Positions 1-64,000 of a stretch of 64,000 nt of DNA are shown in pieces. Within the stretch, counting starts at the first letter, position 1. Each line of letters starts with the position of its first letter. This DNA is from Pipra filicauda (Eukaryota > Chordata > Aves > Passeriformes > Pipridae). The stretch lies in assembly GCF_003945595.2 (NCBI RefSeq), contig NW_024103874.1, positions 2,304,001 through 2,368,000 of the forward strand, read 5' to 3'. Under the pieces are notes generated by a model. The model did no database searches and was not told where the DNA came from. It saw only the letters and a program-made list of their open reading frames with translations. The translations under genes and the position numbers were made by a program.

Positions 1-202
1 AAATTAGCAGCAAAGGTTTAGTATTTTTCAGTTCTAAGGCCAGATCCACCAATAAATAGATGCACATGTTCCTTGTTTCTGCTGCAGCTGAGCACTGTCA
101 AAACCAGAGTCACAGAAGCATCAGAAACACTAGTTCTAGCAGGCATTACTGTGAAATTCTCTTTTAAAGAGAAAAAAATATTCTATGGTTCTGTTTAAAC
201 AG

Positions 203-280
203 ACTACTATGCCTGGAATGAAACGAGACTGTGGTGGAGCAGCTGCTATTTTGGGTGCCTTCAAAGCCACTGTAAAGCAA
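203..280 (+). CDS. NPEPL1: NPEPL1 exon with RDCGG motif
   Basis: Twenty-six codons between a tttaaacag acceptor and a gtaagt donor, starting and ending in phase 0. It encodes [12 protein letters not shown] followed by an Ala-rich helix. The Asp of RDCGG corresponds to a metal ligand of M17 enzymes. Confidence 0.94.
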
Positions 281-3200
281 GTAAGTAAAATGTGTTAATT
301 GATATCATGTATCCCAGCATTGCCAAGGAGCAGTCTGGCTTTTGGATGTATTCCCAGATATGGAGGCCGGTCTAATCCTGAAGGTCTGACCTGACACTGC
401 TGTGAGTGAGCTGGAGCCACCCTGCTCTCTGCTATTTCAGGAAAATATTTCACTGGGATCTTGAGAATTGTGAGAAATTCCTTGAGTGCTGATTTTTTTT
501 TTTTTTTTTTTCAAAAGTCTCTCTTGAATTTCAGAGTTGGTTCTGTGGACTGAGTGGTTTCTAGTTCCTTGAATCAGATCTTTACTTGAGTTATCCAGTG
601 CTGATGTTGTTTAAGCTGTGGGATTTGGGGCAGCTGTCGTCACCTTAGCAAAGAAGGGGATGAGCAACTCTGGGATATGAAGTCTTTCCATGTTCCAAAT
701 CCTGTGCCAGGTCTAATATTAACCTACTGGGGAAATGGCAGCTCTAGTCTCACCAGGAGCTGCTTGTTGGTTTGCTTCTGTGGTCAGAAAGTACTGGGGG
801 AGCTGAGAAGAAGCCAGGTATTGAAATACGAAGAATTTAAAAAATGCATATTGCACTTGAACAGTATGAGCTGGGGAAAAGTGGCTGCTGCCAATAAAAC
901 TCTGCCCTCTCCACAAATCCAATGACTGAGTCTTGCTGACAGAGCAGCTCTTGCCTCCAAGGAGTATCCAAAGTTCAAAGAATATTTACTGCTGCAGATT
1001 AATGCATAGATCTGATGGAAGCTTCATCCAGGGGCTGATCACTGCCAAATTCCCATTTCCCAATAGTTTAGCTCTGTGCCTTGGCCCTGGCAGCGTGTTT
1101 GATATGGAAAGATTGTAAACTTCGCAGTTATCTGCAGAGAATTAAAATTGAAACCAGATGTGTGAGCTGCATCTTAGGCAGAACGACTACCTTGCCATAA
1201 TTAACTCCTTCAGAAAGTTAAATTACAGGTTTGCAAGGGACATGAGCTGGAACTTACACAGGGCTTTGGGAGAGTCTGGGAAAGCCATGGATGTTGTTCT
1301 TTCAGTGATTCAGTCCTTGTTTCCAGAGCAGTTTTGTGTGTGATTATCTGCACTGAGAGAAGTCCATTCACAATCACAGCAGATGTGAATGCAGGTGATC
1401 TGTCATGTCATATACAATTCCTGTAACAGTGAATAAACTGGCACTGATAGGTTTGGGCCAACTGAGCCTGGAGAATCTGTGCCTTTATGTGTAAAAACAA
1501 AAGAATCAGCTCAGTGCTTAATTTTACAACCTCATGTAAGAAGACCTGTTAATGTCATCCCTGCAGAAAACATGTTCAGATAGGCAGTGGGAAGAATTTG
1601 TTCTTGTTACTGTTTCAAAACTGGGGTTTTTAAATGATTTTAAGGATGAAAGCTGGAAGAGGTTTAAATGAGCTGTGCTTTGTCACAGAGACTGAATTGG
1701 GAAATGGGTGTTGGATAGAAAGCTCAGTGGGAAGAGGGGCAGAGGTTATTATCTATCCTCAGAAAATACCTGCCTGCATGCTGCTCAGCAGTTTCACAAT
1801 GTGGTTTTAAAAGGCTTTGGATAGCAAAATTCAGCAAGTGATTTTTTTTTTTCCTAGAAACATGCATTTCATCTATTGTGAGCTTTCTAACATAATGGAG
1901 AAGAGAAAAACACTCAAATTTTTGAATTCTTTCTTGATCCTGCATGTTAACACAGTGAATGCTGCTTTTGGAGAGCTACAGACAGAACGAGATTCAGGAA
2001 AGGGCAACTGATACTGGAAGCAGATTTTCACATCTCTCTAGGAGGAGGAAAATTCAGTGCAGTCCAGTGAGATACTGTGAACAGAGTGGGGGGTTGCAGC
2101 ACAGACCATTTTGGAAGAGCAGAGGGTCATGGATGGAAGGTTGTCTCACCAGCAATGCTGTTTGCCCATCTAACTGGCTGAGAAACTGCAAAGTTACCTT
2201 CTGGCTTCCAGATGCTGCCCGTTATTTTGAAAGGTTTTGATTGATGCATTTGTCCTTTAGACTTCAGAACATGAGCTGGTTCAGGAAGCCCAGATTTCTT
2301 CAGCCAGGGACTTCTATCAAGAGATTAACAGTAAAACTGGCCCTGGTTTCCCTCAGGATCTAATGTTATTAGGACTAACTATCCCAGTTGAGGAGGAACT
2401 GTGTTTTTGTTTGTTAAAGTCTGCTGTCTCCCTGTCTGTTCCAGGATCCCTCCACACAATACAACTACTGCATAAATAACAAAATCATCATAGATTTTAA
2501 AATATCATCCATAATTGATTTTAAACCAAAGCAAACCAGTATGAGATATACCAGAAGGCTGTAGGCTAAGGGGAAAATAAACAGGTTGAAGATGCTGTGT
2601 GCCTCCCAGCAGGAATGACACATGAAAAAAACCCGACAAACACCCACGTCACCCTCCAAGAAACACAGATTTCCCATGAAATTAGTGGCATTATTGTCAA
2701 GAAGTCATAATCCTTCATTGATTTCAGTCCAAATAAATTATCTTGATGTGACTCAAAAGCCATTTCTCTCCCGTGGTTTTTACAGGGTTTTAAAGACAAT
2801 CTTCATGCTGTGTTTTGTCTGGCCGAGAACGCAGTCGGACCACGGGCAACAAGACCTGATGACATTCATGTTCTTTACTCTGGAAAGTAAGATTGTGTTT
2901 GTCCTTTTCCCAGAAACTGAGAGCAAACATGATTTTTGGTTCTGTTTACCTGAGAGCCATGTAAATGGTGAACCTGCCCCTAATCAGCTTCCCTAAATAT
3001 TGATGATAGTGTTTCAGACAGCCATAGCAGTGAGTTTTAAGTGTGCTTAGAGTTTTCTGTTGAGTGTGTAAATACATAGCAAAGTACATATATATAATAT
3101 GAGCTGCTTCCTTAGGTCACTCAAATTTAGGTGGTTTTTTGTAGTACAGCCAGTGTTCTGTATCCGTCTGTAGTCCATGTTGTCTCAGTCACAGAGGTTA

Positions 3201-6189
3201 CCATTGATCAGAATCTCTTTTAAGCAGAGTATGTGACCTCTGTGGCAGTAATTTGTAGAATCCCAGCTCAACATGCTGAGCATCACTCAGGCCCAACAAG
3301 TAGACCCTGCCATGAGGACAGTGCTGTCATATCCCTTTTCCATGTGTGCTCTGGATGCTTGGAGCTGGGGAATAAGCAGCTGTACAGACTGTCAGGGTCA
3401 AATAAGAAAGCACATTGTGTTTGACTCTGCTCTCCTCCAGTGTTCTGGTCCAGGCAGGTGAGTCTTAACTCCCAGCCTGAAGCACTCTTGTCTTAAATGC
3501 CCTCTCTCTTGCTCCTAGAACTGTGGAAATCAATAACACTGATGCAGAAGGCAGACTGATACTGGCTGATGGAGTAGCTTATGCATGCAAAGATCTTGGA
3601 GCTGACATCATCCTGGACATGGCCACTCTTACTGGAGCTCAGGTACTGACCTGGAATGGCTGGTGAGCAGGGAGCAGTTATTCTTGTGTAATTTTCTAGA
3701 GAATGAACTGGTGTTCATATCAGGAGGAGAAACGGTGGCAAATTTTAGAAGCATGAATGTTGCATATAGTGGTGTAAACATCAATTCTTTGAATTGAATC
3801 CTTTCCCATCGTTGTCCTACTGGAAAAGTGGCTTATTGGTGGCTCCTGGGTTTTGTGCATTTGGAGGGAAGCAACCTTTCCAATGAATCAGGGTGTTACA
3901 TTCAGACTGTGATGGACACACATTGCTGGGGTATCCTCTTTGTGTGCATTTTCGATTTTTTATTTATAATTTGTTTCTTATTTAATTTTATTTCTAAGGA
4001 TGAATAATTGCAAAGTGATAGAGTTTGCTTACTCAGTAATTACAAATAAATATGTTTTTGGGACAGCGATTTGAATAGGACATACAAATGAAGACTTTCA
4101 CCACAGAATGGATTCTCAGAAAATTAAAAATATTCAGCAGGAGCTACAATGTCTTTGTAGCATTAATTTATTGTGGAGTAGTTCTGAGCCATTTTTTCTT
4201 GGTAGTTTTGTTAGATGGAAAGCAGCTCTTGATGGTGAGGGAGAATTGTACAGAATTATCCTGCTCAGCGCAGTTAAGGTCACTTCCTCCTGATTTTGTC
4301 TCTTGTCTCACTAGGGAATTGCTACAGGAAAGTACCATGCTGCTGTCCTTACCAATAATGAAGAGTGGGAAAAGGCTTGTGTTAAAGCTGGCAGGAACTG
4401 TGGAGACTTGGTCCATCCTCTGGTGTATTGCCCTGAGCTGCACTTCAGTGAATTTACCTCTGCTGTAGCTGATATGAAGAACTCTGTGGCAGTAAGAATG
4501 ATTTTTTTTCTTTTAAATTTCTTTATTACCTAAAAATGTGTGTTTTCTGGGCAGTGTGCTGGCCTGCTGGTAGCTGGCTGGAAGCTCTTCCTGGGGGTTC
4601 TAATCTTTCAGAAGTGGCCATATTGTTCTGGACTTCAGGGCCTTTTCCCTGGGCCTTTGCAGTTTGTATGTGGCTGCAGTGACATTCAGTGTCAGTTTTA
4701 AATGGGGTGGTCAGCTGCAAAGGTGTCTTTGTGCTGCTTGCCTGTTAAACATGGCCCTAAATGAATCCATTCCTGGATGGAGACTGTTTAGGAAGTTAAG
4801 ACGGGTATTCCTCAGATCATGCATAACCAGCAGAGGCTGTAACTGGAAATTGAGGAAAGAGACCTCAGGAATTGCTGCAGCTGCTTTTGCTGCATTTGAG
4901 AGTTACAATGTGTAGTTAAGTTCCAACAACACTACAAGAAGGAGCATGGGCAGAGCAGGAATTGAGCAGGGACTGCTACCAGGGACAGATTCAAAGGATT
5001 TACAGCAGAGATGGTTTGGTTTAGGGCCATTGATTAAGCTTTGAACAAGATTTGCATAACTGCCTTTTCTGTAGGCAGAATAAACCATTGCCATTTTCTT
5101 TTCTTACAAGACCAGCTGTATGTTTACTGTTCCTGCAGGACAGAGACAATACTCCAAGCTCCTGTGCCGGGCTCTTCATTGCTTCCCACATCGGCTTCGA
5201 CTGGCCTGGGGTCTGGGTCCATATAGACATTGCTGCGCCCGTGCACGCAGTGAGTATGTTCTTGTGGTGGGTAAAGACACCTGCAGGGGCTCTGAGTTGT
5301 GTCCATCCAGTTCAGAGGGACAGAATCAGGAGGAGAAGAGTTCTTGGGAAAAGCTGACTCGTCGTCTCTGTTGCGAATTTCTTTGGTTTGGTAGTTTCAT
5401 CTGTTTGTATTTTTCATTTTGGTTCTAAGAATATTCTAACAGACAGTTTAATCAGCAACATCTTTATCATTGTAGGCTTTGACAACTTGCCTGCTTTCTG
5501 TTCATGGCAGTAATCCCAGCCTTCCATTTTCACCCATGTTGTTTTAAGATGATTGACCAGAGTTGATCATCCTGCCTGCTGACCTGCAGCAGAGAAAACA
5601 TGTTCCCTCTTGGGGGTTTCCCCTCCTCCCTTTGATAGAACTTGTGTATATTCTTTTTTTTTCCTAAAAACCAAGCCAATTTACTCCCCCTGCCTCCTTT
5701 TTTTTTTAAACCCAGTTTATTCAGCTTCAGCTCCAAATCCACGCTCAGGCTGGGTGGAAGATTCCCTGCCCTGAACAATGCTGGTGTAAATCCAGGCTCG
5801 AGTCAGTGTGAGCTCTGTTCTCATGTGAATCAGCCGATGTGTTGGGTTAATCCAGCCAGGACAGATTCCAGTAGCAGTGAGGATACAGCAGCACAAGGCC
5901 TGCCAGGGACCCTGAGTGTTGGCTGTGGCTCTTCACCATCATTCCTGTGACTGAGTGAGGGGGTAAATTAAAACTAAATTCGGTTCATACAATCCAAGGT
6001 GCGAACTGTGTGGTTCTGGTTCTGTTCTAGGGTGAACGAGCTACTGGCTATGGCGTGGCTTTGTTGCTGTCCCTGTTTGGAGGGGCATCTGAAGACCCTT
6101 TGCTAAACTTGGTGTCTCCTCTTGGGTGCAATGGAGACTCTCCCACTGAAGACATGGAGAGGGATTCCAAGAGACGGCGCCTGGTTTAA
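203..6189 (+). CDS. NPEPL1: NPEPL1, aminopeptidase-like 1, 3' part (six coding exons)
   Basis: Coding exons are 203-280, 2786-2886, 3519-3642, 4315-4491, 5139-5249 and 6031-6189. Joined, they read without interruption for 249 codons plus TAA and match the C-terminal half of NPEPL1, a roughly 520-residue member of the M17 leucine aminopeptidase family. Two metal or active-site motifs of M17 enzymes are visible: RDCGG in the first exon here and NTDAEGR in the third, carrying the Asp, Glu and Arg that bind the two metals and the carbonate in leucine aminopeptidase. The GK/DSGG-type residues lie upstream of the window. All introns are GT/AG and all junction phases agree. The protein ends in a basic DSKRRRLV tail, also found in mammals. 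NPEPL1 is a presumed cytosolic peptidase with poorly known substrates. The gene appears intact. Confidence 0.96.
281..2785 (+). other. NPEPL1: NPEPL1 intron
   Basis: Intron between the first two NPEPL1 exons in the window. It holds a run of about 20 T at 493-512 and nothing else I recognise. Open frames here are short and lack splice-site or family support. Confidence 0.85.
2786..2886 (+). CDS. NPEPL1: NPEPL1 exon, central part of peptidase domain
   Basis: 101 nt between a tttttacag acceptor and a gtaaga donor. It starts in phase 0 and ends with two bases of a Lys codon. It encodes the segment around FCLAENAVG and [12 protein letters not shown], which in the family precedes the NTDAEGR metal-binding loop. 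Confidence 0.95.
2887..3518 (+). other. NPEPL1: NPEPL1 intron
   Basis: 632-bp intron from gtaaga to ctcctag. No repeat or other element recognised. Confidence 0.85.
3519..3642 (+). CDS. NPEPL1: NPEPL1 exon with NTDAEGR active-site signature
   Basis: 124 nt; with the two carried bases it gives 42 codons. It contains NTDAEGR, the family signature that supplies metal ligands Asp and Glu and the catalytic-site Arg, followed by [10 protein letters not shown]. The donor is gtactg. The signature residues are intact, which argues for a functional enzyme. Confidence 0.97.
3643..4314 (+). other. NPEPL1: NPEPL1 intron
   Basis: 672-bp intron from gtactg to ctcactag. Nothing recognised inside. Confidence 0.85.
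4315..4491 (+). CDS. NPEPL1: NPEPL1 exon
   Basis: 59 codons, phase 0 to phase 0, from a tctcactag acceptor to a gtaaga donor. It encodes the [14 protein letters not shown] segment and ends at ADMKNSVA, matching the mammalian protein closely. Confidence 0.96.
4492..5138 (+). other. NPEPL1: NPEPL1 intron
   Basis: 647-bp intron from gtaaga to cctgcag. Nothing recognised inside. Confidence 0.85.
5139..5249 (+). CDS. NPEPL1: NPEPL1 exon
   Basis: 37 codons, phase 0 to phase 0, from a gttcctgcag acceptor to a gtgagt donor. It encodes the [20 protein letters not shown] segment and ends DIAAPVHA, which packs against the active site in M17 folds. Confidence 0.96.
5250..6030 (+). other. NPEPL1: NPEPL1 last intron
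   Basis: 781-bp intron from gtgagt to gttctag, with two short T runs near 5650 and 5700. Nothing else recognised. Confidence 0.85.
6031..6189 (+). CDS. NPEPL1: NPEPL1 terminal coding exon
   Basis: 52 codons plus TAA after a ttctgttctag acceptor. It encodes [13 protein letters not shown], the conserved end of the peptidase domain, then a variable acidic linker and the basic SKRRRLV end. Confidence 0.96.
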   Translation, partial: GERATGYGVALLLSLFGGASEDPLLNLVSPLGCNGDSPTEDMERDSKRRRLV

Positions 6190-7915
6190 CGCGCCCCAGC
6201 CCCGAGGGATGGGGGTGTGGGTTACCTCACTTTGCACTGATTCATTCTCAAGCAATGAAAATGTCACACATCAGAAATTGCCATTTTTTTTTTTTACTAT
6301 CATGATAAGATTTATTATTTGTTTCTGATAAGAACAGCCTGATGTATTGTTTTTTTTTTTAAATTATTGGTGCACACAGTTGCTGAACAATATCAGTGGT
6401 GCAGAGTCCAGGCTCAACTAACTGTATCAGGAAGAGGGCATGTCCTCCTCTGAGCTCCTCACAAAACCTAACTAAGTGCATTAATGCATGAGAAGCTCTC
6501 TCTAGTCTGAAGAAGCAACTGCAGCTATTGCTTACAAAGCCTTCTGAATTACTTATTATATGTGAGGTTTTATCAGACGTCTCTGCAGGCCCCTCTACAT
6601 CTCAGAACACGGGACAAAGTAAAAAAACTCTGTAGACTTGGCTTATTCAGAGACATTTTAGCTTAGGAAAAGGAGATGTAATGAGAAAAGGCCTATAGTT
6701 TTAATAAGGTGCTGTTTCCGCATGTTTAATGTTTTTCTGACCAGTGAAATCAGCAAGAGGGGTTCAGAACATATCTCTGTGTAGTTGTTTCACATACAAA
6801 TTACAGAATGTATTCACGTTAAATGAGGAAAACAATAGAGGGACTGTGATTGAGTAAAATCGGTTTACAAAGTGGTGGCTTCCTGCCACTTCATAAATTT
6901 ATTATTATTAAAGAAGCTTACATATCCCATGTGGTGTTCGGTGGTGTTATTTACATTTCTGAGAACACTGAGTGCTCCGAGAGTTCGTGCACTCCGTCAT
7001 TCCTCCGTCCACATTCCTCTTCCCAGCACTCACATCCCAAACCAGGCCTAAGAGAGGAACCGCTTCCACTGAGCAGCTGGGGGCAGTTCTGGAGAACTGA
7101 TTGATTCACTGCATTTGTTGGATTCAGCAGCAGCTGGGGATGCACAGTGTGAGTGTCTGTGCAGGCCAGTCACAGTTGCTCACGGGCACTGGTTTGGCTG
7201 GGACACCTCGGGAAGTGACTTGTCCCAGTTTGTGTCACGTCAGCGCTGGGAACGGAGCGACCGAGTCCCTGTCCCGTGGTTCCAGCATCAGCCTTTGGAA
7301 ACATTCCTTGGCTCCCCACCAGTGTCAATGGGGAAAAATCCCCCCCAGCACACAGTTGGCTGCTTTGCAGGTGAAGTCAAGCTGGGCTGGGATGGATTGT
7401 ACCTTTCCTTGTGTCAGAGGGGATCTCTGGAGAACTGGTGTTGGTTTTACTGGAGTTCCTGCAGTGGGATACACATCTGGCTTAGGAATTGGTCTTCCTG
7501 ATTAAAGACTTCATGGAAAGCTTGATGCAGAAGGGAGAAGAAACAGGTTTCATTCTATTCTGGCCCTATTTGATTCTTAGACAGAACGTAACTTTAAAAA
7601 CTAAATGAAACAAATCCACCAGAACTTCATTACTTCCTGTATTTGTTTCTCCCTTGCTGTTCTGGTTCCCTGGTCCACTTGAGCATAGTTTTAAGAGATT
7701 TGTATCTAAATGAGTTCTGCCTTTGGTTATTCTGGACACTTGGGATAAAGCATATCCCACCAAAAACTGCTGTGGGAAATGTGTTGATGAAGTTGTTTTC
7801 ATTACTGAGCACTGAAGTGAATGGCAACATGTTCTAATTTCTGTGCTCTGAAATCAAGTCTTCAATGCCCGTCCTGTAGGAACACTCTTCAAATAAATCA
7901 ATTCTAATTTTGAAA
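6190..7915 (+). other. NPEPL1: Probable NPEPL1 3' untranslated region
   Basis: No coding signal follows the NPEPL1 stop. The first well-formed AATAAA followed by T-rich sequence is at 7892-7897, which would give a 3' UTR of about 1.7 kb. An earlier cleavage site cannot be excluded from sequence alone. Confidence 0.5.
7892..7897 (+). terminator. Polyadenylation signal AATAAA, probably NPEPL1
   Basis: Canonical hexamer in the sequence cttcAAATAAATCaattc, followed within 30 bases by TTTTG and TGT elements. It is the best candidate for the 3' end of NPEPL1. Confidence 0.45.
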
Positions 7916-10286
7916 TGTAGTGTTTTGCCAGATTTTTACATAAAAAGTAACTTTGGCTTTGTGGCACGAGGCTAAATTCTAATGTTATTCATGGAATGAT
8001 AGCAGAGAAGTTCAATTTAGATGGCTGATAATCATATTCTTCCATTTTACTGTGTCTCAAGGCATATAATTCTACTGGGTTTAATTTGGAAGGCACTTAA
8101 TAGAAGCCATTTTTAAAAAGAAATACCTCATAATGAGGAAATCTATTATGAAATACCTGAAAAGCAAATGGGGTAATTTTCTGGGAAATCAAAAACTGAA
8201 AACCAACTTAAGTTTGCTTAAGCAGAGTAAAATAAATAATTCAACACCCAATAATAGAAAAGTTTGATTCTTTCTCTGTTTCAGAGATACAAAATAAAAG
8301 TCAAATATCTTTTTTTTTCAAATCTATAATAAAATTTCCTGCTGTTCCTGATGTACATTATTATCTCTCTGTTTTGATAAAAGGTCTATTCTCTAGAGCA
8401 CAAGCTTTGGACCTACACAAGACAGTGATTTGTGAGCTGTCTTTACCAATTAAATGATTCTCTCTCTGTGTTTCACAGGGCTTGCACTGGGATCATTCCC
8501 ATTAAGTTCACAGTGTCTCTTGACCCCTAAAGAGTAGAATTTTAATTCCTTCAAGACCCACTTCCACCACCTGGATTTACTTACCTAGTTCCAGGTGCTG
8601 GACAATTTTGCCCTGAAGCATCTTGGTGTGAGACCTGGAAGCAATTTACGAAAAGGGAGATCCCAAAACTGCCTTAGAAGTAGCAAAGATGTAGAAATTC
8701 ATATGTGGGATAGTTACCAAAATAAGAAATAAGCTCATGTCGAGCAGCAGAGCTGGAATTTGGTCTCTGCAGCTGCCACCCACTGCTAGTCCCTCCGTGG
8801 CCAGAGGTGAGCAGGGTGCTGAAGACATCCATGTCTTTACTAGCTGTGTTCCACCAGCACTGACACAAACAGCTCCACAGGCCCTTCCATGTGACAGAGC
8901 AGCAGTTATTTACAGGAAACTGTTCCAGACACCAGAGGTTGACCTCTGGATTTAGGTGACTGCACTTGAAGTGTATTCTGGCACCACTTAAGCAACTTAA
9001 AATAGAAACACTCCTACTCTGGGCAGGGTGCACCTGCAGATGTTTGTAAACTGCTGAGCCTTGGGTCCTCCACTCTGTGGAGAGCCCTGGACCAACCCTT
9101 CCAAAGCAGAACAGGGCTCAGGGAGCTGCCAGAGGTCAACTTGGTGTTGAAATAAAGAACTGAAACTTGGGGACTCCCAAACTTCAGGTTCCCAGATGTC
9201 CTCCCACTCCTCAGGTGCCTTCTGAGCAACCACAGGAGGTACAGCAGGGTCACAGAGCAGCACAAGAGCCAGGGAGTGCCTCTAGATTGTTTTGTAGGTC
9301 TTAGAGCTTAAATCACTGCAGCTGTGGGCCCAGCACTTATAAGAGGAGGTTGATGATTAATCACAAGTGGATACACTCCTTCAGGAGATCTTATTTCCTC
9401 CTTGAAGCTGCTGTTACCTGAGGATGATCCTGTGGAAGCTGATGCAGGCAGCAGGTGAGTGAGGAAGTGCCTCTGCCATGGCCAGCAAGCTCTGGGGGCT
9501 GATGGTTTGGGCAGCAGTTTGTGTGAACTTCGTGGCAGACTTGGTGGGGAGGACAAGAGTGATCTGCTGGTTTGCTTGTTAAAGTGGAGTTGGTGCTCAG
9601 TCAGGCAAAAACCTGCCTGTGATGTTTTCTTCACTGCAGGAAAGGCCTTTTCTGCCATTACAGTTGTGTTAGTCCAGACCCGTTTGGGTTCCCTCTGGGT
9701 GTGCTGGACTTTACCTGCAGCCTCTGGTTTTAATCTGCAGGGTAGCTGAGCCACACTGGGTGTGGAGGGATCATAGACACCTCCTGCTGTGTCTGGGAAC
9801 AGTGTGAGAGCAGGAGGCAGGAAATCCCGTCCTGTTTGTCATGTGGACAATTTGGACAAAGTAGTTCCTTGGAAAATAGTCTTTTGGACATCAAGACAAG
9901 CACATATATTCCGAGACTGTTCTAGGTGAGACAGAGTACCTTTTATCTTCTAACACCTATGCACAAAGCTCCTATTTGTCGTGTTTGCTACAGCAGGATT
10001 AGGGACCTGCTGGAAAAGCATCCATACAGGAAAAGGGTCCTTTTGTACTTCCACTGCACCGCCCCAGAAGCTGCACAAAGTCACACCAGACAATGAAGTT
10101 GATATTTCTCCCTTTGCATGTGTAAGGGAGGGAATTAGTACATGTCAGTCCTTAGTTCCCATTGTGGTTTGTGTCTTGGAAATTCTGTTGCCTTGATATG
10201 TGATGATTTCTGGGCTCTGGATGGACAAGTAATAGTTTTCCAAAACTGCAGTGCGGGGATTTTTATTTTTCTCTTTCATGTTCTCT
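7916..10286. other. Intergenic stretch, no gene seen
   Basis: This lies between the NPEPL1 3' end and the last recognisable Piezo-like piece. The pore-forming and C-terminal exons of a Piezo gene would be expected here on the - strand. I looked for the cap and C-terminal motifs and found none. The longest - strand frame, 9308-9754, resembles nothing I know. Confidence 0.55.
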
Positions 10287-10358
10287 CTCAAACACTTCTC
10301 TTACACAAAACCCACAGAGAGAGTTCCAGGCAGTGTCCACCCATATGAAACCAGACAT
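10287..10358 (-). pseudogene. Piezo relic fragment, pore-proximal (around residue 2200)
   Basis: A 24-codon frame with SGFIWVDTAWNSLCGFCVRE resembles the PIEZO segment VWTDTTLSLSNWMCVEDIY, which precedes the inner pore helix. A Glu/Arg/Lys-rich stretch with a stop follows where PIEZO has a similar charged run. The piece is short, so the assignment is tentative; its place in the series is as expected. Confidence 0.35.
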
Positions 10359-10850
10359 TTTTTCCATAATCTTTTTATAGATTTGATAATATTTAACTCG
10401 GCATGTATTAAAAATGTATGGAGTACATAAAATTCATTATAAATGTCACCAAACAGGCCAATGGCTTTTTAATATCGCTGCCACAAGACTGCATTTTAAC
10501 CTATTTCCTGTCTGGATCCATTCCAGAGGCAATTCCAGGAGGGGAATATAGTTAGTCTATATTTACTTAGTCTGTTTAACTTTCAGTTAGTGTCTTTGGC
10601 TGATCCCGTGGCCGTGCTATTTTGGGATGATTTATACAATATTTACATTAAATTCTGCTAATATTTCCTTGCCTCTTGAAGTCGGATTACACTATTTACA
10701 TCTCAAAGGCCCAAGCTGGAGGAATAAGCAGCTGTTCCAGGCAGCAGAGAGAATTTAGCGTAGGGGAGGCTGCCAGAAAGGAGGCCATGTGTCTGAAATA
10801 CTCATGGAGGAATTATTTAGAATTGGACCAGTCCTCCATGAAGGAAGGGG

Positions 10851-11320
10851 GAATCATGGAAGGGTTTGGGTTGGAAGGGACCTTAAAGACCATCTCATTC
10901 CAAACCTCCTGCCATGGGCAGGGACACCTTCCACTATCCCAGGTTGCTCCGAGCCCCGTCCAACCTGGACTTGGACACTTCCAGGGATGGGGCAGCCACA
11001 GCTTCTCTTGGCAGCCTGTGCCAGGGCCCCACCACCCTCCCAGGGAAGGATTGCTTCCCAATATCTAATCTAAATCTGTCCTTTTTCAACTTAAAGCCAT
11101 TCCCCCTTGTCCCGTCATTTCAGCCCCTTTTCCAAAGTCCCTCTCCAGCTGTTTTGGAGCCCCTTTAGGCACTGGAGGGGGCTCTAAAATCTCCCTGGAT
11201 CCTTCTCTTCTCCAGGTGAACACCCCCAGCTCTCTCAGCTTGTCTTCAGAGGAGAGAAGCTCCAGCCCTCTGAGCATCTTTATGGCTTCCTCTGGACTTG
11301 CTCCAACTGATCCATGTCTG
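10851..11320 (-). mobile_element. CR1 retroposon, 3' fragment
   Basis: The + strand starts with gaatcatggaagggtttggg followed by ttggaagggaccttaaagac, the complement of the conserved CR1 3' end. It runs through the typical CR1 3' region to ctctggacttgctccaac. About 470 bp of a 5'-truncated copy in - orientation. CR1 is the dominant LINE of bird genomes. It interrupts the 3' part of the Piezo relic. Confidence 0.9.
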
Positions 11321-11661
11321 TAGATCAGAGGCAATTCCCATCTCCAGTGGTAGGGCAGAGCAGTTGGCTAAAGGGAATAAAGTGTCTCCTTTACTCAGGG
11401 CCTCTGTGTGGTGTGGCAGGAGAAGCAGGGCAATGGTCCTTTGGTGTGTGACTGTGCCTTTGACAAAGCTGAGACACACCTTCAAAACAGAGTTTGGATG
11501 CTGAGGTTGTATTTCCTAAAGCAAAAAAGTAAACTTTGGATTTATAAAAAAAGGTAAGACAAAATACATTCAACATCACTTAATTTAATTGCAAACACGC
11601 ATCACAATTGGGGGGAAAAAATTCCTCTCCACATGAATGGAATTTTACTTTCAGGATTGAC

Positions 11662-11832
11662 CTGTGCAGTAACAAAGCAGCAACTGGATGAGATCAAAGT
11701 GCACAGAGCCAGCCACCATCAACCCAACAGTATTTGGCAGAACAAATGGTTCCTCTGCATTGATGGCGCAATGTAATTTAGTGGTCCAGGGAAAAAATCC
11801 AAACTGTGATAATATTTGACAGCTACTGTTAT
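11662..11832 (-). pseudogene. Piezo relic exon with QFGFFPW motif (around residue 2011-2070)
   Basis: A strong acceptor (tggtttctttacccacacctctag) is followed in phase 0 by ITVAVKY, matching PIEZO1 IAVVVKY. After a one-base loss the match continues as SQFGFFPW, then EEPFVLP and VHFDLIQLL, matching FQFGFFPW, NKPYFPP and IKYDLVQLM. The 3' end is unclear: a GTCAAT donor-like site is followed by TGA. The frameshift is not in a homopolymer and is unlikely to be a sequencing error. Confidence 0.83.
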
Positions 11833-12214
11833 CTAGAGGTGTGGGTAAAGAAACCAAATTAGCTGGAATTTTGAGCTATAATTATTCTCAGAGGAATCTG
11901 CAGACTTTTTAAATATAGGGGATGGTTCCAACAGACATTCTTAATGGTTTGAAGTTCTGGAAGCAAATCTTGCTCTGAAAGCCAGTGAAACTTTAGGATG
12001 AATAAATATTTTTTCTTTTTACTCAATTTAGTTCTCATTTTCAAGTCAATGAATTGTCTGCAGTCCATGAACAAAACATTTGAAGTCTCGTGTCCTTGCT
12101 AATCCACCCTAACATTGGTCCTGAAGGACATTCATTGCACTTTAAAAATGTCTTGTTTGCAAAGTTACTCACTTCAATACTAAGAAAAACTTCATAGTAG
12201 TAAGAAAAACATAC

Positions 12215-12442
12215 CTGTGGATAAATAATAGCTGTCATCCAGAAGGATTTTGTTGACCTTGGAAAAGATAAAATGACACAGGAAAAAAAAAAAAAGAATA
12301 ATGGGCAGAGCCAAATTGGGAATTGAAGCAGAAATCCTGCGATTCAGAATGATCAGGAAATAGAAAGTCTTTCTGACTTGGACACCACAAAGCAGACAGA
12401 TAAAACCTCTCTGACTCCTGCAGTTCATGGTCATGAAATAGC
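12215..12442 (-). pseudogene. Piezo relic exon with FWMTAI motif (around residue 1940-2010)
   Basis: 228 nt between ccctgtggttcag and CCACAG|GTATGT. In the incoming phase it gives TFYFLIILNRRISAS and LALPIILF, matching PIEZO1 CYFIIILNHMVTAS and LVLPVLVF. After a run of 13 T (12283-12295 on the - strand) the match continues one frame over as FPRSTKSFWMTAIIYPQ, matching IPRPSKRFWMTAIVFTE. One T too many in the homopolymer explains the shift. This is the clearest Piezo match in the window. Confidence 0.85.
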
Positions 12443-12697
12443 CTGAACCACAGGGGTGGGAGGGAAAAAAAAACCCAGTTCAAATGAATCATTTCTGTTT
12501 TCTAGGAAAAGGGGTGTGAGATTGTTAAACAGCATTTTTAACCCAGAGAAATAAATAAATCAGACCAGGGGGTGGGAGAATGGAACCTTTTAACAACTGC
12601 ATGTGAATTGATAGGGAAGGGTCGTGATCTGCCACTGATGAACAATTCTCCAGGCTAGAAAACTGAGCAGGTGAGGGATCCATGTCTGGCATCTCAC

Positions 12698-12786
12698 CTT
12701 TGATGCTGCCTTCAGCTCCCATCTTTTCTGCTGCTTCAGCTCCACTTAATTCTTCAGCACTGTGGCACAAATGCGTTTTGAACAGC
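12698..12786 (-). pseudogene. Piezo relic, probable linker exon
   Basis: 89 nt between tttctgatattttcag and AAAG|GTGAGA, open in one frame (LFKTHLCHSAEELSGAEAAE and a further Glu/Ala-rich part). It ends with one base that joins in phase to the next exon at 12442. No sequence match to PIEZO was recognised; the assignment rests on splice sites, phase and position before the exon at 12.3 kb, where PIEZO proteins have a variable charged linker. Confidence 0.45.
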
Positions 12787-14039
12787 CTGAAAATATCAGA
12801 AAAAAAAATTAATAGATTATGATAATTTTAGGTAGAGGTAACAGGAGGTTCTTGCCCAATGGCAAATATCCCACCTGTGCTTTCCTATTTGCTCTGGGTC
12901 CTCCTCCCATTCATGCTCAGCCTGAGAGGTGATAACCACCAGCTCAAATCACTAAAACAGTCTGAAAATCAGTGGAGTTCAGAGTTTTGTGGGTGATTTA
13001 GAAGGACAATCCTCAAAATCCAAAGGAATTGTGCCTGTAAATACTGTGTGTGCTGCTGGGCATCTCAGTGCATGTTTAACATTGTAGTGCCAGTTAACCA
13101 TAGCATAATGGAACACCAGTTAATGTTTTTATTCTCTTTATTAATATCTTTAATGTAGTGTTCGTATAGTTTAAGGCAGTTGTTGAAAACAAAATTAAGG
13201 CAATAACTGCTCTAAATTAGGTGTGCACTTTTTCTGAATTCAATGTCTTACAAACACTGTCCTTGTGACAACTCAGTGGCGTAAATCTGTAACTTCAGTG
13301 TTATAGAAATGACCAGAAAATTCAGATTTGATTTAGAAATTACTTAAGAAATGAGAAACATTAAATTCTTTTAGTCTTTTTGTTCAACTAGTCAAATACT
13401 TTTATTCTGCTGTATTTTACAACATTTTTTTTTTCCTTTTAAACCAGCCCTAATGAGTAAATCCAGGTTGCAAATCTGGAAGTATTTTTCCCAAAGAACT
13501 AAGGTTAAAGCTAAAGCCAAGGAGACACTGGGTCTAGGCCTGGTGTTTAAAATACCAGCCACTTGTTTGTTATGGGCATCCCCACTCTCACAAGTGACTT
13601 TCTTCCCTATCTGGCTGTCACATTCTTTCTCCTAAGACTGGATATCCCACATCCTTCACAAGCAATTTGGTAGCACTTCACCACTTTTCCTATCTGTCTG
13701 AAATCATGCTCTGATAGCAAAATAACATTCCCAACAGCAGGCAAGCTCACAAACCTAATCCAAAGCCCGTTCTATGAATATCAAAATGGATGAGGATGGT
13801 TCTTGAATGCGTATTTTGTTGGATATCACTTTGACATGTAAGATACAAAGGCTGTGAGAGCGACAGAGACTTTCATCTCTTTGGCCAGCAGGAATTTAGC
13901 TTATGTCTTTTAAAATTGCCCCCCTCCTAGGAACACATGTAAGCTGGCAAGCCAGGAAATAATAAAGAGACAGTTATTCATCTGAGTATTTATACTTCTT
14001 CTGGTACTATTGTTTTTATTTTTGTGGAGCGCAGCTTAC

Positions 14040-14124
14040 TTTGGAGCTGGCCAGGATTTGGAAGCTGTCCATCCCCAGATCTAATATCCGAGACAGGAAG
14101 CGGATTTGACAGGCACAGGCAATA
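14040..14124 (-). pseudogene. Piezo relic exon (around residue 1420-1450)
   Basis: 85 nt between an excellent acceptor (gtgttgttttgtgtttgcctatag) and AAA|GTAAGC. The single open frame has 28 codons and contains QIRFLSRILDLG and QILASSK. It resembles the PIEZO1 segment QRRVFLSHYYLHV through LLASR, with a short gap. Splice sites and position support it; sequence identity alone would not. Confidence 0.45.
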
Positions 14125-14615
14125 CTATAGGCAAACACAAAACAACACCATAAAGGGTTGGCTCTGGCCCAGCTTTGTATGTGATGTTGAAACATTTGCT
14201 ATTCTGCTCAAGGTTCCTGCAAGGAAACATCTGTGAGATTCTGCCCCAGATAACATGAAGTGTTTGATCAGTCCCTGGTCACTAGAAAGGCACTGGGAAG
14301 GCTTCCCTATAGAATCAAAATGTGCCTCGTGTTGGAGTAATGAAACAGTGACGTGAGGCTTGGAGAGCTGTTTGCATCCCCTTGCTGGGGGTCCCCTCAC
14401 CAGTCAATCCCTGCTCCTGAACGAGCATCCCGAGGGAGCTCAAAGGACAGCCAGGGGCACTGTGGACTGTGATCCCTCATCCTGCTCTTGCTCTCCCCTT
14501 GCAGAGCTGGAAGGGCAGTACCCCTCCAGTCCTCTCTGCCACTCTTTGCCCATTTCCTTCTCGGGTCTTTTCTGCCTTCTCAGTTTTCCAAACCTAAAAA
14601 TTGCCCCAAGCAAAC

Positions 14616-14800
14616 CTTTGCAGAGAGCAGGAGAGGGGCCAAGACTCAGCAAATGCTGGAAGGCCACGACAGTGACCAGCAAACAGCAACACCTTGGCCA
14701 GATTTCAGCCACAGCTTTTCTCCAGGTTGCCCAACATCCACGAGCAGCACGTAGGCATCTGCATGGTGTGGGATAACGTGGTGGCAGCAGTGAGGTGCAT
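14616..14800 (-). pseudogene. Piezo relic exon containing LGPSPALC (around residue 1075-1140)
   Basis: A strong acceptor (ggctcactgcatccctgcag) opens a 185-nt exon ending at a weak AAG|GTTTGC donor. One frame gives GCWATWRKAVAEIWPRCC followed by a hydrophobic helix and HLLSLGPSPALC. It aligns with PIEZO1 GCWLVAIL, ARLWPNYC and YLLCLGMPPALC. After WP the two are gap-free for 25 residues; before it the copy lacks six residues. The upstream part matches only in another frame, so there is at least one frameshift inside the exon. Confidence 0.72.
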
Positions 14801-15512
14801 CTGCAGGGATGCAGTGAGCCAAGGAAACAGGCAGGCTTTGCAGATTACAGTGTGCTGTCATTTAGAAAATTACCCTGACTTGGCTTGTGCAACTTGAGAA
14901 CAGTTTGAACAAACATTTAAGAAAGAAAAAAAGAGACTACTGGAGTAAGAGTGTCTGTACTCAGAGATTACCTAAATTGCTATATTAGTGAGATGTTGCT
15001 TACAGAAGCCAGGGAGCAGTGTTGTTATTTACAGAGTGGAACATTAAAAGCAATATTCTGGTTTGCTGTGCAAGTGGGTGACAGCCCTGAGAGCTGATGA
15101 GAACCCCTGATACCACAACCCTCCTCCTGCTGTGTTGTGCAGCCCTGAGTGGCATCAGACACAGCAGGTGCCCCAAGGGAAGAGTTGGCATCTGTATATC
15201 CCTGCTGGTGTGTGGGCTTATGGCATGAGAGAATTTGGCCTCTGTTTAACTGAGTTTACCATGAGTGTTTTAATACCTTGGCAAACTGATGCCCCCTTCT
15301 TTAGGATACTTTTAGTCTCCTTATATTTCCTCACCTCCAATCCAAATTTGGAAAAACTGTAGATGAGAAAATATTTGACACAGCTGAGTCAAATCATCCA
15401 GTGCTCCTGAGTAATGCTCTCAAATCCAATCCCTTCATGGGTGGTGGCAGCTGGCTTTGACCCCGCAGACAAGCTGAATGAGATGCGCCATCATCTCCAC
15501 TGCTATTGCTCA

Positions 15513-15635
15513 AAAATAACTGTGTAGTTCTTCAAAATCTGTGCAAAATAGTCTTAGGTGTAAAGAAATCCAAAATGTGGTACTAAGTAAGAACTGGGAA
15601 AGGTGAATCCACTCTAAATCCACATTTAAAATGTC
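15513..15635 (-). pseudogene. Piezo relic fragment (around residue 690-730)
   Basis: A 41-codon open stretch beginning DILNVDLEWIHLSQFLL and ending in FEELHSYF resembles the PIEZO1 region GDLGLEQFSVSELFSSIL through the HYFHRPFMQLTD segment, with similar spacing of hydrophobic and acidic residues. A usable acceptor (cttcccagcag) lies just upstream on the - strand, but no convincing donor was found. The match is weaker than those of neighbouring pieces. Confidence 0.4.
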
Positions 15636-16585
15636 CTGTGCCTTTCTCTGCTGGGAAGATAATCTCTGTATACCACTTTCTGGGGCTGTTTTTAGGAGCA
15701 GCGGCTCAGTGAGAACTGGATGACCCATAGCCCATTTCCAGCCTGGAACACATGCAATGTCATGATGTGGGAAGATCCTCCTCATGCTTCTGCAGTAACA
15801 GGAATAACTAAAGGATTTGGGCCAGCAGCAATTTCAAGGAATAATGTTCCTGGAGTTGTGCAATAAAGATCCTAGTGGGAGAGGGCCTAAAGCAGAGTGA
15901 ATCAAGAACAATGCACTAAGATAAATGAGAAAATATTATTTGTTTCATAAATCTCCTCTCCATTGGCAGTCACAAGTATCTAAACAGGATTTTTATTTTA
16001 AAGAACCTTTTACACCCTGTTTATCCCATGCAGGTAATGGATTATTTAGCCTACTGACTGAACCAGTCATTTAAATGATTTCTGGCCAACTGGCAAGTAT
16101 GTTCCAGCTCTCCTTAAAAGAGAAAGCCAAACAAAATAGAAGGGTGAAAATTAGTGGAACTGTGTTTGGGAAAAAGAAAACAAACCCAACCCAACAAGCA
16201 GTCAGTGCAACTCCTGCTCATACTGCCAGGCCCTCCTCCTGGTAAACACCACAGCCTGATATGCAGCAGAGCTTGGGACTGCCTGGCCCTCCTATGACAT
16301 TGTTCCAGCAACCTTTCAGTTATTAAAATAGGGCTCCCACCTCGAGGCAGGGTCAAAGAGCCATTACTCCCCCAGAGCTCTCAGCACCAGCCTGTGGATG
16401 AACAGGAGCACAGCACGGAGCAGGTTTGTGCAGCAGCTCCTTCAGCCTGGCACAGTGGTGTCCATTAAGCTCAGGCTGACAAAACCTTTCTTTATAATTT
16501 TCCCCAACAAAATTTTAGAAGTGACAGTTTAATCCCTCTGAAAATCCGTGCTAAAAGGCACTATTAATTTGATTTTCATGCTTAC

Positions 16586-16762
16586 CTGGTACTGGGCCAC
16601 ACAGAACCAGAAGAGCACAGAGTGTTCCATGTGCCACCACGCTGCCATCGAGGCTGAGAATTAAAAACGTGGCAGCACAGAAATAGCTCCAGTGTTTAAC
16701 TAATGTTCCCTTAAGCAGAAAACCAAGGATTTCCAAAAGAAGATTATGTGGTTTGTCCCCTT
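16586..16762 (-). pseudogene. Piezo relic exon, open frame (around residue 575-630)
   Basis: 177 nt between cttctcattacag and CCAG|GTAAGC. It is open in the frame set by the preceding exon. It contains LLLEILGFLLKGTLVKHW, then CAATFLILS and VVAHGTLCALL. These align with the PIEZO1 segment LGELVKGVYAKYWIYVCAG and the hydrophobic helix after it, with matching Leu, Gly, Lys, Trp, Tyr and Cys-Ala positions. It is one of the best-preserved exons in the relic. Confidence 0.75.
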
Positions 16763-17026
16763 CTGTAATGAGAAGAAAACAAATCTGTTGGGCATGATGC
16801 TATCACTGCTCTGACTTGACACCTTTTTTATAATTATCCCTGCCTGTGGCTGCAAACGCCTCTATAGCAGGTGACTTATCTTGCCTTAAACATTGTCACT
16901 TAGCAACTGAGGTCAAAAATGCAGAGGAGACTGGCAGTCCCAAAGAGTGGTTACTGCTCCTGAATACAGTAACTTGCTGTCTTCTTCCTTACATGGCAAC
17001 CACTTGTCTTTCCCAAATACACTTAC

Positions 17027-17218
17027 TTGAAACAGCAACAAGTGAGAGCTGAACAACTGGTGGAAACAAAGGTATGTTCTTAGCTGCAGAAACTTCTGCT
17101 TCAGGAGCCAGGTATGGTCCTTGTGATACTCTGTGTTGCTCCCAGAATGGCTGGAAGATCTCTCCTGTGAGCACGAACACATCTCCCACCCCATGTGCTG
17201 TTATGAGATACCAAAAGT
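17027..17218 (-). pseudogene. Piezo relic exon, open frame (around residue 545-575)
   Basis: 192 nt from a gagaacag acceptor to a consensus A|GTAAGT donor. One frame is fully open for 63 codons, beginning DFWYLI, which fits the TFWLLL start of the matching PIEZO1 segment, and ending in VVQLSLVAVS. It leaves one base (A), which completes a Lys codon with the next exon at 16762. The agreeing phase across the intron is strong evidence that the pair belonged to one gene. Confidence 0.6.
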
Positions 17219-18370
17219 CTGTTCTCCAGCACCAAAGCAAAGCACACGTGGAATCTCCCAGACAAGCAGGTACCTGTGTACACAAATCAAGTGCTTGTGT
17301 TTGCACAACTCATATTTATTAAAACTGTCCTTAGAATATTTTGGTAACAGGTTCCACCCTTAGTTTAGCAAAACTCAGTGCTTAACTGTATTGCTGAAGA
17401 GAAGGTCAGAGAACCGCCCTAGGATGAACTTGGGTTGTTTCTTCGCTGTTTCCATTCCATATCACTTTTCTGAGAGATGCCTTTTTATCCTTCTTGTGTC
17501 TTTCAATCACATGTTGTCTTAGCAACAGCCAGACTGTGAATGAATAGAGGAGCTGCAATTAAACCACATTTGCACCTTTCTTTTTCCACAGAATTCGCAG
17601 AGATAGACAAGCAAAACTTTTCCTGGTTTGGTAATTGAGAGAGAACTAGAATCTTACAAACTATCTAAACAAGTCAGAAAGGCAACATACCTTGGAGAGG
17701 ATGTCTGTCCCAGTGGCCATAGCTTTTATATGTGTAAATTAAGGAGTTCAGGTTGCAAAGGTTTCGGAGGCAGGACTTGCTCTGTGTGAGTGTTGCACAG
17801 CACACTGTGAGGTCTGAGCATTATCAGAAATGAGGGCAACATCTAATGGCTGCACTTTTCTTCAATATGAGCAAATGGCTCTTTTCCCCAACAGTTAATT
17901 AAGTCAGCATAGGAAGAAGAAGGTTTCACTTGGCTACAGAGCACGATCCCCTCTGAATTCCATGTCCTGTGCTGAAGTGTCTCCGACAAACCAAATGACA
18001 AGTGTTCCCAACACCACAGTGTTCTCCCGTGCAGACTCCAGGACTGGCCACTCACCACTCCAGGCTCTCTTACAAAGCCGAATTCTTGGGCTATGATAAA
18101 CTGGTAGGCCTGGAACAAGCTCCCAAGATTTAATAACGAGTGTTGGACTTTGCATGTGGCCTGCCCTCAGACGCTGAAAATGTACACACCAAACGGCATG
18201 GATTTCATTAATGCCTTTGCCAAGTAATTTTGGTTTGTCCCTCACATCATTCCTAACGTGTTTTGGGTTAAGAGAGAGTACAATACAGCACCAGAATCAA
18301 AACACAGTTTTACTTTTCTCTCAGAGGCTGGCTCACCTGACCAGGGAATGAGAAAATGTGGAATTCCTAC

Positions 18371-18634
18371 CTCCCTGCCAAGAAGCAAGCTTGGCAGTCA
18401 GTGTGGTTTGAAGCCAAAGCTGATGAGAACTGATTGTGGGCTTGCAGGGAAGAATTCCTTTGGGGAGATACTTAGCCCTGCAAAGAAACTTAGGAGAACC
18501 AGGATGTTCCCAAAAGCAGGAAGGAATTGGGAACTACGCAAGGCATAATGCCTCTGGTCACGAGCCATCCCAGTGATGCAGGACCAAACCAGCAGAACAA
18601 AAGTGGAGCAGCTGGAATGTGCAATGCTCCGAGG
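18371..18634 (-). pseudogene. Piezo relic exon, blade transmembrane segment (around residue 470-540)
   Basis: A strong acceptor (gtttctgttgccttgcag) is followed in phase 0 by PRSIAHSSCSTFVLLVWS and then ALRSSQ. This aligns with the PIEZO1 stretch containing HSWLTFVLLLWACLIW and the following Arg-rich turn and helix. The frame runs about 78 residues and then meets TGA at 18398-18400, before the nearest donor-like gtagga at 18370. The stop is one sign that the locus is not functional. Confidence 0.65.
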
Positions 18635-21600
18635 CTGCAAGGCAACAGAAACACTCAGGGGAAGAAATGCTGCCATTTAAATTCCGGTATGCCTCAAAAA
18701 ATAGATGTATTATTGCATAGATTTTCTATATTATCCCTTCGGATTCCCTTGTGCAAAGCAAAATCAAGGATTAATCTGTTCCAGAGTAAAAATGTGTGTC
18801 TGCACCAAACAAATGGGCATCCCAAGGTCTGATTTGGTGTGTCTGTAAGGAATGTGGAAGGGAATCAGGGGTCAGTGTTCCTTTGGACATGTTTCTTGGT
18901 CCGGTCATGGTCTCTGTCACACTTAGAGTTTGTGTACACAGTCCCTGTGCCTTTCACTTGCTGTTCCAAATGCCATTATTGTCCCATTTCAGCAGGAAGC
19001 AGATGTGACACTGAAAGGTACATTAAAATTATGTTCAAATGTTACAAAACTATACTGTTAATGTGTCACAAAGTCAGTTCGGATAGACATAACTGATCAA
19101 GTGAGCGTGTATGCTCTTCATCATCATAAAGCTCTTGCAGCCAAATTTTATTTTTGGAGCTCATCTGGCACTGGAATTTCCTCATTCAATCATATAGTGC
19201 CTAGCCATGGTAAAAAAGCTAAAGGATGTAGCACCTCCCATCCAAACAGTTGTGTTTCCCTTTCCCTGTGGACCCTCCCCCCAGAAAAATCCCAAATGTC
19301 AGAGAGAATCTTTTGTGTTTGCTTGTGTTGGTTGTAAGGGAAATGAGTCCCTCCTCCAGCAGGTAAGTGTCTGAGCATTGACGGGTAACTGCTCCCCAGG
19401 GCTGTGAATTCACAACACAGCCACCTCCTTTTTTAAGACAGGATTAGGTGGCAACTGTGCTTTGGTCTGTGTCAGGCTTGGTCACGTAAGGATCCCCCTT
19501 GGTGTCCTGTACCTGATAAAGAAGGGCTGTGCACTGGGCCAGTGGTGGCAGGAGCTGTGCAGGACATGCTGTGCACACACAGTGACAGGGAGAGTCCTGC
19601 CAGCCCCCGCTTGCAAAACGAGCTCCCTGAGACATGAAACACGAGGCTATCGTAGGTGCAACCTCACCTTCCCACAGATTTTTCTGGTGCGCTGTTACAG
19701 GATGCTGGAACTGCTCTCTAATGACTCACTGTTCCTGCCTGTTGGCTGGGCTGTCAAGGTGTTGGGCTTGTGAATACTGGATTTGTTTGTTAAAAAATGC
19801 AAATGGGTGGAGGGAAAACGCAGGGAAGGAAAAGCAATAGCTCTGGGTTTCTCTGAACACATTTGTGTTGGTCAGAGGTAAAGCCAGTCTTCTTTATTCC
19901 CTTCATTCTTGGTCAGCTGTAGCACATTGTCCTGCTCCAGACTTCTGCTCTCAGCTGGGCACATTAGGACTTCTTGCCTGTACTCCTCCATTAAATATCA
20001 CCCCAGGATATCATTTTCCTGTAGCACAGCTACACACTGTCCACTACCACTGACAGCAGCTTGTTACCACAGTTTTACCCACACCCTTCAATTCTTCTAT
20101 TAGCAATCCTGTAAAAAGCAGGGGGGAAACATCAGTGTGAAGAATAATGGGAAAACCAAGCTATTGCTAAACAAGGCTCAAAACATCTTTGATGCACTTT
20201 CTCATCAGGGTGAGTGTGATCCCATCTGGGTGTGGGGGCAAGAAGCTTTGGGTAAACTTTGACTTTTAGATGACGAGAGACGGTTTGGTTTCTTTTTCAA
20301 GGTAAAGAGTAGCACCTTTTCCTGAGTTTTCTTCTGCCCCATATGTAAAATATCTTTTATTGAAATCAGAGTGGTTCTTGCCTAACCAATGAAAGTAGAA
20401 TCCAGCTAATAACCTTTAATGAACAAAACCTGTATTTTAAATTAACCAATAGCACATGGAAAACCCTGAAATACTAATTTTGTTTCTTCAGACACAATAC
20501 TGACAAAATGCCAGTTTAAAATAAAATAAAAGGACTGGCGTGTTTTGTAAGTCAACAATATTTTATTGCTAATTTTTCTCTCAAGGTGTGGGTCTGTAAA
20601 GAGTTTGGACTGTTAATGAAATGGAGAAGCACAGATTTCAGCTCCCTCTTCAGTGCAGTGGGTATTGCCAAGCTAATAATGCAGTTACAGGGTGCTGCTT
20701 TCAGTGAGGGGTAAGCTGTGCCAAAAAAAGCAACACTCATAAATTAGGTCATATATTCATGTTGTCCAATTGTTTCATGTACAAAGTTTACCAAGTCAGT
20801 ATTTTCTTTAAGGGTAAAGAATAACCAAGGGTATATTGCACAGATTATTCTTCAAAACAAGTTTCCAAAAATAATAAACACAGGAAAGCAAGTTCATATC
20901 AGATAATTAAAAACTCGGCTAATAGAATTTAAAGTAAGTAAAGTAAATTTTTTGTGTAATAGAACAACGGAAAAAGTTATCTTCCTTTTCCAGGAGAGGA
21001 AGTTGCACTCAGGTACAAGAACTGTAAGAATGCAAAAGTTTCAGCAGGAAAAATGAAGTTATATATGATAGGTTAAAATTTTAATGATGCATATTTTATA
21101 AGTAAGGCTGTTTTAAGGAGAAATCCTTTATGGAAAAAATTGCTGGTGGTGAACCTGAGGTGCAACTAATGTCCTTGTGCCAACAACAGGACTTTTTTAA
21201 AGCAGCTCTTCCTTTTCAAGCATCATTATTCTCTCTCACTCTTTTTCTCTGACATTATCTATAAGAAAAATCTTCTGGGGGAAAAAAAAGTCTTCCAAGG
21301 TTCTGACAAATAAATATGTCAGAGAGCACTGGAGAGCTTCCGAGGCTGCCCCACATAATAAATAAACCCAGAAGCTAAATTATTCTCTGCAATTGTCGTG
21401 TTACTTCTGTGGTTGGTGTAGCAAACTGTGAGGCTTCCCCAAATTGTGAGCTGGCAGGAATTGTTCACATTGCTTCGAGAAGGGGGAACAACCTTACAGG
21501 GAGCTGTTCCTGTTCCCTCCCCCCTCAGTTCTCTCAAATGGAAAGCACAAACTGTGTCCATCGATTGCTTTGCAGGTATATTTACTGTATACATTTCCAA

Positions 21601-24297
21601 TCATCAAACCAAAGGCTGGGATTTGCTTTCTGTCCAATAATCCTCATTTTCTCTGAAATGAGAACTATTGATCTCGTGTTTCACTTTAATTCAGACTCTT
21701 TATTGCTGAGCAATTACTCTGAAATGTGGCTCTAGGATCCTTCTTTCTAAATCAGAGTTTCTCTGCTTGATTTCTTACCTGATACAAATAACTAGTTGGA
21801 ACAGAAGTGTTCTTCAAATTGAAAATAAACCAAAAAATGTCTGGTTTTTCTTTTTTTTTTTTTTTTAATTAATGCTCAAAAGTCTAATTCTTGAATTTAA
21901 GATGAATGCAGACAGTCTGTATGCAACATATTCTTAAATGCTTAATAGGTCAAGTGGAGAGACTTTAAAGAAAATTCTGAACAGCAATCCTATACCTGTA
22001 GTAATAGGCAGGGCAGAATTAACCAGCAAGGCAGAACACAATGAATCTAATGATACTGGTACTGTTGCCTCACTCAGCAAATCCTCTTTCTGTCATATTA
22101 ATTATTTACTGAAGCCATTTTCTACTTAAACTGTGAAAGCTGAAATACTTCTGTGAATTTTCCTTTCACTTTGTGGCTAAGGAGTTCGTAGTAGATAACC
22201 CAACAGGACTGTATGGTGGGTCTGTGACTTCTGTTGCCAAATTTATCTGTGAATGAACTTTGCAGCTCTGAAAACACAGAGCTCTTTATGACTATTTGCC
22301 AAGAAAACAATTACAAGCTGTTTTAAAGCTGGCATTTGTGTGAAGTCTCCTTTTATGTTATTGTGAGTTTTAAAGGAAACTAATCACAGGCTGAAGCAGA
22401 GCTCCCATCCAGAGTCCAGTCAGAGTGGTGGAACATGTTTGTACTGGTCAGCACCTGGGTGCAAATGTTTGGTTGAAAGGATGCAGGTACCGTGTCCCAC
22501 CAATTCCCAGGGCTTCCTCCAGCCCCGGGCAGCTGCCTGCTGTTCCCACACTGGAACGGGAACTAGTTCAGGGTCTGTGCCTTAATTATGATCTGTCCAA
22601 AGGGAGTTTGTCTCTGTGGAGTGTCAGTCCTGCAGAGGAATGAGTCTTTCTGAAATCCTCAGCGTGAATGAGTCAGTCAAGGAGTGACACTGCAGGCTGT
22701 ACATGCTCACATCTGTTTACCAATTTCACCTCCAAGCTATTCCTACTCTCAGTGGAATTTAATTCAGTCCACGTGAAGGACATTGCATTCTGCACCTAAA
22801 ATCTTGTTGGAAAGACCACAGACACCTTCTCCTGCCCCGGATGTAGAAAGAAATATTTCATAACAGGAGTGCAAATGTCATCAGCAAAAATTAATAAAGC
22901 TCATCAAAACTTCCTGTGCAGTCCAGCAACAAACACCACTTGAGATACGACTGACGTGGAAAAGCACGTTTTTAAATGGAACAGAAACCAAAGTCTTTTG
23001 TATCATATAAACAAAGGAATGATTAAGGTGATAAGGTGATGTTATAATCCAGCTGAGCTCTCCCCGTGTAAAGCGCAGATTGCTTTGTTTAATTTGTGGA
23101 AACAGATTAAAGGTACACAAGTGGTTTAAAGGAAAACGCTGCGGTGATTTACTGATTGATTTTTATGGCCAGAGAGAAATGGGAAATAGGGGATTGTAAG
23201 GAAGGCACAAGCCCAGTGATCTTGGAGGTTGCCTAAGTTCTCAACAAGGTATGAACTTGTGCATCCTGGTATCTTCTGGTGTCACTAAGATGTGGCAATA
23301 AAATATTGAACAAACCTAAGAAAAACATGAATATCTACTCTGGAAAAACCCTTGAGATCTTTTTTTTTCCCAGAAAAGGCAACTTTGGAGAAAATGAAAT
23401 GTTTTAAAAGTCTTGTTTTCATGTTTTCTTACCAGCTATACACGAGCTGACTGAAATTAAAATGTAGATACAGGTTTAGCGAAAAAATCTCCTTGGTGTC
23501 GAATACTAAAAATTCTGGCCTGTGGCTCTGAAAGCAAGAATTCTTTGTCAGTACTTGCTTTCACATCCATAAAATGATAGACTTCTGCCTTATTCCTCTT
23601 GTAGCCTCTGTACCCATTGTTAATACAGCCTTTGGTGTCTTTTTTTGCCACGTTTCTTAACATGAAAAGACCTAATTGCCTTCAGTGTTCCATTCGTTTT
23701 TCAGTAGTGATAACAGCAAGGGGAATTGTGAACGCTTTGCATTTCCAGGAGGGCTTTTTTCCTTTGACATCTTTGTTCTCTCTTTCATTTGGGCCTTTCC
23801 ATTTGGTTCGGTAGAGGCTTCAGGTCTTCAGCTCAGCACAGAAGGACCCTCCTGGGTGAAGGGCAGCTGTCTGTCTGTCCCTGCAAAGGGCAGAGTCCTG
23901 TCTGCCCTAACAAACACCAGCCTTTTCCTTGGGACCCTCAACCAGATGTGGTTTGGCTCTGTCCAGGCAAAGAGTTAACCAATCCTTGCTCTACAGAAGT
24001 ACTGGGAAGTTGAAAGGTATGACTTAGTTAGTGAAGGTGAAGTAACAGCAAAGTCCAGCCTGTGAGGAGGATGAGAAGGAACACTGTATTTTCCCCTCAA
24101 GGTTTTTTTCCTGGTGTTGTACCAGAAAAGGTAAATTACTGATTTTTTTTTTTGTGCCTGCACCTGAGCACTGCGGCATTAGCAAGGACAAGAGAACACC
24201 TGGATTGATCAGACACCAGATATGAGAAAGCACAGAGGGAAATAACAGCCGAAACAGTGAAAAAGAAATGAAGCGGTTTTGTTCTTTTTTTTAACTT

Positions 24298-24335
24298 CTA
24301 ATGAGGCTGTTGTTAATACACCGGGGCCTCATTAG
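24298..24335. repeat. Perfect 10-bp inverted repeat with TAAT cores
   Basis: ctaatgaggc (24298-24307) is followed after 18 bases by gcctcattag (24326-24335), its exact reverse complement. Both arms carry a TAAT core of the homeodomain-binding type. It could be a paired binding site or chance; conservation in other birds would decide. Confidence 0.45.
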
Positions 24336-26499
24336 CAGCTTACAGGCGGCTTTAAAGCTGGCCATCTCAAAGGCAGCAGCTCTGCCTTTGTTCTGGGTGG
24401 ACACTTTGAGATGTGCTACCGCAGGACCAGGCACCAGCAAGCCCGTGGCACTGGTGACATCTAGAGGACTCCAGCTCTCGGCGTCAGCCACAGCTCCGTG
24501 CTGTGGAAGGACGGGCTTCCCAGCCGTGGGCCATCTCCTGCCGCCAGCTGGGCTCATCTCAGGCTGATGGGGCAGAGGAGAACATTAAAAACCAACCCCT
24601 GCGCACGTGTAACTGCCCCTGAGGAAACGCTCTGCTTTCCTCCCTCTGCAGCCCTCGCTGTAGCTTCAGCTTTCATTAGCTTATGGTGTGAACTGTGCTG
24701 CTGGAAGCGAGGAGCAGAGACCAATATCTGCTACTTCACTGCTGTGACTGACTTATCAGGAGCCTGTGACTGGGGAAGCTCTGACACTGTTCCCAGAGCC
24801 AGGGTTGAGTGACGGTGTGTGACACAGAGCAGATGCAGCTGCTGTGCTCTGGGAGCATATCCCCCGTTCCCCTCCCTTCACTGACAGTATTTTGCCCTGG
24901 AATAATAATCAGAATTATTACTACAACTGCAGCTATGGTGCATTGATGCCTCTATTTTCTGCAGTCCTAATGAGAGGCAGGAGGCAGGTGTTCAGGCAGC
25001 ATGAAAAAATATACAGAGACGGTGTAAGTGGGAGCTCAAACTCCTCTGCAGGGCTGCTGCCTCCCAGCTCTTTGAGGCATGTCACTGCAGTGCCTTCCTG
25101 AGAGCTTGGGTTTGCTCAGCCTCCTTGGTCCTGGCAGCTGCAGCTCTCCCTTGGCTCTGGAGTGTGTTGGCACAGTTCAGTGGCAGAGGTGCCAGGCTGC
25201 TCCAGGGCTTGCCAGCAGTGGGGATACCAGCCTTCCCCACCTTCCCTGTCCTGCACAGCCAGCAATGCTTTCATGTTCAGTGCTTTTTTTACTAAGAAAG
25301 TAGATCCCTTGTTTCTCTGACATTTTCTCCTTTAAAGCTGCATGAGAACAGTGAAGTCTAGCAGGCAAAGTCAGCCTGACCCAGTGCTTCAACAGCAAAT
25401 ATTAAACTGCAGCACTCAGAGAAATGATGAAATCTTTACTGGTAGAATTTAACAACCTACTTAACATTGGAGCCAACCAGGAGAGATTTATAAAGCTGTA
25501 AAATCAGCTAATTCTGTTTTAGATTATTTCAAAACCTGAACAGCACAAACTGTCTTTAAAATCAAAGGGCAAATGTGACATTTAAAAATGAGGTTATACT
25601 TCATATGGCCAAACTTAAACGCTGTTGACCCAATCACATAACAAGTATTTTTGAGGAATAGCAGGGAGAAGGATTTCTGGAACTGTTTCCACTCAGACAG
25701 GAAATGGATGGTAGTCTCCATCTCTCTCAAGACTGCCCCTCCAGTCTATGCTATTCTAAAAGTCCTCTTTCCTATGACTTCCTCCCATGCCCACAACACC
25801 TCTGTGCTATTTGTTTGCTCTTTCTCTCACTCACAAAGCGCTGCAGGACCCTCAGTGCCCAAATCAGCCAGGCCCCGTGTTTGCAGAGTGTTTCTCAGAA
25901 AACCCTTTTGGGCTGCACAGTCAGGCTTGGGACTCGCCACACTTTGGGCATTAGTCACTTAAAACCAGAGGGCTGTAATTGCTCCCTCACTAAGCCTGAC
26001 AGAGGAGCGTGTAGCACTGTTACCCACTTCAGTTAAGTCTTGTGTTAATTCCGTGAATAAGAGCACTGACATATGATACAGTATTTGCAGGACGGAGCTT
26101 CTAAGCAAAGCAGGATGCTGGCTGAACTCCAGGGCATACAGTTGCTCTTTGCTTATTGCACCAAACATACAGTTATATCATCCAAATTGTACATCTGAGT
26201 AAGAGTTTGCCAGTTCAAGTGAAACGCTTTGCTCAAGTCTTACTCGTTTTTTCCAAAAGGTTATGTGATCTTTTCAGACACTGATTCAGAAATGAGTGTT
26301 CATGGAGTGAACAACACGCTGGCAGAGGAGCACACAGCTTCTCCAGGCTGGCTTCAGCTTCCTCCTGCAGAAAGGCAACCTGAGCTGTTTCAGGATACGA
26401 GGACAGCCACAGGATTGGAAGGATGATCGCTGGGAATTGCATGTTTCATTGGGAATACATCACGTTGCCAACTGAGCTTTTGAAGTGGCTCGCCGCTGC

Positions 26500-26840
26500 C
26501 TGCTGGCCAGGACCGTCCATGAGCCCGTCACCCCCGGTGCCAGCAGTGCCACTGCGGGACCGCTCGCCCCGTCCCTCGCCCCGTCCCTCGCCTCTGCCCG
26601 CGGGCGCTATCTCAGTGCGGGAAACCACACGGGGCTGCTTTTTCCTACCCCGGCTGATAAGAGCCAACAGATGTCAGTGCAGCCTGAGTAACACGGGGCC
26701 GTGCTCTGCTCAGGGCTCTGCTGCTGCAGGAACACCCCTGGGTGGGAGTTCCACCATCAGGCGGCCGCGACAGACCCGGGCGAGGGGGAGAGCGGCGCCG
26801 GGAACAGTATCGGTGTGTTCGGGGCGGCTGGAGAGGCTCT
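26500..26840. promoter_or_regulatory. GC-rich, CpG-containing segment
   Basis: Locally rich in CpG compared with the flanks, with a duplicated cgccccgtccct near 26567-26592 and a GATA motif (gctgataag). No exon could be assigned. It may be a regulatory element or an old CpG island of the antisense Piezo locus. Confidence 0.35.
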
Positions 26841-26846
26841 CACAGC

Positions 26847-26872
26847 TAAAAATACCCGCCCGAGTATTTTTA
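26847..26872. repeat. Short hairpin-forming inverted repeat
   Basis: taaaaatac (26847-26855) and gtattttta (26864-26872) are perfect 9-bp arms around an 8-base CG-rich loop, at the edge of the GC-rich segment. Confidence 0.5.
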
Positions 26873-27380
26873 AAAACACATTCGAGGGTCCTTATAAACA
26901 CACAGACTTTTGTTGACAGAACAAGACTGCTCATTTATGCTGTGTATTATCCTTGAAAACCTGCTCTGTTTGTGCAGGGAGTCCCATGACAACCTCGGCT
27001 TGCTGAGGGTGCCACAATGATCTCAACAACAAACGTGTCCCTTTATCTGCTGGAGAGGGGCAGAGGGGAAGCAGGAAGTATCTGCAGGCTGTAGGAAAAG
27101 CAGTTAAGAAATGGAAATAAGCTGCTTTATCAAAATATTGCTTTGCTGTTTTCGCAAGTGCAATGCCAGCGGTTTTCTAGCCCAGCTCAGGGCACCTCTT
27201 CTGTGGCAGGTTAATGCCAGATATGTGTATAAAGCCCAGTAAAATCAGTGGAATTGGGTAGGCCATCTGGTTAAGTGATTGATGTCTGAATGGAAGGAGT
27301 TTGACAACGGGATTTTCTTTTCTTTCCACCTGCAGCCATAAATATGTTTTCAGGTGACATCCCAGAGCAGAGAACCTCAC

Positions 27381-27471
27381 CGTAGAGAGGTTACACATGG
27401 TCTGCAGTGGGAAGTAAAGAAAGAAAAAGGAAAGTATTTTGATATTCCTGAAGGAAAACTGGGGCATGATG
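27381..27471 (-). pseudogene. Piezo relic, second coding exon equivalent
   Basis: On the - strand a pyrimidine-rich acceptor (gtttttgtttacag) opens a 91-nt exon closed by ACG|GTGAGG. In the only open frame it gives one carried codon plus 30 residues containing PQFSFRNIKILSFFFLYFP. This has the same length and hydrophobic pattern as the second PIEZO1 exon (LLRFSGLSLVYLLFLLLLPW region), including the conserved Phe and the transmembrane stretch. Sequence identity is modest; length, phase and splice sites carry the argument. Confidence 0.5.
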
Positions 27472-30400
27472 CTGTAAACAAAAACAGTCAAGGGAAAACC
27501 AACCGTAAAGATAGTCAAGGGGAAAGGTGACAAGTTTTATTGTATTTGAGAGGGGAAAGTTTGTACTTTGGAGCTTGGATGGTGACACTGGCTGGTTCTG
27601 TGCCCAGTGCAGCCTCCCTGGCAGGGAGATGTTACCACCCCTGACCACAGCTATCACTACCACTCAAAGACACCTACATGGGTGCCTTCTCAGGTTTGGC
27701 AAGAGGAATGGACCCAGGAGCAAACAGTCACACTTCAATTTTAATTATTTTATTTAATTATTATTTAATTTTAATTATTTTGTTATTTAATGCCAGTATC
27801 CATAATGATACCCTCAGGTACGGATATCCAAGTCCCACTGCCATCTCTGAACAGCAATACTGTGTTTGTTGACCGTGTCTTCAGAACAGTTTCCCATGAC
27901 TAGAAGCACCAACACCTTGTGTCACTTTATATCTGAAATACAGTTCAAATGGAGCTAATTCTACTTATCGTGCCTTATCTGTGTATCACGGTGTTTACTT
28001 TGCAGATGAACCAGCTTTTAGGTGAGGAGATGTGACGAGGCCACTGATGGTGGCTTTGTGGTTTTACGTATCAGGAACTCTTGGGTTTCAGGCTTTCTGA
28101 AAGAAAACAAAAAAATTAACAGTTTAGACTGATACTTAAACAAGGATTTAGGAATCCAAGGTTGAAATTAGTCACTATTTTAAATGTAAACTTCCATGTA
28201 GGAAACAGAGGAATGATAGAAAAGCAAGTATTGAGTGAAGCAAAGGACCAAAAGCAAAGACCAGATAGAACCTGCTTCAGCTAAAGTTAAAGGAAAATTC
28301 TCGTAGTCTGTACAGGGTGTTCAGTCATACAAACACTGAGCAAGTTCCACAAATGTAGATTCCTCTCCTTCTGCCCTAAAAGCCCTGTTTTCTAACTGGG
28401 TGGCAAAATTTATTTTCAGGGGTGCTCAGCACCCTGTGTTGCTCCAGCCACACTGTGCACAGCAATCCCAGGGCCTGTTTGAAAACTTCATGCCTTTACC
28501 CAGGATGTCTTTAACACAGTGCCAGGCTACAGCCACCGACACTGGAAAAGTTGAGTGCAAAGCAGTGCCCTGGAGAGGCTGCCTGTGGGAGGGCAGTGCC
28601 AGCAGCCGGTCTGACATGTACGCGGTGCTCTGCATCGAGAAATGAAGGTTGCACATACAGATCCCTTACAGTAATAGGGGTGGGAGTTTGAGTTCAATCC
28701 ATTATTTTCTCTCCCAAGGTACAAATAAATGCAAATTTTACTCATTTACATTTCTCTTGCTGTCATATTTCCTGGTGTTGCTCCAAGTTTTTTCGCTTAT
28801 GTGTCCATGTCCCTTAACACTGCAGTCTCACAGTTGTTGCCTCTCTTCTTTTCTTCTGTGGTATTTTTTGCATTCACAGATGGCCCACTCTGCTTTTTAA
28901 CCCCTCCACTTTTTATTTCCCCCCGTAGCAGATGGTAGAAATAACAGAATAAAAATGCAGAGAGATCTTCAGCCCAGTGCTCAGGGAAGGACAACTCTCT
29001 ATTCCTACCCTCCCTGCTGGGAGTCAGGAAGAGGCAGAGCTTCAAGGTAATTTCCTCCTCTACCTTTGAAGCTGTGTGTGATTTCAAGAAGCTGTCAGTC
29101 TGTGTCAGCACTCTTTACCCAGGTGAAACATGTGACTTTATCCTTGCTGTCACTTCTTGCCACCAACTAAAACTGGTGTAAGTTAGGAAGTGATGAATTG
29201 TGCCTCTGACACTGTAAAGAGTTGGAATTCAAGTAACTACATCTAGGGGCAGGGCTATACCAGGATGTGAAATTTCTGGTTTCCTGAAACAAGTAATTGA
29301 TAAGATTTTGAGTTTTTCTAGGGTTTTAAAATAATAGGACGAGGGAAAGCCTGTCTTCCACTTTGAAATCCTACTTCATTTTCAGATTTCTGCTTCAGAG
29401 ACACCTGGGAGAGGATGGACATTGCAGTGAAGGCAGGTTTGGTGTGCTCTGTAGAACTTGTCATCTGCACTGGAAAAGTTTTCAGAGTAACCAAACCAAG
29501 ACAGACTGACCTTAAACTTCTCTTTGCTGTGAATTGCACAAGCAGGAAAACTCTGCTTGTCTACCCTCAGAGCCAGGAGAACAAATTCATAAGCTGAATG
29601 TTACTAACTAATATCCCATTTTAGCTTTTGGGTTGGTTTGGATTTGTTTTCCTCACAGCCCTTGAGAGTTCCCTTTCCTTTTGCAGATGCCCACAACACA
29701 TAGTGCTTCAAAGAACTGCCCTGTCTATAAGACTCCTCTTGTTTTGGTGTCTCTCTGAAAAGCACAGGAAGAAAAAGAAAACTACTATTAATAATATTCT
29801 AGGCTGACCTTTACATTTTCTTGTTATATTACATTCTCAGGGGTGTGTTCATCAGAAGAACGAACTCTCGGTCCCAGAGGAAAAGGCATTACAGCAGTGG
29901 AGACAGAATGAGTCATGTGGGCATTTTGAGCCTGATGTGAGATGGATTAATTCCTGCTACAGGCAGCAACCGCTGCTGAACCTTGGGCTAACAGTGATGT
30001 GTAAAGTGAACTTGTCTGCCATGTAATGATCTCATTTGTACACTTACTAATTGCTGTAACAGACAGGCAGAGAGTTATTGATTAGGTGCCTCGAGCGGGA
30101 CATAGGCAGGAGGAGGGACAGGGAAGGAGGAGTGTTGTCTCCCTTTGCTCAGGTGATGTCTTTCTTCAGGAAGAGACACACTGACTTTCCACAGGATAAC
30201 TTGCAGGAGAGAAGAGGTACGAAACTGGCCATCAGTTACCAGACCTGACTGAAAGTGAGTCAAATAGAAATAAACTTGTTGAAATGACAAACATCCTTTC
30301 TGCGTGGGACACACACAGAGCATCTCCTTACAGAACAGACGCGAGTGTTTCCAGGCATGTCCCCACTGTGAAGCACGTGCTCGTGTCTGCCTGAGCCCAA

Positions 30401-30897
30401 ATTCACAGACCACTCAAACACATTTCCTGAACTTTGTTCTGGCACCCTCTCTTGCTGTCACTGATTGTTCCTGGAATCGCTCTGGGAACAGGACACCAGG
30501 GAGCCAGTTTGCAGAGAAGCCTGAACTCCCTCCTACAGGGCAGGACACAGGGTGAGCCTCACCAAAACCTCACTGCTGCCTGCCAGGACCCTGCTCTCTG
30601 CTGGACCCGGGGCACTGCTCCTCCTCTGCTCCAGTGCAATCAAAGGGTTCATTTAAGGCTGGATCCCAAGACTGGGAGTAACAAAAGGAATACATAAGAG
30701 TGCTGGTTAGCTCACCTGGTTAACAGTGACCTCCGTGGGCAGCTCCTACCCTGGCAAAGCTGTTCTGATGCGTCAGCAACAGAAATCCTCAAAGGTGTCA
30801 TAGAGGATATGACCTGCTCAGCCTTTTGCGTGGTGCTAATAAAGAGGGAAGAGAGGGCCACTGTAGCAGGATCTGTCCTTCTGCTGACACAGACCTG
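27472..30897. other. Gene-free stretch
   Basis: The first coding exon of the antisense Piezo relic should lie here or further right, but I could not find it. An AT-rich repetitive tract occurs at 27737-27792. Nothing else recognised. Confidence 0.5.
27737..27792. repeat. AT-rich simple repeat (ttaattatttta-like)
   Basis: Several imperfect copies of ttaattattt and tatttaatt in tandem over about 55 bp; low complexity. Confidence 0.7.
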
Positions 30898-31193
30898 CAG
30901 AAGATTTTGAAAGAGAAATTTGTATCAAGAAGACGCCTAACTTGTGAGAAAGCCCCGAGAGGAGAAACAGAGATTTTGGTGAGAACCATATAGGCTATTT
31001 GCAGAGGACAGGCTACAGCACAGAGAGCTGGTTGGAAAGCTTCAACTCCAGAGTGCAGGATGTGTGGCCAGGCCCCAGAGAGTATTAGTCATCTCCTAAG
31101 TGAATGCTCAGAGCTGGCCGGAGATGAGTACAAAATACAGCATGACAAAGTTGGCAGTGCTGTGTATGGCCCATGCTGCCAGGGAGGGGGGCA
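30898..31193 (+). mobile_element. Fragment of non-LTR reverse transcriptase C-terminal region (not CR1)
   Basis: One frame reads GETEILVRTI, a stop, then AICRGQATAQRAGW, then CRMCGQAPESISHLLSEC, then LAGDEYKIQHDKV. This matches the C-terminal Cys-Cys-His-Cys region of a group of non-LTR retrotransposon polyproteins (typical form: ETEALI..AQDQALRTNW, CRMC...E...H....C..LAQ.EYK.RHD.V). The TAG stop and loss of similarity after about 31190 show an old dead copy. The exact clade was not determined. Confidence 0.55.
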
Positions 31194-31640
31194 CAGCACA
31201 ACCAGCATCATCACCCCAGCCCAGGTACAGTGATAGAACTGAGGAGGTGATTGTGAAGTTTGTTGTTAGTAGGCAGAGGTGGTGCCTCCAGAGCAAGCTC
31301 CATCAGTAACTTCTGCACTAGACGATGTCATTGGTAGAAAATAACAAGAAGTCACTGAGAAATACGTGTGTGGCAGGAAATGAATTAAAAATGGGGCATG
31401 AAAATGGTTGCAGGTCTTGGTGTCACGACCTTCTTTCCAGTGGGATGAGGTGCTGTGCTGGAGGAGTTCTGGTGCAGTGTCCAAACTGGACATTACCTCC
31501 CCATGGACCAGGACTGTCTCTGCCGCCGCAGCATCCTCACGACGCGCCAGAGGCCGGGATATCGCCTCATGTCCCGACCTTGACCCGTGGCTGGGGCAAA
31601 AGCCTTACCCAGGCGGGGGTGAAACGTCAAATCAGCGCTG
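31194..31640. other. Gene-free stretch before the CpG island
   Basis: Transition from the retroelement fragment to the GC-rich promoter region. No exon recognised. Confidence 0.5.
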
Positions 31641-32142
31641 GCTCCGTCCGTTTGGGATGTTGGGAATGGGAAGCGCTGACCCCCGGCTCTCCCGGCACTC
31701 GCAGCCCGTGGTGGGCTGCCCGGCACCTCCCGCGGGGCAGACGCGGGGAGGGCAGTCCCCGGGCACTGCGGGACGCGACCCCCGCACCCCGGAGAGGGCA
31801 GAAGTGACACGAAGGGACACGGCGGGGGGGTGGCCGGAGGGACGCGGCGGGGGGGGTGAGGGGGGAGAGCGGCGGCCCCCCCACCCCTCACGGGTGCGGC
31901 GGGGGCCGCTTTCCAGAGAATACGGTAAAACATGTCCGCATCACGTGCGGCCGCTCCCGCGGGCCCGGCGCGGCACCGGCCGGGGGGCGGGACGGGAGGG
32001 ACGGGACGGGACCCGCGCCCCGCGCCCGCCGAGCGGGGCCGCTTTAAGAGGCCGCCGGGAGCCGCCGCCTCGCCTCGCCCTGCCCGCCCCGGCCGGCGGA
32101 GAGCGATGCCCGCGGCGCCGTAGGGCGGGCGGCTCCGGCACC
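31640..32142 (+). promoter_or_regulatory. CpG-island promoter and 5' UTR of the G-alpha first exon
   Basis: Very CpG-dense sequence ends at the ATG in gcaccATGG, a strong Kozak context. No TATA box is evident. A perfect E-box tcacgtgc lies at 31941-31948. The island continues through the exon to about 32.75 kb. The reading frame of the exon stays open upstream to at least 31408, but that is common in such GC-rich DNA and is not evidence for translation. Confidence 0.65.
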
Positions 32143-32389
32143 ATGGGGCTGTGCTACAGCCTGCGCTCCCGCCTGGCCGCCGCGCACCCCTCCGCGCCCT
32201 ACGGCGGCCGCGGCGAGCCGGACACCCCCGGCGCGGCGGCGGAGCACGGGGACCCGCAGGTGCGGCACCGGCTGCGGCAGGACCTGGTGGCCAAGGAGCG
32301 GGCGGACAAGAAGCGGAGCAAGAGCATCGACAAGACGCTGAAGGCGGAGAAGCGGGAGTACAAACAGACGCACCGGCTGCTGCTGCTGG
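32143..32389 (+). CDS. GNAS: Alternative first coding exon of GNAS, avian XL-alpha-s-like
   Basis: 82 codons plus one base from ATG in an optimal Kozak context to CTGCTGG|GTGAGC. The exon ends THRLLLL(G), the exact junction used by Gs-class G-alpha first exons before the P-loop (GAGESGKS) in exon 2. The preceding helix has ERADKKRSKSIDK, closest in memory to the mammalian XL-alpha-s stretch RAEKKRSKLIDK and less like ordinary Gs-alpha. The N-terminus MGLCYSLR is that of the long GNAL isoform and offers Gly2 and Cys4 for lipidation, fitting membrane attachment and adenylyl cyclase coupling. The long mammalian XL Pro/Ala-rich domain is absent. Position downstream of NPEPL1 on the same strand supports GNAS over GNAL. 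Exon 2 is outside the window or unrecognised. Confidence 0.88.
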
Positions 32390-32504
32390 GTGAGCGGGGC
32401 GGCACAGCCCGGCCCGGCAGGTGCGGGGGCCGAGGCCGCCGCCGGTGCCCGCGGGCGGAGGGGCTGCGGGGCGGGGCGGGGCGCGCACGTGGCGGCACCG
32501 CCGG

Positions 32505-32735
32505 GCGGGGGTCCGGGGAATGCTGTGCCCGGCGATGCTGTGCCCGGGGGTCCGGGGGATGCTGTGCCCGGGGGATGCGGTGCCCGGGGGTCCGGGGGAT
32601 ACTGTGCCCGGGGGATGCTGTGCCCGGGGGTCCGGGCGATGCTGTGCCCGGGGGTGCCGTCCCCGCGCGGGGGTCGCCGTGCCTGGGGGTGCCGTGCTCG
32701 GCCGGGGGGTCGCCGTGCCCGCGGGTGCCGCTGTG
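32505..32735 (+). repeat. G-rich minisatellite in GNAS intron
   Basis: Imperfect tandem copies of a unit close to tgctgtgcccggggg(a/t), mixed with tccggggga, begin about 115 bp after the splice donor. Many GGGGG tracts lie close together on the + strand, a pattern that can form G-quadruplexes. Open frames through it are an effect of composition. Confidence 0.85.
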
Positions 32736-35700
32736 GTAGGAGCCGGTGGCCGCACTGAGGAAAGGGGCAGCCTTGCGCACCCCCGTGAAGGTGATGCTCA
32801 GTACCGTGTCCGCGTGTCCTCACGCTGTCCCCGCGCCGGGACTGCAGGAGGGGTTACTGAGCTCCTCTGTAAGGAGAAAGCCTGAGTTTTCCTCTGTGCC
32901 TTAGTGTTCTGCCTTTGCCCACTTCGCCTCTCGGAGATGCAGCCTCCCAGGCGGTGCCGGTGCCACCCATCGCTGCGCGATGCACCAGCCCCTGCTCCCT
33001 GCATGGCCCCTCGCCCCTGCCTCTGGTCTGGGCAGGGCTCCCGGGCAGGGGATGCTCCTGCACGGTGGCAGCACCGGCACTGCCTTCCCGAAGGATGCCC
33101 TGTGGAAAGGCGCCCTTTTTATCCACTTATGTGAGCTTGTATGGTACATGACCCCAACCAAAACGGTCATAGAAAGTCATGTGTTGGCCTTCAGGTAAGT
33201 CAATGAGGGTTGGAGATTTTTCTAATCTCTCTTCCCCCAGCACAGTGCAGGTGGAATACAGATTATTCTGAACATCTTGGAATAATAGAGAATATTTTCA
33301 AATGTCCACAAATAACTTAAGTGCCTCTTGCTCCCAAAGTGTGTGTGGTTCCATGGGCGATAAACAGCAAGATTTGGCCCTCATCTTTTTGGTGTGTGTT
33401 TGTAGCCTGTAATAGAAGAGCTGACCTTTAGGGAGCTTTAGAAAACAATATTTGACCTCGTTTTCTGTGTCTTAGTGGTAAAAGCTTTTATTCCAGAAGT
33501 ACAGCATCTTTTTGTGTGGTTGCAGCTCTGCTGATGTGACTCTGTTCATGAAGTTGTACCTCCTTCCCACGAGAAAGGGGTTGAGCAACACTCGTGGAAA
33601 GAGTAAAGCTTGTGTGCTCTGGCTGTGTTGGTGAGGAATCACTCCTCTAACCAACCTGGCATTCCCAAGCACAGGCTACTTGTAGGTATGCTATGGTTTG
33701 GTGTTTTGCTTTAACATATTTCAAGTTTGTTCTGTAGGGAACAAGTGTGTGAAGAAGGACCCGTGAGAAATGTTTTTTCTTTGTAGATTAAATAACTAAG
33801 GAAAAACTCCCAACAGTAGGGCTAATTTTGATGTTAATCTGCAAGCCTTTAAGTCATAAAGGCTATCTGATAGTCTTCTGTATTCTCAGCAGGCAGTATT
33901 TCACTTGTCTGGTTTTTCATATTGCTTCTAACATGTTGTGCCACAGAACTGGTTTTTGCAGCAACGACATTGAACACTGAGTGGGTTAAACAACATATCT
34001 TAGTGGTTTAGAGTTGTCTATGGTGAAGCCAACAGAGAGAGCATTCTTTGTCAAAGTACTGATTTATAAATCTGATGGATATGAGTCAGTGTTATGCTGG
34101 CAGTCGTTTATTATATTTCAGCCTGGACTTGAATAGCAGGAAGTCACTTTTTGGCCCTCTTGTAAATCTTGGGATGCCTAAGAGACCCATTTCCCTGCTC
34201 CTTGCACAGGGACTGTCAGTTTAGCTTCCTTCCCCTGCTGCTTCTCCTCTGCATCCCACTCTCACTGCTGCTTTGTGAATTTTTGGTTTCTAAGCTGGAA
34301 TATGAAGTTTGGGGCATATTTGGTTATACTTCATGTACATCAGCAGGTATTGCTGCCAGAGCTGAGTGTGACTTTGCCTAGATGCTTAGAGATTGCACAC
34401 ACAAATAGAGCAGGACAGTAATGCTGAGTGAGGGGGGCAGGAGCATCCAGCTGGGATTTAAAGCTACAACTGAGTCTTTTAAGGAATGGACTTGGGGTGG
34501 GGGAAAAAAGACTGAAGAAGTGCAGAGCCAGGGATGTCTCCTTGCTTGGGGTGAAGGCTCAATGACAAAAGCTGCAGTAGGTACTCATGGTTTCTTACTT
34601 GTGCTCCTAACTTTTTAGGCTGATGAGCTCCTGCAGGAGCATCACTGATGTGGACAGAGGAGGACACCAGGGGTGCCCGCTCTTTGAGAGTAACAGAATT
34701 TAAATGCAAACTGCACTGATGATTCAGGTCTGGTCTGTCCCCAAGGCTAAGTTATTTGTAACATATGGATGCAGTAGCTCATGTATTTCTGAGGGCTGTG
34801 CTGGAAATGTGAAGTGTTTCTTCCTATCGTGTGCTCGGCACAAAGTCCCTGTGCTTGTGTGTGGTTTCATGTTGTAGTGTGTGTGTAACATCCTAGTCTC
34901 AAGTTACTCAAGAGAGTATTACTTGGGTTAGTGCTCTTCAGCACAACTGATACTTATGTTCCCACTTTGTAGTTCCTTTTTTTGGAAGGAGAAGTTCATC
35001 ATTTTATCGGAGTGCCCAGGGGTGTGCAGTGTAGTTATTCAGTGAATAATTTTATGCCCTGTTAAATGATCTTTAGGTCTCTTTAATAATTTTTCAGTCT
35101 TTGTTTCATCACTACAGTTGTATAAGGTAAATTCCCAAGTCCTGGAACTTGTTTTAATTTCAGTAAAGCAAAGATTTTACATCTGCTCTATTATCAGCAA
35201 TAATCTGACTTTGTACTTGCAGCATAGTACCTTTTACTTTTATAGTTTCTGTGAAATGCTCAACAAGGTGTCATCTCAATGGATTTTGTTTAGTGAACTG
35301 TGCAAGTCACAACTTCAAGACTACAATCGTTATGTTGGCAGTATAGTGAGTTCAGGGTTACTACTGGGAATTGGAGGGTGATTTTTTCAGTGCATTGGGG
35401 TTGTTTTTTTGTTTGAGAACAATCCTGGCTCTAAAAGTGAAAGTATGTGCTTACAGGGGAAAGGATTCTAAGCTTTGTCATAAAACAATTCCATTCTTTG
35501 TGTGCTTTCTCACTGGTGACAGTAATGTGGGTCTTCCTCTTTTTTTTTTTTTTTTTAAGGCTTTAAAATATAAATCTGGTTTTCTGTAAGAGAGTAAACT
35601 TGGGCTGGTCCCTTCTCAGTGCTTTGCCAATCTTTGTGCGCTTATTTCTTTTTCATTCTCTCAGGCTGAACTCTTGCCCCTGTAAAAAGTTCTTGTAGTT

Positions 35701-37644
35701 TATCCCCATATTGAAAAGGAAATGCTGATATCAATTTACCAATATAGATATATGCACTTGTCATCTTAGGCATATGTCTTAAACTACAATATATTAAATA
35801 ATGGCCATTTTGGATCTTACCTATATCAGTGCTTAAGTAAAAATGTTTTTAACAGAAATATTTACACTGGTACAAATATGAATATAGGGCATGCAAATGT
35901 GAAGTTTTTATGGTGGAATATGTTATATAGAAGAAAAACATACTTTAGAAAGCTGGGAAATATCAGTGTGAAGACACAGCCACCCTCTCTGTGTGTGCTG
36001 CATGGTAAGCCCCTCCGAACCATATAATTAAAGACTGTCTTGTATGGTTTACATTGTATTTTTTTCCACTGGTACTGGTACTTCATTCAGGGCACAAGAT
36101 GGATGTTGTGCAGTGAATGAGCAGCTATTCAATATTCTTATCCTCCTCATACAATGTGTCACCCTGTGCCCTATTTACGACACACCATCCGTACCCTGTG
36201 CTGAATAAAGAACTGTTGAACTCTTCATGGGCTTTGCTCTAGTGCTGATCACTGCAGGGACTGAATGCTTCATAAATGTCAGTGCATGGCACTGCTGCGA
36301 AATGAGGTGGGATCCTTCTTTTGTGGATGCCAGACTGGGAAATGCCACCAAAGACTAAAGCTGAAATTGTCCGAAGCCACCACAGATTTTAAATGCCCAG
36401 TCTTTGCCAAAGGCTAATTTTAATCCATAGTAGTCAACTTTTTTTTTTTTTTTTAGTAACACTCTGTGTGTTTAGAGCATGGACCTCATTGTTGTGAACA
36501 CTCAGCATTTTTGCAATGTGAGCTTTAGATGCTCTGAAAGCAACCCAGGAGTGAGAAGCACAGCTGGGCGCCCGTGATGGAAGCCGTGTGCTGCTCCTCT
36601 GGCTATGGCACCTCTGTGGCAAACTGAAGCTGGTCTGGTTCTCCAGGGCAGCATTTAGTGGCAAATCCCACAAAATATTCCTTCTCTTGTTGTGATTCCC
36701 TGTTTTGCTGGCTCTGCTTCTCTCAGGAATTGGATGTGTGAGGAGGGGGAGACACCCAGTTATAAGGACAGACATGTGTTGAAGCACTTGACAAAATTCC
36801 ATCTTGTTGACAATAGTTTCATTCACTTACAATCAATTTGTTTCTTGTGCCCCATGTATTGTGAGCAGGAAGAGAGGGCATACACCCTACAAAAAAGCAT
36901 GTGGTCCTTATCAGAAGATCATGTAAAAGATATACAGGACAGAATGGGCTAAGAATGTAAAGGGAACCTTTATCCTGGTGCTTCCTGATTTTTGAGAACA
37001 TGATTTTTGATACTGAATGTCTTATACCAAGCTATATTTAATCTCCCTTTTAAGAAAAGCAGGAATAAGACAAAAAAGTCCTGATTTCAATCCTAGGGGA
37101 TGCTTGTGGTGTGTGTATCTTGTAACAGGGCTGCTCTGCTGAGCAACCTGCACACTGTGATAGCAGCTTGTGGGGCACAGTGTGCAGTTCTCCAAATGGA
37201 CTGTCATTAGTGGTGAAGGAATTACAATATTTTCCAATAGGGTTCCCAGTAATTACCAGATACTACATGAACACTTGGACATGGGAATCTCCGTGGTTTC
37301 CATCTGCCCAGTACTTTCCAGTGCAGACATGACAATCCTGCTGTGGACACCAGGGAGGTGGAATGCTAATTATGGGTCTTCCTTTGCAATGAAGAGCCTC
37401 TGCAAGAGGAGTCCTACTTGGTTCCCACTGCTGTATCCAAAATGTTCTGCCTTTCAGTTGGTAAACAGAGATCTTCTGGGTCTGCAACATGTTCACCCCA
37501 AACAAAAGTACCTGGAAATCTCAGAACAACCAAGTGTCTGCAGCAGATGCTTTAGATTACTTGGTGACGTAGTTTCTCTCCTGCTCCTGTTTTAAAATTT
37601 CATAGAAAGGAGACAGGCAAGATACTTGTCATTTCCTGCTCCCC

Positions 37645-37690
37645 TCCCCCTTTTTTTGTTTTGTTTGTTTGTTTGGTCGGTTTTGTTTGA
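37645..37690. repeat. Imperfect (GTTT)n tract
   Basis: ttttgttttgtttgtttgtttgg and following related units; simple sequence. Confidence 0.6.
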
Positions 37691-40600
37691 TTAGTTTTTT
37701 CCTCGAGAGCTCCTGAAAGTGACTTTTTCCTTGTACTACTTCCACATAAAGCAAAAGATCATTAGCCCCAGGCAGACACGTGGTGTGGAGAGCTTCAGCT
37801 GGCATATTTGAAGTTTGGCAAAGTTTGAGCTGCTTCAAAGAGGGTCTGGCAGTGGAAGGTGTCAGAAAACCTACAGTGGCACTGCTGTAAGTGTGTGGTG
37901 ATGGAGGGCTGCTAATGGGTGGCAATGCTGTATGATGTGAGCTGGATGTTCTCTGTACAGAGATCTGAAGTGCAAAATAATTGCTTTTGCAGTTACAACT
38001 AATGCTGGAGGGATGCTCTGTGCATGGATTTTTGTGGGAAGGGGGTGAGGAGTCTGGGGGATCTCCTGATCCCCAGGGTCGGCCACACCTATGCAGTCAC
38101 ACAGCAGCATAAATGTACATAATCTCTCCCCCTCCCCAGCACAGATGCAATCTCTGTGTTAGTGGTAATCTATATTTCCACTCATTAAATGCCTGGTGGG
38201 ATAAAGATCATCATTACTCACTCTAGAGATGCTGCATTCATGTGTAGCCATGGATCTAATTTCAGAGTTATCAGAAAATTTTTATTTCTAAAACTAAAAC
38301 TCCACCCTAAAGGCTTTTTCTTTTTGACTTACTGCTTTTTAGCTGTTTGTTCCAGCTCTGTTATTCTGGAGGAAGGTATCAGCTTGACTTTTCCACCTGT
38401 AGAACAGATGGCTGTGGCACCTACTGGCATCTCAAGCAGTGAGTGGAACCACTGTGTTTCTTCCCTGAAAGAAGCTAAGGCTTACCTGGCACACAAGGGG
38501 ACTGGAGTCAGAAGTTTGTTATCAGGGCAGCTGAGTCCTATGCAGTTTTACTTTGGGAATGGGAAAAGGGTTTTCAGGTGTGAATGGTTGGCCTGACTTT
38601 AGAGGGAGATGGAAACTTGTGAAAATCTCTATTTATAGCCTTAATTTATAGTGACAAAATGTTATCTTCTGGGCATAATATCAAATAAATGGTGGTGCTT
38701 AGATCTCACCTGTGCTGTTATATATTTAAGTGGTGGCTGGCATGGCGGGTTCAAGCTCCTGCTGGTTTAGGTGCAGCAGGGCTGGCAGGAGCTTTGTCAT
38801 CCTGTTGCTTGGTCAGCACCATCTGCTTCCAGAGCAGGCAAAATGCCTTGATTGCTTCTGTGCAACTGTTGGCTCCATTCTCCACTGGGACATCTTAAAT
38901 TGAACTGTCTCCTGGGCAAGGGCTTCCCTAGAGGAAAAGCCTTGAAGAGCACAGTTAATTACATGCAGTTCTTCCCTGGCTCCCTTAAATTTGGGAGTGA
39001 CCTTATTCACAAATAGGCATGATTTCATCGAATTTCCTTCTAATTGCTCTAATTTTAAAATGTCAAGAAAAAAGCTTGGAAATTCCCTGATGTGAGCACA
39101 ACTCAGATACTTCTCATGAAAAAGCCCAGTTACCAGGCATGTAAATCCATGATGGTTTAGATATTCAGGCCTGAAAGTGTGTCTTGAGAAGTGGAACTCC
39201 ATGACTTGTTCTTATTGTTCCCCTGGTCAGTGAAGCATTTGAGAACCAAGCCATGAAAGCTTTATAAATAGCTCAGCCAGAGTTTTCTTTACTTCCTCTG
39301 ATGTGTTCCCTCTTCAAAGAAAACCCACAGTATCTGTGTCTGGGCAGCATTTTGTAAGGTCTGTATGTCACTACAAGGACAAAAAAGTTGATGAATATTC
39401 TCTGCATTGAGGAATGAGGGGAGCCAGTAGGTTTTAGACAGATGTCAGAAAGTTGCCATTTATTTTGCCAGGTGAAGTCAGGGGATGCTGAGGAGGATGA
39501 GTCAGTTCCCAACAAGGAATGAGATGTAGTTTTACAGTCTACAGTCTTGCTCTGTTTAGCCACTTCTTCTGTCTCTGCTGTAGTGTGTTGGAAAAGGGAG
39601 GAAGTGCTGAAATTCCTGGGAAACCCAGTTAAATTCTGATTATAAGTTGGAGGAAGAGTTGTGGGGAGTGTACTCCCAGCAAAGGACTATTCTTCCTCCT
39701 TTTCCTCATCTTAAGCACAATTAAATGTTCTTGCAAGGGGGGATTTACATATGGAAATCATAGACAACACACCAACCAACCAAACCTGGTGCCTCCAACC
39801 CCCTGGCACATGTCCATCCCAGGAGGCTGAGCTTGGTACTGGGCTGTCAGTGCATTCAGCACAATTGTCAGAGTCCAAATCCACACGTCCAAGGAAGACG
39901 TTCTTAGTGTTACTCTGAGCTTCTCATCTTGCCTTGTGCTGTAGGAGAGAGGTTTCAGGCATCAAAGCACTGCTTCTGACTCCTTAATTTTGCAGTTTGA
40001 GTGGGACATGAACAACTGTGCAAAGCCATTGCTTACTTTATCAGGGTTCATGAGCTGTGGAGGTGACAAACACATCTGAGTCCACGTGGCCACAGCATAG
40101 AGAGCCCGTGGTGGAAACCAGCAGCTCGTCAGTCCCCAAGCTGGCACAGGCTGAGGGTGCCTGGAGAGCAGCTCTGCTCCCCGGGGTGCTCAGGGTGTGG
40201 GGCTGTGCTTGGTCAGCAGCTCTGACGGGGAGATGCTGCGGAAATGAGAAAAAAAGGCACTTCTCTTTCTCTGTGACACCCTCATCGTGACACTTCACAC
40301 CACAACCTCTTCCTCTTCCCTACCCCACCCCCTCCCCAACACAGTTTTTACTTTGTGGGCTGTATTTGTTTGGGTTTGCATTTTTCCTGGTTGTTTCTCA
40401 TGCTGAAATCTCAGGATCACTTGTTAGCTGGGAGGAGCATGGAGGGATTTGTGGGACTGGGACTTAAAAAGGGGAGGGAATGGTGATACTGAGGAGAAGG
40501 GCATGGTATTGAGAGCTGAAAATCTGCATTCAGATTTTGTTTTTTGTAAATACCAGTTAAAACTGTCTGCTTGGAAGAAAAACACCGCATGAAACAGTTT

Positions 40601-42713
40601 CTTGACGATTTCCCTGCCTTACCTCCACACAGGAAATTCACAATTTGATAGAGCTGATTTTTCTCTGCTGATGAAAAACATGGAACAAATTCCTTTTAGA
40701 CTGTGAAAGATAAAAGGTATTTTCTCCTCTAAGCCTGATTCCTTAGCACTGCCTGTGCTCTCATTTCTCTCAACTTCTGTGAAGTTCAGTCTTGTCTGTA
40801 GCATTTTGTGGTTTTAGGTGGCGAGTGATGCAGGGCTTCACTTGCACGTATTTCAGAAGAACGTGTATTTGTTTTTAACAGCACCTCAAATATTCACAAG
40901 GAAAACAGTCTTTCTTGTCTGTTTTTCACCAAAGCAAAAATCAGCATAAAATTTGAGTGGATAGTCCTTAAACACATACATATCCTTGTATCCAAAAGTG
41001 CCACGTGCGCTGCTATTGGATAGTCAGAAGGAATTCATAAGTAGATGAAATGGGCGAAATTTCATTCTTGGCCTTTGGATCAAACCAGTTTTGGTCTTGC
41101 TGATTCCACAGCAGTCCTGGCAGTTCCAATGGGGATTATTCATGGCAGCAAGAGCAGTGTCCACTGTCCCCTCAGAGCCACTGAGTCCCCTGTGTGCTGC
41201 CATCCCACCAGGAAGGGGACAGTACTCCATCCCTTGGGCAAGGCACGAGGACACACCATGAAGTTGTGTGTAACCCACTTCAGTGCAGAACCAGCCAGTG
41301 TAGCCTGAGTACCCCTGTCAGGCCCAAACTGGAGGTTTACAGTACAAAGGAGTTTAAGAAAATGTTATTTGAAACTTTACCATTGAATTATTCTCTATTA
41401 GCTTTGAGAATCTGGTGGTTCTAGCAGAGGTCTAAGCAAGAGTCTAAATACTGCAAAGATATTTACCATTCAGGCTTATTTTGGGAGGGGGATGAGGAAA
41501 GGCCTGATAAGTTATGTACTTGACCGCACGTAGTTAAAAATATTATTTGGAATATAAACTTCCTTGTCTCAAGACCAGCTTTATGCACGAAGTCAAAATG
41601 CACAAAAAGCGGTTCTCCTCCTGGCCTCCATAAGTATACCTTAATGCTGCTGAATCCTGGAAATTATGCAGGGCATGCTTTTTAAATGTTGATTTTGACT
41701 TCTTGCCTGGGACCAAGTGTAAAGTCTTTCCAAGGAAATACTTAGAAGACTTGCAATGAAACCCAAAAGCTGCTGCCAAACCTTAGTTTTTAGAAAGGGA
41801 GTAGGGGGCAATCCAGCCTGTTAAAAACTTCCAGTTGTTTGTAATTAAATCCACTTCTTCTGTGCACAATAAACATATACTTAGAAAAAGATCATTTTAC
41901 ATAATACTTATGTGGTTTACTTCTGCTCTTCAGCTGCTAAAAATCAAGCAGTAGGTTTGCTATTTTAGTCTGGGAAGGTTACTGAAAGCTGGGAAGCCAG
42001 GACCGATGCAGCTGTGCCACCGCAGTGGCACGTATCCATGTATCCAGTGGTGACACACAAATGGAGCCAGGGAATCCTTTTCTCATCATGAACCATCTTT
42101 CCCACTTCTAACTAGTTCAAGTTTGTTTTGGATTGGCAGGGATGGGAATGAAGAGGAGATAAAAATATCCCGTCCGCACGTCCCTCCTCGCCAGCGGCAG
42201 CAGCGCTCATGGCTTTGAGGGAAACTATGGGATTGCAGGAACTTCTCATCGCTGCTTTGAGGGCTGGCAGGAGGCAGGACCACCAAATCCTCACCACCCT
42301 GAGGTTGGTCTGCTACAGTTCATTCAAGATTGTTTCAAATCCGCTGCCATCGTTCATCTGGAGGATGGGATGGGAAGTGTAGGGTGGAAGCTCTTGCTGA
42401 CAGCTGCTCTTCTTCCCAGCTGGCATTCAGGAGATGCCCCTGGGAATGAAGCAACTGCTAGGTCTGTCAGGAAGCCCAGCACAGCTAACACCTCACTAGG
42501 GAATAAAGCTGGAGTGAGATTTTGTATCCTCCTTTGCAGAGAAGGGATACCACCAGGCTGGGAAATGGGAGAGATTCATGATGTCTCTGCTGATGTCCTG
42601 GAGAAGGGAGGCAGCTCAGGCTCCTGAGCAGCCCATCTCTTATCTTTGTCAGTACTGCAGTCACCTCCAATTCTGTTGTTGTTGTTGGTTGATGTCAAAG
42701 ATCAAATTCTGTT

Positions 42714-42726
42714 TATATATATATAT
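42714..42726. repeat. Short (TA)n microsatellite
   Basis: Uninterrupted alternating T and A, about six repeats. Confidence 0.8.
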
Positions 42727-44657
42727 GTTTGTTATGGCCACAAAAGTGCCATCCCAGCTTTCGGTGTAGGCACTTTGAGTTTGCCAAGCAAAGTGCCCAA
42801 AATATCTCTGCTGTTCAGTTAGTGAAGTTCCTCATAAAGCCAGGTCTTCTCCTTTGTCCTTTATATGCTGTTTGCTGCATGCACAGACATGTCTCTCCAG
42901 CCAGCAGGGTGGATGAGAGCAGAAGGCTGATCCCACCAAAGATGGACAAAAGCTTTAAGAGCCTTGTCTGGTGTGTGTGTCCTGCCTTAGACCTCTTGCA
43001 GGTGGCAGTGATAGCTGGAGAGGGGACAACCCAAGTGTGAGTTTATCCAAGAGGTAAATTTTGAATTTACCCTTGGCAAGGGAGGGAATTTTTTTCTAGG
43101 ATGGCATGGAGAAATGGTCAGTTTTTACCAGGCAGGTTTCAGGAGCTGCTGGGTGCTGTGAAAGAAAAGACACAAGGAATGGAAAGAGCAGAGAGGAGCA
43201 GCTGAGAGGTATAATCTAATAAGTGACATAAGAAAAACCATGAAGCCTTGTAGAGCAGATTTGTTAGGATTTGAGATGAAAATCCCTGTTGCTTGCTGAG
43301 ATTATCCCCCAGCATATGGCAGGGAATGTAAGAGAGATGTAGAATTAGCTGGTAATGATCTGGACACCTCTTGAAAACAGATGTTTGTAGTCCTGTATAA
43401 CTGTGTGCTGTTTAATTCGCCTGAAATCTGGATTACTCAACAATGGGCCTGGCATGGTATTGGAATGCTTACTATCTTGATTTCCCACTAACCTCCCCCA
43501 GTACAGATAACATCTTTCTTAGGAATACTGCTGGACTAATTTTATGTGAGATTGGAATGGAAATTGGGGAAATGGCAATCACTGACATCAGAGACTGTCA
43601 ACCAGGGGCCAGAGGGCAGTGGGGGAAGCTGGGGGCACCTCCCTGGGCAACCCATGACATCTCTGCACCATGGCACTGCCCTGCTGCTATTGCCTGAGCA
43701 TGGGCTGTGTTTGTGGTTTCTTCAGAGGATGAGTTGTTGAGAGATTTCTATGGCTAATGATGCTGCAGTTCAGGGGGAGTTTGCTCAGACTCGATGCTGC
43801 TGCACAGGCAGCCCCTAATGCAAACCCTCCTGTTACACGTTTCCCATCAGGTAGTTTTGGTACCCCCTTACTCACCCTGACCTTGAGCTGGTGTCAATAA
43901 ATACCTGACTCATCCTCTCTGTTGTTTAAGGCACTGAAGTTTCCATCTCAGGGATGTAGTTCCCCTGGTTTCTCTTTGGCATCTCTTACTTAAGCCTTAC
44001 TTAAGCAATATATAATAATAATAAGCTCTATAATGCTCTTGCAATGCTTATATTTCTTTATGTTCAAAATAATGCTTCCTAAGGTCTCTTAATTTACTTA
44101 TCTTAATTTGCATTATTGGAAGACATCCTCCTGGAGCTGGAAGCCTTTATTGTTCACAGGGGAAAAAAATTGTTAGCTGTCAGTTCAGTTCATCTATTTT
44201 CCACCCCTTCCTTCGTGTTAAACTTCCTCTTGGACTTAATCTTTTACAGTAAAAGCAAGACCTTAACCTCAACTTTTCTTTCTAAGTGAGATTCTTTTGA
44301 CCTGTCGTCATCTTTGTTACAAGGCTTCACGTGCTGCAGTACAATAATATTTTTCTTGTGGTGCAATGAACTGCAGACACTGTTCCAGATGGGGTCATTT
44401 TTTCTCTAAATTAGCAACTGTCTTAATAGATATTTTCTGTGGCTTCCAAACTATGTGTGTTTAAGCTGTGCTGTTTCTGTCTTTTAAGACTATGGGATCT
44501 GTAATTGATTTTGAGATGGAGAGTTAGCAGTTCAGACCTATATTCTTTGTGTAGCTCATTGTCCATCCTGGCACATCTGTCCTGAGCCATCAACACACTC
44601 AAACATTCCCTCTGCTAGGCAGGATTTTTTTTTTTTAATGCAAAACCGAGAAGGACC

Positions 44658-45609
44658 ATTCCACAATTTTTTTTCCACAATTTTTTTTCCACAATTTTTT
44701 TTCCACAATTTTTTTTCCACAATTTTTTTCCACAATTTTTTTCCACAATTTTTTTCCACAATTTTTTTCCACAATTTTTTTCCACAATTTTTTTCCACAA
44801 TTTTTTTCCACAATTTTTTTCCACAATTTTTTTTCCACAAATTTTTTTTCCACAAATTTTTTTTCCACAATTTTTTCCACAATTTTTTTTCCACAATTTT
44901 TTTTCCACAAATTTTTTTTCCACAATTTTTTTCCACAGTATTTTCCCACAATTATTTTCCACAATTTGTTTTTCCACAATTTTATTTTCACATTTTTTCC
45001 CACCATTTTTTCCCACCATTTTTTCCCACCATTTTTTCCCACCATTTTTTCCCACCATTTTTTCCCACCATTTTTTCCCACCATTTTATTCCCACCATTT
45101 TATTCCCACCAATTTTTCCCACCATTTTTTTCCCACCATTTTTTTCCCACCATTTTTTTCCCACCATTTTTTTCCCACCATTTTTTTCCCACCATTTTAT
45201 TTCCACCATTTTATTTCCACCATTTTATTTCCACCATTTTATTTCCACCATTTTATTTCCACCATTTTATTTCCACCATTTTTTTTCCCCAAATTTTTTT
45301 TCCCCAAATTTTTTTTCCCCAAATTTTTTTCCCCAAATTTTTTTTCCCCAAATTTTTTTTCCCCAAAGTTTTTTTCCCCAAATTTTTTTTCTCCAAATTT
45401 TTTTCCCCCAAATGTTTTTTTCCCCAATTTTTTTTTTCCAAATTTTTTTTTCCCAAATTTTTTTTTTCCCCAATTGTGTGTTCCCAATTTTTTGTTCGCC
45501 AACTTTTTTTTTTCCCAAATTTTTTTTTCCCAAATTTTTTTTTCCCAAATTTTTTTTTCCCAAATTTTTTTTTCCCAAATTTTTTTTTCCCAATTTCATT
45601 TTCCACAAC
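44658..45609 (+). repeat. Nearly G-free tandem array of 12-15-bp T-rich units
   Basis: About 950 bp of tandem units in four successive variants: ccacaattttttt (44660-44995), cccaccatttttt (about 45000-45195), ccaccattttatttc (about 45190-45283) and ccccaaattttttt (45284-45600). The + strand has almost no G. Open frames of over 300 codons through it, with Phe/Pro/His on one strand and Lys/Gly/Trp on the other, result from the repeat. The last unit returns to a ccacaa form. Confidence 0.95.
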
Positions 45610-48600
45610 TGTACAAAGTGAAAGGCCCTGAACCACCCCCAAGCCTTGCCCTGGAGCATCACCCTGTCTGTGCTTTCGAGGAGGGGCAGCGGTCGTGGTT
45701 CACACGCTCCATTCCCTGAATAGCCAGTGCAGGGGAACGTGCTCCAGCTCAAGAGTGGGGACAGAAAAAGGCACTGGGCAAGCCCTGATTGTGAGCAAGA
45801 ACAGCCCTTTGTGTTTGTGCAGTCGGGGTTGAGCACGTTTTGTGTTGGAGCACAGAAGTGGCTCATCCTTCCACTGAGATGCCGTTGGAGCTATTGTGTT
45901 TGAGGAGAGAAAGTGGGATTTTTGTGTAGCTGAAGAGCTAAAGCTGTGCCTGCGGGCTGGGAGAGATCCCTGCCAACTTCCCCATGGGAACAGGGCTGGG
46001 AGGGCATGAATTTCTTACGTCTGTGGGGAGGGTTTGGTTCAGTGGAGCTCTCCCGGGAAGATGTCACAAGAAGAACGTGTGCCTTGGTCATTAGGAATTT
46101 GTCCATGCTGCATTTTTAGAAGAGATTTTTTATTTAATTTTTAGATTTATTCTCCACCTGCATCCTACTGGGCACGGGGAAAATCTTGCTTCTGTCACTT
46201 GGGGAGCAGCAGTTTTCCAGCGCTTCCCAAAATTCCCTCCAGGAAGGGATTATGTCACATCTGACCCAGATGCTTTTGGAAAACAAAGTGTCTCGGCACA
46301 GCGAGTTCTGGGAGGGACCCTCACACTCCGGAGCTGATCACAGCAGTGAGGGCAGTGTTTGGGGGAAGAGGCCTTTTCCTTGGCTTAACTCAAGGGACAG
46401 CCAAACGCTGGTTTTAATTAGTAAGGGAGAGCCAGTGCTGGCTGGCCCTATTTCCAAGCTGGACCTTTATATTTCTCAAGTGGGAGTGGTGTCCTTGGAC
46501 CTCTAAAACCACCAGTGTATTTTCTCCGCCTGTCCTTTGATTAAGGATTTGTTTGTTGACACTTCAGTGGGTTGTGGCTCTGGTGACAGAAGCACTTGTG
46601 TCAACCAAGACAGAGCTGCTCACTGTTGGTAGTTCCTGGCTTTGTCTCTGCTTCCTAGATGTGGTCAGATTGAGGTTCTAATGATCTTCTAAGTTACAAG
46701 CAGGAATAATTCTCAGTAGAGAGGTTAATTAAGTGGATTTTTGTGTTTCTCCATCCCCCCTGTGTGTATCTTTGGACCAAACAGATGAACAATGGCAATG
46801 CTATACAGATCTCTGTAAGCTAACTTTAATAGCTTGCCTGCAAAAAGCAGATGTGTAGGATGAAACAGAAGGGTCCTACTTGTCCAATAAATATTTAAAA
46901 ATTTAGTTCTGGACATATTTTCCATTGAAAAGTTATCTTAAAATAACTGACTGAACCTACCCGTGATAGTGTTTCCAGTGAACTAAATGTGGTGTAAAGT
47001 TCAGATTTACGTGTCTTTTTATAGCTCAGAGGGTTTCATCTTAAAGGGTTTTAATAGACGCCAAATGTTCTCAATATCTGTCAAGGTCAATTATAGATGA
47101 GGTTATTTTTTTTCTATTTTTGCATGGAGCAGGAAACACGAAGCATCTTATTGGAATGGTTCCTGGAAGGTTTGAACTTTGCAGATGTATGAGGTTTTCG
47201 TATGTCTCGGTAAAACGCTAAAGCTGAAGCTCAGCAAATTACTCTGCTGGCTGTTAACAGGAGATTCCAGCTATGCTGGTTCAGTAGGATAAGATAGGAG
47301 ATGGCAAGATTTCCAGCCCTGCCGAAGGGAGAGCCCTCGGTGGGTAACTGATCCCGGGAGCAGGCTGGCTGTCCGTCTGCTGCCCTCTCAGGTCCTGCTG
47401 AGCCATCGCGAGGGCTTCACCGAGCCAGAACTGAAGGGTAAAATGTGCTGCTCTGGTTTCCAGCTATAAACACAAAGATCAACATCATGTCACAGCTAGA
47501 AGAGCTATTAAAGTTGGACTGTAGGCACTGTCTTTTATTACTTAGTTTTTAAAGCATAATTATCACAGAACGGGAGAGAGGATTCATTCATTTGCAGATA
47601 AAGCACTGAGCTACTTTGTGCTCTATTCTTTGTTTTCTTATATTTTTTTTACAAATGTGAATTTTAGGGCATCTTTCTTTGATTGCTTTCCCTTTATTAA
47701 CTTTGTCCCTGCCATTTTACACTTGGAGTTGGTTTTTGACATATAAGCAGTACTTCTTACATGAATATATTTTTATAAGACTGATACTGTAGTTTTCCCT
47801 TGCCTTTGTCAGAACAGTCCATATACTCTTGGATGTTTTGTCTAGCACACCTGCTTTACCATATTTCTGCTTTCTCAAATTTAAAGTCAGGCTTTTTCTG
47901 AAACACTGTCAAGGACATTTTAAAACATTAAACTCTTAAGGACACAGACAACTGTTGAATTAAATGATGGGGAAATACAGTGCTGCAGAAATATTAAAAA
48001 ACGTGAAAGTTCTTTTCAGCCTTCACTCTCTACCTTTACTCTTTCTCTGTTAAACTGCCAGTATTAATCAAAGTTAAATGTAAAATTCTCAGTTCATCCC
48101 AATTTTTTTTTTGAGAAAACTGTATAACTACTGCAATGAAAAATATTGAGCATACCACTCAAAATTGAGAAAGAACAAAATACGGAAGCCCTATAATAAA
48201 AAAAAGGCTGTTATCAAATTCAGCGTTGCACAGGCAGAACTTCTGAACAGTTTTCTCAGGCTGCCAAGTTGTAATTTCACTTAAAATACCATTTTTCCTC
48301 CATCCTGTTTGACAGTGGAGCAGGAAAAAATTGAGGGGCTAGTTACAAGAGTTCAGAAAAAGCTGAAACATTACCATAACTCACAGAGAACATACTGTCC
48401 ATGACCACCACTGGAGGTAATGTGTGCTTGGGGTAGAATCTGAAGAAAACAATCACCAACATGGGTGAATCTTGGACCTGGCACTGAGCATCCCAAGCTG
48501 CACATCTGCATCCTGCAGGACCTGGCTCCTGGAAGAAGGAAGGATGCAGTGGAGCAGGTGGAATGTGGGCTTATTTGTGAGGGCCCAGAAGCTTTTGCAG

Positions 48601-49065
48601 GGAGGATGCTATTAAAGACCAGGGTAAACAGTGCAAAACAGCCTCACCAACCTGCCCATAAGGGACCACAGCAGCCTGTGTATCTCTTCTGAGAGAAATA
48701 GGTGCTTACATCTTCATCTCTGATTTATTGGGTTTTTTTTAGTTCCATGAACTTTTCTCACAGTTTTTAATTTTACCTAGAGCAAGGAAATTATACTGAA
48801 AAAAAAAATGAATTCTGGATGAAGCTGTTTTCTTGCTGTCCTTCCACTTTATCACTTTGTGCAAATATTTGAAGAGATAACTAGGTGCTAACCTTGGATG
48901 TTTAATGTTAGGACTAACTTCTGCTCATTGTTTACCAAAACAAGGCCACTGTGTAACAGCAATAGTGTAAGTCAGTGTCAACATGGGGCGCTGATATTTT
49001 AAGAGAAGACTTGAATTCATAATAAAGCGAAGTAGAGGTTTTTAGGGTGAGTTAAATTTACTGCA

Positions 49066-49083
49066 GCAGCGCCCTCAAGTGCT
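49066..49083 (-). promoter_or_regulatory. CTCF-like motif
   Basis: The - strand reads cacttgagggcgctgc, close to the CTCF core (CCACTAGAGGGCGCT form). One isolated motif match; weak evidence alone. Confidence 0.3.
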
Positions 49084-52000
49084 GCGACCCTTCACTGGCC
49101 CGATGGTGTCCGTCCCACGGGGCACTGGGGTTTGTGTGCTGGGGCTTGATTATTTAGCATGTGCAGCCCAGTAAGAGCATGTAAGTTATTCTGGTGTAAT
49201 ATTGAGTGCTCACACAAATCTGTGAGACTATTGAAATTAGTACCAGTGTGCGGGGGAAGTGTGCTGGTTTGGGAGTTTCTTTTTTAATTGCTCTGTGGTA
49301 AGAAAGGTGTTCTCGGGACCGGTTTGGTTGGAAGTGATGGTAGAAGGAGACCTGAGCAGAGGAGCTTTTTCTTCAAACAGGTCAGCCATGGGCCAGGTCC
49401 TGCAGGATGCTGATCTGTACTTTGGGATGCTTGGTGCCAGCAGAGCCCAGTGCCTGGCTTTATAAACTGCTCTGCAGGTCCCACAGCCCTTTCTTAGTTT
49501 AGGCTGTGGAGATAACGGAGCAGAATCTTCTGTGCTGTGGCTCAGTACCTTAACTTAGAATTTGTCTGGATTTAGGCATAGTACCCACTCTCATTTGGTG
49601 CTGAGATAGTCGTGTCTGGTGGGCTGTGGACTTTAACCAGCACCCACTATTTGTAGTGGTATAAACTGTATGGACAGAACTGTGCTCTGCTAGAGGTGTT
49701 ACACATCCTAAACACCGGCATCGTTACGGTTGTGCAAGGACCCCATAGCCCCTGGACTCGCTGGACTGTGGTTTTGCCAGCAGAATTCCAGCTCTCCTTG
49801 AGGCAGCTGCTGGAGGGAGCCCTGCTTGTGCTCACTCTTCAACTTCTGAGCAATAAAGCCACAGTGGCTTCCAGAATTGCAGCATCTCTTTTCGCTGTCT
49901 GACAGAGCTGTCTGCGTGATTTCCTCCCTTTTCCAGAATTCCCTTATGTTTTGCTCTCCACCTCTTGTCTCCCAGCACGTTATAATCAAAGTAGGTCAAG
50001 TCATCTTTGTTCAAAAGCAGAGCTGCCGAGTGATACTGCTGTGTCTGGAGAAGAAAAATTCAGCCCAAGGGAATGATTCCATGAGGTTAATGCAATCATA
50101 GCACCTCATAATTACCTGTATCCACAAAATGAACATTTGAGGCATTGCTGAGAGCAGAATGCATCATTACAACATTCTCTGTGTAAAAATAATGCTCTCT
50201 CCTCCTAATTCTTGAGTATTTTTGTAAAGATACTTCAAGGTCTTTATTTAATATTCCTTGCATATGCTATTCAAATGTATGTTCTGTAGTGTCCTTTTGT
50301 GTGGGTTTCTCTGGATCCAGGGGGAATAGCAATTGCAATAGTGATAGCAATCTGTGGAATGAGGAATTGCAACATTTGGGCCATACCCACGCTTTATATT
50401 TGAGTCTTGAATGAGTATTTCTAGAATAAAACAGGAAGAAAGTAAGAGGTCAGGGGAAAGAGAATTTAGAAATCATTCAATTGTTTGAATTATGAGAAAA
50501 ATAGAATAGTGACACATCTTTGAAAAACCAAATGTAAAGGTCAGCGGCCTTATGGAGATTCAGTAGCCCAGGGCTTTTTTTGGCCACTTAAACAAGGAAG
50601 TTCTAAAGCCTTTGGCCCAAGTGCTGCTCAAGTGTGCATGTGGAGTTTCACACAACTCCTTCCTTAGGTGACCTCGGGCTGGTTTTGGTGTGCACAAAGG
50701 AAAAAGGATTGCTTTTCTTTTGGTGGAAGTTTTACCACTCTGGAGCAGTGCTGTGAAGAGTTGGTTACTGGATTCAATCCCAATTACAGCTGCCTTAGTG
50801 CTCCCTGGGACAGGCTGGAGGAAGATGCTCCTAATTACTAAAGCTCTCTCCAGGTGAGATATCCAGAAGGTTCCTTAGGTATTTTGGACCAAAACACAAG
50901 GACAGTGTGTGAAATACTGTGTGTTAGATGTCTGTAGGCAGGCACAAAAGAGGGTGAGCTCTTGGGGAAGTTGTTGTCTCTTAATTGTGTTTTTCTCCAG
51001 GATAATTTATTTTTTTAATGTAGAGGACTTACCTACATATACAATTTTATTTGTTTTATTACATTCTAATACATTTAAGGAGTAAGATGACTCCATTGCA
51101 GAAGGAATTATCACAGAATAAATAAGAGCCCATACAAAGCCAGGTTTTTGCTGCTATCACACCCAGTTTGTTCCATGGGGACTGTCCTGCTTGTCTCTGT
51201 ACCCTGCACAGCTCTGGGATTGTTCTCCCTGGATGTCCCCCTGGCACTTCAATTCTGAGATGTATTAAATGCACCACTGTGGTCTTAGTTTCTTATAACT
51301 TGAATCCCTTAATCCTGCCATGTAATCCTACATGACCACAGCTAGAGATGCTGGATTTCTAGTCTTTTCCTGAAGGTGAAATGTCCAATCACACGTTACC
51401 AGGGGATGCTGGAATGTGACATCTGGAAGCAGAAAGGGGCACTCCTGAGTCAGGAGCTTTGCCAGAAGTGTGGAAATGTTTCAGGGCAGAAACGGTCTCC
51501 AAGAACATCTTCCAGGTTGGATGCATGTCACTGGGAACTGGAGTGTGTTTTCACAAGAGACACATGGCTCAGTTTTCCTCCTTCCTTGGCTTCTGCCAGG
51601 CTGGAGCTGGATATCTGCAGAGGACACCAAAAAGACATCACACCCTGTATTACAGTGTTGCAGGGACAACTTGCATTGTTTCTGTGTTCTCTTTACATCT
51701 GCTCTACCATCACCCTCCAAAAAGGAGGGGGGAAAAAAACCCCTAAAAACAGAATAGGAGGGAAAAAAAAGAAAAAAAGAGAAGTGGCATTACCTGGCAA
51801 AGCTTCAAGGGGAACATGACCAGGGAGATTGTTTTTGCTAACAGAAGAGGGGGCCAAAGCTGCAAGGACTGAGGGTGGGTTTCAAGTTAAGAAAAGAAGA
51901 AGGTGACAATGGGAAGAAGTCAGGGAAGTGAAGGAGCAGAGTAAAGAACTCTGGGTGCACAGGAGAAGCCTCTCCCAAGCAGGGTGTGACTGGGCAGCCC

Positions 52001-54299
52001 ACCCAGGGGAGCTGGGGCTGTGCCTGCCCAGCTCAGGGTACGGCTCCCACTGTCCTCTGGCTACAGTTTTGACATCTGCAATGGGTTATTGTTTGGGGGA
52101 AAAGAAGTTAGTTGAGCTATACTTGCCTTAATGATAATCATAATAATATTGATTTATGTAATGTTACTGCACAGGCATTTATTCATAGTTTAGTGAAGTT
52201 GTACTTTTTTTGTCTCTGTCTTGCAACTGCTTTTGAAACCCAGGGTGTAATGCTTCCATGGCAAATGCAGGTTTTTTGGAGAGATTTCCACTTTCTGCCT
52301 GGTTAGAAAGTACCCCCAGCCCTTGGGCTGAAACTCTCTCTCTGGTCAGAAAAATATTTTGCAGCAGGACAGGTTTCTTATGGCAGGTTTGTCCAGGGAT
52401 GCTCACACCTTCCAGTGTCTCTGAATACTTGGCTGTCACCCTGCAGCAACTTGGTGACAGCTGAAAGGGAGGATAATCTGGATTTCTTGCAAACATAGAG
52501 GCTGATAGCAATGTGGCAGCAAAGTTTCCATTTCCCTGCTTAAAGCATCTGCTCCCAGAAAGGCATTTGCAGAACCACTGCTGCATTCTCCTATTAATGA
52601 CTTTAAGGATCATGATTTTTAGTGCTTTTTGCTTCTAGGCTTTTTTGCTTCTGGAAGCAGCCTGCAAATGGCACTTGATTGCTAATGTCACATCATGGGA
52701 GGTGGTTAGTCTGAACCTCTGCCTGTAGCAGGCATCTAAAAGCTAATGGAAATTGGTAGAAATCTGTGGATTATAATGAAAAAATTATAATGCATACAAG
52801 GAGCACATCTCCAAGAAGTCTGACCAGCCTGCTGCATGTCTGGTTTGGTGATATGTAAAATTTTGGAAAGGCAACAGTACACATAGACACTTTTTGTTCC
52901 TGTATAAACAGAGCAATGTGAGTGCATACGTGGTCGAGCTGTGGAGGGAAAATAGAGCCTGAAAACTCCTGTACAGACAGGACATGAGGTGACGTGACTT
53001 CCCACTAAAAAACCAAAAATCAAGAAAAGTATCAGAAAAGCAACTGAAATGGGGCTATTAGGAGGAATAAATGTAGGTAATGATGTTGCCAACCGTTACA
53101 ATAATTTTTTTCTCTGGGTCCCACCATGGTTATTGCTTTTCTTCCCTCAGCTACAATCCATGGAGCACTGGCACTGAACTTCTGCTGTCAGTCCAAACAA
53201 ACCACATTTTCTAGCTCTTAAGAGTTCTGAGAAACATTTCAAGTGTACCCAAAAGACTCATAACTGGAAGGTGTATTTTCTTTTAAAGTCTTTGGGAGGG
53301 TTTGACCCCTTATTTTTAAGTGGCTGGGATTTGCACATTTGTGATAAGTTGCACTAAAATGCTGTTGTGTGGAGGTGTTTGTTGCCATCGCTCGGGGACG
53401 TGTGAGTTGTACTCCTCCTTCTGAACTGGGATTCTTTGTTTCGGCAACGAGAGGAAAATGAGGAAACCTGTGATTCCAAGAGAGGAAATTTTAAAACACA
53501 CAAGACCGTTGATATGAGATGGGAGGTGGCATTAATGTGGCACCTGGGTCTTCTAAGTGGGGAGGAGTGGCTTCCACTGAGCTGGGTGCTGGGCCGTGCC
53601 CTTGGGACTCGGTTTAGTCACGCGGCTCCTTCTGCTGCACGTGCAGTTTGTGAGTCCTGTGCATGTGCCAGGGCAAGTTTCTGACACCAAATTCAGAAGG
53701 TACTAGGAACAGTGAAGGAATAAATCCCACATTGTTACAATCTCCTGGATGGATAGTTGTTGCAGATCACACTGTGTGTTGATGCCTTTGCAAGCTGTGG
53801 TGCCACTTCTAGACCAACTTGGAGAGCTGACTCCAGCATTGCCCTCCAGCCCCTCTCCACACCCACCCCAAGAGCCAGAGTTGTCTGGAGTCAATCCAGG
53901 ATCTATTTCCAGCATAATTTCTGGAGCCAGCTCTAAAGCCATGTCTAGAGTAATTTCCAATTCTGAGGTAATTTCTAGAGCAAACCTCAGACCTGCCCCT
54001 GGGGGTCAGGGTCTGCACTCGCTCCCAGCTCTCCTCTAGTGTGAGTTAATGTGTTGATCCCACATGGAGCCAAGCTGGAGCTGCCCCTGGAGCCCCTGGT
54101 GAGGTCCTGCCCTGTGCTGGGGCTGCTGCCAGCCCCGACCACCTCTGCTTTCCCCGCTGCCTGCTCACGGTACATTTGTCAGGAGGGCACGGAGGGCACG
54201 GGGCAGCCTGCATGGCTTACTGTGGTTTTTTTCTTTTTCATGTTTTTTTTCCCGTCACTCATCCCGCTCTTCCCTGGAAGCAGCAGTCATTTCAATGTG

Positions 54300-55050
54300 C
54301 GCTTTGTGGAAGCAGGGCTGTCTGAGCCCTTTAAGCGGGAGATGAGCTCAGGTAGAAGGAACGCAGAGAGCTCCTTTCATCAGCCAGGGCCCCGCCGGCG
54401 GCTGCGGGGCATGTCCGGCCAGTTATAAATGGATCATGTGTTGCTATTTTTAGCCGGGAGAGGATTGTAAATATAAAAGGGTATAAAGTGCAAAACTTAG
54501 CAACAGTGGCGTTTGTTTGCTTTTTCTTTTTTCTTTTTTTTTTTTTTTCCCTTTTTTTTTTTTTTTTCCTTCCCCTCCCCGTTGGCAGGAATGTGTTTGG
54601 AGAGGAATAAAGTCAGAGCAGGAGCCTTGCTGGGTGATCGCCCGTGGACTTTGCACTGCGTGCAGCTCCTATAGACCGAGATACATAGATCTGTATCTCT
54701 GTATGGAGCAGGGGTAGCCGGTGCTGTTTAGAGAGGTCCAAAAGCGCAGCCTGGAATGCGCTGGGAGCGCCGGAGGGGGAAGCGGCGGGAGCGGGGCCGC
54801 GGCGGGGGGACCCGGGGCGGGCTGGGGGGGGAGCGGAGCCCTGCCGGCATCGGGGACAGAGTTCAGCGAATGGAAAACACTGACACGGGTAAAAATAGTA
54901 ACAGCGGGGTTAAAAATAGCATCTGGTGAAATAAACGTGCAGCAACTCCTGAAAACCCTCCTGGGAACTTCTCCCTCCCCGACCCGCCCGCGCCCCGCTG
55001 TGCTCCAACCAGGAACCCCAAAACAAACCCCCTCCGCACATTGAAAACAT
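54300..55050. promoter_or_regulatory. CpG-rich segment with MEF2-like and TATA-like motifs
   Basis: The only strongly CpG-rich stretch in the presumed GNAS intron besides the first-exon island. It contains two perfect MEF2 consensus sites, ctatttttag (54444-54453) and ttaaaaatag (54910-54919), one near-match gtaaaaatag (54890-54899), and TATA-like sequences at 54424, 54472 and 54482. It could be an alternative GNAS promoter, such as a counterpart of mammalian exon A/B, or an enhancer. No coding exon was recognised. Confidence 0.45.
54521..54580 (+). repeat. Polypyrimidine tract
   Basis: About 60 bp made only of T and C on the + strand, continuing into cttcccctcccc; low complexity with triplex-forming potential. 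Confidence 0.85.
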
Positions 55051-55121
55051 TAAAGCAGACCCTGCACTCCGCACAGGACGAGCTTTGGGGACTTATTTTT
55101 TTGACGTTTTTATGGAATTTT

Positions 55122-55138
55122 TGTGTGTGTGTGTGTGT
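55122..55138. repeat. (TG)n microsatellite
   Basis: Uninterrupted alternating TG, about eight repeats. Confidence 0.85.
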
Positions 55139-58100
55139 TATTTTGTTTGCTGAAACTTTGCGCCAGAGAAAGGGGGGAACAAATTCTTCTTTTGCTGAGT
55201 CTCTCGTGTGATCCTGGGACAGACACGTTGGAAGGTCCTTGGGGTTGTTTCTCACTTTTTTTCCGTCCTTTCACCTTTTTGGCGTGTGGGTGGGTTTTTC
55301 CCTTTTTTTTTTCTTTTTGGTTTTTTTTGTTTGTTTGGTTGATTGGTTTGGTTTGATTTTTTTCTGGTGGTGTTCTTGCTTTGGTTTTTAAGACCCTCTT
55401 GTCGCTTCTAGGAGTGCAGCCTTCAGTCTTGTCGCCTTGCCCTGGCAGCAGCAAAGCCCCGGGGCAGGCGGAGGGAGAACCCCCTGCCCGGGCAGAGCCG
55501 GTGCCGGGGTGGGGGGATGTCTCAGGGAGCTCCCCACACATCACAAGATGGTTTGTGGATTTTCTCCAGGGGCCAGCAGGGTGGCAAAGGAAAGGAACAG
55601 CAAACGGGCGACAGGAAAGGATGGAGAGACCTTGGGGAGCTTGTTCTGTGGAGCAAAAGGTTGGCTGGTCCCTTCTCTGGTGGGGCTGAAGGTGTTGAGG
55701 GCTTGAGGATGGGAGGGGGTCAAGGAGGAACAGGGGCTGCCGGGGTGGGCAAGGGAGATGCTCAGGAGGGCTGGTAGAAATCTCCTTAGAGATCTTTTTG
55801 CAGCTCTGGCCATAAATGTGGCTGTTTTGGCTGGACCAGGTAACTGAGGCAGAAACAATTGTTGTGACAGACCTGCAGACCTGGTTCCTGAAGCTGCCCC
55901 GCCACAGGACAGGGACAAACTGGAGGCCCTGCAGTTCAGAAGCAATTATGTTTTTAATCAGGTTTTTTTTTTTTTCTATTCCAACCAAGCAGCTGAAACT
56001 CTCCACCTGGCTCTTTATTGCCCAGGCTGAAGGGGCTGGGTGTTCCAGGGGTGCATTTTTTACACCTCCTCTCTAGTAATAGGATAGAGGAGATGCCCTG
56101 GCAGGGCTGCACCAGTACAGCCCCTGTGCACAACAACCTACCCTGCCCGTGGGACTCTGTGTCTCTGTGCTCCTCAGCTCATAAACAGGGAAACCAGACG
56201 TGATAAATGAGATTACACGAGTTTCTGTATCGAGACGTTACTGGTGCATCTGGAAGTCACTGGTTCTCAAAGGCAGGTTGATGTCTCCCCGTTTTTCCAG
56301 GTCTGATCCTGGCTTCCAAGGTGGTGCCAGCCCTGGAGGTGAAGGGGAGGGCATTTATCTGGCAAAGTGAGAAAGGAGGAGAATGTCCTTAATTGTATTT
56401 AGCAAGCTAAGCCCTGAGCGTTTAATTACTTTTTTTTTTTTTTAAGGATTGGACATTCCACAGCTTGTTTCTCGAGATCATTTTAGATTAGTTTTGATGT
56501 TTAAATATATTTCCTATGAAGCCTGTCTAAATCCTTTAACCAGTATATTTTTGAAAGCACAACTGTGCTTTCATTTGATAGACTATCTAAAAAAAACCTT
56601 TTTGTATTTGAGCAAAGCTGTTTTGGTTTTAAATTAGGTTGTTCAAATCTTTCTAATTTGATCATTTCAAATTTGATTCAGCTCATAAAAATGATGCAGA
56701 AATTCCTGTTATGAATCTGAACTGAACATTCATTTTCTTATCAAAATATTATTATCAAAAAATATTACTCATTCTTTTTGGCATAGTAAACAAAGAAACA
56801 TGTGGATGTGTTAATTTATTCCAGACCCAGCAAGGAGGGATAGTTTATATAAGTAAAATAAATAATTCTCGACTATTTAATAATTGGATCACTTTAACAA
56901 TAGTTGACTAATAGTCAGATGTCTGAAATACATCTTGCCCATTTCTATTCTTTAGGGAATTTAACACTTAAAGAGTGTTTTTTTCCAGGAATTGTCGTTT
57001 TTAAATTCTTACCTTTTTACATACTTAATAATTGCTGTCTTCCATAATTTATGAAGTCAGAACTAGGAGAAAAAAAGCTCAAATGTAGTTGAAATTAATC
57101 CCTTGGGAGTCTGCAAAGAAATTAAACTGAGATGGCAAATTTTGTGAAGGAGTTTAAGATGAGTGAACACAAGACAGAGTTATTTTACGAATGGATTGTT
57201 TTACTGCTTGCATAGGTAAAAAAAGATTTTGATCATCAGAAAGAGTGATGCACTGATTTGTCATTTATTGGTTTTGATTGTGTCAGTGGATTGTTGAATT
57301 AAATATGTCTAATTCCAAATTGCAGTGGTGACAGAGGAGCAAAAGTAAAACAAGTGAAAAATGTTTCTCACTGCTGTGGTAAAAATGTGCCAACCTGTAG
57401 CATGTGAGATTGCTGAAGTTGTACGTGTGGCTCTGCTAACTTGTTAGTTGTTAAATTGTCAGCATTGCCTTTTGAGCTGTTTTGCTCCTGTTTGTCACTG
57501 CTTTAACATTTTGTTATGTTTTCCCAGCTTTGACAACACAGCTGACGTGTCTCCTCACGTTGGTAATTGATAACAGTTAGCTGAGATTGACTCCTGGATT
57601 ATGTTGGTTTAGATAACAGAATTCCACAGTTGTATTTTTTTTTCATTTGCCTGAGCTTTAAAGAAATCAATCCTGTGATTGTTATTTGTAACTAATAAAA
57701 TTTAAACCCCTCTTGCCAATGGTATGATGGTGAGGATATTGTTCATAGAGTGCAAACGTACACAATAAGTACTTAAATGCTTATGAGTATTTTTACTACC
57801 CTCTAAAATAATAATTTTAAAAAAATAAGTATCAGAATGTAGAGTGCATTTATTTGAAAGGGATAACTTAGGTTATTAAAATGTCAGATAAACTGTGTTT
57901 TATAGAGAATATATTAGGTTTGAGAACAAGTGAAAAATTAGTAATTTTTTGACAGTGTAAAGAGAATATCTCTGGAAAGTCACAGCTGAGGTCTTGCAGT
58001 CTTTGTTTGTTCAGAATGATTTTTACAGAACTAGACTTTTTGGATGCATGGTAGGGAATTCAATACTGTTCTCTAGAATTTAACAGAATAATAACATTTG

Positions 58101-60925
58101 CTAGGAAAAAAACAAAGACAGGATTTGCAAAGCCAGAAATCTCTAAAAAGAAGAGTTAACTAAGAGGTTACCATTTTTCCTGGTAGATTTTTCCTATTGC
58201 ATGTTATCACAGTAAGGGCATAAAGGAGGGGAGTTGAATCAACCTTTTTGATACTTGCATTTTTCCTTGGAACCTGCCTCTCCTCCTCTTATACTGAATG
58301 CATTTAGTTTGAGATGGCATAAATAAAATCTGTTAATTTAAATTACTGGATAATATGTTTCTTCCTCGTTTGTATACAGGTGAATAAAATGGGTAGAGTT
58401 AGTGTTTTTGAGAATTTCTGTGTAGTTTTTTTAATTGGAGTTGGTCTGATTTTTCATGTAAATAGCATTACATTGTTATCAGGTTAGTATACTAAATTTT
58501 ATTAGCATTACTGCAGACTCCATGCTAAAATGCATGGAAACACATGAAAGTGCTTTACATGTGTTTGAAGATTATTCTGTACCTTTATACTGTCTCAGTG
58601 CTAAGAAGTCAGTTTTGTCCTAAATGTGAACTGTAACCACAGTGTTAAACATGCAATTGCAATATCTAAATTTAAAGGAAAAGCAGGGAATTTGATGGCA
58701 GCAACCATGATTAGAAATTTAGATATCTTAAATGATGGGAAAAAGTAATACCAAATAATTTGTTTTTTAGCTCTGTAAAATTCCTAAATCTGATGAAAAT
58801 AAATTTTTAGCGTTTTTTTCTAGATACTAAAAAATGAACACAAGGAAAACTAATATTCAGAGAAGCTATAGCATAGGATTTCTAAATAAAAGCAGGAATG
58901 CAGTTAGTGAGATACTAATTAGGACATTTGTTATTGAGCCTTAGTTGTTTGTTTTTTTTTCCCCAGGGAAAGTTAGTTAATTAAAACAATGAACATGCTG
59001 AGGGTCTTTGAGAGAACAGGAACCCAACTCACTCTTGACACAATTCAAATAGTAAACCCCACCAAACAGTGTCTCAAAGCAGAAGATTCCCAGCTCGAAG
59101 GAGCAGCCTCTGCCAGAGCCTGCAGGAGATCTGCTCTTTCCCAGCTCCTGCACTTCTCCTTCCTGTGTCCGACAGCAGGAGCAGACACTTAAATTGCTTC
59201 CTATTCCAGGGGAGCCCAGGAACATCAGGAGGCCCCGCTGGATGGGGAAGTCTGTGACTAGTTTAGTGATGATTTTGATTATCTATAACTATTTGGCAGT
59301 AATGGACCGGCTGAGCTCTAGTCCCTTTTTATTTATTTGAGTGTATTTTTAATCCTGTTTTCTTGAGCGAGAGATGTAGGGAAAAGGAAGCTTGGCAAAA
59401 AACCTCAGAGTATTGACTTGCTGTTTGCATATTTGGGAAGGATTCCCTTTGAAATATTTCTAAGGCTTTAGAAAACTGGAAAGGGAAAAAGAAACTTTTT
59501 ACAGTAAAACCACTGATGTAATTAACATTTCTCAGAGTGATGCAACGCTTTCAGTTACCTAAATAGATGCTTCCATGCTAATAACAAAACCAAGGGAGAT
59601 GACCAACCTATAATTTTGATTTCTTCTGTTGCACTGTGCTGGTTCTGTTGCTGTACTGAGGCGCTTAGTTTTAATTGCTGAAGTCTTTACTATTGCTTGG
59701 CTCTGCAGCTTAACCCCTGCTGGTGGGTCTCCTTCACATGAGTGCCCCTGGGGCAGGTCTGAAACCTGCAGAATATAAAACGTGTGTCAGGAAGCTCAAA
59801 AAGTCATGTGTGATTGATTTGCTTGATTTTAACGACCTTAGGGGGGGGAAAATAGTAGTCATGGTTATGTAGTGATTAATAGTGCTTACCCTGGATTTCT
59901 TATTTTTTATTTCCCCTCTGCAAATCCCTTGCAGTCAGAGGAGGCAGGTATTCATCACATACTGCTGGTTTCTTAAAAAATCACCTCTCCAAGGTCTCTC
60001 CCTTAGGCAGCACAGAGCTGCCAAAGCAGACTCCTGCCGAGTATCAAAGGGCATCCCCTGCAAGGAAACGAGGCTTCTCCCAGCAGTTTTGACAGAGCAG
60101 CTGTCTGGCATAACCAGAGCTGCAGCTGGATAGTCCCAGCCCTGCTCATCCTGCTTTTTTTGTGAGGAGTTTATAAATACACACTGCTGCTCGTGCAGTT
60201 ACCCAGGGTCAGGATTCTGTGAGCAGAGAGGAGGGTTGATGCAGTCCAAAGGACTAAAAGCGACGTGCGTTACCAGACCCGCGGAAGGACCATTCCCAGC
60301 TGCTGGTGTGGCCGTGGACGCTCCACCACGGTCACTGGCACTGCTTTCTCTGTGATTTCTGTACTTTCAAAACAATGGAATATTCTTAAAAAAACACTGA
60401 CAGCTGTCCCCACCAGTTCAGGACCCCCTGCTCTCCCACAGTCCGAGGGAGACGTCTGCTCATCCTACAAACACTCTCAGGATCTCATGGATCACTCATG
60501 AGCATTAAAACTTGGCCCAACAGGGTCCCCTGACCTGATGCAGGGGTTTTGAGCAGAGGTCCTGAACCCGACAGGCTCCAGGGAGCCTCCAAAGGGAATA
60601 CAGCCCAAACCCAGAGGAGGACGCAGATGCTCAGATCTCATTGTCAGCCTTGCTTTGGGCACAGAAATGTTGAGTGTACAGACACAGCTTTAGATGAAAG
60701 GATTGGAAAAGCATAGTAGTTTTATTGTAACAGGTTTGGTCGGGCTGGCAAGTGAGCCCAGCACAGAAGTAATGTGGCTGCAGGCTTCTTGCAAAGCAGT
60801 ATCACCCCAGACCACTCAGGGAGCACCCGAACTCCGTGCTGAGCCCAGCCCAAGGCAGGGTCTGTACGGCTCCGGCTCTGCTCCTGCTCGTGCCCGGGGA
60901 GCTGGTGCAGCAGCAGCAGGTCAAC

Positions 60926-60943
60926 TTTCCCATATATGGGAAA
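60926..60943. promoter_or_regulatory. Perfect palindrome containing a consensus CArG (SRF) box
   Basis: tttcccatatatgggaaa is an 18-bp perfect palindrome with the SRF-binding consensus CC(A/T)6GG at 60930-60939. Its position within the presumed GNAS intron would suit an enhancer, but binding is not shown by sequence alone. Confidence 0.45.
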
Positions 60944-63061
60944 ATCCTGCTCTAATTTTTAAAGCTGTGTGTTGTAGCAGTGCTGAATATGGGAATTTTA
61001 TAAGCAAAGCTGAATGCTTGTTATGTTCATTTGGATGCCAGCATCTGGCGTGCTGTCGTTGCGGTTGCCATCGTGTGCTCACAGCCTTTCTGGAGGCAGG
61101 TTCCCAGCGTTTTCCTACCTATTTAGGATTTTCTTAATAGCAGTGTGAACCAGGGATGCAGCACAGGGCGTGATGCTGAGATGCTCCAGAAAAGCAAATG
61201 ACCAGAGGACCTCTTACAGGGATGTTTTGCAAGGGTAGTTTTGTGAGGTAGCAGGAGAGGATAAGGGTGAGCGTGGCAGCAGTAAATGTGCTGGTTCAGA
61301 GGCATTATTTGTTAATACATATTATTTTGGTTTTATTTGGATTTACATTGAGCTCATCCCTTTACTAATCTGAGTGCTTTACTCTTCTCCAAGCTGTTGC
61401 TGGCTGCCCATACAGTGAGTAGACAAGCAGCCTGTCATTTCTGTAATTCTCGTAATCTAATTACTGCCTGCCAGAGCAGCGAGGAACTTCTGCTAAAACC
61501 CCGTGATGTACTTACTGCCTTGATGCAGATGTCTGATCTGGAGTAAGGATCAGCCAAAAAATGCCCTCAGGGCTCCTGGGTGTATCAGGAGGCTGAGGTG
61601 CCTCTGGGACTGTGACCAGGGTTGAATTTTTCTCTTGGTTGTAGTTCACCTGTGTTTGTGTGTGTGAGACTCTTAACTGCAACAATTGGAAGACTGAGGA
61701 AAATAGGAAGGAAACCTGTCTACCTCTGGGACAAGGTAGCTGCTTTATGTGTGAGCAAGGCTCCTGCCCTGGCAGCCCAGGATAGGACAGGCAGAGCTTC
61801 CCTCCAGGCACTGCTTAGAGTTTTGGGTGCTCTAAATCCACTAATTTGGGGTTTTTTGTTTGTTTGCTTTTAAGGAAAAAATAGAATATTAATTGTTATT
61901 TGTAAAGGGTTTGATTCTCACTACCGAACAGCCCAAGTAAAGTTAATTGATACAGTAGTTACTTTGCTTAAAATACAGAGTGAAGTTTGCTGCCATTGCT
62001 CTTCTGACCACTATTTTTAAGCTGACAAATGTTCAGAAGTGCCCGGTGGTGCTGTTTGTGGCTCCCCTGGTGCTCATCCATTGATTTGGGGTGGCAATGA
62101 GGACTTTCCTTTGATGCCAGCCTGACTAGTGCAGCACCAAAAGCACCAGCACGAGCAGGATGCAAATCTGGAAACTTTTGTATGAACTTGTTTAAAACCA
62201 GCCATTTTGCAGCGGTCCCAGAAACCCGAAACGAACCCACCCTGGCCGTTCTTCTGCGTGCTGGTGATTCCCACCACGTGCCCTGGTTTAGGAGCAGGAC
62301 CTGTGAGAATGTGCCATTTTCTCAGGAGCTGGAGAGGAAAACATTGCAGGTACTCGCTGGCTGGAAGAGAGGGATGCAGCAAGCAGCAGCTAGTTGCAAA
62401 ATAGCCGCTTTAAAGCAGAAGCTGCCTCGCTCTGCCAAAGCTGAAGGGCCAGCCCCAGAATGGAATGCTTATAAAAATAAGATGGTAACCATGCAGCAGA
62501 GAAGGAGAGAGACCAGGAAGTTTCAGTGTTACGTACAACATGATACTCTGCTTGGAAAAATATTGTCACAATTATGGAGATACGGGCACGGATCCATAGT
62601 TGAAAGGCATAACCCGGTACCTATCATTAGGGTGATTTCAATTTCTCGTTGCCAATTTTGTCTGTGGAAGAAACTCTTTTTGGCTTGGAAATTCTCATGT
62701 GAAGCGTTGAGCCAAGGGAGATGTGTCTAGGGAAAAGTTTGAAGTAATTGGTTGAGGCTGGTTTTGAATTATAGAAGGGGGAAAATTTGTCTTATACCAT
62801 TTCAAAAGATAGCAGTATGTAGATTTATTTAAAAATTTGCAGGATGATGGATTTATTTTAGTTTAACCAGGTTGATATTTATGTGATGGTTTGGATTTTC
62901 AACAAAGTGAAAGAAAGTGCTTCTTTCATGCAACCTGATGGTGAAATAAAAACAAGACAGCGACCTTTGAAAACATGAATGTTGCAGCTTCTCAGTCATC
63001 CTGAATAACAGTGGGATATCTTGATTTTCAGTACTTGAGAAATCTTGCAATCTGTACAAAG

Positions 63062-63102
63062 AAGGTTCTTCTTTTTTTCTTTTTTTTTTTTCTTTTTTTA
63101 AC
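63062..63102. repeat. Poly(T/C) tract
   Basis: Runs of T broken by single C; simple sequence. Confidence 0.75.
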
Positions 63103-63557
63103 AGTGAAACCTGATTTCTGTCATCTTGTTTTAAAAGACTGGCTATTCCTTGAGCTCTAATTACATCCAGATAGAGAAGTTTCTACTGGGACAGGGGCTG
63201 GAGAGATGCAAGAACTAATGTAAACTCTCTGACTTCATCCTCCTTCAGGGATGCTTCCAAGAAGCCAATGAGGGGCACCAGAGAAGGGACAAACCTGGTC
63301 AGAGCAGAAGTGCTGGATTTACACTTCTATTTGTGCTGTCAGCTGGGAAGATGCTAAATTCTAGCACTCCTCCAGGTTCAAAAATTATTTAAGAACATGT
63401 TAGAGAGGGGGTGTACTACAATTCCTTACAAATTTGGGAAAAAAATGCTAAAGCACTACTTACGTAGTCTGTGTCTTGCACTCTCTTCTTTTCCTCCCCC
63501 CCGCCATGGAGCACACAGACACTGAATTTTCATCTTTACCCATTAAAGGCTACTTCA

Positions 63558-63580
63558 CAAAAAAAAAAAATAAAAAAAAA
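63558..63580. repeat. Poly(A) tract
   Basis: About 23 bases, all A apart from a single T; no retroposon body recognised next to it. Confidence 0.75.
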
Positions 63581-64000
63581 TCACTTTCTGGCTTTATAAC
63601 AAAGATGTCACCGCTGAAAAGTGAGTTGGGTGCTTTCTTTTGAGCTGTCAGTTTACAGACAAGCTGTACCTTCTTGTAGAATCCTGGCAAGAAATTAATA
63701 AATTACAGATTATTATTCCAACCGTTAATTTACTTTCCTCTCTGCTTTGCTCTTATCGCAGTAGGGACAGAGTGGTTCATCTCTGGGGTGTTTAGTTGCA
63801 GGGCAGACAGTTTGTGTGAAGGTGAGGGGGTATTTCCACATGGATTTTCCTGCATTTTATGCCTTGTCTTGAACTTTCAACCTCTGAGCTTTGATGGTGC
63901 ACAAGCACCCCAAGTGAACTCACCCCATGGGCCGGTGCTCTGGTTATTTGTGTCGTGTCAGGCTCTCTCACTGTCTGTAAAAAATGTTTTTCGAGCTCTG

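What the first reader, a model, noticed from the sequence alone, without database searches (positions are those of the whole stretch)
10287..27471. A decayed third Piezo channel gene antisense between NPEPL1 and GNAS
Seen: ordered - strand pieces with PIEZO-like motifs (FVLLVWS; LLKGTLVKHW; AEIWPRCC and LLSLGPSPALC; FYFLIILN and SFWMTAI; VKY and QFGFFPW), several bounded by good splice sites in agreeing phases. Known: amniotes are generally described with PIEZO1 and PIEZO2, neither of which lies between NPEPL1 and GNAS. Inference: a third vertebrate Piezo existed here and was lost in this lineage. Intact orthologues might survive in other reptiles, amphibians or fish at the same location.
Basis: partly seen in the sequence, partly recalled or inferred. 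Interest (0 to 1): 0.92.

Follow-up and report, generated by a model that had tools for sequence, protein, structure and literature searches.

The report
Relic of a lost third PIEZO gene
Between two ordinary genes lies the decayed wreck of what appears to be a third PIEZO touch-and-pressure channel gene, most likely a sister of PIEZO2 that evolved on its own for a long time before it was lost in this animal's lineage.

Summary
Searching the window with PIEZO1 and PIEZO2 gives nine colinear minus-strand segments, from PIEZO2 residue 510 (18634) to the C-terminus (7660). The chained score is 501, against a maximum of 224 in 400 shuffled-sequence chains. In 10-25 kb, minus strand, Pfam names only a Piezo family at E below 1. 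Splice sites remain at several segment ends, so this is a decayed intron-containing gene: one in-frame stop, five frameshifts, no recognisable pore.

It is not a recent copy of PIEZO1 or PIEZO2. It keeps 125 of 195 positions shared by both, yet at 107 positions where they differ it matches PIEZO2 at 29 and PIEZO1 at 19; simulated neutral decay of either gene does not give that. Its address fits: published gene lists run PPP4R1-RAB31-VAPA-PIEZO2-GNAL-TUBB6 on 18p and PPP4R1L-RAB22A-VAPB-NPEPL1-GNAS-TUBB1 on the duplicate block, and the relic sits between NPEPL1 and GNAS.

Best reading: a third vertebrate PIEZO from the 2R duplications, lost here. The tree alone does not settle its exact branch. 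Intact orthologues could not be searched for. Coordinates should be about 7660-18634.

The parts
18476..18634 (-). Segment A, PIEZO2 510-562 (PRSIAHSSCSTFVLLVWSC...LVLLSFFAG); acceptor TTGCAG at its start, no good donor at its end
   Evidence: tblastn 51.6 bits to PIEZO2, E=1.8e-8; sequence view; edge positions and weak donor score
17463..17552 (-). Segment B, PIEZO2 about 587-616 (LLYSFTVWLLLRQHVIERHKKDKKASLRKV); acceptor AATTGCAG
   Evidence: tblastn E=0.012 to PIEZO2, 0.15 to PIEZO1, in order between A and C
16586..16762 (-). Segment C, PIEZO2 675-727 plus a short start; acceptor CATTACAG and donor CAG|GTAAGC; one frameshift near its end (..GTL / VLFWFCVAQYQ)
   Evidence: tblastn E=1.9e-4 to PIEZO1, 0.001 to PIEZO2
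15335..15427 (-). Segment D, PIEZO2 about 1111-1142 (..LSCVKYFLIYSFSKFGLE); in-frame TGA at 15391-15389; donor GAG|GTGAGG
   Evidence: tblastn E=0.023 to PIEZO1, 0.13 to PIEZO2
14617..14739 (-). Segment E, PIEZO2 1164-1210 (..RKAVAEIWPRCCCLLVTVVAFQHLLSLGPSPALCK); six residues missing against PIEZO1/2 in the alignment; weak donor
   Evidence: tblastn E=4.4e-7 to PIEZO2, 9.8e-6 to PIEZO1; alignment
12215..12453 (-). Segments F1 (12453-12397) and F2 (12365-12215), PIEZO2 1954-1972 and about 1996-2043, in three reading frames (two frameshifts) with an internal loss; donor CAG|GTATGT
   Evidence: linked tblastn HSPs E=4.8e-10 to PIEZO2
11649..11832 (-). Segment G, PIEZO2 2044-2104 (ITVAVKY / SQFGFFPW..DLIQLL / ALLLHRSILK) in three reading frames (two frameshifts); acceptor CTCTAG
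   Evidence: tblastn E=9.3e-5 in the window and 1.6e-6 in the restricted interval
7660..7710 (-). Segment H, the PIEZO C-terminus (FRYKSLKTMLKWTREPE), end of the gene
   Evidence: tblastn E=0.2-0.5 in the whole window, 0.004 (PIEZO1) and 0.01 (PIEZO2) in the restricted interval, at the expected end of the colinear chain
10290..10349 (-). Doubtful piece (FIWVDTAWNSLCGFCVREVF, PIEZO2 2423-2442); not counted among the nine segments
   Evidence: E=1.7 in the restricted interval, within the noise
200..6186 (+). NPEPL1, last exons (flanking gene)
   Evidence: tblastn with recalled human NPEPL1, six exon matches of 79-93% identity; Pfam Peptidase_M17
32143..32391 (+). GNAS XL-type first exon (flanking gene), MGLCYSLR...KERADKKRSKSIDKTLKAEKREYKQTHRLLLLG
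   Evidence: tblastn with recalled human XL-alpha-s end (E=9e-10) and XLG-alpha-olf start (E=1e-6)

Best explanation
This is a unitary, intron-containing pseudogene of a third vertebrate PIEZO. It is most likely the 2R duplicate of PIEZO2 that was retained next to GNAS while PIEZO2 was retained next to GNAL. When alive it would have been a trimeric force-gated cation channel of the PIEZO type (inferred from homology only). It evolved for a long time under its own constraint, was then released and decayed: reading frames broken (shown), pore, cap and N-terminal exons no longer recognisable (shown), splice sites partly still in place (shown). It cannot now encode a PIEZO channel. Relaxed need, with PIEZO1 and PIEZO2 covering its role, is the inferred reason for the loss. 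Roughly 0.2 neutral substitutions per site since release suggests something of the order of 80-200 million years at recalled rates of 1-2.5e-9 per site per year; this is rough, and too low if only the best-kept segments were found.
For: Colinear segments far above shuffles on the minus strand only. PDB and Pfam searches of the frame name only PIEZO. Splice donors at the ends of C, D and F are each among the best 0.05% of minus-strand positions from 7 to 19 kb. In-frame stop and frameshifts. Identity 167/346 to mouse PIEZO2, 151/347 to mouse PIEZO1 and 92/309 to Drosophila Piezo, while mouse PIEZO1 and PIEZO2 share 210/358 over the same segments. Neutral-decay simulation excludes a simple dead copy of PIEZO1 or PIEZO2. 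Tree: best as sister of PIEZO2; inside the mammalian PIEZO1 clade rejected (AU 1.8e-8 and 2.6e-7). Paralogous blocks: 18p lists ...PPP4R1, RAB31, TXNDC2, VAPA, APCDD1, NAPG, PIEZO2, GNAL...TUBB6; pig chromosome 17 lists PPP4R1L, RAB22A, VAPB, STX16, NPEPL1, GNAS, TH1L, CTSZ, TUBB1. PIEZO2 lies antisense to GNAL in human (recalled), as the relic lies antisense to the GNAS XL exon.
Against: The tree does not significantly separate sister-of-PIEZO2 from sister-of-PIEZO1 (AU 0.22) or outgroup to both (AU 0.09), and one of two placements inside mammalian PIEZO2 is not rejected (AU 0.14; the other 0.009); its bootstrap run timed out. The excess of PIEZO2 over PIEZO1 matches at diagnostic columns (29 to 19) is not significant (one-sided p 0.097). 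No non-mammalian PIEZO1/2 was available. No intact orthologue was seen. Only about 359 of 2822 PIEZO2 residues have a recognisable counterpart.
Confidence: 0.86

Rival explanations
1. A later duplicate of PIEZO2 (or PIEZO1), made within tetrapods or this lineage, landed here and decayed.
For: Sister-of-PIEZO2 is the best tree and one placement within mammalian PIEZO2 is not rejected (AU 0.14). The simulation starts from human proteins, not from this animal's own.
Against: At 107 columns where PIEZO1 and PIEZO2 differ, the relic matches PIEZO2 at 29 and PIEZO1 at 19. PIEZO2 copies decayed to the same loss at shared positions (d=0.2) keep about 70 of their own residues (minimum 51 of 400 runs) and gain at most 10 of PIEZO1; even at d=0.35 they keep at least 40 and gain at most 12. 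The address matches an ancient duplicated block.
Confidence: 0.06
2. A third PIEZO older than the PIEZO1/PIEZO2 split, or sister of PIEZO1, from the same ancient duplications but with another branching order.
For: Both positions are within the AU confidence set (0.09 and 0.22).
Against: Slightly lower likelihood (3.0-3.2 log units); the neighbouring genes pair with those of PIEZO2.
Confidence: 0.06
3. The locus is not silent: the old PIEZO transcription unit is still transcribed as a non-coding antisense RNA beside GNAS.
For: Good splice donors survive at C, D and F; mammals have an antisense transcript at GNAS (passages of PMC2374978 and PMC3693910).
Against: No expression data were available; splice sites can survive by chance at this divergence, and the donors of A and E are weak.
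Confidence: 0.05
4. Chance resemblance of hydrophobic reading frames to PIEZO.
For: Most segments are short and hydrophobic, and several are weak on their own.
Against: Chain score 501 against a maximum of 224 in 400 shuffled chains, background on the plus strand and in reversed sequence; C-terminal segment at the expected end.
Confidence: 0.005

Closest known systems
PIEZO2 (mouse 6kg7, human 9vee)
   Same: 167 of 346 aligned residues identical (mouse), same order of segments, shared stretches (FHDxELxESExFY, HRSILK, FCVAxYQ), neighbour is a GNAS/GNAL gene
   Different: Frames broken, pore, cap and N-terminal exons not recognisable, different locus (beside GNAS, not GNAL), PIEZO1-like residues at 19 of 107 diagnostic columns
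PIEZO1 (mouse, human)
   Same: 151 and 153 of 347 aligned residues identical
   Different: As above; both places inside the mammalian PIEZO1 clade are rejected
Extra Piezo genes of fishes (carp piezo1a/b; zebrafish piezo2a, piezo2b)
   Same: Extra PIEZO copies in vertebrates, as named in passages of PMC12652723 and PMC5533457
   Different: PMC12652723 describes the carp pair as a duplication of piezo1; in the passages seen none is placed beside gnas
Unitary pseudogenes of 2R duplicates (general class, from knowledge)
   Same: A single-copy gene of an old duplicate block decays in place
   Different: This family is generally described as having two members in amniotes (recalled)

Membership tests
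PIEZO family | Significant sequence similarity in colinear order | tested here: met
PIEZO family | Pore module (inner helices, cap, CTD) | tested here: not met
   Only 17 C-terminal residues are recognisable; in the restricted search of 6187-11900 no other piece past PIEZO2 residue 2104 was better than E=1.0. Hence a relic of a member, not a working member
PIEZO family | Open reading frame | tested here: not met
   One in-frame stop in D, one frameshift in C, two in F, two in G
PIEZO family | Force-gated cation current | not testable with these tools
   Needs an intact orthologue
Unitary (not processed) pseudogene | Introns at coding positions with splice signals | tested here: met
   Acceptors at A, B, C, G; donors at C, D, F; weak donors at A and E
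Unitary (not processed) pseudogene | Intron positions equal to those of PIEZO1/2 genes | not tested
   No gene structures of PIEZO1/2 were at hand
2R paralogue of PIEZO2 | Lies in the block paralogous to the PIEZO2 block | tested here: met
   Gene lists in passages of three papers with NPEPL1 and a GNAS XL exon confirmed in the window
2R paralogue of PIEZO2 | Branches beside PIEZO2, outside its crown | tested here: inconclusive
   Best of seven placements, but three rivals within the AU set
2R paralogue of PIEZO2 | Orthologues at the same place in distant vertebrates | not testable with these tools
   Protein database off; genome search unreachable in 12 of 12 tries

The most novel reading that the evidence does not exclude
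The lost PIEZO gene left its transcription unit behind: the antisense RNA at the imprinted mammalian GNAS locus (Nespas / GNAS-AS1), which lies in the same interval on the same strand (recalled), descends from this PIEZO gene's transcription unit, as XIST descends in part from a dead protein gene (recalled).
Probability: 0.06. Interest if true: 0.92.

Novelty: new member of a known kind. Interest (0 to 1): 0.75.

Why it matters
The abstracts and passages seen here speak of PIEZO1 and PIEZO2, apart from extra fish copies. A third, anciently separate PIEZO changes the starting point for how touch and pressure sensing was divided among paralogues. It also tells exactly where to look (upstream of GNAS, antisense, next to NPEPL1) for intact copies in other vertebrates, which would be directly testable channels.

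Tried and rejected
Rejected: chance similarity; another Pfam family on the minus strand of 10-25 kb (the only other line was DUF7649 at E=2); processed pseudogene (splice sites); simple decayed copy of PIEZO1 or PIEZO2. Restricted searches for further pieces gave only noise: N-terminus in 18640-34000 best E=0.4; 1205-1953 in 12.4-14.7 kb best minus-strand E=0.26; 721-1124 in 15.4-16.6 kb best minus-strand E=0.66. A first shuffle control used an E-value cut-off unfair to the shuffles and was replaced.

Led nowhere: Rfam scan of the window, 0 families at the gathering score; Pfam scan of two of three plus frames in 34-64 kb, 0 families; repeat searches for species clues: no CR1-type ATTCTRTG ends, and apart from tandem and T-rich stretches only one inverted pair of 40 bases or more. 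The species is unknown to me; a repeat-poor sauropsid such as a bird is only a guess. Paper searches aimed at a third vertebrate PIEZO: none of the papers listed shows one by title or abstract start, but searches listed only 25 of 427, 25 of 418 and 12 of 44 papers. Of the two papers holding 'Piezo3', the passage of PMC10854220 uses it beside PIEZO2, apparently a slip; PMC3297154 was seen in the listing only and concerns tactile sensors. Subscription papers are mostly not held. PMC7384764 (passages) suggests that PIEZO1 and PIEZO2 may lie on a paralogon with CNGB1/CNGB3; not tested here. [quoted passage not shown]
Full report
What is there. Three minus-strand frames of 10-25 kb were searched with stops read as X. 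One frame gives PDB PIEZO2 chains at E=2.5e-9 with four aligned stretches in order, two of which pass alone, and Pfam THU_Piezo1 at E=5.9e-6, 26.8 bits against a cut-off of 27.2. The other two frames give no Piezo hit. tblastn with PIEZO1 and PIEZO2, without composition correction, gives a colinear set of matches from 18646 down to 7660: PIEZO2 506-559, 576-623, 675-720, 1125-1142, 1176-1210, 1954-1972, 1997-2050, 2053-2097 and 2805-2819. In one search the plus strand gave only two places, at E=0.65-0.76.

Is it more than chance? Matches of at least 20 bits in 6187-32000 were chained in order. The real minus strand scores 501, the plus strand 151, and the reversed sequence 108 and 129. Four hundred strand-chains from 200 dinucleotide shuffles have mean 128, sd 30 and maximum 224. 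With matches of at least 24 bits the values are 372, 24, and 29 and 75, against mean 25 and maximum 82. With PIEZO1 as the query the minus strand scores 335 against a maximum of 243. The best single matches with PIEZO2 (60, 54 and 41 bits) exceed every shuffle (32.4 bits).

Anatomy. Segments A, B, C and G begin at AG sites, and C, D and F end at GT sites. The donors CAG|GTAAGC, GAG|GTGAGG and CAG|GTATGT are each among the best 0.05% of all minus-strand positions from 7 to 19 kb; those at the ends of E and A are weak. The donor scores use recalled consensus frequencies. The intron between F and G falls at a codon boundary on both sides, as read. So this is the wreck of a gene with introns, not a processed copy. 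Lesions: an in-frame TGA in D (15391-15389), one frameshift in C, two in F, two in G, and six residues missing in E. The nine aligned segments (F counted as F1 and F2) correspond to 359 of 2822 PIEZO2 residues. The N-terminal 500 residues, most of 730-1110 and 1210-1950, and the pore and cap region are not recognisable.

What it is related to. Over the nine segments the relic shares 167/346 residues with mouse PIEZO2, 167/346 with human PIEZO2, 151/347 with mouse PIEZO1, 153/347 with human PIEZO1 and 92/309 with Drosophila Piezo (segments F1 and H missing for Drosophila). Mouse PIEZO1 and PIEZO2 share 210/358 over the same segments. In an LG+G4 comparison of seven placements, sister of PIEZO2 is best. 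Sister of PIEZO1 (AU 0.22), outgroup of both (0.09) and one place within mammalian PIEZO2 (0.14) are not excluded; the other place within PIEZO2 (0.009) and both within PIEZO1 (1.8e-8 and 2.6e-7) are. At 107 columns where PIEZO1 and PIEZO2 differ, 29 matches to PIEZO2 against 19 to PIEZO1 is not a significant excess (one-sided p 0.097). The bootstrap run timed out.

Not a dead copy of a known PIEZO. Of 195 positions identical in mouse and human PIEZO1 and PIEZO2 the relic keeps 125; of 93 positions also identical in Drosophila it keeps 62. That loss corresponds to about 0.2 neutral substitutions per site in the simulations. If the relic were human-like PIEZO2 decayed by that much, it should still match PIEZO2 at about 70 of the 107 diagnostic positions (minimum 51 in 400 runs) and PIEZO1 at about 4 (maximum 10). 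It matches 29 and 19. At d=0.35, which fits the overall identity instead, the bounds are still 40 and 12. Starting from PIEZO1 gives at d=0.2 about 72 own (minimum 58) and at most 9 of PIEZO2. The relic therefore diverged as an independent constrained gene first and decayed later. Caveats: human PIEZO1/2 stand in for the unknown copies of this animal, and the segments were found by their likeness to PIEZO1 and PIEZO2.

The address. The 18p gene lists in PMC8104293 and PMC11272337 (passages) run PPP4R1, RAB31, TXNDC2, VAPA, APCDD1, NAPG, PIEZO2, GNAL... TUBB6. The pig chromosome 17 list in PMC2374978 (passage) runs PPP4R1L, RAB22A, VAPB, STX16, NPEPL1, GNAS, TH1L, CTSZ, TUBB1, with about 94 kb between the listed NPEPL1 end and GNAS start and no gene listed there. 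PPP4R1/PPP4R1L, RAB31/RAB22A, VAPA/VAPB, GNAL/GNAS and TUBB6/TUBB1 are paralogous pairs in the same order (pairing from knowledge of the families). In the window NPEPL1 and a GNAS XL-type exon are confirmed, with the PIEZO relic between them, just where the PIEZO2 block predicts a PIEZO. PIEZO2 lies antisense to GNAL in human (recalled); the relic is antisense to GNAS too.

How it worked and what happened. Inference from family membership: a force-gated cation channel with a long blade and a central pore. It became dispensable in this lineage and decayed. At recalled neutral rates of 1-2.5e-9 per site per year, 0.2 substitutions per site would be about 80-200 million years. The segments found are the best kept ones, so the true age may be higher.

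Limits. No vertebrate genome collection and no broad protein database could be used, so orthologues, this animal's own PIEZO1 and PIEZO2, and the species are unknown. No paper listed was seen to describe a third vertebrate PIEZO; three of those lists were capped and most subscription papers are not held.

Noticed in passing
32143-32391 (+): A GNAS XL-type first exon; its start MGLCYSLR matches the recalled start of human XLG-alpha-olf (GNAL), suggesting that the XL exon predates the GNAS/GNAL duplication. With recalled human GNAS no other exon, including exons 1 and 2, was found in the window at E up to 0.01.
   Followed up: partly
44659-45608: A tandem array of about 68 copies of a 14-base T-rich unit (TTCCACAATTTTTT), with strong strand skew.
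   Followed up: no
32489-32730: GC-rich tandem repeats right behind the XL exon (CCGGGGGATGCTGTGC and variants).
   Followed up: no
4541-4620 (+): ARAGORN calls a tRNA-Thr (ggt) between two NPEPL1 exon matches, but Rfam found no family at its gathering score, so it is probably spurious.
   Followed up: partly
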